Shown: one piece after another, positions 1 to 39,849 of the stretch
Layout of the letters: each line of letters begins with the position of its first letter
How positions within the stretch are numbered: the stretch's first letter is position 1
Source: Planctomycetota bacterium
GTDB taxonomy: Bacteria > Planctomycetota > Phycisphaerae > Phycisphaerales > UBA5793
NCBI GenBank assembly: GCA_963205185.1
Contig: CAUJHZ010000064.1
Coordinates: forward strand, 1-39,849
Direction of reading: 5' to 3'
DNA: 39,849 nt
The notes under the pieces: model-generated
Told to the model about the DNA's origin: nothing
Database searches by the model: none
The model's input: the letters and a program-made list of their open reading frames with translations, nothing else
Made by a program: the position numbers and the translations under genes

Positions 1-181
1 AGCGGCAAACGTGAACGTCGGGCTTGACGGTGTCGGCACCGAAGAGCATTCGGAGGTACTGGAACCCGGCGAGGCCGAAGCCGCGAACGCCGACGGCAAG
101 GTAATCGCCGGGTCGTGCCCATGTGGCCCATGCCCGGAGCCTCTGCTCCTCATCAGAGCCGGAGAACGGCGCTGAGTTCAT
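1..181 (-). CDS. N-terminally truncated HhH/DNA-glycosylase-like protein, runs off the left edge
   Basis: The minus-strand frame from ATG at 181 reads off the window edge and gives about 60 residues. They include GFGLAGFQYLRMLFG followed by DTVKPDVHV. That combination, a glycine-rich helix-hairpin turn followed by a KPDVH segment, resembles the C-terminal half of HhH-GPD base-excision-repair-like proteins. Such proteins normally have a long N-terminal part before this motif, which is absent here because the reading frame runs straight back into the terminase gene. I read it as the 3' part of a host gene cut at a prophage junction near 155-170. The ATG may be fortuitous. The family call rests on motif memory only. 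Confidence 0.45.
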   Translation of the reverse strand, partial: MNSAPFSGSDEEQRLRAWATWARPGDYLAVGVRGFGLAGFQYLRMLFGADTVKPDVHVCR

Positions 182-1436
182 CGTGGTTGAACCGGTCCGG
201 CCACGCAACCTCGGCGCCCTCATCCATCTCGCCGCGATGCTGGCCGTAGAACTCGGTGGCGCGGGTGATGCCCTCGTCGGCCCGCAGGCCCTCGGCACGC
301 AGCCGCGCATACTCCGCCCACAATTGCTCGCGGGTCGGGAAGGAGTACACCATCTTCGTGCGCTGGCCCTGCCACTGGGGGTGCTTATCGCGATCGAGCA
401 GGCGATCGGCCAGGTCGTCGGGCCGCACGACGGTGAGTGTCATGAGCCCGGCGATCTTTCTGCCCGGGCCGGCCAGGCCGAGGATCGCGCCGGCGAGGAT
501 GCGTTCGCGCGTGGTGCATTGTGACGGCGACCGGGCCGATTCATCCGTCTGCGGGTCGTCGATGAGGACCAGCGATGGCCGGACGCTCCGGCCGTCGGGC
601 CGCTTGTACTTCATGCCGCGGATGCGGCCGGTGATCCCGGCAACGCGGATGATCCCGCCCGAGGGCAGCGAGCCCGGCACGGTGGGCAGGACGATCTCAT
701 GCGCCGTCCAGCCGATGTGGGTCTGGCCGCCTTCGAAGAGTTGCCCGGCGGCGCGCTGGTGGATGCCGTCGAGGCAGTGGATGGGGAAACACGCTTCGGG
801 GAAGTCTTCGAGCAGGGATTCGCTGTTCTCCAGTTCGGCCTTGATCGACTCGAGCATCTGGCTGGCGTGCTCTTCATCCGAGCCGATGAGGGAGACGAAC
901 TCGCGGTGGCCATACAGGAGCGCCCAGAGGCAGGCGATCTCGCAGAGGCTGGTCTTGCCGCTGCCGCGCGGCATGGCCATCGCGAACAGGCCGCCCTCCA
1001 GGACCGCCTGTTCGATGCGGGCGATGACCTTGAGGTGGTCCGGCGACCACGGCAGGTGGAAGGTCTGCGGGAAGTAAGTCTCGCAGAAGAGGCGGAAGTT
1101 GCGGCGACAGGCTTCCTTGCGGCTGGCGTCGATGATCTCGGGCAGCGCGTCGATGTCCCCGCCGGTGAAGGAATCGGGCAGGTCGCGGCCCCGCTGCACG
1201 ACCTCGTCGAACGGTTCATACTCGGCGGACGCTTCGGCGGCGAGCCGCTCGTGGCGCTCGATGACCAGCCACGCGGTGTAGCGGAGGAGATCGACGGTCT
1301 TCCCATCGCCGATGCGATACCCGGCGCGGGTGCGGTGGCGATGGAGTTGCCGCTCGCTGATCACCTCGCCCAGCGGCGTGCTGTTGAGCGTGCGGCACAG
1401 TTCGGCCGGCTTGAGGCTGCGCGGGTCAATCGCCAC
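153..1436 (-). CDS. Phage terminase large subunit, C-terminally truncated
   Basis: Phage DNA-packaging motor ATPase of 427 residues. Residues 156-162 (PRGSGKT) are a Walker A motif, and SLVLIDD at 288-294 with the following DPQTDES is a Walker B and catalytic acidic region. The N-terminal 60 residues look like a small DNA-binding domain. The family is usually about 550-600 residues, with an RNase H-like nuclease in the last third. Here the protein stops at LSAVLRL, immediately after a WPDRFNHDE segment that normally sits between ATPase and nuclease, so the nuclease is missing. The GTG start at 1436 has GGAGG five bases upstream and overlaps the preceding small gene by 11 bases, indicating coupling. 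It cannot package and cut DNA as a complete terminase. Confidence 0.85.
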   Translation of the reverse strand: MAIDPRSLKPAELCRTLNSTPLGEVISERQLHRHRTRAGYRIGDGKTVDLLRYTAWLVIERHERLAAEASAEYEPFDEVVQRGRDLPDSFTGGDIDALPEIIDASRKEACRRNFRLFCETYFPQTFHLPWSPDHLKVIARIEQAVLEGGLFAMAMPRGSGKTSLCEIACLWALLYGHREFVSLIGSDEEHASQMLESIKAELENSESLLEDFPEACFPIHCLDGIHQRAAGQLFEGGQTHIGWTAHEIVLPTVPGSLPSGGIIRVAGITGRIRGMKYKRPDGRSVRPSLVLIDDPQTDESARSPSQCTTRERILAGAILGLAGPGRKIAGLMTLTVVRPDDLADRLLDRDKHPQWQGQRTKMVYSFPTREQLWAEYARLRAEGLRADEGITRATEFYGQHRGEMDEGAEVAWPDRFNHDELSAVLRL

Positions 1437-1674
1437 GGTCGCCTCCGTTGGCGCTTGCGGCCATGTCGCGCACCAGCCACGCCGCGAAGTGAACCAGGTT
1501 GATCGTGCCGTCGGCGTTGGTCTGGAAACCCTCCTCGATGTCGCGCGCGATCATCGCTTCGCTCACCGGCCGGCCGCCGACGCGCGTCAACAGCCGCGCC
1601 GTGTCGGTCACCGATAGAGCGGCGGGATTGAGCGCGCCCGACCGTTCGTTCTGGTCGTCAAGCGGCGGAGTCAC
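1426..1674 (-). CDS. Small phage protein upstream of terminase
   Basis: An 82-residue protein from a GTG start at 1674, with AAGGAGGG six bases upstream. It contains LSVTDTARLLTRVGG and NLVHFAAWLVRDM, a short helical layout also seen at the N-terminus of the terminase (the TVDLLRYTAWLVIE segment). This suggests related small DNA-binding modules. Position, strand and overlap with the terminase gene suggest a role in packaging, possibly as a small-terminase-like or recognition protein, but the sequence alone does not prove that. Confidence 0.6.
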   Translation of the reverse strand: MTPPLDDQNERSGALNPAALSVTDTARLLTRVGGRPVSEAMIARDIEEGFQTNADGTINLVHFAAWLVRDMAASANGGDRGD

Positions 1675-1975
1675 GGCGGCCCTCCTTGGCCCACGGCGCG
1701 CCCGGGTTGCTCAATGCGAGGCGTCGGCCCATGTACGAACGCGGCCCGACGTGGGCCAACACGGCGCGAAGTTCGGCCATTCCTAGCAGATGCCTAGCAC
1801 ATCGCGCGCCGCCGGCGGCGAGGTTCCCCACACTCATGCCCAGTTGTGCACAATCTGCGAATCCTGCTCGAATCCTCGGCAATTCCCCTTGCATGGGCGC
1901 GCTGTTCATGCCCTCATGTGTCACTGAAAACGCGGCAACGGCCGCATCACCACCAACGCGAAGGGACGAACAACC
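1675..1975. promoter_or_regulatory. Divergent intergenic region of the prophage with palindrome and direct repeats
   Basis: This 301-base gap separates the minus-strand terminase pair from the plus-strand phage genes. It holds a perfect 10-base palindrome TTGTGCACAA at 1844-1853 and a direct repeat CCTAGCA near 1782 and 1793. It is the natural place for divergent promoters and an operator. I see no clear coding sequence in it. Confidence 0.35.
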
Positions 1976-2446
1976 ATGACGACGAGAACCAACGAGAACG
2001 ACACCGCCAGACGCATTCGCGAACACGCCATGTTCAGCGAGACCGACCTGCGCTACCTGCGGGTCAAGGGCTACACCGACGCCGAGATCCTCGCCTTCTG
2101 GGATCGCGACCACGCGATGGGCAAGGAGCCGGTGATCCACGCGGCGACGCGGATCGAGAGCATCGCCATCCGCGTCGAGTCGGTGCAGAAGCAGGTGCGG
2201 GCCAACGCGGCGCTCAACATCGAACTGGGAATCAGCGCCTACAAGACCGGCTGCGCCAACGTCGCGGTGAGCGACAACTACGCACCGACCTACAGCTTCG
2301 AAGCCATCGACATCGACAGCACGCGGCGGGCCTTTGCCGAGCGGATCTTTGAGAAGAAGTTCGACGCCTTGAGCGCCGGCCAGCGCGGCGAACTCGACGC
2401 GGTGGTGCGGGCCTGCATGCTCGTCGCACACATTACCACCATCTGA
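1976..2446 (+). CDS. Hypothetical phage protein
   Basis: A 156-residue soluble protein, no family recognised. It has a charged N-terminus, a short helical segment (LRYLRVKGYTDAEILAFWDRD) and a middle part (RIESIAIRVESVQKQVR) that could form a coiled coil. GAAGGGA lies about ten bases before the ATG. It is the first of four small same-strand genes separated by 12-33 bases, typical of a phage early or auxiliary block. Confidence 0.6.
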   Translation: MTTRTNENDTARRIREHAMFSETDLRYLRVKGYTDAEILAFWDRDHAMGKEPVIHAATRIESIAIRVESVQKQVRANAALNIELGISAYKTGCANVAVSDNYAPTYSFEAIDIDSTRRAFAERIFEKKFDALSAGQRGELDAVVRACMLVAHITTI

Positions 2447-2479
2447 AACGCCGCAACGCAAACCGAAAGGACCACCACC

Positions 2480-2734
2480 ATGACCATCAAACAGATCACC
2501 ATCAAGGGCGAGCGAGGCGAGGTTCTGATCCGCGATGCCGACTACGGGGCGCAGATCCTCTTCGGCGCGACCTGCCTCGAACTCTCGCGCCACAGCAGCG
2601 ACGCTGAACGCTGGACCGCCGCGATGGCGACGGCCAAGGCCATCTACGGGGCCGACCGCCACGGCCGACCCAACGCCACCAACAGCATGATCCACGATGT
2701 GCTCCGCGAGATCGAGCGCGTCGCCGGCTGCTGA
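2480..2734 (+). CDS. Hypothetical small phage protein
   Basis: An 84-residue protein without recognisable domains. It begins MTIKQITIKGERGEVLIRD, suggesting a short beta-rich start followed by helices. The ATG has AAAGGA about ten bases upstream. It lies 33 bases after the preceding gene and 24 bases before the next, so it is probably co-transcribed. Confidence 0.55.
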   Translation: MTIKQITIKGERGEVLIRDADYGAQILFGATCLELSRHSSDAERWTAAMATAKAIYGADRHGRPNATNSMIHDVLREIERVAGC

Positions 2735-2758
2735 AGCACCACGCAGGAAGGAATGACC

Positions 2759-2995
2759 ATGAGCACCACACGCGACAACACCCTCAGCACCATCGCCCGC
2801 GAGGTCCTGAGTCTTGAGACCTTGGAAACCCGCAACAGCGATTCCCTCGACTTCCACGACACCGCGGTCTGGTGCGTGAAGGAAGCACTCGAGCGGGCCT
2901 ACGACGCGGGCCGCCAGTCGGCGCGGCCGACCAAGGCCGTGTGCCCCGCCTGCGGGCGCAAGATCGAGATCACGCCGCTGCCGGCGAGCAAGTGA
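2759..2995 (+). CDS. Small phage protein with a C-terminal CxxC pair
   Basis: A 78-residue protein. I chose the ATG at 2759 rather than the one at 2753 because AGGAAGGA then lies at a normal distance. The middle segment DSLDFHDTAVWCVKEAL followed by a short helix recurs in small phage and plasmid proteins of unknown function. Near the C-terminus CPAC could bind a metal only in combination with another ligand pair, which I do not see. Function unknown. Confidence 0.55.
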   Translation: MSTTRDNTLSTIAREVLSLETLETRNSDSLDFHDTAVWCVKEALERAYDAGRQSARPTKAVCPACGRKIEITPLPASK

Positions 2996-3007
2996 GAGAG
3001 GAGCATC

Positions 3008-3316
3008 ATGAAGACCAGCGCCATTCAGATTGAGCGAAATCGCCCCGCCCGCCGCACCGGCGGCGGCGCACCCAACATCGTCATCCGCGAGGCGTGCGAC
3101 CGCGACGGCGTCGTCCTGGGCCACCTCGTGGCCAGCCACGACGGCACGCCAGATGGGCTTGTCGCCGCCGCACGCCGCGCGACGCAGCGCATGTTCGCCG
3201 CCTTCGCCGACGCGTGCAACGTCAACAGCCGCATCATCGCGACCGACGGGTCGGGCCGGCCACGCTGGTCGTTGTCGCCGAACTTTGCACTCATCGAAGA
3301 ACTCGCCGCCGAGTAA
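3008..3316 (+). CDS. Hypothetical small phage protein
   Basis: A 102-residue protein, no family recognised. It lies 12 bases after the preceding gene with AGAGAGGAG just before the ATG, so translation is well supported. The sequence is basic at the N-terminus and has a helical central part rich in alanine and arginine. The stop codon lies inside the loop of the terminator hairpin that closes this block. Confidence 0.5.
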   Translation: MKTSAIQIERNRPARRTGGGAPNIVIREACDRDGVVLGHLVASHDGTPDGLVAAARRATQRMFAAFADACNVNSRIIATDGSGRPRWSLSPNFALIEELAAE

Positions 3317-3329
3317 CGGCGGCTTTTTT
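3305..3329 (+). terminator. Rho-independent terminator
   Basis: GCCGCC at 3305-3310 pairs with GGCGGC at 3318-3323, with a seven-base loop containing the TAA stop of the upstream gene, followed directly by six T residues. It ends the small-gene block before the capsid gene. Confidence 0.85.
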
Positions 3330-3364
3330 CCACCAAGCGCTGCCAGCATGAAAGGAGCAGCACC

Positions 3365-5089
3365 ATGAAGAAGAACGAGATCAAGATCGGGAACACCTAC
3401 GCCGCGAAGGTGAGCGGCAAGATCGCCAAGGTGCGCATCGACGCCGAGAGCCGCCACGGCGGCTGGGACGCCACCAACCTCGACACGAAGAAGAAGGTGA
3501 GGATCAAGAGCGCCCAGCGGTTGCGGGCCGCAGTCGGCTCGCCGCCGAAGGCGAGCACGCCGCCGCCCGCGGCCAGCGACAACAAGGACGCCAAACCGGC
3601 CTCCGGCATCAAACCCGGGGGCCGCGTTGTTGATAGAGATGCCCAGCGCCTCGCCGAGCGCGACGCCAAGGCCGCGGCCAAGGGCCTGGTCATGAAGACC
3701 GAGATCGTCAACGGCAAGGAACGCTCGCGCTGGGTGAAGAAGGCCCAGCAGGCCGCGGCACAGCAGGGCACGCCCGAAGCGACGCCGACGGCCGAGCCCA
3801 AACGCAAGGGCCGGCGCACGCCGCCGCGCATCGCGCTGGTCAACAAGGACCAGTACGCCGAGATCGCCAAGCAGGTTGAGAACCTGCCCACCAGCCGCAA
3901 TCACGTGTGCTGGAAGAAGAACGGCAAGTTGTACGAACTGTTCTTCCGCGTCGACGGCCGCACGCCGCTGCTCTACCGGGCACCGGCGACCTCGGCCATC
4001 GACGAGAAGACCGGCTGCCGCGAGGTGGATGCCGTCGGTACCGTGACGGGCGTCCTCGATCGAAAGCGATTCCGTGGCGGCATCGGTTTGCAGGAACTGC
4101 TCCTCGAAGCGGCGTGGGCGAACGGGTACAGCGGCCGCAACTTCCGCGACAGCCGCAACGTCCTCAAGTTCGCCTTCAACCCGGGCATCGAAGCGGGATT
4201 GAGCACGATCGACATCGGCGGCATCCTGAGCAACGTCGCCAACAAGTTCCTCCTCGAGGGGTTCTTCTCCGTCGAGCGCACCTGGCGGAACATCACCGCG
4301 GTGCGCAACGTGAGCGACTTCAAGACGGTGACGTCGTACCGGCTGGTGGGCAAGGACCAGTAGGAGATCGTCGCGCCCGGAGGTGAACTCAAGCACGGCA
4401 CGCTCGGCGAAGAGCAGTACACCAACAAGGCCGACACCTATGGGTTGCTGCTGGCCATCGATCGCCGCGACATCATCAACGATGACCTCGGCGCCATCAC
4501 GACCGTGCCGCGCAAGTTGGGACGTGGATCGGGGCTGAAGATCAACGATGTCTTCTGGTCGACCTTCATGGCCAACAGCGACTTCTTCAAGGTCGCCAAC
4601 AAGAACTTCCTCAGCGGCGCCGACACGGCCCTGAGCATCGACGGCCTGACCAAGGCCGAAGTCGCCTTCATGGACCAGGTCGATGGCGACGGCAAGCCGC
4701 TGGGCATGTTGCCCGCCCTGCTGCTGGTACCCACTTCGCTGAGCGCGATGGGCAGCCAGCTGTTCAAGAGCATGGAGCTGCGCGACACGACCGCGAGCAC
4801 GAAATACCCGGTGAGCAACCCGCATCAGGGCAAGTTCCGCGTCGAGGTGAGCCGGTATCTGAGCAACGCCTCCTACACCGGCAACTCAAGCAAGGCGTGG
4901 TACCTCCTCGCCGATCCCACGGACCTGCCGGTGATCGAGGTGGCGTTCCTCAACGGGCAGGAGTCGCCGACGATCGAGACCGCGGAGGCGGACTTCAACG
5001 TGCTGGGCATCCAGATGCGCGGCTACCACGACTTCGGTTGCGCGTTGCAGGATCCGCGTGGCGGCACGAAGAGTAAGGGCGAAGTGTGA
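3365..5089 (+). pseudogene. Phage major capsid gene with in-frame amber stop and foreign-looking N-terminus
   Basis: One frame runs from ATG 3365 to TGA 5089, broken by TAG at 4361-4363. Residues 1-90 resemble a small basic phage protein ([19 protein letters not shown]) that I would expect as a separate gene. From about residue 240 the sequence is Mu-type major head protein: [15 protein letters not shown] before the amber codon, then GGELKHGTLGEEQYTNKADT, RRDIINDDLGA and YLSNASYTG after it. The fold continues without a gap, so the amber codon sits inside the capsid domain. Related loci often have a head-maturation protease upstream of or fused to the capsid. No recognisable protease remains. 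Translation would give a 332-residue fragment unless TAG is suppressed. Probably inactivated. Confidence 0.8.
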
Positions 5090-5477
5090 TCTGGACTGTG
5101 ATCGGAGCGAGACGCACTACCTCGACGACAGTCTGGTGACGCCCACATATACAGGTACGCTCTTCGCCCTCACCGGCCGGGTCAACGATGCCCCGTTCAA
5201 GGGCTTCAATGCGGGCGAGTGCCTTTTCCTGGGCGTGAGCGGCTCCAAACGCGGCCAGGGCGACTGGGAACTGACCTTCAGATTCGCCTCGCGCCCCAAC
5301 CGCACTGGGCTGGCTATCGGTGACATCACCGGCATTGACAAGAAGGGCTGGGAGTACCTCTGGGTCCGCTACGCCGAGGCCGAAGACGCCGGCGCCGGTG
5401 CGCTGGTGAAGCGGCCTGTCGCGGTCTACGTCGAGCGTGTGTACGAGAGCGGCGACTTCACGGCGCTGGGGATCTGA
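5058..5477 (+). CDS. Phage structural protein, apparently N-terminally shortened
   Basis: A 139-residue frame from GTG 5058 overlaps the capsid 3' end by 32 bases. The convincing part starts about residue 20 (THYLDDSLVTPTYTG) and runs through GRVNDAPFKGF, LFLGVSGSKRGQGDWE and WEYLWVRYAEAED, with a beta-rich pattern typical of small head-completion or virion proteins that follow Mu-type capsid genes. The first 20 residues (MAARRVRAKCDLDCDRSE) look like read-through of the capsid 3' end, which suggests loss of the original N-terminus by deletion. The gene ends two bases before the next ATG. Confidence 0.6.
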   Translation: MAARRVRAKCDLDCDRSETHYLDDSLVTPTYTGTLFALTGRVNDAPFKGFNAGECLFLGVSGSKRGQGDWELTFRFASRPNRTGLAIGDITGIDKKGWEYLWVRYAEAEDAGAGALVKRPVAVYVERVYESGDFTALGI

Positions 5478-5479
5478 CG

Positions 5480-6274
5480 ATGGGTGGCGATTCCCTGCGC
5501 AAGGTGAAATCCGGCGACCCGCTCACCATCCCCGCGGCGGCCTACAACGCCTTCGTCGATGCGGCGATCGATCTGCGCCAGCGCCAGCACGAGGAATCGC
5601 GCGAGCCCCAGCGCCTGCGCCGCGACAACGACGTCATCCTCGTTCTCAACTCGACCGGTTCGACCGTGAACCGCTTCGGCGTGCTGGCGATCACCGATCC
5701 GATCATCGCCCCCACTGATGCTCTCGAACTGGAACGCATCGCGTTCACGGGCGTCGTGCCCGCAGCCGAGCACACCGGCAAGTTCGCGATCCTCCTCGAA
5801 ACCGCCGCGCCCGGCGCCATCGTCCGCGCTGCGATGGGCGGCGTCGTGCCCGTCAAAGTCGGCCTGCTCCAACCTGATGATGAGTTCGCCGATGTCGCGC
5901 CCGGCCAGACGGGCTGGCTCAACAGCGGCGACAGCGGCGCGGCTCAGATCCTCTGGGTGGAGTCCTCACTGGTTCCGGTGCGCCAGGCGATTGTCCGCTT
6001 GCCCGCAGGCGGCGCATCGGCATGCCTTGCCTCCAACAGCGGACTCGCCTTCGACGCCAACGGCTGTCTCAAGATCGACACCACCGTCAACAGCACCGTG
6101 CAACTCACACTCGTCACGGGTGTGACACACGCCATCGTCGGCAACGTCCTGCGCATCACGGCGCAGCGATCGATCATCACCCTCTCGCGCAACGTGGCCG
6201 GCGTGGTCATCGGCGTCGGCGCCACGCCCACCACGGACCAGACCAGCGATGTCAACCTTGAGAGTTGCCCCTGA
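5480..6274 (+). CDS. Hypothetical phage structural protein
   Basis: A 264-residue protein starting two bases after the preceding stop, so translation is probably coupled. The N-terminal 50 residues are helical and charged. The rest is beta-rich with many V/G/T repeats, such as GVVPVKVGLLQPDDE and ITLSRNVAGVVIGVG, fitting a virion decoration, tail or fibre-type protein. No signal peptide or membrane segment. Family not recognised; the role is inferred from position after the capsid gene. Confidence 0.65.
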   Translation: MGGDSLRKVKSGDPLTIPAAAYNAFVDAAIDLRQRQHEESREPQRLRRDNDVILVLNSTGSTVNRFGVLAITDPIIAPTDALELERIAFTGVVPAAEHTGKFAILLETAAPGAIVRAAMGGVVPVKVGLLQPDDEFADVAPGQTGWLNSGDSGAAQILWVESSLVPVRQAIVRLPAGGASACLASNSGLAFDANGCLKIDTTVNSTVQLTLVTGVTHAIVGNVLRITAQRSIITLSRNVAGVVIGVGATPTTDQTSDVNLESCP

Positions 6275-6338
6275 CTCGTGGTGAGCGATCAAACGGAGTC
6301 GAACTCACTTGTGGTGAGCGACCGAAGGGAGTCGAACC
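6274..6338 (+). repeat. Imperfect tandem repeat, two units of about 33 bases
   Basis: Two copies of GTGGTGAGCGA followed by CGGAGTCGAAC or GGGAGTCGAAC occupy the gap between two phage structural genes. The second copy runs directly into the ATG of the next gene. The unit combines a TGAGCG core with an AGTCGAAC end, a pattern I recognise from short dispersed intergenic repeats in many bacteria. Confidence 0.6.
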
Positions 6339-7295
6339 ATGCCCCTCATCCTCGGCCCATCCGGCAACACGCTCCTGCTCGGCCCCACCGGCCTGCCGGC
6401 AGCGAGTACGAAATGCTGCTGCTGCAAGGAGGGTGTGGACTGCCCGCACTGTCTGTGCTGTGAATGCTGGGTGTGCGGCGATGGAATCAAGCACGCGCTT
6501 CCGACGGCCGGCTGCCACAACGCCAGCGGCAAGGCCTGCCTGACCGTGACGCTCAGCGGCCTGACGTTCGTGACCAACTGCCGGACGTTCCGCGGCAACG
6601 ACTGCGTGGCCGCGCCCGGGACGTGGGCGTCGTACAAGTACCTCTCCGCCGCCATGCCCGATCTGGTGTTGCCCTTCAACTGGAACGACGGCGCCCCCAC
6701 GCCCATCCGCGATCCCGACCTGCCATGCGCTGAGATCGCGCCCGGCACCGTCTGCCGCCAGTGGCACATGTGCGTCGTGCTGCCCGACACGGGCATCGAC
6801 GCCACGCAGTACGTCAACTCCAACTGCACCGGCACGAGCAACACGTTCAGCGTGCTGATCACCAGCGCCGTGCTCGACTACCAGGTCGTCGGCACGACGC
6901 GCCGCTTCGTCCTCTGGGTCACCGCCTCACCCGCCGGCACCATCCCGATCCCGATCTTCTTCGGCGCTGCGAGTTTCGACGCCCGTCAGTGCGCCAACTA
7001 CTCTACCTGGCCTCTGGTCATCCCCAACGGCCTGAGCAGCACCGCGTGTCTGTGCGGCGGCTCCGGCACTGCAATGCACCCGGCAGCGACAGGCGGCACC
7101 GCGACGTTGACGATGGCGTGCGATGCGGATTGCAGTGGTTTCGACGGTGGTGCGGGGCTGGCGACGCTTGAGAACGCGGGTCCAGCGATTGCGCCGCATC
7201 GCTTTGCCGATGCCGCAGCGATCGATGTGGCTGATGTTCGCGAGGAGCGAAGGCTCGGGTGCCAGAGCTGTCGCAAGCGGCGATCGACCCCATGA
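6339..7295 (+). CDS. Cysteine-rich phage protein
   Basis: A 318-residue frame directly after the tandem repeat. Ten cysteines fall between residues 26 and 46 (CCCC at 26-29, then DCPHCLCCECWVC), and more are scattered through a beta-rich remainder. This dense cluster suggests metal binding or disulfide cross-linking of a virion protein. The last 45 residues (from about GLATLENAG) lose the character of the rest. In the +1 frame over the same bases, RRLRTRVQRLRRIALPMP looks more protein-like, so the true 3' end may be shifted or cut at the prophage right junction near 7200-7300. Function unknown. Confidence 0.6.
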   Translation: MPLILGPSGNTLLLGPTGLPAASTKCCCCKEGVDCPHCLCCECWVCGDGIKHALPTAGCHNASGKACLTVTLSGLTFVTNCRTFRGNDCVAAPGTWASYKYLSAAMPDLVLPFNWNDGAPTPIRDPDLPCAEIAPGTVCRQWHMCVVLPDTGIDATQYVNSNCTGTSNTFSVLITSAVLDYQVVGTTRRFVLWVTASPAGTIPIPIFFGAASFDARQCANYSTWPLVIPNGLSSTACLCGGSGTAMHPAATGGTATLTMACDADCSGFDGGAGLATLENAGPAIAPHRFADAAAIDVADVREERRLGCQSCRKRRSTP

Positions 7296-7414
7296 GGCCG
7301 AAGAGAAGCCACTGATGCCGGCGAAACAAGTGATGCTGCCGGTTTCCTCTGGGTTCGCAGGACGACAAGCTCCCCGTGCATCGGTGGCTGGATTCGACTC
7401 TGAGCGCGCGAACG

Positions 7415-7569
7415 CTACTTCGCCGTGTGTACTGCCCGCGTCCGACTCGCTTGAACAGGTCCTTGCGCTTGAGCAGCGTCAGGTTGACGACGGTCGTGAA
7501 GTTTGCGGCATTGGACTTGTAGCCCGACTTCCGCACCGCCTCGGCTGCATCGGACACGCTCATGGTCAT
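7415..7569 (-). pseudogene. C-terminal fragment of a small winged-helix-like protein, copy 1
   Basis: The minus strand reads SVSDAAEAVRKSGYKSNAAN then NLTLLKRKDLFKRVGRGQYT, a compact helix-turn-helix-like C-terminal domain ending in the GRGQYT signature. The second copy at 20916-20984 ends QYTAK and stop. Here two extra bases (an additional AC) shift the frame, so the end reads QYTRRSS. No gene body precedes the ATG at 7569. It is a relic, not an active gene. Confidence 0.6.
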
Positions 7570-7596
7570 GGAAAGCCGCCACAGGCGCCCCCGCGT

Positions 7597-7625
7597 TTGT
7601 GCTCGCGCTCACCCCGGCCTACACT
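7597..7625 (+). promoter_or_regulatory. Candidate sigma-70-type promoter of the ClC gene, nearly leaderless
   Basis: TTGTGC at 7597-7602 and TACACT at 7620-7625 are separated by 17 bases. A start point 6-8 bases after the -10 would fall at 7631-7633, only a few bases before the ATG at 7636, which has no ribosome binding site. This fits a leaderless or near-leaderless message. Confidence 0.4.
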
Positions 7626-7635
7626 GCGTTCCCAC

Positions 7636-9501
7636 ATGCGCGATCACTCTGAACGAACCGCACGCTCAGACCAGGGCCTGCCGGTTGCGCCGTCTATGTC
7701 CGACGCGATCCGATCTGTCGCAGCGCCAGAGCCTGTCCAGCCGGTCGACCGCCGCGTTCTCTGGATCACGTTCATATCGGTCATCATCGCTGCGGGGGCT
7801 GCGGTCGCGGCGCAGATCCTGATGCACCTCATCTGGTTCATCACCGGTTTCTGCTTTCATGGCACGCTGTCGTTTCACCCACAGACACCGCTGGATCACA
7901 ACCTCGGTGTGTGGGTCATCGCCATTCCCGCCATCGGCGGCGTCATCGTGGGCGTCATGGCCCGGTATGGCTCCCGCGCCATTCGCGGCCACGGCATCCC
8001 TGAAGCGATGGAGCGAGTGATCCAGGACCAGAGCCGCATTCCGCCGCGACTCACATTCCTCAAGCCACTCAGCTCCGCCATCGCCATCGGGACCGGCGGA
8101 CCATTTGGCGCTGAAGGACCCATCATCGCCACCGGCGGGGCGCTCGGTTCGCTCATCGGCCAACTGCTGCGCACGACCGCACCGGAGCGCAAGACGCTGC
8201 TCTCTGCCGGCGCCGCGGCCGGCATGGCCGCGACCTTCGGCTCGCCGGTTTCCGCCGTCTTACTCGCCATCGAACTCCTTCTGTTTGAGTTCCGCCCGCG
8301 CTCACTGGTCCCCGTTACGATGGCCTGCGTCACCGCCACGGGGATTCGCTGGATATTCGAAGGAACCGACCCGGTCTTCCTCATGCCGGACCTCCAGCGA
8401 TCGGGCGGCGAGGCGCTCGCGGTCTACGTTCTCATCGGTGGGCTGGTCGGCCTCGCCAGCGTCTTCGTCACCCGCTTGGTCTATGCCATTGAAGATGGCT
8501 TCGAACGCTTGCCCATCCACTGGATGTGGTGGCCCTCTATCGGCGGCCTTGCGGTCGGGCTTGTCGGGTACTTCTTCCCGCGAACACTCGGCGTCGGCTA
8601 CTACAACATCTCCGACATCGTCTCAGGCGACCTGATGCTTACTGCGGTCGCCTCTCTCGCACTGTGGAAACTCGTCTCGTGGTCTATCGCGCTTGGAAGC
8701 GGAACCTCCGGAGGAACCCTCGCGCCGCTGTTCACGATCGGGGGCGCGCTCGGCGCTCTCATGGGGGTCGCAGCCGATGCGCTTGTCCCGGGGGCAGACG
8801 TTGATCCGCGCATCGCGGCCCTGGTGGGCATGGCCGCCATCTTCGCCGGCGCCTCACGCGCCATGCTCACAAGCGCTGTCTTCGCATTCGAGACCACTTT
8901 GCAACCGCTCGGACTGCTTCCCATCCTCGGCGGGTGCGCCGCTTCGTTTCTCGTCTCGTCGCTTCTAATGCGCAACACCATTATGACCGAGAAGATCGCC
9001 CGCCGCGGCGTGCGCGTCCCTAGCGAGTACGAAGCTGACTTTTTTGAGCAGGTGCTAGTCCGTGAAGTCGTCTCAAGAAAACTGATTACGCTGCGCGCCG
9101 ATCAGACCATCGGCGAAGTGCGCCAGTGGATGCACTCCCATACCCGCGAGGCGTCGCACCAAGGCTATCCCGTGCTCGACGAGCTCGGCGTGCTCCATTC
9201 GGTCATCACCCGCAAGCAGATCATGGACCCCGCCCATGATCCTCGCGCTGCGATCGCCACACTGGCCACCAAGCCGCCGGTCGTCGTGTACCAGAACAAC
9301 ACGCTGCGCGATGCCGCCGACCATATGGTCCGTCATGACATTGGCCGCCTGCCCGTCATTGATCGGGCCACATCGAAGCTTGTAGGAATCGTGACCCGAA
9401 GTGATCTGCTCAGCGCCCATAGCAAACGATTGTCCGAAACCAATCGCGCGGAGCGCCACCTCTCTTGGAGTTCACTGTTCGTGCGCGGCAAACAGAAGTG
9501 A
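7636..9501 (+). CDS. ClC-family chloride channel/transporter with C-terminal CBS pair
   Basis: A 621-residue membrane protein for voltage-independent Cl- movement or Cl-/H+ exchange in the inner membrane. Filter motifs are visible: GHGIP at 118-122 (usually GSGIP), GPFGAEGP at 155-162 with the gating glutamate E160, and GTSGGTLAP around 356-364. About ten hydrophobic segments lie between residues 40 and 445. The cytosolic tail has two CBS motifs, about 475-530 and 541-600, which commonly bind adenine nucleotides. The serine-to-histidine change in the first filter motif could alter anion selectivity. I chose ATG 7636 because it follows a good -10 element; ATG 7696 is the alternative. The frame is open further upstream, but that part crosses phage debris. 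Confidence 0.9.
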   Translation: MRDHSERTARSDQGLPVAPSMSDAIRSVAAPEPVQPVDRRVLWITFISVIIAAGAAVAAQILMHLIWFITGFCFHGTLSFHPQTPLDHNLGVWVIAIPAIGGVIVGVMARYGSRAIRGHGIPEAMERVIQDQSRIPPRLTFLKPLSSAIAIGTGGPFGAEGPIIATGGALGSLIGQLLRTTAPERKTLLSAGAAAGMAATFGSPVSAVLLAIELLLFEFRPRSLVPVTMACVTATGIRWIFEGTDPVFLMPDLQRSGGEALAVYVLIGGLVGLASVFVTRLVYAIEDGFERLPIHWMWWPSIGGLAVGLVGYFFPRTLGVGYYNISDIVSGDLMLTAVASLALWKLVSWSIALGSGTSGGTLAPLFTIGGALGALMGVAADALVPGADVDPRIAALVGMAAIFAGASRAMLTSAVFAFETTLQPLGLLPILGGCAASFLVSSLLMRNTIMTEKIARRGVRVPSEYEADFFEQVLVREVVSRKLITLRADQTIGEVRQWMHSHTREASHQGYPVLDELGVLHSVITRKQIMDPAHDPRAAIATLATKPPVVVYQNNTLRDAADHMVRHDIGRLPVIDRATSKLVGIVTRSDLLSAHSKRLSETNRAERHLSWSSLFVRGKQK

Positions 9502-9649
9502 CGCCTGTTGGAGATGAGCCACTCGACATGCAGCAGAGGCTCGCGCACGCGCCGTTCGACGCCGCTCCACGGGCCGAATACCATTGCCGCCGCAGATCGG
9601 CACGAGGCGTACCGTTCCTTTCGGCGCGGACGTACTTGTCCAGGAGGCG

Positions 9650-9934
9650 ATGATGAAGCGGTGGATCACCAGGCTGGCGTTCGTTCTTGGGCTTCCCGTG
9701 GCGTCATTCGGACTCCTCGCCCTCGGCGCGGATCTTCGGGACACCATGTGGGGCAGGCTCGTTCAGGTCACCGGAGGATTCCTTGCGATGATCTGGTTGA
9801 CCGGCACGTTCCTGATCCTCGGCGCCATGCTGTCAACCGGGAGCGGCTACCGCACCGCAGAATCAAACGCCCCGGCGCCGACGGCGCCTCCGACGCACCG
9901 CGCTGGCGAAACGAAAGAAGAGTCGGAATCCTGA
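9650..9934 (+). CDS. Small two-helix membrane protein, paralogue of 14244-14528
   Basis: A 94-residue protein with AGGAGG at 9642-9647 and two adjacent ATGs (9650 and 9653). It has two hydrophobic segments, FVLGLPVASFGLLALGA and GGFLAMIWLTGTFLILGAML, then a polar tail ending EESES. The same layout, sequence core and tail recur in the segment joined to the TerC gene at 14244-14528 (shared GRL, GGFLA, TGTFL, GYR and EESES). Both copies follow an ion-transporter gene, so an accessory role for transporters is possible. No known family recognised. Confidence 0.75.
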   Translation: MMKRWITRLAFVLGLPVASFGLLALGADLRDTMWGRLVQVTGGFLAMIWLTGTFLILGAMLSTGSGYRTAESNAPAPTAPPTHRAGETKEESES

Positions 9935-9989
9935 GAGTCGGCCTATTCGGCCGCCACTGCCGATTCGAAGCACCAGGCGCTGAGCACAC

Positions 9990-11783
9990 ATGAACGGCGA
10001 TCCAGCCAGCTTGCTTCTCGCGACCGGCACGGAACAACTTCCACTACTGACCACGCTCGCCGCCGCCTTCGCGGCGGCCTGGTTCTTGGGCATCATCACA
10101 CAACGACTGGGACTGTCACCCATCGTCGGCTACCTGCTCGCGGGCGTAGCCATCGGTCCGCACACTCCTGGCTTCGTTGGCGACCTCAAACTCGCACAGC
10201 AGGCAGCGGAAGTCGGCGTGATCCTGCTCATGTTCGGGGTTGGGCTGCACTTTCAGCTCAAGGATCTGATGGCCGTCCGGAGTGTGGCGGTCCCAGGCGC
10301 GCTTGGACAGAGCCTCATCGCCACTCTCGCCACGCTGCTCGTCTTTCACCTGCTGGGCTGGCCGCTCAGGTCCGGCCTTGTTCTAGGCCTGGCGATGGCG
10401 GTGGCGAGCACGGTGGTGCTCCTGCGCGTCCTGATGGATCAGCACTTGCTGCACACGACCCATGGGCACATTGCTGTGGGCTGGCTCATCGTCGAAGACA
10501 TCATGACGGTGCTCGTCCTGGTGCTCATTCCCGTCTTTGCGATGCTCTCCGATGCCGGGTCGGATTCCGAAGACGCGATCTCGGGTCTCGCCAGCATCGG
10601 CTGGGCCGTGTTGCGGCTGGCGGCGCTCATTGCCATCGTTCTCCTCGCGGGATCGCGCGTGGTTCCGTGGGTGCTCACGAAAGTGGCCATGCTTCGATCA
10701 AGCGAACTCTTCACCCTGACTGTGCTGGTGCTTTCGATCACCATTGCAGTCGCTTCGGCAACCTTCTTCGGCGCGTCCCTCGCCTTGGGGGCGTTCCTCG
10801 CCGGAATGGTCGTCGCGCAGTCGCCCGCGAGCCATCAGGCCGCTGCGGACGCACTTCCAATGCGCGACGCGTTTGCGGTCATCTTCTTCGTCTCGGTCGG
10901 AATGCTGTTCGATCCGTCTTTCCTGCTCGAAGAGCCCGCGATGGTGGTCGCGGGAGTCTTCATTGTGCTGGTCATCAAGCCGCTGGCCGCGGTGTTCATC
11001 GTCGCCCTGCGCGGCTACCCCGTTCGAACATCGCTGACCGTCGCACTCGGCCTGGCCCAGATCGGTGAGTTCTCCTTCATCCTCGCACAGTCAGCCGCGG
11101 CTCACAACCTGCTGCCCGAGGCAGGTTTCAATGTCGTGGTCGCGACGGCGATGATCTCGATCACGCTCAATCCACTGCTTTTCAGGTCACTTGGCGCCAT
11201 CGAGAAGCTCCTGGAACGCGCACCGGCAATCCGAAGCCTATTGAGCGGCCGACATGATCGTCGAGCCAGCCGGATCAATGCGGCGGCAAACCAATCCATC
11301 GAGTCGCTGGATCGACCCATCGCGGTCATCATCGGATACGGTCCCGTGGGCCACGTTGTGGATGCGTTGCTGCGCGATGCGGGCATCGAGACGGTGATCG
11401 TCGATCTGAACATGGACACGGTCGCGAAGCTGAGCCGCGCGCGACGGCTGGCGATATATGGCGACGCTTCGCGAGGCGAGGTTCTTGAGGGCGCCGGGGT
11501 CAAGCGAGCCCTTCATGTTGTCATCACGCTTCCCCACACCGAGGATCGACCTGGTATGGTCAGATCGGTGCGCGAGCTCAATTGGACCGCGATCATCACC
11601 GTTCGCGCCCGGTACCTCTCGGAACGCGACGCGCTGACCGAGTCGGGCGCCAATCACGTCGTGATGGAAGAAGGTGAGGCCGGGGTCGCCATGGCGCACC
11701 GCGTTCTGTCCGATCGCGGCATTCCGGCCGATCGGATGAATGAGTTGCTCGAGGCGATCTGCCGCGTCTGGCGCCTGATTTAG
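9990..11783 (+). CDS. Kef/YbaL-type cation:proton antiporter with RCK domain
   Basis: A 597-residue CPA2-family antiporter. Residues 1 to about 395 form 12 or so hydrophobic segments with family motifs (GLSPIVGYLLAGVAIGP; GVGLHF; GASLALGAFLAGMVVAQS). From residue 442 a Rossmann RCK/TrkA-N domain follows, with IIGYGPVG at 447-454 and a GDASRGEVLEGAGV segment. It likely exchanges K+ (or Na+) for H+, gated by nucleotide or redox signals. It is 55 bases after the small membrane protein gene and ends with TAG, showing that TAG is a normal stop codon in this genome. No strong ribosome binding site is visible before the ATG. Confidence 0.9.
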   Translation: MNGDPASLLLATGTEQLPLLTTLAAAFAAAWFLGIITQRLGLSPIVGYLLAGVAIGPHTPGFVGDLKLAQQAAEVGVILLMFGVGLHFQLKDLMAVRSVAVPGALGQSLIATLATLLVFHLLGWPLRSGLVLGLAMAVASTVVLLRVLMDQHLLHTTHGHIAVGWLIVEDIMTVLVLVLIPVFAMLSDAGSDSEDAISGLASIGWAVLRLAALIAIVLLAGSRVVPWVLTKVAMLRSSELFTLTVLVLSITIAVASATFFGASLALGAFLAGMVVAQSPASHQAAADALPMRDAFAVIFFVSVGMLFDPSFLLEEPAMVVAGVFIVLVIKPLAAVFIVALRGYPVRTSLTVALGLAQIGEFSFILAQSAAAHNLLPEAGFNVVVATAMISITLNPLLFRSLGAIEKLLERAPAIRSLLSGRHDRRASRINAAANQSIESLDRPIAVIIGYGPVGHVVDALLRDAGIETVIVDLNMDTVAKLSRARRLAIYGDASRGEVLEGAGVKRALHVVITLPHTEDRPGMVRSVRELNWTAIITVRARYLSERDALTESGANHVVMEEGEAGVAMAHRVLSDRGIPADRMNELLEAICRVWRLI

Positions 11784-11804
11784 CGCGTGCGATGCCTCGC
11801 CGCC

Positions 11805-12143
11805 TCACAGCGAATCACAGGCGAAGAGAACAAAGGTCGCCACCGCTGCCAACACCCCGATCGCCGCCAGCATTCGCCTGCGCTGCCGCCGAATCACCAG
11901 CAGCCTAGGTACGCAGACGTAGTAGAGCCCGTCGCCGGTGCGCAACAGCAGGCCGCGCTTGACCGGCCCGTGAAGCGTCTCTGCAAACTCGACGCCGACA
12001 CTGGCAGGTCGGCGCGCTGTTTCCGGCGAGAACGCCCTGGCCCGGATGAACCGAGCGACCGTGCCGGTCCGTTGTGCGACAATGAAGATGACAAATCCCA
12101 GTAGAAGCGCAGGAAAGCCAAGACCCACAAGGACCCTGAGCAC
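11805..12143 (-). CDS. Small membrane protein of unknown function
   Basis: A 112-residue frame from GTG 12143, preceded by GAAAGAG at suitable distance. One hydrophobic segment at each end (LVGLGFPALLLGFVIFIVAQ and MLAAIGVLAAVATFVLF) flanks a basic, beta-patterned middle part. The orientation opposes its neighbours, so it has its own promoter in 12144-12420. No family recognised. Confidence 0.5.
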   Translation of the reverse strand: MLRVLVGLGFPALLLGFVIFIVAQRTGTVARFIRARAFSPETARRPASVGVEFAETLHGPVKRGLLLRTGDGLYYVCVPRLLVIRRQRRRMLAAIGVLAAVATFVLFACDSL

Positions 12144-12421
12144 GGCGATACTCTTTCAAGAGAGAAATGTCGGTCCGATGGAATTCGCAACAAGCCCGGA
12201 GGGCCGACAAGCGGGCCGGCGAACTACGAGTGATACGGAAGATCGCAGGCGGGATTTTCCCGGGCTATCGCCGTGATCGCGCAATCGCTCATTACCGCGA
12301 AGCGTCGCCACCTGAATCGGGCAGCGGTTCGCGAAGGGAGGGCGAACCAGCGGGCAGGCGCATCGGTGCACTGCTGCCGACTGGACTCATCCTTGGAATC
12401 GTGTAGACTTGTCCCATTCCC
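12144..12421. other. Intergenic stretch without recognisable gene
   Basis: This gap holds upstream sequence for the minus-strand membrane protein and the start of transcription for the riboswitch. A partly palindromic GGCGGGATTTTCCCGGG lies near 12250. TAGACT near 12401-12406 is a possible -10 for the riboswitch transcript, without a convincing -35. I see no coding sequence here. Confidence 0.3.
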
Positions 12422-12532
12422 GCGTTGGGGAGTAGCCGCCCGTTGGAACGGGTGCGTCATCGTCAGGACGGCCGGCGCGTCAGCGCCGACCCGGTGACGC
12501 AGGTGGGCAGTGGCCCTGGCAAGACCATCGCG
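12422..12532 (+). ncRNA. yybP-ykoY manganese riboswitch
   Basis: The conserved yybP-ykoY elements occur in order: TTGGGGAGTAGCC at 12425-12437, a stem (GCCCGTTGGAACGGGTGC), GCGTCATCGTCAGGACG, CCCGGTGACGC, GTGGGCAGTGGC and GGCAAGACCATCGC at 12518-12531. This class senses Mn2+ and typically activates exporters of the MntP, Alx and TerC groups. It lies about 70 bases before the TerC-type gene, exactly as expected, and gives strong support for a manganese role of that gene. Confidence 0.92.
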
Positions 12533-12602
12533 ACCGTGAGCGCACTGATCGGAGTGCGGCTCGCGTTCGCTCGATCGTCCTCCGACGCTGGGATTCCATA
12601 CC

Positions 12603-14528
12603 ATGCCATCTCTCGCTTCAGTGGGCGCTACGGCCTCGCCGTGGGTGTATGCGGGGTTCGTGGCGATTGTGCTGCTCCTGCTCGCGATCGATCTGGGAAT
12701 CTTCAACCGTAAGGCGCATGCGCCGAGCATGCGCGAAGCCCTGGGCTGGTCCGGCCTGTGGATTTCGCTGGCACTGGCTTTCGGCGGCGCGGTCTATTTT
12801 CTCTACGATCACCACGTCTTCGACCTGGGCCGGTCGGTGCCGATCGTCGGATCGGCCGGTGAGACGGCCACTCTCTCGGGCGCCGAGGCGGTCAAACTCT
12901 ACCTCACCGCGTACCTCGTCGAGAAGTCGCTGTCCATCGACAACATCTTCATCATCGCGCTGATCTTCTCGGCGCTGAGCATTCCCGTGGCCTACCAGCA
13001 CCGCGTGCTGTACTGGGGGATTCTCGGCGCGCTGGTTATGCGCGGATTGATGATCGGCGTGGGCTCGAAAGTAGTCACCGAATTCTCGTGGATCGTTTAC
13101 GTCTTCGGCAGCCTGCTCGTCGTGGCGGCGCTGCGAATGGCGTTCTCGCGCGAGACGGGACACGACCCTCGCAACAGCAGGCTCGTGCGCCTGATGGGCC
13201 GGATCATCCCACTGAGCCCCAATCTTGAGGGCCAGCAGCTCGTTTCCCGGAACAGCGGCACGCTGCAGGCCACGCCGCTGCTGGTGGCGCTGGTGGTCAT
13301 CGAGGCGACTGATCTCATGTTCGCCGTCGATTCGATCCCGGCGGTGTTCGCGATCACGGGTGATCCGTTCATCGTCTTCACCTCGAACATCATGGCGATC
13401 CTCGGCCTGCGCTCGCTGTACTTCTGCCTCGCCTCAGCGGTCACACAGTTCCGCTATCTCAAGACGGCTCTGGTGGCGGTCCTGCTGTTTGTGGGCATCA
13501 AGATGTGTCTCGTGCACACCCCGTGGAAAGTCCCCGCCGAGATCTCTCTGGCGGTCATTCTCGGGCTGCTCATCTCGGGCATCACGGCTTCGCTGCTGGC
13601 GCGCGTCGGCGCAACAGAGACGCCCATCGGGGAAGGACTTGTGCCCGACGTGCGGCCCCGGCCGGCATCGGCGGCGGACGTTTGGAGACTGGCCATCGCC
13701 CTTTGGCGATCCAATCGCACGCTTCGCCGCGTGGCGGTGCTCACCGTCGGCTCGCTCATCGTGGTCGCGGGCCTGCTGATCTCGCCTCTGCCTGGTCCGG
13801 GGCTGACGATCCTCGGGCCGCTTGGCATCGGCATTCTCGCCAGCGAGTTCCTCTGGGCCCGGCGGATCGCGCGACACGCGGTTGTGCGCGAACGGAGTCT
13901 TCGCTCCCGCCTCGATGCGGTTCTGATCCGCTTTCCCCGGCTACTCATCATTCCCGCGGTCGCGCTGCTCTGGTTCGCCGCCGTGGCGCTGAGCAGGTAT
14001 ACCGATCTTCCGTCGTGGGCCATGTGGTCGCTCACGGTGCCCATCCTGACGCCGCTCCTCTATGTGCTCTATCGGTGGCACAAAGTGCGCGCCGGCAGGC
14101 GACGGGCTGCCGCGAATGAACGCGGCGACTCGAGGCGGATCGGCGCCGGCGAATCAACGGGATCATCGATTGTCACTGCATTCCACTCAGGCCCGCGCGC
14201 CAGTGAAGCCGCGGACTATCCATCACCCTTCAAGGAGAAGTTCGTGAAGCGTTTCATCCTCAAGTTCCTCTTCGTATTCGGCTCACCCGTGCTCACCTAC
14301 GGGCTGCTCACCGCCGGCGCGGCGGGCAAGGATCACCTGGGCGGCCGCCTCCTTCAGATCTCCGGAGGCTTCCTGGCGCTGCTCTGGGTGACGGGTACCT
14401 TCCTGCTGCTCGGAACGTTCATGACAAATGCGGCCGGCTACCGCGCGCCCGATCGCGCTCCAACCGCGTCATGCATCGAATCCTCGGCGTCGCGCCAGCA
14501 GAAGGAGCAGGAGGAGTCCGAATCATGA
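12603..14528 (+). CDS. TerC-family integral membrane protein fused to a PGPGW domain, with a small-protein extension
   Basis: A 641-residue frame. Residues 1-330 are TerC/Alx type, with EKSLSIDNIF (107-116) and EATDLMFAVDSIPA (234-247), whose acidic residues lie within membrane helices. Residues 365-490 carry a PGPGW-type domain: LPGPGLTILGPLGIGILASEF then LWARR. From residue 548 to the end the sequence is a homologue of the small membrane protein at 9650-9934, with no stop codon between. The upstream manganese riboswitch implies Mn2+ export or Mn-linked membrane protein protection. Plain TerC proteins are about 320-350 residues, so this is an unusual composite. Whether the last 94 residues are made as a fusion, separately, or both cannot be decided from sequence. 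The ATG at 12603 lacks a strong ribosome binding site. Confidence 0.88.
   Translation: MPSLASVGATASPWVYAGFVAIVLLLLAIDLGIFNRKAHAPSMREALGWSGLWISLALAFGGAVYFLYDHHVFDLGRSVPIVGSAGETATLSGAEAVKLYLTAYLVEKSLSIDNIFIIALIFSALSIPVAYQHRVLYWGILGALVMRGLMIGVGSKVVTEFSWIVYVFGSLLVVAALRMAFSRETGHDPRNSRLVRLMGRIIPLSPNLEGQQLVSRNSGTLQATPLLVALVVIEATDLMFAVDSIPAVFAITGDPFIVFTSNIMAILGLRSLYFCLASAVTQFRYLKTALVAVLLFVGIKMCLVHTPWKVPAEISLAVILGLLISGITASLLARVGATETPIGEGLVPDVRPRPASAADVWRLAIALWRSNRTLRRVAVLTVGSLIVVAGLLISPLPGPGLTILGPLGIGILASEFLWARRIARHAVVRERSLRSRLDAVLIRFPRLLIIPAVALLWFAAVALSRYTDLPSWAMWSLTVPILTPLLYVLYRWHKVRAGRRRAAANERGDSRRIGAGESTGSSIVTAFHSGPRASEAADYPSPFKEKFVKRFILKFLFVFGSPVLTYGLLTAGAAGKDHLGGRLLQISGGFLALLWVTGTFLLLGTFMTNAAGYRAPDRAPTASCIESSASRQQKEQEESES
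14244..14528 (+). CDS. In-frame internal gene for a small two-helix membrane protein (nested in the TerC frame)
   Basis: A GTG at 14244, with AAGGAG at 14232-14237, starts a 94-residue segment in the same frame as the upstream TerC gene. It aligns over its whole length with the independent 94-residue protein at 9650-9934: KRF/KRW start, GLL, GRL, SGGFLALLWVTGTFLLLG versus TGGFLAMIWLTGTFLILG, GYR, and a tail ending EESES in both. The independent paralogue and the good internal start suggest that this was once, or still is, a separate gene whose upstream neighbour lost its stop codon. Confidence 0.6.
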   Translation: MKRFILKFLFVFGSPVLTYGLLTAGAAGKDHLGGRLLQISGGFLALLWVTGTFLLLGTFMTNAAGYRAPDRAPTASCIESSASRQQKEQEESES

Positions 14529-14564
14529 TCGGGGGCGGGCTCAGAGAGAGGCAGGTACGATGCC

Positions 14565-14798
14565 GTGCATTCAGTTGAGAGAAGTCTACGAAGTGGCAGC
14601 GTCACCCAATTCCTGGACGTGTCAGATCTGGACTCCCTGCGACGATTGCTTGAGGCACGGCGTTCCCATCGAATCGACTTTCGAATCGTCTCGGATTCGA
14701 GCGAGGAGCGGTGGTGCACCACCACGCTCGAATCGCTCGCCAGTGAACACTTCGACTGGCTCGTAACCTGGTCGAAGGCGCAGCGCGCCAGATTGTGA
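14565..14798 (+). CDS. Small hypothetical protein
   Basis: A 77-residue frame from GTG 14565, 36 bases after the TerC frame. It has a protein-like composition (DVSDLDSLRRLLEARRSHR, ESLASEHFDWLVTWSKAQR) without recognisable family. The start is uncertain because no clear ribosome binding site precedes it. It ends 52 bases before the 3' end of the convergent kinase gene. Confidence 0.35.
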   Translation: MHSVERSLRSGSVTQFLDVSDLDSLRRLLEARRSHRIDFRIVSDSSEERWCTTTLESLASEHFDWLVTWSKAQRARL

Positions 14799-14850
14799 TC
14801 GAAATGGACACCGAAGAACTGGGGGACCCCCTGATTGGTCGCCGCAGCAC

Positions 14851-17424
14851 TCATCCGCGAGGCGCTCGAACCACTTCGTCCTTGGTCTGCACGCTGTTCA
14901 TGAGCTCGATCAATGTGCCAACCTCTCGGGTGATGGTCGCGATGGACTGGCGCCGCTGGATGTGAACTTCAGCGACTTCCGCCTGTTTGGTCAGGGCCAT
15001 GAATCCGAACAGCCCACCGCTGCCTTTGAGCTGGTGAACCTGATCGGCGAGCGCATTGAAGTCCGCCTCAGCCAAGCCCCGTTCCAGTTCGGCGGCACGA
15101 CTCGAGAGGCCGGCGATGAACGCCTCCAGGTACGGCCTTACCGCGGCGTCCGAAATCGTACTCGAGAGCGACTCGGCGCGAGCGGGAGATCCTGAATCCG
15201 AACTCGCGACATCCGAAGCATGCCCGCAACCTATATGCGAGGCAAGCGTCTGAAGCAGCCGGGCTCGGCTCACAGGTTTGCTCAGGTAATCGGTGCAGCC
15301 GGCGTCGATGCACTTGCGGCGGTCCTCAGGCATCGCGTGGGCCGTCAGCGCGATCGCCGGCGTGTCCAGTCCCTGCGACCGGAGCCGCCGCATGGCGCTG
15401 TAGCCGTCCAGCACCGGCATCTGCATGTCGATGACGATGGCGTCGAATGCCTCCTGGCGGTCACGCGCCGCTTCCACGACTTCGCAGGCCACTCGGCCGT
15501 TCTCTGCTTCGATCACGTCAGCGCCCGCGAGACGCAGATAGAGCGCCAACAGTGCGCGGTTGTCGGCGCCGTCCTCCACCAGAAGTATCCGACCGCTCAG
15601 GTGGACCTCAATGGACTCATCCGGGCTCGGCTCGCGCTCGGCGAGCACTTCGTTGCAGCTTTCGATAAGTCGGACGCCATCAAGCGGCCCCGTCGCAACA
15701 TAGAGCGAGAACGTGCTTCCGCGGTCGGGCGTGGAGTCCACCTCGATCCGTCCGCCGAGCATGTGCGCCAGTCTCTGGCTGATGGTCAGCCCGAGACCTG
15801 TGCCGCCGTATTTGCGGGTGGTCGATGAGTCCGCCTGGGCGAAGGGTCTAAAGATCCGCGCCAATTGGGAGGCGCTCATGCCAACGCCCGAGTCGATGAC
15901 GTCGATCCTGAGCAGCGGCTCGGTCCCGTCTTCCGATTGTATGAGTCTGCTGGTGATCTTGACCCAGCCCGAGTCGGTGAACTTGATCGCGTTGCCGACG
16001 AGGTTGATGAGGATCTGCCGCAGTCGCGTGGGGTCAGCCTGGATGAACTCGGGGATCGATCCGTCGATGCGGGTCTTGAGGGCCAGCCCCTTCTCGACCG
16101 CCCGCACGCGCATCAGGGAAACCACGTCAAAGAGAACTTGGCAGGGTGAACAGGACACCCTTTCGATCGCCAGTTCTCCCGCCTCGATCTTGGACAGATC
16201 GAGGATGTCATTGATGATGGTCAGCAGGTGGCTGGCGTTGCGGCGGATGATCCCCACTGCCTCCTGGCGCGCCACGATTCCCTGGGACGAGTCGTTCAGA
16301 AGGTCCGCGTACCCGGTGATGGCCATCATTGGAGTGCGGATCTCGTGGCTCATGTTGGCGAGGAACTCGCTCTTGGTGCGGTTCGCCTGCTCGGCGGCGG
16401 TCTTGGCCAGGCGGAGATCGTGGTCGCTGCGTTCGAGCGACTTGCTGTAACGCACGAGCGTGCGCGTCAACGCCCACCCGAATCCGGCCATGCACGATCC
16501 GCAGAGCAGAAAGAGCACTCCAATCGTGCTGAGCAGAGACGCGATCGATTCCTGGATCGAGGCGGTGGACTGGAACGCCGCGACCTTCCACCCCGCCACT
16601 GCCACCGAACTCGTGCTGACCACGCGGCTCGGGCCATCTTCGGGCCTGAGAATCGTTGTGGCGCCCGCGAGGAGTTCGACAGGCGGCTCCGTACGCTGTG
16701 CGGCTGGGATTTCAACGGCGTCGTCCCGGGCCACCTGCACCCTGCGGCCGTGCTGATCGATGAGCAGGAACTCGATTTCGCCGTTGGGCGCGAGGCTCGC
16801 GATGCGGTTCCGCACGTCCGCCAAGGGGTACTGCCCGACCAGGTATCCGACGGTCTGCCGGGCTGCATCGCGAATCGGCGTCGCGATGGCGACGACAAAA
16901 GGCTGTCCCAGCGCGGCGCGCCGGTACATCTCCGAGACATACGTGTCCTGACGCTGCGATACGCCCCTGAACCAGTCGCGATCCGCAAAGCTCTTGCCGA
17001 TCACCGCGGGGTCGTGCGGATAATCGAAGCGCTCGACCCCGTGCTTGTCGGTGATGAAGGCTCGCGTCAGGCGGGGACTGCCGGTAACGAATGATTCAAG
17101 TCGCGCCTGAACCGCTGCCTCGTCCCCGCTCCGCATCGCTTCGCGCAGGACGGGAGCGGAAGCGGTGCTGCGAGCGTGGTCACAGAGACTGTTGAATTCT
17201 TCTTCAATGGCGAGGGCGAGCGTCCGGCTGATCAGGGCATTGTTGCTCTCCAACTCGGACTCGAGCTGGCCGCGCAAGCGGATCGAGATGCTCGAAATCA
17301 ACACCACCGTGGGGATGGCCAGCACCAGGAAGAGGCTGCCGTACAAGCGCCAGCTCGATCTCAGTACCCAGGGGATGGCGGGCATCTCCGGTTCGCGGAT
17401 CGTGTCTTCGCGTCGGTTCGGCAT
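14851..17424 (-). CDS. Hybrid sensor histidine kinase with receiver and HPt domains
   Basis: An 857-residue membrane kinase. Helix 1 (about 28-48) and helix 2 (about 299-321) flank a periplasmic Cache-like sensor of about 250 residues. The kinase core has the phospho-acceptor H360 in SHEIRTPM, N-box NLVGNAIKF (474-482), DSGVGMS and a GGTGLGL loop. A receiver follows with phospho-acceptor D666 in IDMQMPVLDG. An HPt domain at the end holds H797 in HQLKGSGGLFGF. This is a complete four-step phosphorelay in one chain with no DNA-binding output, so the signal must leave through another protein, perhaps one of the two receiver proteins encoded upstream. It is the last gene of the minus-strand signalling trio, 136 bases after the HDOD gene. 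Confidence 0.92.
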   Translation of the reverse strand: MPNRREDTIREPEMPAIPWVLRSSWRLYGSLFLVLAIPTVVLISSISIRLRGQLESELESNNALISRTLALAIEEEFNSLCDHARSTASAPVLREAMRSGDEAAVQARLESFVTGSPRLTRAFITDKHGVERFDYPHDPAVIGKSFADRDWFRGVSQRQDTYVSEMYRRAALGQPFVVAIATPIRDAARQTVGYLVGQYPLADVRNRIASLAPNGEIEFLLIDQHGRRVQVARDDAVEIPAAQRTEPPVELLAGATTILRPEDGPSRVVSTSSVAVAGWKVAAFQSTASIQESIASLLSTIGVLFLLCGSCMAGFGWALTRTLVRYSKSLERSDHDLRLAKTAAEQANRTKSEFLANMSHEIRTPMMAITGYADLLNDSSQGIVARQEAVGIIRRNASHLLTIINDILDLSKIEAGELAIERVSCSPCQVLFDVVSLMRVRAVEKGLALKTRIDGSIPEFIQADPTRLRQILINLVGNAIKFTDSGWVKITSRLIQSEDGTEPLLRIDVIDSGVGMSASQLARIFRPFAQADSSTTRKYGGTGLGLTISQRLAHMLGGRIEVDSTPDRGSTFSLYVATGPLDGVRLIESCNEVLAEREPSPDESIEVHLSGRILLVEDGADNRALLALYLRLAGADVIEAENGRVACEVVEAARDRQEAFDAIVIDMQMPVLDGYSAMRRLRSQGLDTPAIALTAHAMPEDRRKCIDAGCTDYLSKPVSRARLLQTLASHIGCGHASDVASSDSGSPARAESLSSTISDAAVRPYLEAFIAGLSSRAAELERGLAEADFNALADQVHQLKGSGGLFGFMALTKQAEVAEVHIQRRQSIATITREVGTLIELMNSVQTKDEVVRAPRG

Positions 17425-17560
17425 AACGGACTCTGCGAGAGGGCTCGAAGGCGGGAATCAGGACCGATTGTTGGTGGATAACCAGTACCACTTATCGGCC
17501 AATCGGCGGGCCCGGATGAGGTGATAGCGCTGTGCACCAACGCGACCGCTCGGCCTCCGT

Positions 17561-19369
17561 TCATGCCGCATGCCGGGTCGCCGCGGCCGGATCAGCAAGT
17601 TCGTTGATTGCAGTCACAAGACGTGACTCCGCGAGGGGCATTGCAAGCACGCGGTTCGATCGCCGGCCAGCGTTGATCTCAGCGCCCTCCTCGCCACCTG
17701 GCAGGATGACGATGAGCGGCAACTGTCCAACACCCTCTTCACGTTCCGCTTGCGCGAGTCGATCCATAAGTACCGGCAGTGCACTCGGAGTGAACGCATG
17801 AACCACGGCGATGTTGGGCGCTTCATTGCCGCCGGCGCGAAGCTGGTCGCACCAGATCCGCACCGAATCAAATGGCGCTCGCTCGGATACCACGAGCGGA
17901 TTGAACTCCTGAGGAAGTTGTCGGCGGACTTCCTCCCGCTCGTCCGTCCAGCCGGCATCGGCCGACTCCGCCATGAGCGCGAGTTTGAGGTCACTGGTTT
18001 CATTACGGGCGGCTTCTTCGATGCGCGACGTGAGTTCGGGGTCGATCCCGAGCGCTTCACAGAACTCGGCGATGGAATACAGCACGCGATTGCCGCTGTC
18101 GCCAATGAGCAGCGCATGGCAGAGTCGATCCGCCAGGGCGAGCGTCGCCACCTCCGGGAATCGCTTGGCCGCCATGTGCCGGATGTCCGCCACCGAGAGA
18201 TGATGGAACACCACCGGGTCGATCAGCTCCTTGGGGAAGTGCCACGTGTGCAGGAGTCGATCCATCACTTCGGCGTGATTAACCATGAGTAGACGCGACT
18301 CGACCTGCTCCAGGGGGAGTTTCAGTTCATCTGCGGTGCGCAGCACCTGCTCGTAGGTCTCGCCGAGCTCCTGCATGAACAGCAGGCGCCCGAGATCATG
18401 GACAAGTCCCATCGTGAAGGCGGCGTCGGTCTCTTCCGCATTGCGCTCACGGGTGAGATGCGCCGCGATGATCCCGCAGGCGATCGAGTGCTCCCAGAAC
18501 CGCCCGATGTTCACGCGGCCGCACAGGTTGGTCGAACCGAAGTGCTGCACGACGCTCAGGTTGAGCATGGACTGGCGGATCTCGGCAATTCCCAACCGCG
18601 CAACAGCCCTTTCAACTGTGTCGATCGACTGACCTCGGCTGAAGGCCACCGAGTTGGCCAGCCGCAGGATCTTGATCGCCAGGGCGGAGTCCTGCTTGAT
18701 GACCCGGGCAATCTCTTCGGCGGCGCTGTTCTCACGTTCGGTCAGCTTGAGAACCTTCGAAACCGTCGGCGAAAGCGCCTGCAGTTCGCCGGCATTGTCG
18801 ATGCGATCGTACATCTCCGACCGCTTGATCAGTGGCCGCATCAAGCGAAGCCGGGCCGACGGCTCATCTTGAGCCTCCGCCACCGGGTCCACCAGGGACT
18901 GTCCACTCTCTCCGCGCAGCGGCGCTGCACCGTGCGCTGGCGCCGCGACATGCCCGGCCGCTGACTCGGAGGACGCCGGCTCCCCCGACTCCACATGACC
19001 ATGCTCGGCCAGCACGAGTTTGATGCGACTGACGAGTTGATCAATGGAGAATTGGGTTTTGAGCAGATAGTGCCGCGCGCCCAGTTTGCCCGCGCGGATG
19101 ACGTACTCGCGATCAGCGACGGCGGTCAGCAGAATGACCGGCAGACCCCGAAGGCGAGGGTCGCCGCGCATCGCCGACAGCACACTCAGTCCATCCATCC
19201 CCGGCATGGCCAGGTCGAGCAGGACGAGATCGGGAAGCTGATTGCGCGCCAATCGAAGCGCGGTATGACCGTCGCCCGCAGTTCGCACCTCGAATCCGCG
19301 GGTCCGCAGCGCTGCGGCGATCGGTTCCCGGAAGAGATCCATGTCGTCAACGAGTAGGATGGTGGTCAT
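17561..19369 (-). CDS. Response regulator with HDOD output domain
   Basis: 602 residues. The N-terminal receiver (1-125) has the phospho-acceptor D52 in LLDLAMPGMDG and the acidic pair DD at 8-9. After a variable linker, an HDOD domain follows at about residues 200-400, with GLVHDLGRLLF. The C-terminal 110 residues look like a degenerate second receiver (PLIVILPGGEEG). HDOD proteins act in signalling, motility or nucleotide-related control without a known universal ligand. The ATG overlaps the TGA of the upstream kinase gene (ATGA at 19366-19369), so both are translationally coupled and probably act as partners. Confidence 0.88.
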   Translation of the reverse strand: MTTILLVDDMDLFREPIAAALRTRGFEVRTAGDGHTALRLARNQLPDLVLLDLAMPGMDGLSVLSAMRGDPRLRGLPVILLTAVADREYVIRAGKLGARHYLLKTQFSIDQLVSRIKLVLAEHGHVESGEPASSESAAGHVAAPAHGAAPLRGESGQSLVDPVAEAQDEPSARLRLMRPLIKRSEMYDRIDNAGELQALSPTVSKVLKLTERENSAAEEIARVIKQDSALAIKILRLANSVAFSRGQSIDTVERAVARLGIAEIRQSMLNLSVVQHFGSTNLCGRVNIGRFWEHSIACGIIAAHLTRERNAEETDAAFTMGLVHDLGRLLFMQELGETYEQVLRTADELKLPLEQVESRLLMVNHAEVMDRLLHTWHFPKELIDPVVFHHLSVADIRHMAAKRFPEVATLALADRLCHALLIGDSGNRVLYSIAEFCEALGIDPELTSRIEEAARNETSDLKLALMAESADAGWTDEREEVRRQLPQEFNPLVVSERAPFDSVRIWCDQLRAGGNEAPNIAVVHAFTPSALPVLMDRLAQAEREEGVGQLPLIVILPGGEEGAEINAGRRSNRVLAMPLAESRLVTAINELADPAAATRHAA

Positions 19370-20532
19370 GCGGCGCGCCTCTCTCCGGAGCGCCGAACTC
19401 TCTTTGCTCCGCGTAACGGTTCCTCGAGATCAGCCCGGAGCCGGGCGGTGAACACGGTGCCCTTGCCCGGTTCGGACTCGACGGTCAGCTCGCCTCCGTG
19501 CACCGCCACGATGGCCTTGCAGATCGAGAGTCCAAGGCCCGTGCCCTTGACATAGTCCGACCCGAGTGCGCCCGAACTGAGCATAAACGCTTCACCGAGC
19601 TTGGAGACCACTTCCTCGGAGATTCCCGTGCCTGAGTCTTCGACTCGGACCTCGACCCAGGGGTGTCCGCGATGAAGATACTGTCGCGTGTGCAACTCGA
19701 TGAATCCCTCATTGGTGAACTTCGCGGAGTTGCTCACCAGATTGAGTATGAGCCTCTGGACGGCGTTTGCATCGCCCCGGAGATGGAGATTCTCACGCTC
19801 ATGGATGCAGCGCAGTTCCACGCGCCCATGCGCGACGAGCGGGCGCATGACATTGAGGGCCTCTTCACAGGCTTCGGACAGATTGACCGGACCCCAGCAC
19901 CACATGGATCGTCGGCTGTTGAGTCGGGCGGCCTCGAGCATGTTGTTCACAAGCTCTGCCATCCTTATCACTTCGTTGTGCATCGAATGAAGGAACACAT
20001 CCCACTCCGCAGCCTCTTTGGCCTCCGGCGTGAGCAGATACTCCGTGGTGGCGCGCAGCGCGGCGAGCGGGGTGCGAAGCTCGTGCCCCACGATCCCGAG
20101 CACCCGCTCAGCCTCGCGGACCGCCTCGCGCAGGTGGCGCCGCTCGCGCTGCCCGATTTGAACGCGCTTGCGCTCGTAAGCGAACAGCACGCTCCGCACG
20201 AGCACGGTCCCATTAATCTCGTTCTTTCGAAGGAAGTCCTGCGCGCCGCAGCGCAGCGACTGGAGGCCGATGTCCGGGTCGTCCGAGGCGGTCAGAACCA
20301 CGATCGGAAGATCGCGCGCCCCCCGTGCGAGAGTTCGGACTGTGGACAGACCGGAAGAATCGCCGAGCGTCAGGTCGAGAATCATTACGTCGACGTCGTT
20401 CTGCTTCAGGGCCGCCAGGGCTGACGCAGCTGAATCCACCGCCCGCGCTTCGATGTCAGCGGCGCTGTCCTTGAGCAGTTGGATGATCAGCCGCACTTGC
20501 GCCGGATCGTCCTCGACGATGAGTACTCTCAT
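19366..20532 (-). CDS. Receiver-histidine kinase protein
   Basis: A 388-residue soluble protein. The start was set at 20532 because the receiver begins there at its first strand (MRVLIVEDD); the open frame further upstream encodes nothing receiver-like. Receiver phospho-acceptor site in MILDLTLGDSSG, then a coiled-coil linker, a HisKA box with GHELRTPLAAL, N-box NLVSNSAKF, GTGISEE and GTGLGLSI. No membrane helix. REC-first kinases usually relay a signal from another kinase. It is the first gene of the trio and is coupled to the HDOD regulator. Confidence 0.9.
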   Translation of the reverse strand: MRVLIVEDDPAQVRLIIQLLKDSAADIEARAVDSAASALAALKQNDVDVMILDLTLGDSSGLSTVRTLARGARDLPIVVLTASDDPDIGLQSLRCGAQDFLRKNEINGTVLVRSVLFAYERKRVQIGQRERRHLREAVREAERVLGIVGHELRTPLAALRATTEYLLTPEAKEAAEWDVFLHSMHNEVIRMAELVNNMLEAARLNSRRSMWCWGPVNLSEACEEALNVMRPLVAHGRVELRCIHERENLHLRGDANAVQRLILNLVSNSAKFTNEGFIELHTRQYLHRGHPWVEVRVEDSGTGISEEVVSKLGEAFMLSSGALGSDYVKGTGLGLSICKAIVAVHGGELTVESEPGKGTVFTARLRADLEEPLRGAKRVRRSGERRAA

Positions 20533-21167
20533 AGGCCGAAACCACCCTGATCTCTGCCGTCTGGCGGCATGTTGAGCGCTCGATGAGGCTGGTCGCTTCG
20601 TCCTAGAGGCACTCCACACTGCTGGACTCGCTTCCTCCGACAATCGTGGTCGGAACGGCCTCGCCCTCGCAAATATCGGTCAGATTGCGCTATCAATGGA
20701 CTGGAGGGCGAGAACGGGTCTTGCGGTGAGTGCGCGGCCGTCAGGAGCGAGGTCGAGGGTCCGACCGCGCCATTCACCGAGCGAAGACTCGCCAAAGAGC
20801 ATCGGGGATATGCGGCTCCGGCTTTATCAGTTTTGGTGGCGCGTAATGGAATCCAGCAGCGATCCGGCCGGTGACAGCCAATTGCGGAGTCGCGCGAGAA
20901 ACGGTCGTCGCGATACTACTTCGCCGTGTACTGACCGCGGCCCACGCGCTTGAACAGGTCCTTGCGCTTCAGCAGCGTCAGGTTGGGCGCGCACGTGGCG
21001 AGTGGATGCGTATCTACTACTCAATACGGTGGCCACAGGTGGGTTTTCCACCGCCTCGTGCATCTACGGCGGATCTCCTCGTCGTCTTTGAGTCGTCGCT
21101 TGGAGGTGACCGTCAAGGCCGCGTTGTGCCACGGGCTGAGGCCCCATCGAGACGGGTCGGGAGTGAG
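20533..21167. other. Long intergenic region with a gene relic
   Basis: About 635 bases between the signalling trio and the STAS gene. The recognisable content is the winged-helix fragment at 20916-20984 and an inverted repeat GGTGG-GTTTT-CCACC near 21031-21045, without a T-run. It should also contain the promoter of the minus-strand trio, which I could not pinpoint. No convincing intact gene on either strand. Confidence 0.4.
20916..20984 (-). pseudogene. C-terminal fragment of a small winged-helix-like protein, copy 2
   Basis: The minus strand reads NLTLLKRKDLFKRVGRGQYT then AK and TAG. The first 20 residues are identical to copy 1 at 7415-7569, and the DNA is near-identical over about 60 bases. 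Upstream of the asparagine codon similarity stops abruptly. This copy keeps the expected AK-stop end that copy 1 lost by a two-base insertion. Confidence 0.6.
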
Positions 21168-21623
21168 TCATGTCAGCTTCCGTTGTGGTGGATCCATCGA
21201 GGCATCCCGATCCGACTGAGCTCCGGACAGCTCCGAGAGAGCCTGCTCCTCAAACGCAAAGAACCGAAACATCCCGTCGAGCTTCGCGATCTTGAACTCC
21301 GCGGTAAGTTCGGAAGAGGGATTGATAATCCCCACCTGAGCGTGTGCGGGCATGCGTCTGCGCAGCGTCTCGACAACGTACGCAACCGTTGAGAAATCCC
21401 ATCCGGTCGTACCCTTGAAGTCGATAAGCAAGGGCCTGAGGAACACAGTCTTGCTCCGTTCGGCGACTGCTTCGGCCGCGCTGAACTGGCGACCGATCTC
21501 CTTGCCAACGGGGCCCTGTAAGCGAAGGACCCGAACGCCTTGAATGTCTTCCACTTTGCGGATGAACCCGGGCAAAGTATTCGGCATGTCTGTCGTGAGT
21601 CCAAGAACATTGAGCAGATTCAT
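21168..21623 (-). CDS. STAS-domain protein
   Basis: 151 residues with a STAS fold pattern: VRVLRLQGPVGKEI, then PLLIDFKGTTGWDFSTVAYV, where anti-anti-sigma proteins carry the phosphorylated serine (here D76 and S78). This suggests a partner-switching or scaffolding role in stress signalling. ATG 21623 lies one base after the stop of the Dps gene, so the two are co-transcribed from the box promoter upstream of dps. The frame is open further upstream but overlaps dps in another frame. No anti-sigma kinase gene is visible nearby. Confidence 0.75.
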   Translation of the reverse strand: MNLLNVLGLTTDMPNTLPGFIRKVEDIQGVRVLRLQGPVGKEIGRQFSAAEAVAERSKTVFLRPLLIDFKGTTGWDFSTVAYVVETLRRRMPAHAQVGIINPSSELTAEFKIAKLDGMFRFFAFEEQALSELSGAQSDRDASMDPPQRKLT

Positions 21624-21624
21624 A

Positions 21625-22200
21625 TCAATCGTCCCGTACATGTTGTGCGAGGATCCACACTTGCAGTTCGTTGGTGCGGATGACATCCGAAACAATGACG
21701 TCATTCGTCCCTTCGTCGCCTGAGGCTGCCGCCTCCCTAGCCATCGCGCGAGCTTCCAGCAGGATGATTTCATGCGCATGGAGCAGCCTGGCGAGCTGTG
21801 CTGCGAGATCTTCCCGTCCCTTGGGTGGCCGCGGAATGCCGGTACCCTCCGCGACATCGGCCGCCATGGCGATCGCGACGCCGCCCAACGTCTGGATATG
21901 TTCCGCGATGGTGTCAATGATCCGCGACTGCTCCTCGAAGTGCTTGTCGAATAGCAGATGCAGCATGTAGAACATCGGCCCGGTGACCTGCCAGTGGTGC
22001 TTCTTATACAAATCGCGCAGCGTCATCGAGTCTGCAAGGAGCTGGTTGAGGTTGTCGATGCTGGCGAGCGATGCATTCGCGTCCAACGCGAGCGTTGTCC
22101 GCTGCGCGTGCCTGAAGCCTTGCACTTCACCGGTTTTTGACGGAACCACCGGCTCCTTCAGGTGCTTGGAATCGCCGCGTGTGATGGTTGAACGTGTCAT
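21625..22200 (-). CDS. dps: Dps-family ferritin-like DNA-protection protein
   Basis: 191 residues. Dps stores iron and consumes peroxide in dodecamers, and may bind DNA through its basic N-terminus. All four ferroxidase ligands are present at the right spacing: H69, H81, D96 and E100 (the Listeria pattern H31-H43-D58-E62). Motifs KKHHWQVTGPMFYMLHLLFD and IDTIAEHI are typical. ATG 22200 has AAGGAGG seven bases upstream. It is the first gene of a dps-STAS operon behind the conserved box promoter at 22234-22281. Confidence 0.92.
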   Translation of the reverse strand: MTRSTITRGDSKHLKEPVVPSKTGEVQGFRHAQRTTLALDANASLASIDNLNQLLADSMTLRDLYKKHHWQVTGPMFYMLHLLFDKHFEEQSRIIDTIAEHIQTLGGVAIAMAADVAEGTGIPRPPKGREDLAAQLARLLHAHEIILLEARAMAREAAASGDEGTNDVIVSDVIRTNELQVWILAQHVRDD

Positions 22201-22233
22201 ACCGAAGCCTCCTTGATGATGACGGATATACCA

Positions 22234-22281
22234 ATCATGGTCCGGCTGACGCGCGTTCACCATGCGGACACTTCCCCTATC
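22234..22281 (-). promoter_or_regulatory. Box promoter 1, upstream of dps-STAS
   Basis: Read on the minus strand: GATAGGGGAAGTGTCC at 22281-22266, then 26 bases, then CATGAT at 22239-22234. The -10 is 33 bases before the dps ATG. There is no -35 match, so activator dependence is likely; the box would span about -54 to -39. Confidence 0.75.
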
Positions 22282-22736
22282 TAAGCGGGACGGATCGCAC
22301 GATGATTCCCGCCAGCCGTCACGGCGACGCCGATGCGCTCGACGGTAATGTCGGCAGGTGGATACGTAGCCATGATCATGGGGTCGTGCGCATTGTGCCC
22401 TTGGCGCGGAAACGCTCCGGTACATTCGAACACGAGCTCGACGCCCAACTTCTTCCAGACCAGTTCCGCAGGGTCGCGGATGTTCAGTGTTCGCACCATG
22501 CGGTCGGTGATCACAAGGTCGCCCGGGTCAACCGTCACTGGCTTGGAGTAAAGCCCATATGCCGTGTCGACGCGCAGCAGATATGCATGGCTCTCGACGT
22601 CGGCCAGGTTGTTCACCGTGACCACCTCCATTGATGGCTCGTCGCTGGTCAGCTTCAGGATGGCGCAGCTGATCCGTCCCAGGCCGTTGATGGGCACCTT
22701 CGTTTTCGTACCGCTGTTCCTTCGTTGGCGTCGCAT
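22281..22736 (-). pseudogene. Remnant of glyceraldehyde-3-phosphate dehydrogenase (N-terminal part)
   Basis: The frame encodes KVPINGLGRISCAILK, MEVVTVNNLADVESHAYLLR, DTAYGLYSKPV, and VFECTG, the NAD-binding half of GAPDH. The nucleotide-binding motif GRIGR is altered to GRISC, and no ATG sits at the natural start (KTKV follows ACG). After ECTG the sequence leaves the family, and the catalytic Cys domain is absent. It lies between the flavoprotein gene and dps on the same strand. A decayed gene. Confidence 0.75.
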
Positions 22737-22789
22737 CCGCCGCGAGAATACGAATCAATTCCAGTTTCTTTACGCCCTTTGCCTTCACT

Positions 22790-24001
22790 TCAGTGGATCG
22801 CACCACGAAGGCTTTCCGCCACCACCGACTGCGCCTCGTGAATGAGCGCCCGGGCCGCGTCGACCTGCCCCCAGACGTTGCACATCATCGCGCCGCGCAC
22901 GCGGCCGCCGTCGAGGTAGTAGATCACACCAGTCTTGTTTTCTTCCTGCCAGTCGGCAAACACTTCGTGGCGCGGGTCGGTGTCGCCCACCGCTTCGTAG
23001 CCGAACTCGAACAGGTCGGAGAAGTAGAATGGAATGTAGGTGAACGGTTGAAGTGCATCGTCCGCTGCAGCCATGTTGCGGCCGACGTGTTTGCCCTGGT
23101 TGAGGGCGTTGTCCCAGTGCTCGATCCGCCGCGGCCCCAGGATGTGCTCAGGGAAGAAGGCGATATCGCCGGCTGCGTAGATGTCGGGATTCGATGTCTG
23201 GAGATACTCATTGACAACGACGCCGTTGCCGGTCTCCAGGCCCGCGCTCGCAGCGAGCGCGATGTTCGGCGTGATTCCGATCCCCACCACGATCAGATCT
23301 GACAGGATCTCTCGACCGCTGCGCGTGCGCGTCCGGTACTTTTCGCCATCGCGTTGAATCGAAGTCGGCACGTCGCCGTCCATGACGTTGATGCCCTTGT
23401 TGCGATAGTGCTCGGTGAGCGCGCGGCCGAGTGACTCAGGAAAGACGCGCGACACGAGGTACTGGCCTGGGAAGATCATGTTCACCCCCACTCCGTTGAT
23501 GCACAGAGCGGCGGCTATCTCCGAGCCGATAAAACCGCCTCCCACGACCAGCGCTGATTTCCCCCTTGTCGCGTCGTGGCGTAAGCGCCGATAGTCGCCG
23601 AGTGTACGAAAATAGGAGAGGCCTTGGAGGTCGCCGCCGGGAATCCTCAGCCGGCGCGGCGCCCCACCGGTCGCAAGCAGGAGCTTTTCATATTGATACG
23701 TCGTACCGTGAGCGTCGCGAAGCGTGCTCGCGGCTGGATCGAGGGCCACCACTTCCGTGCCAAGCCGAAGATCAACCCCCTCCTGCGAATAAAACGCTCG
23801 ATCATGGAGGAAGATCTCCTCGATCACTTCGCCGCCAGACCACAGTTGCTTGGAAAGCGGCGGACGGTCGTACGGCAAATCGGGTTCGGCCCCGATGAGC
23901 AGGATTGAACCGTTGTGGTCGTGCTCGCGGATTCCCTCAATGGAAGATATCGCCGCCAGTCCCGTGCCGACAACGACATAGGTAGACGACTGATCAGCCA
24001 T
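22790..24001 (-). CDS. FAD-dependent NAD(P)H:ferredoxin/rubredoxin-type reductase
   Basis: 403 residues from ATG 24001, chosen for AAAGGAG eight bases upstream. FAD motif VVVGTGLAAISS (10-20), NAD(P)H motif GGGFIG at 154-159, and a second FAD contact IYAAGDIAFF. The layout matches BphA4/rubredoxin reductase-like flavoproteins, also related to AIF-type oxidoreductases. It probably transfers electrons from NAD(P)H to a small iron-sulfur or haem partner, in keeping with redox stress functions nearby. No ferredoxin gene is adjacent; the closest is the operon subunit at 38210. Same strand as folE, 96 bases downstream of it. Confidence 0.88.
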   Translation of the reverse strand: MADQSSTYVVVGTGLAAISSIEGIREHDHNGSILLIGAEPDLPYDRPPLSKQLWSGGEVIEEIFLHDRAFYSQEGVDLRLGTEVVALDPAASTLRDAHGTTYQYEKLLLATGGAPRRLRIPGGDLQGLSYFRTLGDYRRLRHDATRGKSALVVGGGFIGSEIAAALCINGVGVNMIFPGQYLVSRVFPESLGRALTEHYRNKGINVMDGDVPTSIQRDGEKYRTRTRSGREILSDLIVVGIGITPNIALAASAGLETGNGVVVNEYLQTSNPDIYAAGDIAFFPEHILGPRRIEHWDNALNQGKHVGRNMAAADDALQPFTYIPFYFSDLFEFGYEAVGDTDPRHEVFADWQEENKTGVIYYLDGGRVRGAMMCNVWGQVDAARALIHEAQSVVAESLRGAIH

Positions 24002-24097
24002 CACCGCGCTCCTTTCATGAGGTGTGCGATGGCGATCGCTGGTTGCGACATCGCGCCAACGCAATTCCGTTCGAGTGCACCGGTTTCCGCAAGAACC

Positions 24098-24775
24098 TCA
24101 TGTCAACCTTGCGGTGCCGTAGATCAATGCAAGGACCTCGCTTCGGCTAGCGGGGTCGGTCTGGAAGATTCCTCGAATCGCGCTCGTGACCATCATGCTG
24201 CCGGTCTTCTTGATTCCGCGAATCGTCATGCAGTCGTGTGCGGCCTCGACCACGCACACGGCTCCGAGCGGCTGCAACCCGTCCATGAGCGCATCTGCGA
24301 TCTGGTCGGTCAGCCGCTCCTGAATCTGCGGGCGCAGGGCATATGCATCCACCAGCCGGGCGATCTTGCTCAGGCCCAGCACCTTGCCATCAGGCAGGTA
24401 GGCCACATGCGCGTGTCCGGTGATCGGCAGCAGGTGGTGCTCACACATCGAATGAAAAGGGATGTTGCGCAGCAGAACGACCTGGTTGTATCCCTCCTTG
24501 AACACCGTGCGCAGATAAGCGCGCGGGTCGATTCGAAGGCCGGCCATGCGCTCGGCGTACGATCGCGCGATGCGGTTGGGCGTCTTGCGCAGGCCCTCCC
24601 GGTCAGGATCTTCGCCAATCGCAATGAGGATGTCTCGGACAGCACGCTCAATGCGCGGCAGGTCCACGCCGGCTGTCTCGGCGTCAGTTGACTGCCGGGC
24701 CAGAAGAGGCGACAGGCCGTCTGCTTCTTCTGGTGGTCGCGCGATACGTGCCGCTTGTGAACATGTCGATGTCAT
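24098..24775 (-). CDS. folE: GTP cyclohydrolase I
   Basis: 225 residues. It converts GTP to dihydroneopterin triphosphate, the first step to tetrahydrofolate and related pterins. Zinc ligands are conserved: C111 and H114 in MCEHHLLP, and C182, at the E. coli C110/H113/C181 spacing. [10 protein letters not shown] and GIFQTDP near the end are family hallmarks. I use ATG 24775; ATG 24784 is also possible. The gene follows the DoxX-like gene by 43 bases, so it is probably in the same transcript. In a stress context a role beyond folate, such as pterin cofactor supply, is possible but unproven. Confidence 0.93.
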
Positions 24776-24818
24776 AGTATACATCTCTGCGCGCGACGCG
24801 CTGACACAATGATGCTGC

Positions 24819-25250
24819 TTAGGCCCGTCGAGCAGGAATCGCAGCCTGAACGTGATGATTCCCGATCGGCAACATCGCCTGACCGCGGAGGGCGGCGACC
24901 GTGCCAAGCGTGTAGGCGCCGAGCGCCATGGCGAGATCGCGCACCGCAATGTCATAGAAGCCGGAGAGGGTCACCGCACACGCAATGAGCACCAACCACG
25001 CTGCGACCACATAGGCTCCGAGACGCGGCAGCACGGTCAGCACCAAGAGCCCGGCAATAATCTCAATCACACCGACGCTCATCATTAACGTATCAGGGCT
25101 AATCGGAATGATCTGGGTTGCGACTTCTGGCAAGTATTTGGACCAGTCGACCAGCATATTGGTGAACTTATCCGCGCCGGCAACGATCGGGATGAGACCG
25201 TAACAGAGCCAGAGTGGGACGTATACGCAGTCAAGTGGTTTGGCATTCAT
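24819..25250 (-). CDS. DoxX-like small membrane protein
   Basis: 143 residues with four hydrophobic segments ([65 protein letters not shown]), the layout of DoxX-type quinone-linked membrane proteins. GADKF followed by a tryptophan-rich loop is a usual mark. ATG 25250 has GAAGGAG nine bases upstream. It heads the folE-side transcript; its own upstream region (25251-25353) shows no box promoter. Confidence 0.65.
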
Positions 25251-25353
25251 GAAACGTCTCCTTCGATGTTGAGAGCTCAGTTCATTTCACAGGCTTTGGG
25301 TTGCGGGGCGCTTAAGCCACTTTGCGTCTCGTGCATCCGGGTGCGCGCCTTGA

Positions 25354-25665
25354 TCAATCCAAGAGCCCGTCACGGATCGATTCCGGCCTCACGTCGTGCA
25401 AATGCCGTTCCGCCTGCAGCCAGTCGGACACTGCGTCGCCGCCTTGGCCATTGCGCGCCAGGAAGTTCTGGTAGGCGCGGCAGCGGATGAGTTCGGTCGA
25501 GATGGCGGGATGCGTCGACGTCTTGGGCTGAGAATGCCGCTTCGATTTGCCAGCCTTCCTGCTGCTGGTGTTCTTGTGCATGGGCATGGCGGCGCTCATC
25601 TTGTGCACTGATTCGCTTGCCGCGAGTTTGCCGCGCTTGCTGCTCGTGTCCTTGTGAATGTGCAT
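25354..25665 (-). CDS. DUF2934-domain protein with basic N-terminus
   Basis: 103 residues from ATG 25665, with GAGGAG eight bases upstream. The C-terminal half (ISTELIRCRAYQNFLARNG then DWLQAERHLHD) matches the DUF2934 pattern, in which an arginine-rich helix is followed by a W-x-x-AE motif. The N-terminal part has two similar blocks, MHIHKDTSSKRGK and MHKNTSSRKAGK, suggesting internal duplication and nucleic-acid contact. Function unknown. A second DUF2934 protein is encoded at 25989-26387. Confidence 0.7.
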   Translation of the reverse strand: MHIHKDTSSKRGKLAASESVHKMSAAMPMHKNTSSRKAGKSKRHSQPKTSTHPAISTELIRCRAYQNFLARNGQGGDAVSDWLQAERHLHDVRPESIRDGLLD

Positions 25666-25734
25666 TGCAGTACTCCTCGATTGAATGTGGATAGATATGT
25701 CATTGGTCGACGGGGTCATACCTTGGGCTCCGTG

Positions 25735-25992
25735 CTAGCCTCCCTTCACTCCGTTCCCTGGTTCTTTCCTCGCGAGTTCAGCGGCATAGCCGGCGCTCTC
25801 CACCGTTCGGACCAGTTCGGCCGCAACGCACGGCGGCTCGTGGACGATCGTGGCGCAGGATCGATAGAGGCTGACAGCCACATCATTCACGCCCGCGATC
25901 GACTCAATCGCTTCAGCGATCGTCTCCCGACACGCGTTGTCGCGCATCCCGGCGATCATCAACACGGTTGTTGTGATTCCTGTTGTCATCAT
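25735..25992 (-). CDS. HMA-like small protein lacking the first metal cysteine
   Basis: 85 residues. TTTVLMIAGMRDNACRETIAEAIESIAGV followed by NDVAVSLYRSCATIVHE and VRTVESAGYAAEL has the beta-alpha-beta pattern of heavy-metal-associated domains. Those normally bind Cu+ or Zn2+ through GMxCxxC. Here the first cysteine position holds aspartate and only the second Cys remains (GMRDNAC), so classic metal binding is unlikely unless C-terminal cysteines help. The ATG overlaps the stop of the upstream DUF2934 gene (ATGA), so the two are coupled. Confidence 0.6.
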   Translation of the reverse strand: MMTTGITTTVLMIAGMRDNACRETIAEAIESIAGVNDVAVSLYRSCATIVHEPPCVAAELVRTVESAGYAAELARKEPGNGVKGG

Positions 25993-26387
25993 GAGTTCGC
26001 CATTGCCGCACCTGTCAACTGGAGTGCATCTGGATTCTCGCTCGAGGCGCGTTCGCACGTGTGTTGCTTCTTCGCTCGCCGCACCCCATTTCGGGGGTGA
26101 CAATGCTCCGACAATCTGGCCGACTTGCGCTCCCGCTGACCAGGCGGCATCCCTCGATTGATCGCTTGATCCTGCACTGACGGCGCGACATGTACCACCG
26201 CCGTCTCGTCCGCCTCGACTCGGGCCTGCGCGACGATCTGCTGGAGATGCCGCTCGGCCTCGATCCAGTTGAGGGCGTCGTTGCCGCCGAAGAGTCGCCA
26301 CAGTTCCTCAGCGATTGCCGCCACCAGTCGATGGGTCAGGTCGATCTCACGTTGCGGGTCGAGGATGGGTCGCACGATGATCTTCAT
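25989..26387 (-). CDS. DUF2934-containing protein, first gene behind box promoter 2
   Basis: 132 residues. The N-terminus MKIIVRPILDPQREIDLTHRL leads into VAAIAEELWRLFGG and WIEAERHL, the DUF2934 pattern. The last 70 residues are polar, basic and probably disordered; a GC-rich inverted repeat (CACCCC-ATTTC-GGGGGTG) lies under them near 26085. GGAGACC precedes ATG 26387. The 3' end overlaps the HMA-like gene. The transcript starts from the conserved box promoter at 26432-26479. Confidence 0.65.
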   Translation of the reverse strand: MKIIVRPILDPQREIDLTHRLVAAIAEELWRLFGGNDALNWIEAERHLQQIVAQARVEADETAVVHVAPSVQDQAINRGMPPGQRERKSARLSEHCHPRNGVRRAKKQHTCERASSENPDALQLTGAAMANS

Positions 26388-26431
26388 GACAAGGTCTCCG
26401 AGTCAGATGAGTTCTGTATGCTGACGAGAGA

Positions 26432-26479
26432 ATCATGCCACGTGCGAGCAGCGGACTGTACTGGGAAACTTCCCCTATC
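26432..26479 (-). promoter_or_regulatory. Box promoter 2, upstream of DUF2934-HMA; may also serve the divergent kinase gene
   Basis: Minus strand: GATAGGGGAAGTTTCC at 26479-26464, exactly 26 bases, then CATGAT at 26437-26432, 44 bases before ATG 26387. GGGAAACTTCCC inside the box is a perfect palindrome, so it could also activate the divergent kinase gene at 26558, where TAAGTT lies at a comparable distance. Confidence 0.75.
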
Positions 26480-26557
26480 GCGGATGCAGCGTTACCGTGT
26501 TTAAGTTCACGAAGCGCAGTCCGTGGGACAGCGGGAATCCGCATACACTATGTGTTG

Positions 26558-28393
26558 ATGGGCACCAGCCGTTCCAAGCATCAGAAGCCGTCGCCGGTCG
26601 CAAGCCCGACCCGCTTGAAGGGTGACGTAACAGCACGTCGCACTTCAAGCGCGGCGAAAGAGAACAAGCTGTCACACGCACCGCCTGTGTTCGAGGAGGC
26701 GCTAGCAACGTGGGAGAACGAGGGCGGCCTGGTTCAGGAGCGCTCTCAGCCCCGGCACCTCCCACGGACAGAACCCGAGGCTTCTCAGACCGTTTCCATC
26801 TCACAGCAGGCGTCTCCAAAGTCTCTGCCGTTGAACCCCGTGCCGTACAAGGCTGTCCTCGCCGCCGCGCTCGATCCAATCATCACGGTCGACGGCGCTG
26901 GTATCATCCAGTCAGTCAGCAACTCGGTGCAGCGCATGTTCGGTTGGACCCCGGCTGAACTGGTCGGCAGGAACGTCAGCATCCTTATGCCCGAACCGCA
27001 TCGTTCGGAGCACGACGGGTACCTCGCCGAGTACCACAAGACCGGGCGCACCGAACATCTCAATCGCGCACGACGATTTGAGGCTGTGCGAAAGGACGGG
27101 ACGTTTTTCCCCATTGAGGTCTGCGTTTCGCGCGTCGATCTTAAGGGACACGCGCCACTATTCGTCGGCATCATCCGCGACTTGATCAATCACGATCGGG
27201 TGAGCGCCGGGAATGGCGCTGAGCCGGGTAACGTGGCGCTTGAGGCGGAGGACAACACGCAGTTGCACGAACTGCTCGCCGAGCAGACCGCCGCTCTCCA
27301 GGCGGCGCACTTGCGCCTGCGCATGTCGGATCGCATGGCGTCGATCGGCGCGCTCGCCGCGGGCCTGGGCCACGACATGAACAACGTGCTGTTGCCTGTG
27401 CGGGCGCACCTCAACGCCGCCCGCGCGCTGACCATGATCCCGGAGGTGCGCAAGCATGTCCTAGCTGTGCAGAAGAGTGTGGTGTACCTCCAGCAGCTCG
27501 CCGATGCCTTGCATTTCCTTGCATTCGACACGGATGGCAAGGACGACGAGCGAGGCGCGACCGATGTGCGCGCGTGGTGGTCGCAGGTCGGGCCGTTTCT
27601 CGCCAAGGCCGTGCCCAAGCACGTGAAAGTTGTCGTATCCCTGCCCAAGGGTTTACCGGAGGTAGCGATTTCTGCCCATGGTTTGACACAGGCGGTGCTG
27701 AACCTGGTCGTCAACGCGGGGCAAGCGATTCCCGCGCCACCAGCGCCCGGCCAAGGGAGAGAGAGGGGCCGCAAGCGCCGCCAGAGACTCGTGCGCATCT
27801 GGGCCGAATCGATCGAAAGCGACGGCGGGGGGCGTGTCCGCGTCGGCGTGACCGACAACGGTGTTGGCATGTCGGCAGAGGTACAACGAAATGCGTTCGA
27901 GATGTTCTACACCACCAAGACGCGCGGGCTAGGCACGGGACTTGGTTTGCCGCTCGTGGCCAAGGTAGTCAGCCGCGCCGGTGGGTCGGTCCACATCGAC
28001 TCTGCACTCGGCAAGGGCACGACTGTAGAAATCCTGCTTCCTGTCGCGGCCCATGAAACACGACGATCAGATGCACTCGCCGCAGTCGTCACGCTGACAG
28101 ACGGCCGGGCCGCAGTCCTCATCCAGCACTTGCTCGAAGTCGCCGGCGTTCGGACTGCGCTCGGCACCGATCCGACTGGCGCCGACATTTGGATCATGGA
28201 ACCAACGAAGGGAAGCGCTGCGGGGGCAAAGGCTTGGCGCAAACGCCATCCTCACAGCGGGCTGGTCTTGTTCGGAAAACCCGCCTCCGGCTCAGCCCGA
28301 GCGTGGAGTTCGCTCCACCCAGATACAATCGAAGACCCGGACGACCTTGATGCAATCCGCATCGCGCTCAGTCGCGTGATTGCTGGTTCATGA
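26558..28393 (+). CDS. FixL-like PAS sensor histidine kinase, candidate haem-based O2 sensor
   Basis: 611 residues from ATG 26558. The frame is open upstream, but that part covers the shared promoter region. Residues 1-90 are polar and disordered. The PAS domain (about 95-210) has SILMPEPHRSEHDGYLAEY and RKDGTFFPIEV, very close to FixL. H152 aligns with the FixL haem-ligand histidine (RHD in Bradyrhizobium), and R172 with the arginine that contacts bound O2 (IGIGR position). The kinase core has H272 in GLGHDMNN, N-box NLVVNAGQA, DNGVGM and GTGLGLPL. The C-terminus resembles a degenerate receiver. No membrane helix, so a cytoplasmic sensor. The stop overlaps the start region of the LuxR-type regulator: a cognate pair. 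Confidence 0.82.
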   Translation: MGTSRSKHQKPSPVASPTRLKGDVTARRTSSAAKENKLSHAPPVFEEALATWENEGGLVQERSQPRHLPRTEPEASQTVSISQQASPKSLPLNPVPYKAVLAAALDPIITVDGAGIIQSVSNSVQRMFGWTPAELVGRNVSILMPEPHRSEHDGYLAEYHKTGRTEHLNRARRFEAVRKDGTFFPIEVCVSRVDLKGHAPLFVGIIRDLINHDRVSAGNGAEPGNVALEAEDNTQLHELLAEQTAALQAAHLRLRMSDRMASIGALAAGLGHDMNNVLLPVRAHLNAARALTMIPEVRKHVLAVQKSVVYLQQLADALHFLAFDTDGKDDERGATDVRAWWSQVGPFLAKAVPKHVKVVVSLPKGLPEVAISAHGLTQAVLNLVVNAGQAIPAPPAPGQGRERGRKRRQRLVRIWAESIESDGGGRVRVGVTDNGVGMSAEVQRNAFEMFYTTKTRGLGTGLGLPLVAKVVSRAGGSVHIDSALGKGTTVEILLPVAAHETRRSDALAAVVTLTDGRAAVLIQHLLEVAGVRTALGTDPTGADIWIMEPTKGSAAGAKAWRKRHPHSGLVLFGKPASGSARAWSSLHPDTIEDPDDLDAIRIALSRVIAGS

Positions 28394-28410
28394 TTGAGGA
28401 GGCTCTCGCG

Positions 28411-29250
28411 ATGCCCAAACTCAGTGCACGCTCCACTAAGACGAACACGTCCACGCAACCGAAATCAGTTTCGGCGAAGCCGATCCGTCGCGCTTCCAAC
28501 AAATCGTCGCGGCAAGCCACAGCTTCGAACACCACCACTTCCAATGCTTTCACCGGCATTCGCGTGCTGTGCGTGGACGACCACGCCGTGCTTGTCGAGG
28601 GCCTCAGGTCGCAGTTTGCCATCCAGGATCGCATCCGCATCGTCGGCAGTCTGGAGTCACCAGCGAACCTGCTCGAAGAAACGGCGCGACTGAATCCCGA
28701 TGTGGTCCTGCTCGACATCGAGATGCCCGGCCCAGACGTCTTCGAGATGGCCGACCGCCTCCGCCAGATGCACCCGCGCGTGCGCTTCGTTCTTCTCAGC
28801 GCGCACATTCGTGATGGTTATCTTGCTGCTGCGTATAAGTGCGGCGCTTGGGGGTACTTCGCCAAGGGCGACAATCTGGAAGATATCGTCAGCGGCGTTC
28901 GTAAAGTTGCCCGAAGTACGTCGGGGACATTCGTCATGGGGCCAAAGGTCAACGCTCGCCTTCAGCCGCCTCAATCCCGCCGGCCCGGCGAGGCGCCCGT
29001 GCGCCGACGACGCAAGGGCGCCGATGCCGGTCATGGGTCAGTGACCTCGCTGTCCTCACTTACGCCGCGCGAAGTGGCGGTGCTGCGTCTCATCGGCAAG
29101 GGACTTTCTCGCATGCAGATCGCTGGGGAACTCAGCCGTAGCGTCAAGACGATTGACGGCCACCAGGAGCGCATGATGAAAAAACTCGGCATCACGTCCC
29201 GCTCCGACCTCATGCGCTTCGCGATCCGCGAAGGCTTTGCCGAGGCATAA
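28411..29250 (+). CDS. LuxR/NarL/FixJ-type response regulator
   Basis: 279 residues from ATG 28411, chosen for GAGGAGG eight bases upstream; ATG 28390 overlapping the kinase stop is the alternative. A basic, serine-rich N-terminal tail of about 45 residues precedes the receiver, which has the acidic pair DD in VLCVDDHAV and the phospho-acceptor D102 in VLLDIEMPG. The C-terminal LuxR-type HTH has LTPREVAVLRLIGKG and SVKTIDGHQERMMKKLGI. It is the only DNA-binding regulator in the stress island and the natural partner of the FixL-like kinase. I infer that it binds the GATAGGGGAAGTTTCC box. The long tail before the receiver is unusual. Confidence 0.88.
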   Translation: MPKLSARSTKTNTSTQPKSVSAKPIRRASNKSSRQATASNTTTSNAFTGIRVLCVDDHAVLVEGLRSQFAIQDRIRIVGSLESPANLLEETARLNPDVVLLDIEMPGPDVFEMADRLRQMHPRVRFVLLSAHIRDGYLAAAYKCGAWGYFAKGDNLEDIVSGVRKVARSTSGTFVMGPKVNARLQPPQSRRPGEAPVRRRRKGADAGHGSVTSLSSLTPREVAVLRLIGKGLSRMQIAGELSRSVKTIDGHQERMMKKLGITSRSDLMRFAIREGFAEA

Positions 29251-29257
29251 GCCTCGG
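29240..29257 (+). terminator. Stem-loop at the end of the regulator gene
   Basis: CCGAGGC (29240-29246) and GCCTCGG (29251-29257) form a seven-base-pair stem with an ATAA loop containing the TAA stop codon. No T-run follows, so termination strength is uncertain. It may act as a 3' stabiliser. Confidence 0.45.
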
Positions 29258-29309
29258 GTTCGATACGCCTTCATCGGCGTGGACAATCGATGACTCAAGG
29301 TGATGAGTT

Positions 29310-29640
29310 GGTAGCACCAGCGTCCAAATGCACGGCCAAGAGCATTCTGCTCTCCTTCATCGTGCTCGTCGCTGGAAGCGAGCACCAGCAGTTGGCCGGC
29401 GTGAAACTCGTGGGTCCCGTTCTCGGCCCTGACGTGGACGTGACCTTCGAGCGGGTGCATGAAACGACACCCTGCGCGCGATGCGACGACGGGCGTGTGA
29501 GATGCCCGAAGAGATACAGCGCCTTGGTGGTCGAGCCGTGCTCTTACTGCGTCTGCTGGCGCTGCCCCCGCCTGGCCGGCTTCGAACTCACGACTGCGTT
29601 TCGCCCGCCACCTCGTCCAGATCGTAGAATTGGTGCGGCG
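29310..29640 (-). pseudogene. Degenerate cupin-domain gene
   Basis: The minus strand holds cupin-like segments: PLEGHVHVRAENGTHEFHAG then QLLVLASSDEHD in one frame, and HQFYDLDEVAGETQS in another, followed by an in-frame stop. Segments ALYLFGHL and the glycine/histidine part lie in different frames, so at least one frameshift and one stop break the gene. No intact start. The stretch 29251-29771 contains nothing else I can support. Confidence 0.45.
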
Positions 29641-29771
29641 CGGCGAATCGATCTCGGGGATGCGGCCGCAGGCGCTGCGACTCAGGAATCTCGTTTGAAG
29701 GCTTGCGACGGCGATCATCCATGGGGCTGGACCTTTCATCGGTGTATCGGCTTTCGCCTCAAGATCGTGTT

Positions 29772-30335
29772 TCACTTCGCGGGATAGGTGATGATCGGCC
29801 CCTGGCTCCCACCCCGCGCGGGTGCGGGCCCTCGTCTCTTGTTCACCGCTGCAAACACTGTCAGTTCATGCTGCTTGGCTGACGTCGCGCTCATGATGTG
29901 TTTCACCGGAATGCCGCGTGCCACCTCGGCATCCGCGATCAGTCGGCGATGACAGCGCCACCAAACGGATTCTGAGCACAACACGCATACCCGCCGCTTC
30001 TTTCGCAGATCGTTCAGCTCTTGAAGGCCGTGTTCAAACTCCGCAGTCTGCATGAAATCGGCGTACGCACGAAAGCGCGCGTTCTGCCAGCCGGTGTTCA
30101 CCGAGTCTTTGCCGGGCTTGCGAAGCCCGCCCAGCGCTGGTATGTGCACATACTCGATCGCGACTTTGGGCAGCGCTCTTGCCATCCGCTGCTTGGTGAA
30201 CCACGGAAAGGCGCGCGAGCGCGGCAACGTTCTCACATCGACTAGTTCTTCGATCTTCCACGACTTGAGCAGCGCCACGAACTCGGTCCACGTGCGCGTG
30301 GAATGGCCGACGGTGAACAGTGTTCGGTGTGCCAT
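29772..30335 (-). CDS. DUF488-family protein
   Basis: 187 residues from ATG 30335. It opens with LFTVGHSTRTWTEFVALL and continues with LVDVRTLPRSRAFPWF, IPALGGLR and CVLCSESVWWRCHRRLIA, the classic DUF488 pattern with a CHR-type motif that may form an active site. Function in the family is unknown; it appears often beside DNA-damage or stress genes. The ATG lacks a ribosome binding site, while TACGAT at 30347-30342 lies just upstream, so the message may be leaderless. It is divergent from the hibernation factor gene. Confidence 0.82.
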   Translation of the reverse strand: MAHRTLFTVGHSTRTWTEFVALLKSWKIEELVDVRTLPRSRAFPWFTKQRMARALPKVAIEYVHIPALGGLRKPGKDSVNTGWQNARFRAYADFMQTAEFEHGLQELNDLRKKRRVCVLCSESVWWRCHRRLIADAEVARGIPVKHIMSATSAKQHELTVFAAVNKRRGPAPARGGSQGPIITYPAK

Positions 30336-30391
30336 GCTCGATCGTATGCTGACTGGATAGCGCGTCTGACTCGGTACGCTGGCGCAGCTCG

Positions 30392-30439
30392 CATGAGGGA
30401 CGTTTCCCTGTCGGCGGGCCAGATGGCGAGTTCTATTCT
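30392..30439 (+). promoter_or_regulatory. Box promoter 3, upstream of the hibernation factor gene
   Basis: CATGAGGGACGTTTCC at 30392-30407, 26 bases, then TATTCT at 30434-30439. GGGACGTTTCCC (30397-30408) keeps the palindromic core. The -10 is 23 bases before ATG 30463. Confidence 0.7.
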
Positions 30440-30462
30440 TGCCATAAGAAGCGGAGGTCGTC

Positions 30463-30891
30463 ATGCAGATGGACATCCATGCCCAGCCTTTCGAACTGAC
30501 CAGGGCTCTTGAGCAGCACGTCACACAGCGCGTCGAGCAAGCTATCGGCACGGCCTCAAGGTCCTTCCGAGTGATCATGGTTCGGCTTCTGGATGTGAAC
30601 GGCGAGCGCCGCGGCGTGGACATGGCCTGTCGCATCGTTGCGTGGCTTCGCCTCGACCGCACCGTCATGGTCGAGGCGGTTGATCGCGACCTGTATGCCG
30701 CGATCGACGCTGCCTCTTTGAAGTTGCGCGTGGCCCTTCGGCGGCGCTTGAGCCGTCGGCGGACGTTGCGGTGCGAGCGCCCAAATCGCCCAGTGCGCGC
30801 CTATCTGCAGGTCGGGCGGCGCGTGTCGATGCCTTTGTGGTTGAACTGGCCTGTATTCAAACCACCCTTCAAGAGAGAATGGAAGCCGTGA
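30463..30891 (+). CDS. hpf: Ribosome hibernation promoting factor / RaiA-like protein
   Basis: 142 residues starting MQMDIHAQPFELTRALEQHV, the beta-alpha start of HPF/RaiA proteins that bind the 30S decoding site and silence ribosomes. The central VEAVDRDLYAAIDAASLKL segment followed by arginine-rich LRVALRRRLSRRR matches the second helix and its basic end. The C-terminal 40 residues (RPVRAYLQVGRR onward) are specific to this protein and lack the dimerisation domain of long HPF. GGAGGT lies five bases before the ATG. The box promoter just upstream fits induction in dormancy. Confidence 0.82.
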   Translation: MQMDIHAQPFELTRALEQHVTQRVEQAIGTASRSFRVIMVRLLDVNGERRGVDMACRIVAWLRLDRTVMVEAVDRDLYAAIDAASLKLRVALRRRLSRRRTLRCERPNRPVRAYLQVGRRVSMPLWLNWPVFKPPFKREWKP

Positions 30892-30940
30892 TGCCTCTGC
30901 AGGCACACGGTTGATTCAGCAGTACGGAAAGGAGTTGAAC

Positions 30941-31285
30941 GTGAATACTCTACTGAACATGGACTGGTCCGAAGTACTCGCTGTGCCCAGGAGCATGGGC
31001 GTCGTGTTGTTGATGGTGATTCTGATCGCCTACGTTCAACTACGGCGACACCGCACTCATCGGTCGGATCGAAGCAGCGCTCGCCCGAACATGTGGCGAA
31101 GCGGCCCGCCTGAACTGCGAAGCGAAGATCGCACACAGGAATACCTAGAGAACGCGAATTTCAGCAATGAAGGCAACCCACATTTTGGCTGGACGGAGCG
31201 ATTCCTCGAAAGGAGTTCGCCCAATGGTCGACATGAAGGACATCCTCAATCCCGGAACACTAACAGGCCCCTAAGGAACCGCTGA
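30941..31285 (+). CDS. Small single-helix membrane protein, 3' end altered by IS insertion
   Basis: 114 residues from GTG 30941 with AAAGGAG nine bases upstream. One hydrophobic segment (MGVVLLMVILIAYVQL) sits near the N-terminus, followed by a long polar, arginine- and asparagine-rich tail. The last residues are encoded by transposon sequence, since the insertion boundary is near 31261, so the original C-terminus is unknown. It probably shares the hibernation factor transcript (49-base gap). No family recognised. Confidence 0.5.
   Translation: MNTLLNMDWSEVLAVPRSMGVVLLMVILIAYVQLRRHRTHRSDRSSARPNMWRSGPPELRSEDRTQEYLENANFSNEGNPHFGWTERFLERSSPNGRHEGHPQSRNTNRPLRNR
31224..31274 (+). pseudogene. 5' stub of a gene cut by IS insertion
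   Basis: ATG 31224 has AAAGGAG at 31209-31215 and starts MVDMKDILNPGTLTG, then runs into transposon DNA and stops at TAA within the CCCCTAA terminal sequence. The good ribosome binding site and protein-like start indicate a real gene whose remainder was displaced. Nothing that continues it is visible on the other side of the element. Confidence 0.45.
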
Positions 31286-32040
31286 ACGGCTGTGGATTCT
31301 CGGGTGATTGCGTTCGTGGCGCTGTCATCAGGTGGTTTTCCGATCGCCGGCGGTTGCGAGTGACCGGCGTTGGGTGTGGTCGTCCCTCAACTCGACGCCA
31401 GTCGGCTCATTCGCAGCAGGTTGCACGCGGCGCCGCACACCAGCGCCGAGTTCTCGATCCGCACATGGCCGATGAACTTTCTTCGAGCCGGGCCTGCGAC
31501 CGTCTTGCCCCAGCCGATAATCTGCTTGCATCGCTTGCGGACGCGCTGGCTGATGCGATAACCGACGACTCTCATTCTCCGCTTGGCACGACGCCGCGCC
31601 TGCGCCGCTTCGCTCCGGACGCGGATCTTCTTGGCCTTGAGGGGCACATGCAGGACCGTTCCGTGCTGCTCCACTTCAACCAGCAACGCGCCGGGGTGGT
31701 AGTTCGCATCGGCTCCGAGCGTGCGGGGAACAAGTCGGTGGCGACGCTTCCCATGCCTGAGCATGCAGGGCGCGTTACGCGACGCGGCCCGGCCGTCGGC
31801 CGTGTCCACCTCCACATCCAAGCATGGGCCACAGCGTTCCTCCACCAGCACGTCCCCACTGTAATACAGGTGCGACTCGCGGCCCATCCACTTGCACGCC
31901 AGCCGCGCTTTGGGGGCGGTCGCCGAGCGGTGCGTCTGGTTGATCCGCTTGTGCACTTTCCAGTCGACCTGCACATCGCGGCTGACGGCGCCGGGCATGT
32001 CTCGTTCGCGCCATTCCTCTTTGTACGGTGACGTGACGCT
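31261..32040 (-). mobile_element. IS5-family element remnant
   Basis: The left end is marked by CTAA followed by CAGGCCCCTAAGGAACC near 31259-31278, similar to the other IS end at 39710-39724 (CTAAGAGCCCCTAAC). The interior carries a damaged transposase gene on the minus strand. The opposite end cannot be located, because the transposase 5' part is missing. Confidence 0.6.
31387..32040 (-). pseudogene. Truncated IS5-family transposase
   Basis: The minus-strand frame reads SVTSPYKEEWRERDMPGAVS, DVQVDWKVHKRINQTH, TLGADANYHPGALL and YRISQRVRKRCKQIIGWGKT, the C-terminal part of an IS5-type DDE transposase. The aspartate of LGADANY is in place, while the glutamate expected just before FGW-KT is replaced (KQIIGW). 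The N-terminal half is missing: upstream of SVTSPY the frame is closed by a stop, with similarity moving to another frame. It is inactive. Confidence 0.7.
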
Positions 32041-32088
32041 CAGATGTAGGCGAACGGCTCAGGATCGGAAAGACCGACGAGCCTTGCC

Positions 32089-32583
32089 TTACCGAGCTGC
32101 GGCCGCAGGTTGTAGAAGCTTCGTATCCAGCGTGATCTTCGGCCCGGCCAGCGCTTTGGAGACTGGACAGCTCGACTTTCCTACCTCTGTGATTCTCTTG
32201 AACGCCGCTGGCTCGATGTCCGCACTCTTCGCTTCGGACACCAAATCGATGCGCGTGATCGCGTACCCATGGACCTGTTTCTCGAGGTTTACCCTTGCGG
32301 TGGTCTGAATGCTGTATGGCGTGATGCCGGCCTTGCCGAGTTCCAGCGAAAGCTCCATCAAAACGCAATCCGCATGAGCCGCGGCGACCAGTTCCTCGGG
32401 ATTCGAGCCCATGCCGTTCCCGAAGGGCGAGCCGAACGAGTACTGCCCTTCCCACGCGCCGCTGCCCAGCCTGATCGTGCCCATGCCACTGTTGAGATTG
32501 CCCTTCCATATTGCGATTGATTCGCGGGTCGGAACAATGTTGAGTCCCCCTCTTGTCTTTGCTCGCAGGAACTCGGAAGTCAA
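32089..32583 (-). CDS. OsmC-family peroxiredoxin
   Basis: 164 residues if started at TTG 32583. Family features: IAIWKGNLNSGMGTIRLGSG, FGNGMGSNPEELVAAAHADC with peroxidatic C73, and C139 in SSCPVSKALAG. OsmC enzymes reduce organic hydroperoxides with thiol cofactors. The start is uncertain: AGGGGG precedes an in-frame ATT at a good distance, and TTG lacks a clear ribosome binding site. It is the last gene of a three-gene transcript behind box promoter 4, 15 bases after the previous gene. Confidence 0.88.
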   Translation of the reverse strand: MTSEFLRAKTRGGLNIVPTRESIAIWKGNLNSGMGTIRLGSGAWEGQYSFGSPFGNGMGSNPEELVAAAHADCVLMELSLELGKAGITPYSIQTTARVNLEKQVHGYAITRIDLVSEAKSADIEPAAFKRITEVGKSSCPVSKALAGPKITLDTKLLQPAAAAR

Positions 32584-32598
32584 ATCAATCGCAACGGC

Positions 32599-32856
32599 CT
32601 ACCCGATCCAGCATTCCGGCGGCAGGCATGGCTCGCCCGTATCGGCCGGCGCGTCTGCACGGTCCTGGTGCGGACGCGCAGCCGGCTCGCTGATCAACTG
32701 CCGATGGCGCCCGGCAGGCTGATTGATGCCAGGGCTCGTGTGCCGAGCTGTTCTGCGCTCCGCCTCCGGCGTGTCGACATCACGGCATCCGCTTGAAGTT
32801 AGAAGCAGTTGCGCCTTCTTCAGAACAATCGGATCGTGCGTGCGTGATGGCGCCAT
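32599..32856 (-). CDS. Small hypothetical protein of the OsmC operon
   Basis: 85 residues from ATG 32856 with AGGAG eight bases upstream. It starts MAPSRTHDPIVLKKAQLLL and ends in a proline/arginine-rich, probably disordered tail containing two cysteines. No family recognised. It lies 47 bases after the 85-residue gene upstream and 15 before OsmC. Confidence 0.6.
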   Translation of the reverse strand: MAPSRTHDPIVLKKAQLLLTSSGCRDVDTPEAERRTARHTSPGINQPAGRHRQLISEPAARPHQDRADAPADTGEPCLPPECWIG

Positions 32857-32903
32857 GAGAGATCTCCTGTACATGGTTGGGGCGGTTGCGAGCACATCAG
32901 CGT

Positions 32904-33161
32904 TCAAACGCAGCCGTCCTTGATTTCGCGCGCGATCATCTCCTTCAACGTCTTGACGATCGCCTGATCCTGCTGCTTGACCTCGCGCCAGAACTGCTGC
33001 AGATCGGGGCGGCCCTCGGCATTGGCGATGTGCTGGTCGTAGCGCCAGGGGCCGTCCAGTCGCTTGCTCAACTCGTGAATGAGGTCATGGTCATGATTCT
33101 CGCAACCCTTGCACTGTCCGATCGCGGCCTGGTTCGGCTTCTTCTCAGCGGTGACTGACAT
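32904..33161 (-). CDS. Small helical protein, first gene of the OsmC operon
   Basis: 85 residues from ATG 33161, preferred over ATG 33173 because GGAGG then lies five bases upstream. After CKGCENHDHDLIHELSKRLD and RYDQHIANAEG comes LQQFWREVKQQDQAIVKTLKEMI, a pattern of two long helices with His/Asp/Glu residues reminiscent of ferritin- or hemerythrin-like short proteins. Two cysteines at the start (CKGC) could bind metal. Function unknown; transcribed from box promoter 4. Confidence 0.65.
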   Translation of the reverse strand: MSVTAEKKPNQAAIGQCKGCENHDHDLIHELSKRLDGPWRYDQHIANAEGRPDLQQFWREVKQQDQAIVKTLKEMIAREIKDGCV

Positions 33162-33198
33162 GGGGCCCTCCATTCGTGAGTTAGATTTGACCGGCGCC

Positions 33199-34236
33199 TC
33201 ATGCCGTGTGCCACGACGATGTAGTGAAGCGCTTGATCCAGAGCATTAAACCACCCGGCGGCGCAGACCCGCTACGAGGACATTTCCCCCATGTGCATCG
33301 AGTCTTCGCCCGGTCCGGCTGGGTTGGAGCCTGTTCGTGAAAGCCCATACGACTCTGGTGGTTCAGCAGCAGGTAGCAATGGATCAGCCCGCGGTACGGC
33401 CGCCAGATTGCGAGGATTCGATGCATATGGTCGAAGTTGGACCGCTGCTTGTGCTGCAACCAGTGTTGCATTTTGTTCTGGCTGCCCACATCGTCAGCGG
33501 GAAACACATCCATCCGTCCCAGGCCGCGCAGCAGGACGTACTGCGCGGTCCAGCGACCGATCCCGTTCAGGTCAATGAGACGATCCTGCGCTGCTGCGGT
33601 ATCCATACTCGCAAGCGCCTCTAGGTCCAAGCTGCCTTCGACGACCGATTTCGCAATGTCGAGAATGACCTGCGCCTTGCGGATGCTGAAGCCGAGTTTG
33701 CCAAGATGCGACGGCGCTGCGGACGCGAGATCGATCGGCCGAAGGAAAGCGTGGTGTTCGCCGACCGCCAAGCCGTAGGCGCGAGAGAGGCGGTTGAGCA
33801 GGTGGATCCCGACCTGCAACGAAAGCCGCCGGCACGCGATGCCGTTGACCAGTGCCTCGAACACCGACGGCAAACGCGGCGGCTTAATGCCAATGAAGGG
33901 ATCGATGAGGCCGGCAAGGCGCGGGTCGTTTTCGGCCAGTCGACTGAATGAGTGCAAGTCGATGTTGAGGCCAAGCATGGTATCGAGCGTCAAGATCAGC
34001 GCTTCACGCGTGGCGCGACTCAGGCGCGAGCCTTTGGTCGTGACGGTCAATTGCGGCGCGCCAGCAGAGCCGCGTTGCACCACGGCCACTTCAACGGGCA
34101 CATCGTCCAGCAGGAGCACACGGCGATAGGTCGCTCCATCCCAACGGTCCATGCCGTTGATCGGAAGGCGGCGCAGCACCCAGACCGTCAAGTCCAATCG
34201 GAACGGCGGCAGAGGTTTCATCGTGAAGACAGCCAT
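33199..34236 (-). CDS. alkA: AlkA-like DNA-3-methyladenine glycosylase II
   Basis: 345 residues. It removes alkylated purines in base excision repair. The helix-hairpin-helix LNGIGRWTAQYVLLRGLG (223-240) and MDVFPADDVG with catalytic D249 match AlkA. The N-terminal 100 residues carry the AlkA-type beta domain (RLDLTVWVLRRLPINGMDRW). The last 45 residues (about 300-345) leave the family and cover the box promoter of the next operon, so the functional C-terminus may be shorter in ancestors. ATG 34221 is a possible alternative start. Coding begins 14 bases after the upstream small gene. Confidence 0.88.
   Translation of the reverse strand: MAVFTMKPLPPFRLDLTVWVLRRLPINGMDRWDGATYRRVLLLDDVPVEVAVVQRGSAGAPQLTVTTKGSRLSRATREALILTLDTMLGLNIDLHSFSRLAENDPRLAGLIDPFIGIKPPRLPSVFEALVNGIACRRLSLQVGIHLLNRLSRAYGLAVGEHHAFLRPIDLASAAPSHLGKLGFSIRKAQVILDIAKSVVEGSLDLEALASMDTAAAQDRLIDLNGIGRWTAQYVLLRGLGRMDVFPADDVGSQNKMQHWLQHKQRSNFDHMHRILAIWRPYRGLIHCYLLLNHQSRMGFHEQAPTQPDRAKTRCTWGKCPRSGSAPPGGLMLWIKRFTTSSWHTA
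33245..33293 (-). promoter_or_regulatory. Box promoter 4, upstream of the OsmC operon
   Basis: Minus strand: CATGGGGGAAATGTCC at 33293-33278, 27 bases, then TTTAAT at 33250-33245. It lies inside the 3' end of the upstream AlkA reading frame and 84 bases before ATG 33161, giving a leader of roughly 75 bases. Confidence 0.65.
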
Positions 34237-34249
34237 GGAGTGCTTGTGC

Positions 34250-34540
34250 TCACCTCTTGCGTGTCTGGCGCTGCCGCATCTTGGCCAGCGTGACGCGCAG
34301 ATACCGCTGGTAACCCGCGGGGCTCATCCATCCCTTCGGGCAGTCAACGCGGCGCAGAGCCTTTGCGGCCAACATCAGGAACTGATGCGAATGGCTCGTC
34401 TTTCGACGCACCCTCACCCGCCAGGCGCTTCCAAATGCGGCGGGAACCCGGCCAATACGGCCATCTGGAATGCAAACGCAATCACCGGCGCGCAGGGACG
34501 TTCGCGAATTGATGCGCCTGGAAAGTTTCGCGCTCATCAT
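34250..34540 (-). CDS. Small conserved basic protein upstream of alkA
   Basis: 96 residues. [31 protein letters not shown] and [17 protein letters not shown] suggest a small beta-barrel (KOW/SH3-like) followed by a helix. I have the impression that similar short proteins exist next to mobile or regulatory genes, but no function is known to me. It ends 14 bases before the AlkA start, so they form one operon divergent from the molybdoenzyme operon. Confidence 0.6.
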
Positions 34541-34598
34541 GAATGAGCCTATGCCGATGCTTCAATACTTCACGCCTCCGCAACCGGACGCTGACCGC

Positions 34599-34646
34599 GA
34601 TAGGGGAGATTTCCGCATAGCTCCTGCGCGCCGCGCGCCGCATGAT
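34599..34646 (+). promoter_or_regulatory. Box promoter 5, upstream of the molybdoenzyme operon
   Basis: GATAGGGGAGATTTCC at 34599-34614, exactly 26 bases, then CATGAT at 34641-34646. The start of transcription would be near 34653, which excludes start codons of the operon's first frame upstream of it and decides for TTG 34758. Confidence 0.75.
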
Positions 34647-34757
34647 GCATCTCCAGCGCCGTACGAAGCAAACGCCAGGAACGGAGCGCGGCAAAGGCCC
34701 ATTTGCACTGCCCCGAGTCAATGCGGAGTTCAGCGGCCGAATCGAAGGGAAACCCCA

Positions 34758-35855
34758 TTGTCGACGTCACTTCTCAAATCCGGTCTCTGGGCCACGATCG
34801 TCACCGGATTACTCGCGATTCTGATCTTGCTGGGATCGCGTAACCTGGCGCACCTCGACGCGGCGCTGGTGGGGTATCTCTTCGCGTCACTCTTTGCCAC
34901 CTTCGGGTTGACCTACCGATACACGATGTGGCTACAGCGCCCGCCGACCGCGATGTACTGGCGGCGAGGGTGGCGAGTGTTCTTTCGCTCGGGCCATCTG
35001 TGGAGAAACACGGCGGAGTGGTTCCGGCGTTTCTTCCGGGGTTTTGCCCTGAATATCTTCATCTGGAAGCGAGGCCGATCCCGTTGGGCCGCGCACTGGC
35101 TGATCATGTGGGGCTGCATTCTCGCGTCCGCGATCACCTTCCCGCTCGTCTTCGGCTGGATCCACTTCGAGACTCTGCCGGGCAACTTTGAGTGGTATCG
35201 TGCGTACGTCTTCGGCGTGCCGACCTTTGCCTTCCCAATCGACTCCATCCTCGGGTTCGTCACGTTTCACGGACTGGTGTGGGCGGCCTTTCTTGTGATC
35301 GGCGGCGTGATGATCGCGATGCGACGCCGCATGCGCGAGCACGGTGCGGCGGCGGTGCAGGAATTTGGCGAAGACATCCTTCCGCTCATCCTGCTCTTTG
35401 CCATCAGCGTCACCGGGCTGATGCTCACGGCGAGTTACACGTGGATGCGGGGCTACGCCTTTGACTTCCTCGCCATCCTGCACGCGATCACCGTCATCTT
35501 CACGCTGCTCTACCTGCCATTTGGCAAGTTCTTTCACATCTTCCAGCGCCCGGCGCAATTGGGCGTCGCGTTCTACATGGATGTGGGCGCCGCGGGCGGA
35601 CAAGCCGTATGCCGGCGCTGCGGGGAGCCATTCGCATCACGAATGCAGGTGGAAGACCTGATCACCGTGGAACATCAACTCGGATATCGATACGAACTGC
35701 CGAACTCGTCCGTCGAGCACTACCAGTGGATCTGTCCGCGCTGCCGGCGCTCGATGCTGGCGGTGGCGCAAGGCGCCCTGTGGGAGTCGGCTCGTGCGGA
35801 AGAATCGCGAGCGTCAGCGCTCACCAACGCAATGGACCCTGCAGGATTCGAGTGA
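34758..35855 (+). CDS. Membrane subunit of a molybdoenzyme complex with Cys-rich cytosolic tail
   Basis: 365 residues from TTG 34758, with AAGGGA nine bases upstream; the longer open frame begins upstream of the promoter. About six hydrophobic segments, with [20 protein letters not shown] and [20 protein letters not shown], resemble cytochrome b/NarI-type or HdrE-like membrane subunits; [23 protein letters not shown] and [12 protein letters not shown] place histidines suitable for haem b. After the last helix the tail carries [11 protein letters not shown] and WICPRCRRS, two CxxC pairs forming a possible zinc or rubredoxin-like site. It probably exchanges electrons between the quinone pool and the Fe-S subunits. 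Confidence 0.75.
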
Positions 35856-35891
35856 TTCACCCGCGATCCGTCACGGCATAGATGGAGCATC

Positions 35892-38138
35892 ATGGCCACC
35901 CTGCCCGCCGAAAAACTTCAGATCATCCAGGAATACGGCCCGCACGGCGCGTTCATGTCGGGCATCCGCCTCGACCCCGGCGTCGAACCCGATCGGATCG
36001 TCAAGACCCACTGCTGTTTCTGCGGACAACAGTGCGGCATCCAACTCAAGGTCAAGGACGAGCAGGTCATTGGCTTTGAACCCTGGCTCGAGTTCCCCTT
36101 CAACCGCGGAATGCTCTGCCCGAAAGGCGTGAAGCGCTATCTCCAGGACTCACACCCGGATCGATTGCTCAACGCCGTCGAGCGCGACGCGTCTGTCCCG
36201 AGCGGGTTCAAACCGATCGAGTACGAAGCAGCGATCCGTCGGGTGGCGGAGGCGATCAAGCGCATCCAGAACGAACATGGCCCCGATTCCTTTGCCATCC
36301 TCACGGGCGCGAGTCTCACGACGGAGAAGGCGTATCTGATCGGAAAGTTCGCTCGCATGGCGCTGCGAACGGCGAACATTGACTACAACGGCCGCTTGTG
36401 CATGGTGAGCGCCGCGGCGGGCAACAAGAAAGCGTTTGGGATTGACCGGGCGGCGAATCCATGGAGCGACATTCCGAAGTCCGAAGTCGTCTGGATCAGC
36501 GGCGCCAATGTCGGCGAGTGCGCCCCCATCACCACCGACTATGTCTGGCAGGCGCGCGAGAACGGCGCGAAGATCATCGTCGTCGATCCGCGCATCACGC
36601 CCATTGCCCGTACGTGCGATCTTTTCCTGCCCGTGAAGCCGGGACGCGATGCGGCTTTGTTCAATGGCATCCTGCATCTCATGATCGAACACGACTGGAT
36701 CGATCATGCGTTCATTGAAAGACACACCGTCGGGTTCGATGCCGTCGCGGCCAGCGTGAAAGAATGGACGCCGCAGAAGACCGCCGACGTGACGGGCATT
36801 GCGGTCAAGGCGATCCAGCGCGCCGCGGAATGGTGGGGAACGGCCAAGTCGAGTTTCCTCATGCACGCGCGCGGGATCGAGCACCACGCGCACGGCGTGC
36901 AGAACGTGCTGGGCGCCATCAACATCGTCCTCGCCTCGGGTCGCATCGGGCGCGAAGGCGGGGGCTACGCCACGATCACCGGTCAGGGCAATGGGCAGGG
37001 CGGGCGCGAGCACGGCCAGAAGTGTGATCAATTGCCCGGCGCACGGGATATCTCCAACCCCGAACACCGCGCGTTCATCTGCAAAGTCTGGGGGATCGAA
37101 GAAGCGGATCTGCCCAAGGCCGGCGTGGACGCCTACGAGATCATCCGCCAGATCGATCGGGGAGAGATTCGCGGGCTGATCAGCATCTGCTTCAATCCGC
37201 AAGTCTCTCTGCCGGACAACAACTTCGTCAGCCAGGCGCTGGACAAACTCGAGTTCTACGCCGCGATTGACTTCTTCCTGAACGAGACGGCCCAGCACGC
37301 CGACATCGTCCTTCCCGGCTCGCTGCATGAAGAAGATGAAGGCACAGTCACACAACTCGAAGGACGCGTGATCAAGATCAACAAGGCAGTCGACTGTCCC
37401 GGCGAAGCCCGACAGGACTGGAAGATCATCCAGGACATCGCCCACACCCTGGGGCGGGAACACGGCCTGACGTTTGCCTCACCCGCGGAAATCTTCGACG
37501 AACTTCGTATCGCCAGCAAGGGCGGTGTGGCGGACTACTCGGGCATCACTTACGAGAAGATTGAGAAGCAATTCGGCGTGTTCTGGCCATGCCCGAGCGA
37601 TGATCATCCCGGGACGCCGCGTCTGTTTGAGCCCGGCTCGTGGAATCCGGTCGCCAAGGGCTCCGGGCCGTTCTACTTCCCGGATGGCAAAGCACGCTTC
37701 AACATCGCGCAGTACCGCCCGCCCGTCGAAGATACGGACGCCGAGTACCCGCTCATGCTCACGACCGGGCGCGTGGTCAGCCACTTTCTCTCCGGCTCGC
37801 AGACGAGGCGCATTGGCCCGCTTGTGGAGCAGTATCCCGAGCCGCGTATCGAATTGCATCCGCGGCTCGCCGAGCAACATGGCATCGCGGACAACGACTG
37901 GGTGACGGCCGAGACGCGGCGCGGCGACACGACGCTGCGGGCGATGGTCGTCACCACCATTCGGCCCGACACCATCTTCATCCCCTACCACTGGCCGGGA
38001 CGCAAGAGCGCCAACCAACTCACCAACTCGGCCCAGGATCCGATCTCCAAGATTCCAGAGTACAAGGCGTGCGCCGTGCGCATCCGCAGGGCCCAGGGCC
38101 CACCCGATTGGGAGGCCGAACTCGAACCGCAGCAGTGA
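35892..38138 (+). CDS. Molybdopterin oxidoreductase, NarB/Nas nitrate reductase-like
   Basis: 748 residues. The N-terminal [4Fe-4S] motif is C41-x2-C44-x3-C48 and C76 (GMLCPKG). [12 protein letters not shown] has C170 as the likely Mo ligand, as in Nap/Nas enzymes; formate dehydrogenases have Sec or Cys in a different setting. [14 protein letters not shown] and [19 protein letters not shown] bind the pterin guanine dinucleotides. No twin-arginine signal, so the protein is cytoplasmic. GGAG precedes the ATG. The combination with a Rieske protein and a membrane subunit rather than a flavoprotein argues for a membrane-linked reductase or dehydrogenase. Substrate (nitrate, formate or other) cannot be decided from sequence. 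Confidence 0.85.
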
Positions 38139-38209
38139 GGCAGTTGAAGCGCCGTGGGCGGCCTCGGCATCGGGGCGCCTGAATCCGCGACGTCATGACA
38201 GGAGTGGTG

Positions 38210-38833
38210 ATGCCCGTTCCGGAACACCTTGAGTTCTTTATTGACCCCAGTCGCTGCATCGGATGCGAATCGTGCGTGCAGGCGTGCAGCGAGTGCGACA
38301 CGCATCGCGGCCATTCGATGATCCATCTCGAATACGTCGAACGCTCGCGAACCACGCAGACGACGCCGGTGATCTGCATGCACTGCGACTCTCCGACCTG
38401 CGCGGAAGTCTGCCCGGCGGACGCCATCAAGCGCACCGAGGACGGCGTGGTGCAGAGCGCCCGCAAGCCGCGCTGCATCGCGTGCAGCAACTGTGTACTG
38501 GCGTGCCCCTTCGGCGTGCCAAAGATGAAGTCCGATCTCGAACTGATGATGAAGTGCGATATGTGCTACGACCGCAGTTCGGTGGGCAAGAAGCCGATGT
38601 GCGCGTCGGTGTGTCCCAGTCAGGCGCTGTTCTTTGGCGCGCGCGAGGAGATCGAGCGCCTGCGCAAGCGATCGGCGGCGGTCAACCGCTTTCGCTTCGG
38701 CAACCAAACGGTAACGACGAAGGTGAACATGATGGTGCCGCGCGACGCCCGCCCCGAATACGTTGATGTGGCCGCAGCGATGGAGGAGGATTCGCTCGGC
38801 GGGGACATCATGCTCAACGTGTTGTCGACTTAG
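38210..38833 (+). CDS. Four-cluster ferredoxin subunit (DmsB/NrfC-like)
   Basis: 207 residues from ATG 38210, chosen because GGAG lies five bases upstream; ATG 38195 is the alternative. Cysteine motifs [39 protein letters not shown] and MKCDMCYDR with CASVCP give four [4Fe-4S] sites, the pattern of electron-transfer subunits of molybdoenzymes. No Tat signal, in line with a cytoplasmic complex. It would connect the Mo subunit with the Rieske and membrane subunits. Confidence 0.9.
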
Positions 38834-38888
38834 TACCCCAGTGTGCGGCAGCAACGACCGAGAGGACCCTTCACAGGCAGGCAGACAC

Positions 38889-39437
38889 ATGACCCGACCT
38901 GATCTCAATCAAATCGTTAGAACTCCGGACGGGCGACCCGAGGTCGAACAACCCAAGTGGCGTCGCGACTTTCCGATCGATCTCCCGCAGGACGAGTACG
39001 TTGCGCGGCGCGATTTCACCAAGTTCATGGTTCTTACCAGTCTCGCCTTCGCGGTCGGTCAAATCTGGATCGGAATCGAAAACTGGCGGCGCCGACGGCG
39101 CGGCCAGCCGCCGATCGCGGAGATCGCCAAGGTGAGTGACGTACCGATCGGTTCGACGATCACTTTCGCGTATCCTCAGCCGCATGACGCCTGCCTGCTC
39201 GTTCGCACCGGAGAACTGACTTGGCTGGCCTACGCCCAGGAGTGCACGCATCTCGCGTGCGCGGTCATTCCGGAAGTCGACAAAGGCCAGTTTCGTTGTC
39301 CTTGCCACCATGGCTACTTTAGTCTCACCACGGGCCGGCCCATCGCCGGGCCGCCGCGCCGGCCTCTGCCGCGCATCACGCTCGATGTACGAAATGGCGC
39401 GGTCTATGCCACCGGCGTGGAGGAACGCACCACATGA
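38889..39437 (+). CDS. Membrane-anchored Rieske iron-sulfur protein
   Basis: 182 residues from ATG 38889. An N-terminal stretch FTKFMVLTSLAFAVGQIWIG anchors the protein. The [2Fe-2S] ligands are in ECTHLACAVIP and CPCHHGYFSL; two further cysteines can form the stabilising disulfide of the Rieske fold. The first part (RRDFPIDLPQDEYVARRDF) is cytosolic. It ends in an ATGA overlap with the next gene. A Rieske subunit beside a Mo-reductase and a four-cluster ferredoxin suggests coupling with quinol oxidation. Confidence 0.9.
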   Translation: MTRPDLNQIVRTPDGRPEVEQPKWRRDFPIDLPQDEYVARRDFTKFMVLTSLAFAVGQIWIGIENWRRRRRGQPPIAEIAKVSDVPIGSTITFAYPQPHDACLLVRTGELTWLAYAQECTHLACAVIPEVDKGQFRCPCHHGYFSLTTGRPIAGPPRRPLPRITLDVRNGAVYATGVEERTT

Positions 39438-39676
39438 GCGACCCGCGCAATCGAAAAGTGCCCTTCTTCTCGCGATCCCAACGCATGGCCGTCGTGCATG
39501 GCATACTCTGCTTTGTCCTGATTCTTGATGTGCTTCAACTATGGTTGTTGACGGCGACGATGAACGCCTGGCTCGGAGGTGACTCGGCCGTAATCTGGCC
39601 GGCCGCAATTGTCAGCATCGTCTGCGTGGGTCTCAATCTCGGATTGCTCCGCTACCTGTACAGGATGGAGCGATGA
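39434..39676 (+). CDS. Small membrane protein of the DUF6755 type
   Basis: 80 residues with two hydrophobic segments (VVHGILCFVLILDVLQLWLL; VIWPAAIVSIVCVGLNLGLL) and a basic end. It overlaps the Rieske gene by four bases (ATGA) and the next, interrupted gene by four bases, so it sits in a tightly coupled operon. I recall similar short proteins accompanying such Rieske and ferredoxin genes; function unknown. Confidence 0.7.
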   Translation: MSDPRNRKVPFFSRSQRMAVVHGILCFVLILDVLQLWLLTATMNAWLGGDSAVIWPAAIVSIVCVGLNLGLLRYLYRMER

Positions 39677-39723
39677 GCCAACCGATCCAGCCGCACCAGG
39701 CCCACGCCGCTAAGAGCCCCTAA
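39673..39723 (+). pseudogene. 5' stub of the next operon gene, truncated by an IS element
   Basis: ATG 39673 overlaps the DUF6755-type stop and starts MSQPIQPHQAHAAK, then enters the IS end and stops after 16 codons at TAA 39721-39723. The coupling shows that the operon continued; the rest of the gene lies beyond the element or is lost. Confidence 0.55.
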
Positions 39724-39849
39724 CACAATAGCGGTTTGAGTTTGTTGAAGCAGATGAGGCTGCAGCCGATGGAGAGGAAGGCCTGATGGATTTCGCCGGT
39801 GCGTTCATAGCGAATGCGAAGTCGGCGGTACTGGTGCAGCCAGGCGATG
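39715..39849 (-). mobile_element. IS5-family element, right part outside the window
   Basis: CTAA at 39710-39713 is followed by GAGCCCCTAACAC, the likely terminal repeat; CTAA fits the YTAR-type target of the IS427 group. A transposase gene reads toward this end. The element has entered the molybdoenzyme operon. Confidence 0.7.
39720..39849 (-). CDS. IS5-family transposase, C-terminal part
   Basis: The minus-strand frame gives IAWLHQYRRLRIRYERTG then EIHQAFLSIGCSLICFN and a TAG stop at 39722-39720. This is the characteristic C-terminus of IS5/IS1031-type transposases (WLHQYRRLRIRYER). The 5' part lies outside the window. It differs from the transposase at 31387-32040, so two distinct elements are present. 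Confidence 0.85.
   Translation of the reverse strand, partial: IAWLHQYRRLRIRYERTGEIHQAFLSIGCSLICFNKLKPLLC

Follow-up and report, generated by a model that had tools for sequence, protein, structure and literature searches.

A FixL-like PAS hybrid kinase and a NarL-type regulator as a candidate low-oxygen switch with its own operator in a planctomycete

A stretch of planctomycete DNA of 39,849 nucleotides (hereafter the window) encodes a PAS-containing histidine kinase and, directly behind it, a response regulator with a LuxR-type DNA-binding domain. A sequence-only reading of the window had proposed that this pair is an O2-controlled master switch of the FixL-FixJ kind, acting through five boxes on the same island. 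The locus therefore raises two questions: whether the regulator acts at these boxes, and which signal reaches it through the kinase.

The open reading frame of the kinase spans positions 26435–28393 of the forward strand, and a plausible ATG is at 26558, from which residues of the 611-residue protein (26558..28393) are counted here. The extended start at 26435 was rejected because one of the boxes (box 2, see below) would fall within the coding part. The regulator gene (28390..29250, forward strand; 286 residues, alternative ATG at 28411) overlaps the kinase gene by ATGA, and the surrounding genes are mostly on the minus strand. Both genes thus lie where they had been placed before. Pfam identified PAS and HATPase_c domains in the kinase, a soluble PAS histidine kinase, and found no GAF domain of the kind that holds haem in DosRST-type sensors. 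The H-box of the DHp domain is GLGHDMNN, and H272 (27371..27373), which is invariant in the alignment of orthologs, is the predicted phospho-accepting His. A C-terminal domain (residues 504–611, 28067..28390) was missed by Pfam; its AlphaFold model (pLDDT 91) has a (beta-alpha)5 receiver-like fold, and the top Foldseek matches were receiver domains. Only one of the usual two Asp residues is conserved in this domain, leaving the acid pocket incomplete, and the acceptor position is occupied by Glu in the window kinase and by Asp in some relatives. The model suggests a hybrid kinase with a degenerate receiver, different from classical FixL. With the curated FixL equivalog the kinase reached 131 of 850 bits, the PAS domain being the best stretch.

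In the regulator, Pfam found Response_reg and GerE domains, bearing out the NarL/FixJ-type HTH described earlier; a phosphorylatable REC domain followed by a GerE/LuxR HTH is characteristic of the NarL/FixJ class. The full phosphorylation set (D63, D64, D109 and K159) is present in the REC domain, the phospho-site D109 is invariant, and the recognition helix in the LuxR HTH is KTIDGHQERMMKKL. Membership of the FixJ family itself was ruled out by model scores: the protein reached 48.5 of 255 bits with the FixJ equivalog, far under the model cut-off, and scored better as MctR (123.8) and NarL (95.4). A reading as a FixL-FixJ system proper is not supported, given these scores and the additional receiver-like domain in the kinase. 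That the regulator is the sole DNA-binding response regulator in the window was confirmed, as the other three response-regulator proteins (HK-REC-Hpt, REC-HDOD and REC-HK) have no DNA-binding domain in Pfam.

One scan yielded nineteen relatives of the regulator from Phycisphaerales/Planctomycetes, and nearly all of them have the kinase gene directly upstream. A 24-nt motif, GATNRGGGAARTTTCCGCGTRGAG, with the dyad core GGGAARTTTCC, is common to the flanks of these genes. With a cut-off of 16.5 bits, the matrix of this box matched 66 times in the 439 kb of 22 clade loci and never in the 138 kb of 8 paralogous kinase-regulator loci, several of which have the FixL residues in their PAS domains; reversed-sequence controls contained almost none. 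Among eight held-out clade loci, outside the training set, six had sites of 15–25 bits and two (L060 and L064) had none; the site at a held-out ccoNO promoter was also within this range. A survey of 151 genomes from the order placed sites with one mismatch or none in four genomes only, all with close orthologs of the regulator. The sites lie about 3 kb or less from the regulator gene in three relatives and on the regulator's island in the window genome. Four congeners that contain paralogs only, and lack the regulator, have no box with at most one mismatch. A stricter pattern, which is too strict for sensitivity and serves as a specificity check only, matched once in 397 genomes of the class, at a regulator locus (G103). 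In 17 of the 22 loci a box is just upstream of the kinase gene, usually facing a divergent small gene, and autoregulation of the kinase-regulator pair is likely. A pattern search of the genome to which the window belongs placed every site with at most one mismatch in the window; the matches outside it had two mismatches and scored no more than 15 bits when the full matrix was applied. The designation as a master switch is thus appropriate for the island only; beyond the island, this search revealed no convincing box. Two paralogous kinase-regulator pairs in the same genome (G000:C63:116494-119666 and C35:3829-5705; L065 and L066) have no such boxes; the PAS domain of the C63 pair is FixL-like, with the equivalents of H200, R220 and I215 all kept.

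The box matrix was built from the 24 nt alone, and the -10 region took no part in finding the boxes. In the 60 nt past the box, a -10-like hexamer (consensus CATGAT) begins exactly 18 nt downstream: of 58 sites, 45 have the A..T of this hexamer at offset 18, and 0–14 have it at any other offset. Upstream of the -10, at a distance of 17 bp, box positions 19–24 (TRGAG.) form a poor -35. At this fixed spacing the dyad has its centre near -43.5, an arrangement typical of an activator that contacts the -35 region, and the bound regulator probably activates these promoters rather than represses them.

The predicted recognition helix provided additional evidence. It contains KTIDRHQ in L030–L034 and KTIDGHQ or KTVDGHQ in the other regulators, including that of the window, and mostly KTVDGHR in paralogs. 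At base 4 of the box, T occurs in 26/26 sites near KTIDRHQ regulators and in 0/32 near the KTIDGHQ/KTVDGHQ group, figures that reflect essentially a single clade split and not independent events. Two genomes contain both types of regulator (L033 with L036, and L034 with L038), and each regulator has its own box variant beside it, which argues against a genome-wide bias. The link between the pair and the boxes, first proposed from location, gene content and the palindromic core, is now supported by co-occurrence, phylogenetic specificity, fixed promoter geometry and co-variation of helix and operator, and binding of the regulator to the boxes can be predicted with high confidence.

Boxes in the window were scored with a matrix trained with the window omitted (chance expectation about 0.03 per window at 20 bits or more). 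Four of the five proposed boxes scored 20–27 bits, and the offset of 18 nt was exact in 4/5, the site at 33270 being one nt off. Box 1 (22258..22281, minus strand; 26.9 bits; -10 CATGAT at 22239–22234) precedes a gene for a Dps-family ferritin (21625..22200, minus), a predicted target. Box 2 (26456..26479, minus; 24.3 bits; -10 CATGAT at 26437–26432) is located between the kinase gene and a small conserved divergent gene (25989..26387, minus) that is box-driven in most relatives. Box 3 (33270..33293, minus; 20.4 bits; -10 TTTAAT at 33250–33245) is in front of another predicted target, a gene for a small conserved HDHDLI protein (32904..33173, minus), homologs of which are also boxed in L030 and L034. 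Box 4 (34599..34622, plus; 25.8 bits; -10 CATGAT at 34641–34646) precedes a predicted target operon (34758..39437, or up to 39714, plus; TTG start at 34758) for a membrane cytochrome-like subunit, a molybdopterin oxidoreductase, and 4Fe-4S and Rieske proteins. Box 5 (30392..30415, plus), before a gene for an S30AE ribosome hibernation factor (30463..30891, plus), scored 12.8 bits, no better than chance when judged by score; the box and its target are kept as tentative because a -10 sequence, TATTCT (30434–30439), is exactly 18 nt downstream and the S30AE gene is boxed in a relative (L030). Two more sites were treated as chance: one at 4823 (16.7 bits), where a -10 is absent at the right place, and one at 28392, within the regulator gene. 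Box 1 starts at the 3' end of a glyceraldehyde-3-phosphate dehydrogenase gene (22281–22736, minus) of which only the N-terminal NAD domain is left. The region 25354–26387 (minus) codes for small DUF2934-type proteins and a CopZ/HMA-like protein that are conserved next to the kinase gene in roughly a dozen relatives.

Genes downstream of boxes in relatives encode universal stress, BON, CBS and HMA proteins and a fused ccoNO (cbb3 oxidase). Among 15 ccoNO genes in regulator-bearing genomes, clear sites were present in L082 (27.5 bits), L083 (24.1 bits) and L084 (18.7 bits), sites in L073 and L087 were weak or opposite in orientation, and 10 genes had no site, suggesting that the oxidase (3–5 boxed genes out of 15) belongs to the regulon in some lineages only. 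By their predicted functions, the boxed genes (Dps, stress proteins, hibernation factor and, in relatives, cbb3 oxidase) represent a low-oxygen/dormancy regulon. We found no such regulon described for planctomycetes in the open-access literature, nor the operator or a planctomycete equivalent of the system. Sensor, regulator, precise operator, promoter geometry and target list of a putative planctomycete low-oxygen/dormancy regulon are thus available in one system.

The PAS domain (26846..27181) contains the motifs MPEPHRSEHDGYLAEY and RKDGTFFP, both of which had been quoted for its similarity to FixL. A phmmer search against PDB gave the haem domain of Bradyrhizobium japonicum FixL (BjFixL) as the best match (E=5e-25); the nearest solved structures were FixL only (B. 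japonicum first, then 1d06), followed by DosP-type haem PAS domains. In the predicted kinase model, the PAS domain is 2.1 A from BjFixL 1drm, with 41% identity. H152 (27011–27013) corresponds to H200 of BjFixL, the proximal haem His, and R172 (27071–27073) to R220, the O2-contact Arg, in agreement with the roles and numbering proposed earlier. These two residues are kept in most orthologs. We consider haem binding by this PAS domain probable. Other FixL features are not conserved: the distal hydrophobic triad I215/L236/I238 is replaced by His/Val/Val, with H167 (27056–27058) at the I215 position, and the signalling residue Arg206 is Glu. The distal His is shared by the window protein and its subclade (L030–L034), and Ile is present in most other orthologs (Val in L041); the Arg206 equivalent in the same subclade is Glu, Lys, Gln or Ala. 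The protein is therefore a natural distal-pocket variant of the FixL haem domain. An Arg206 substitution in BjFixL, R206A, weakened the effect of O2 on the kinase (PMC10765370). With the kept haem ligand and O2-contact Arg weighed against the distal Ile-to-His change, the altered Arg206 and the loss of the haem His in two relatives, sensing through haem is likely and O2 sensing in this protein is close to even, low O2 being slightly favored as its signal; for relatives in which the distal Ile is intact, the probability is higher. The earlier proposal of O2 control is thus partly supported for the window kinase: the haem ligand, the O2-contact Arg and the cbb3 boxes in relatives speak for it, and the changes at Ile215 and Arg206 against it.

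Taken as a whole, these data are best explained by a haem-PAS kinase and a cognate NarL-type regulator that form a self-contained two-component switch for the boxed genes, responding to low O2 or to a related haem ligand or redox state, and we regard this explanation as reasonably probable. When O2 (or the related ligand or redox state) at the PAS domain falls below a threshold, the kinase would phosphorylate D109 of the regulator. A regulator dimer would occupy the GGGAARTTTCC dyads near -43.5, touching the degenerate -35, a step with strong comparative support. From there it may recruit sigma-70 polymerase as a class II-type activator, as the geometry suggests. The predicted outcome is expression of a hypoxia/dormancy set: Dps, hibernation factor, the molybdo-oxidoreductase operon and small stress proteins, and in relatives universal stress, BON and CBS proteins and cbb3 oxidase.

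The same circuit could respond to NO, CO or redox state in this subclade, if the distal H167 ligates the iron or blocks O2; this is a less probable but substantial alternative. The Ile-to-His change in the window protein and L030–L034, where nearly all other orthologs have Ile, and the Glu at position 206 are in its favor, as is the behavior of Sinorhizobium meliloti FixL with I209M (the I215 position), which bound CO, gave no clear oxy Soret band and largely lost the O2 complex (PMC10765370). Dps and the Mo-oxidoreductase would suit redox stress equally well. However, R220 is kept, and relatives with Ile215 and the same operator drive cbb3 oxidase. It is also conceivable, although unlikely, that the PAS domain is no gas sensor at all (haem-free or a relic) and that the kinase responds to another signal, such as redox or energy state, in part via its receiver-like domain. 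PAS similarity is no proof of haem occupancy, and two loci (L061 and L055) still carry boxes after loss of the haem His; yet, with only two exceptions, the PAS domains compared, paralogs included, keep H200 and R220 together, and FixL is by far the nearest solved relative.

The pair-box link rests on comparative evidence, and a different regulator might act on the boxes with the pair as a mere neighbor; this is very improbable in view of the phylogenetic co-occurrence, the absence of boxes at paralogous loci and in congeners, and the co-variation of helix and operator inside single genomes, and the conserved neighbors include no further regulator. Asymmetric conserved flanks (GAT ... GTRGA) and the constant spacing to the -10 would also be expected if the boxes were promoters of an alternative sigma factor. 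This reading, to which we give hardly any weight, was ruled out on spacing, as the GGGAA block is about 33 nt upstream of the -10, beyond -35 range; the core, moreover, is dyad-symmetric.

We compared the proposed low-oxygen switch with known systems. In rhizobial FixL-FixJ, the haem-PAS kinase shares the proximal His and the O2-contact Arg with the window kinase, the regulator is of the NarL/FixJ class and, as in some planctomycete relatives, cbb3 oxidase is a final target. This system differs from the window pair in Ile215 (His here), Arg206 (Glu here), the extra receiver-like domain and the low FixJ score, and it controls fixK and nifA, whereas the window pair is predicted to control stress genes directly, via a different operator. 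The rhizobial variant hFixL carries a C-terminal receiver domain. The hFixL-FxkR system of Rhizobium leguminosarum resembles the window pair in combining a "hybrid" FixL variant with a non-FixJ regulator, and places cbb3 oxidase under low-O2 control through FixK; its K-boxes are GTTACA-N4-GTTACA at -62, in contrast to GGGAARTTTCC dyads near -43.5 here (PMC7888657). DosS/DosT-DosR (DevR) of mycobacteria and OsdK-OsdR of Streptomyces also have a NarL-type regulator, a haem-sensing kinase (in mycobacteria), GGG-rich palindromic operators around the regulator gene and a universal-stress/dormancy regulon (PMC4082495, PMC5069765). Unlike the window kinase with its PAS domain, DosS/DosT hold haem in a GAF domain, and the OsdR operator, AGGGCCGATCGGCCCT, differs from the GGGAARTTTCC box in core and length; the box is not a DosR/OsdR-type palindrome, and the pair is no member of DosRST by sequence. 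NmpRSTU of Myxococcus xanthus controls a similar hypoxia regulon that includes genes for cbb3 oxidase, a universal stress protein and CBS proteins, but through a globin-coupled sensor and an NtrC-type activator, and is convergent (PMC11841059). By these comparisons, the pair is best described as a putative DosRS/hFixL-like switch with a new operator, alike in logic and targets but lacking several features that define FixL-FixJ and DosRST; it would be a counterpart, built from different parts, of the DosR dormancy system of mycobacteria.

The whole box-gene set lies on an island that is missing from the congeners examined. Only 404 bp separate the counterparts of window positions 7282 and 34757 in G004, where some 27.5 kb with the pair and all boxes are absent; G019 likewise has about 0.4 kb in this place, and part of the left half (6.5–17.5 kb) is present elsewhere in its genome. 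The molybdo-oxidoreductase operon has 95% DNA identity in two congeners without the regulator. The match ends at the start codon, and their DNA upstream of the operon contains no box. Island and box promoter thus appear to have been gained or lost together, and the same operon with and without a box in sister species may represent a natural promoter acquisition. A broader scenario, which we offer as speculative and rather doubtful, is that planctomycetes have a family of haem-PAS hybrid kinases and that the distal Ile-to-His change in one of its subclades altered the sensed ligand (NO, CO or redox) or gave a bis-His haem. The subclade would have kept a horizontally moved regulon with a new operator, and the island would also have brought the box promoter to a pre-existing molybdo-oxidoreductase operon. 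Contamination of the contig was dismissed, since the flanking Mo-oxidoreductase has 98% protein identity to its counterparts in congeners, one of which also has a Cache kinase with 84% identity. A three-gene signalling cluster (14851–20643, minus; Cache kinase-REC-Hpt, REC-HDOD and REC-kinase) adjoins the island. A second molybdo-oxidoreductase, 85% identical in protein sequence, is encoded in the same genome (G000:C34:81016-83259, L093), with no box upstream.
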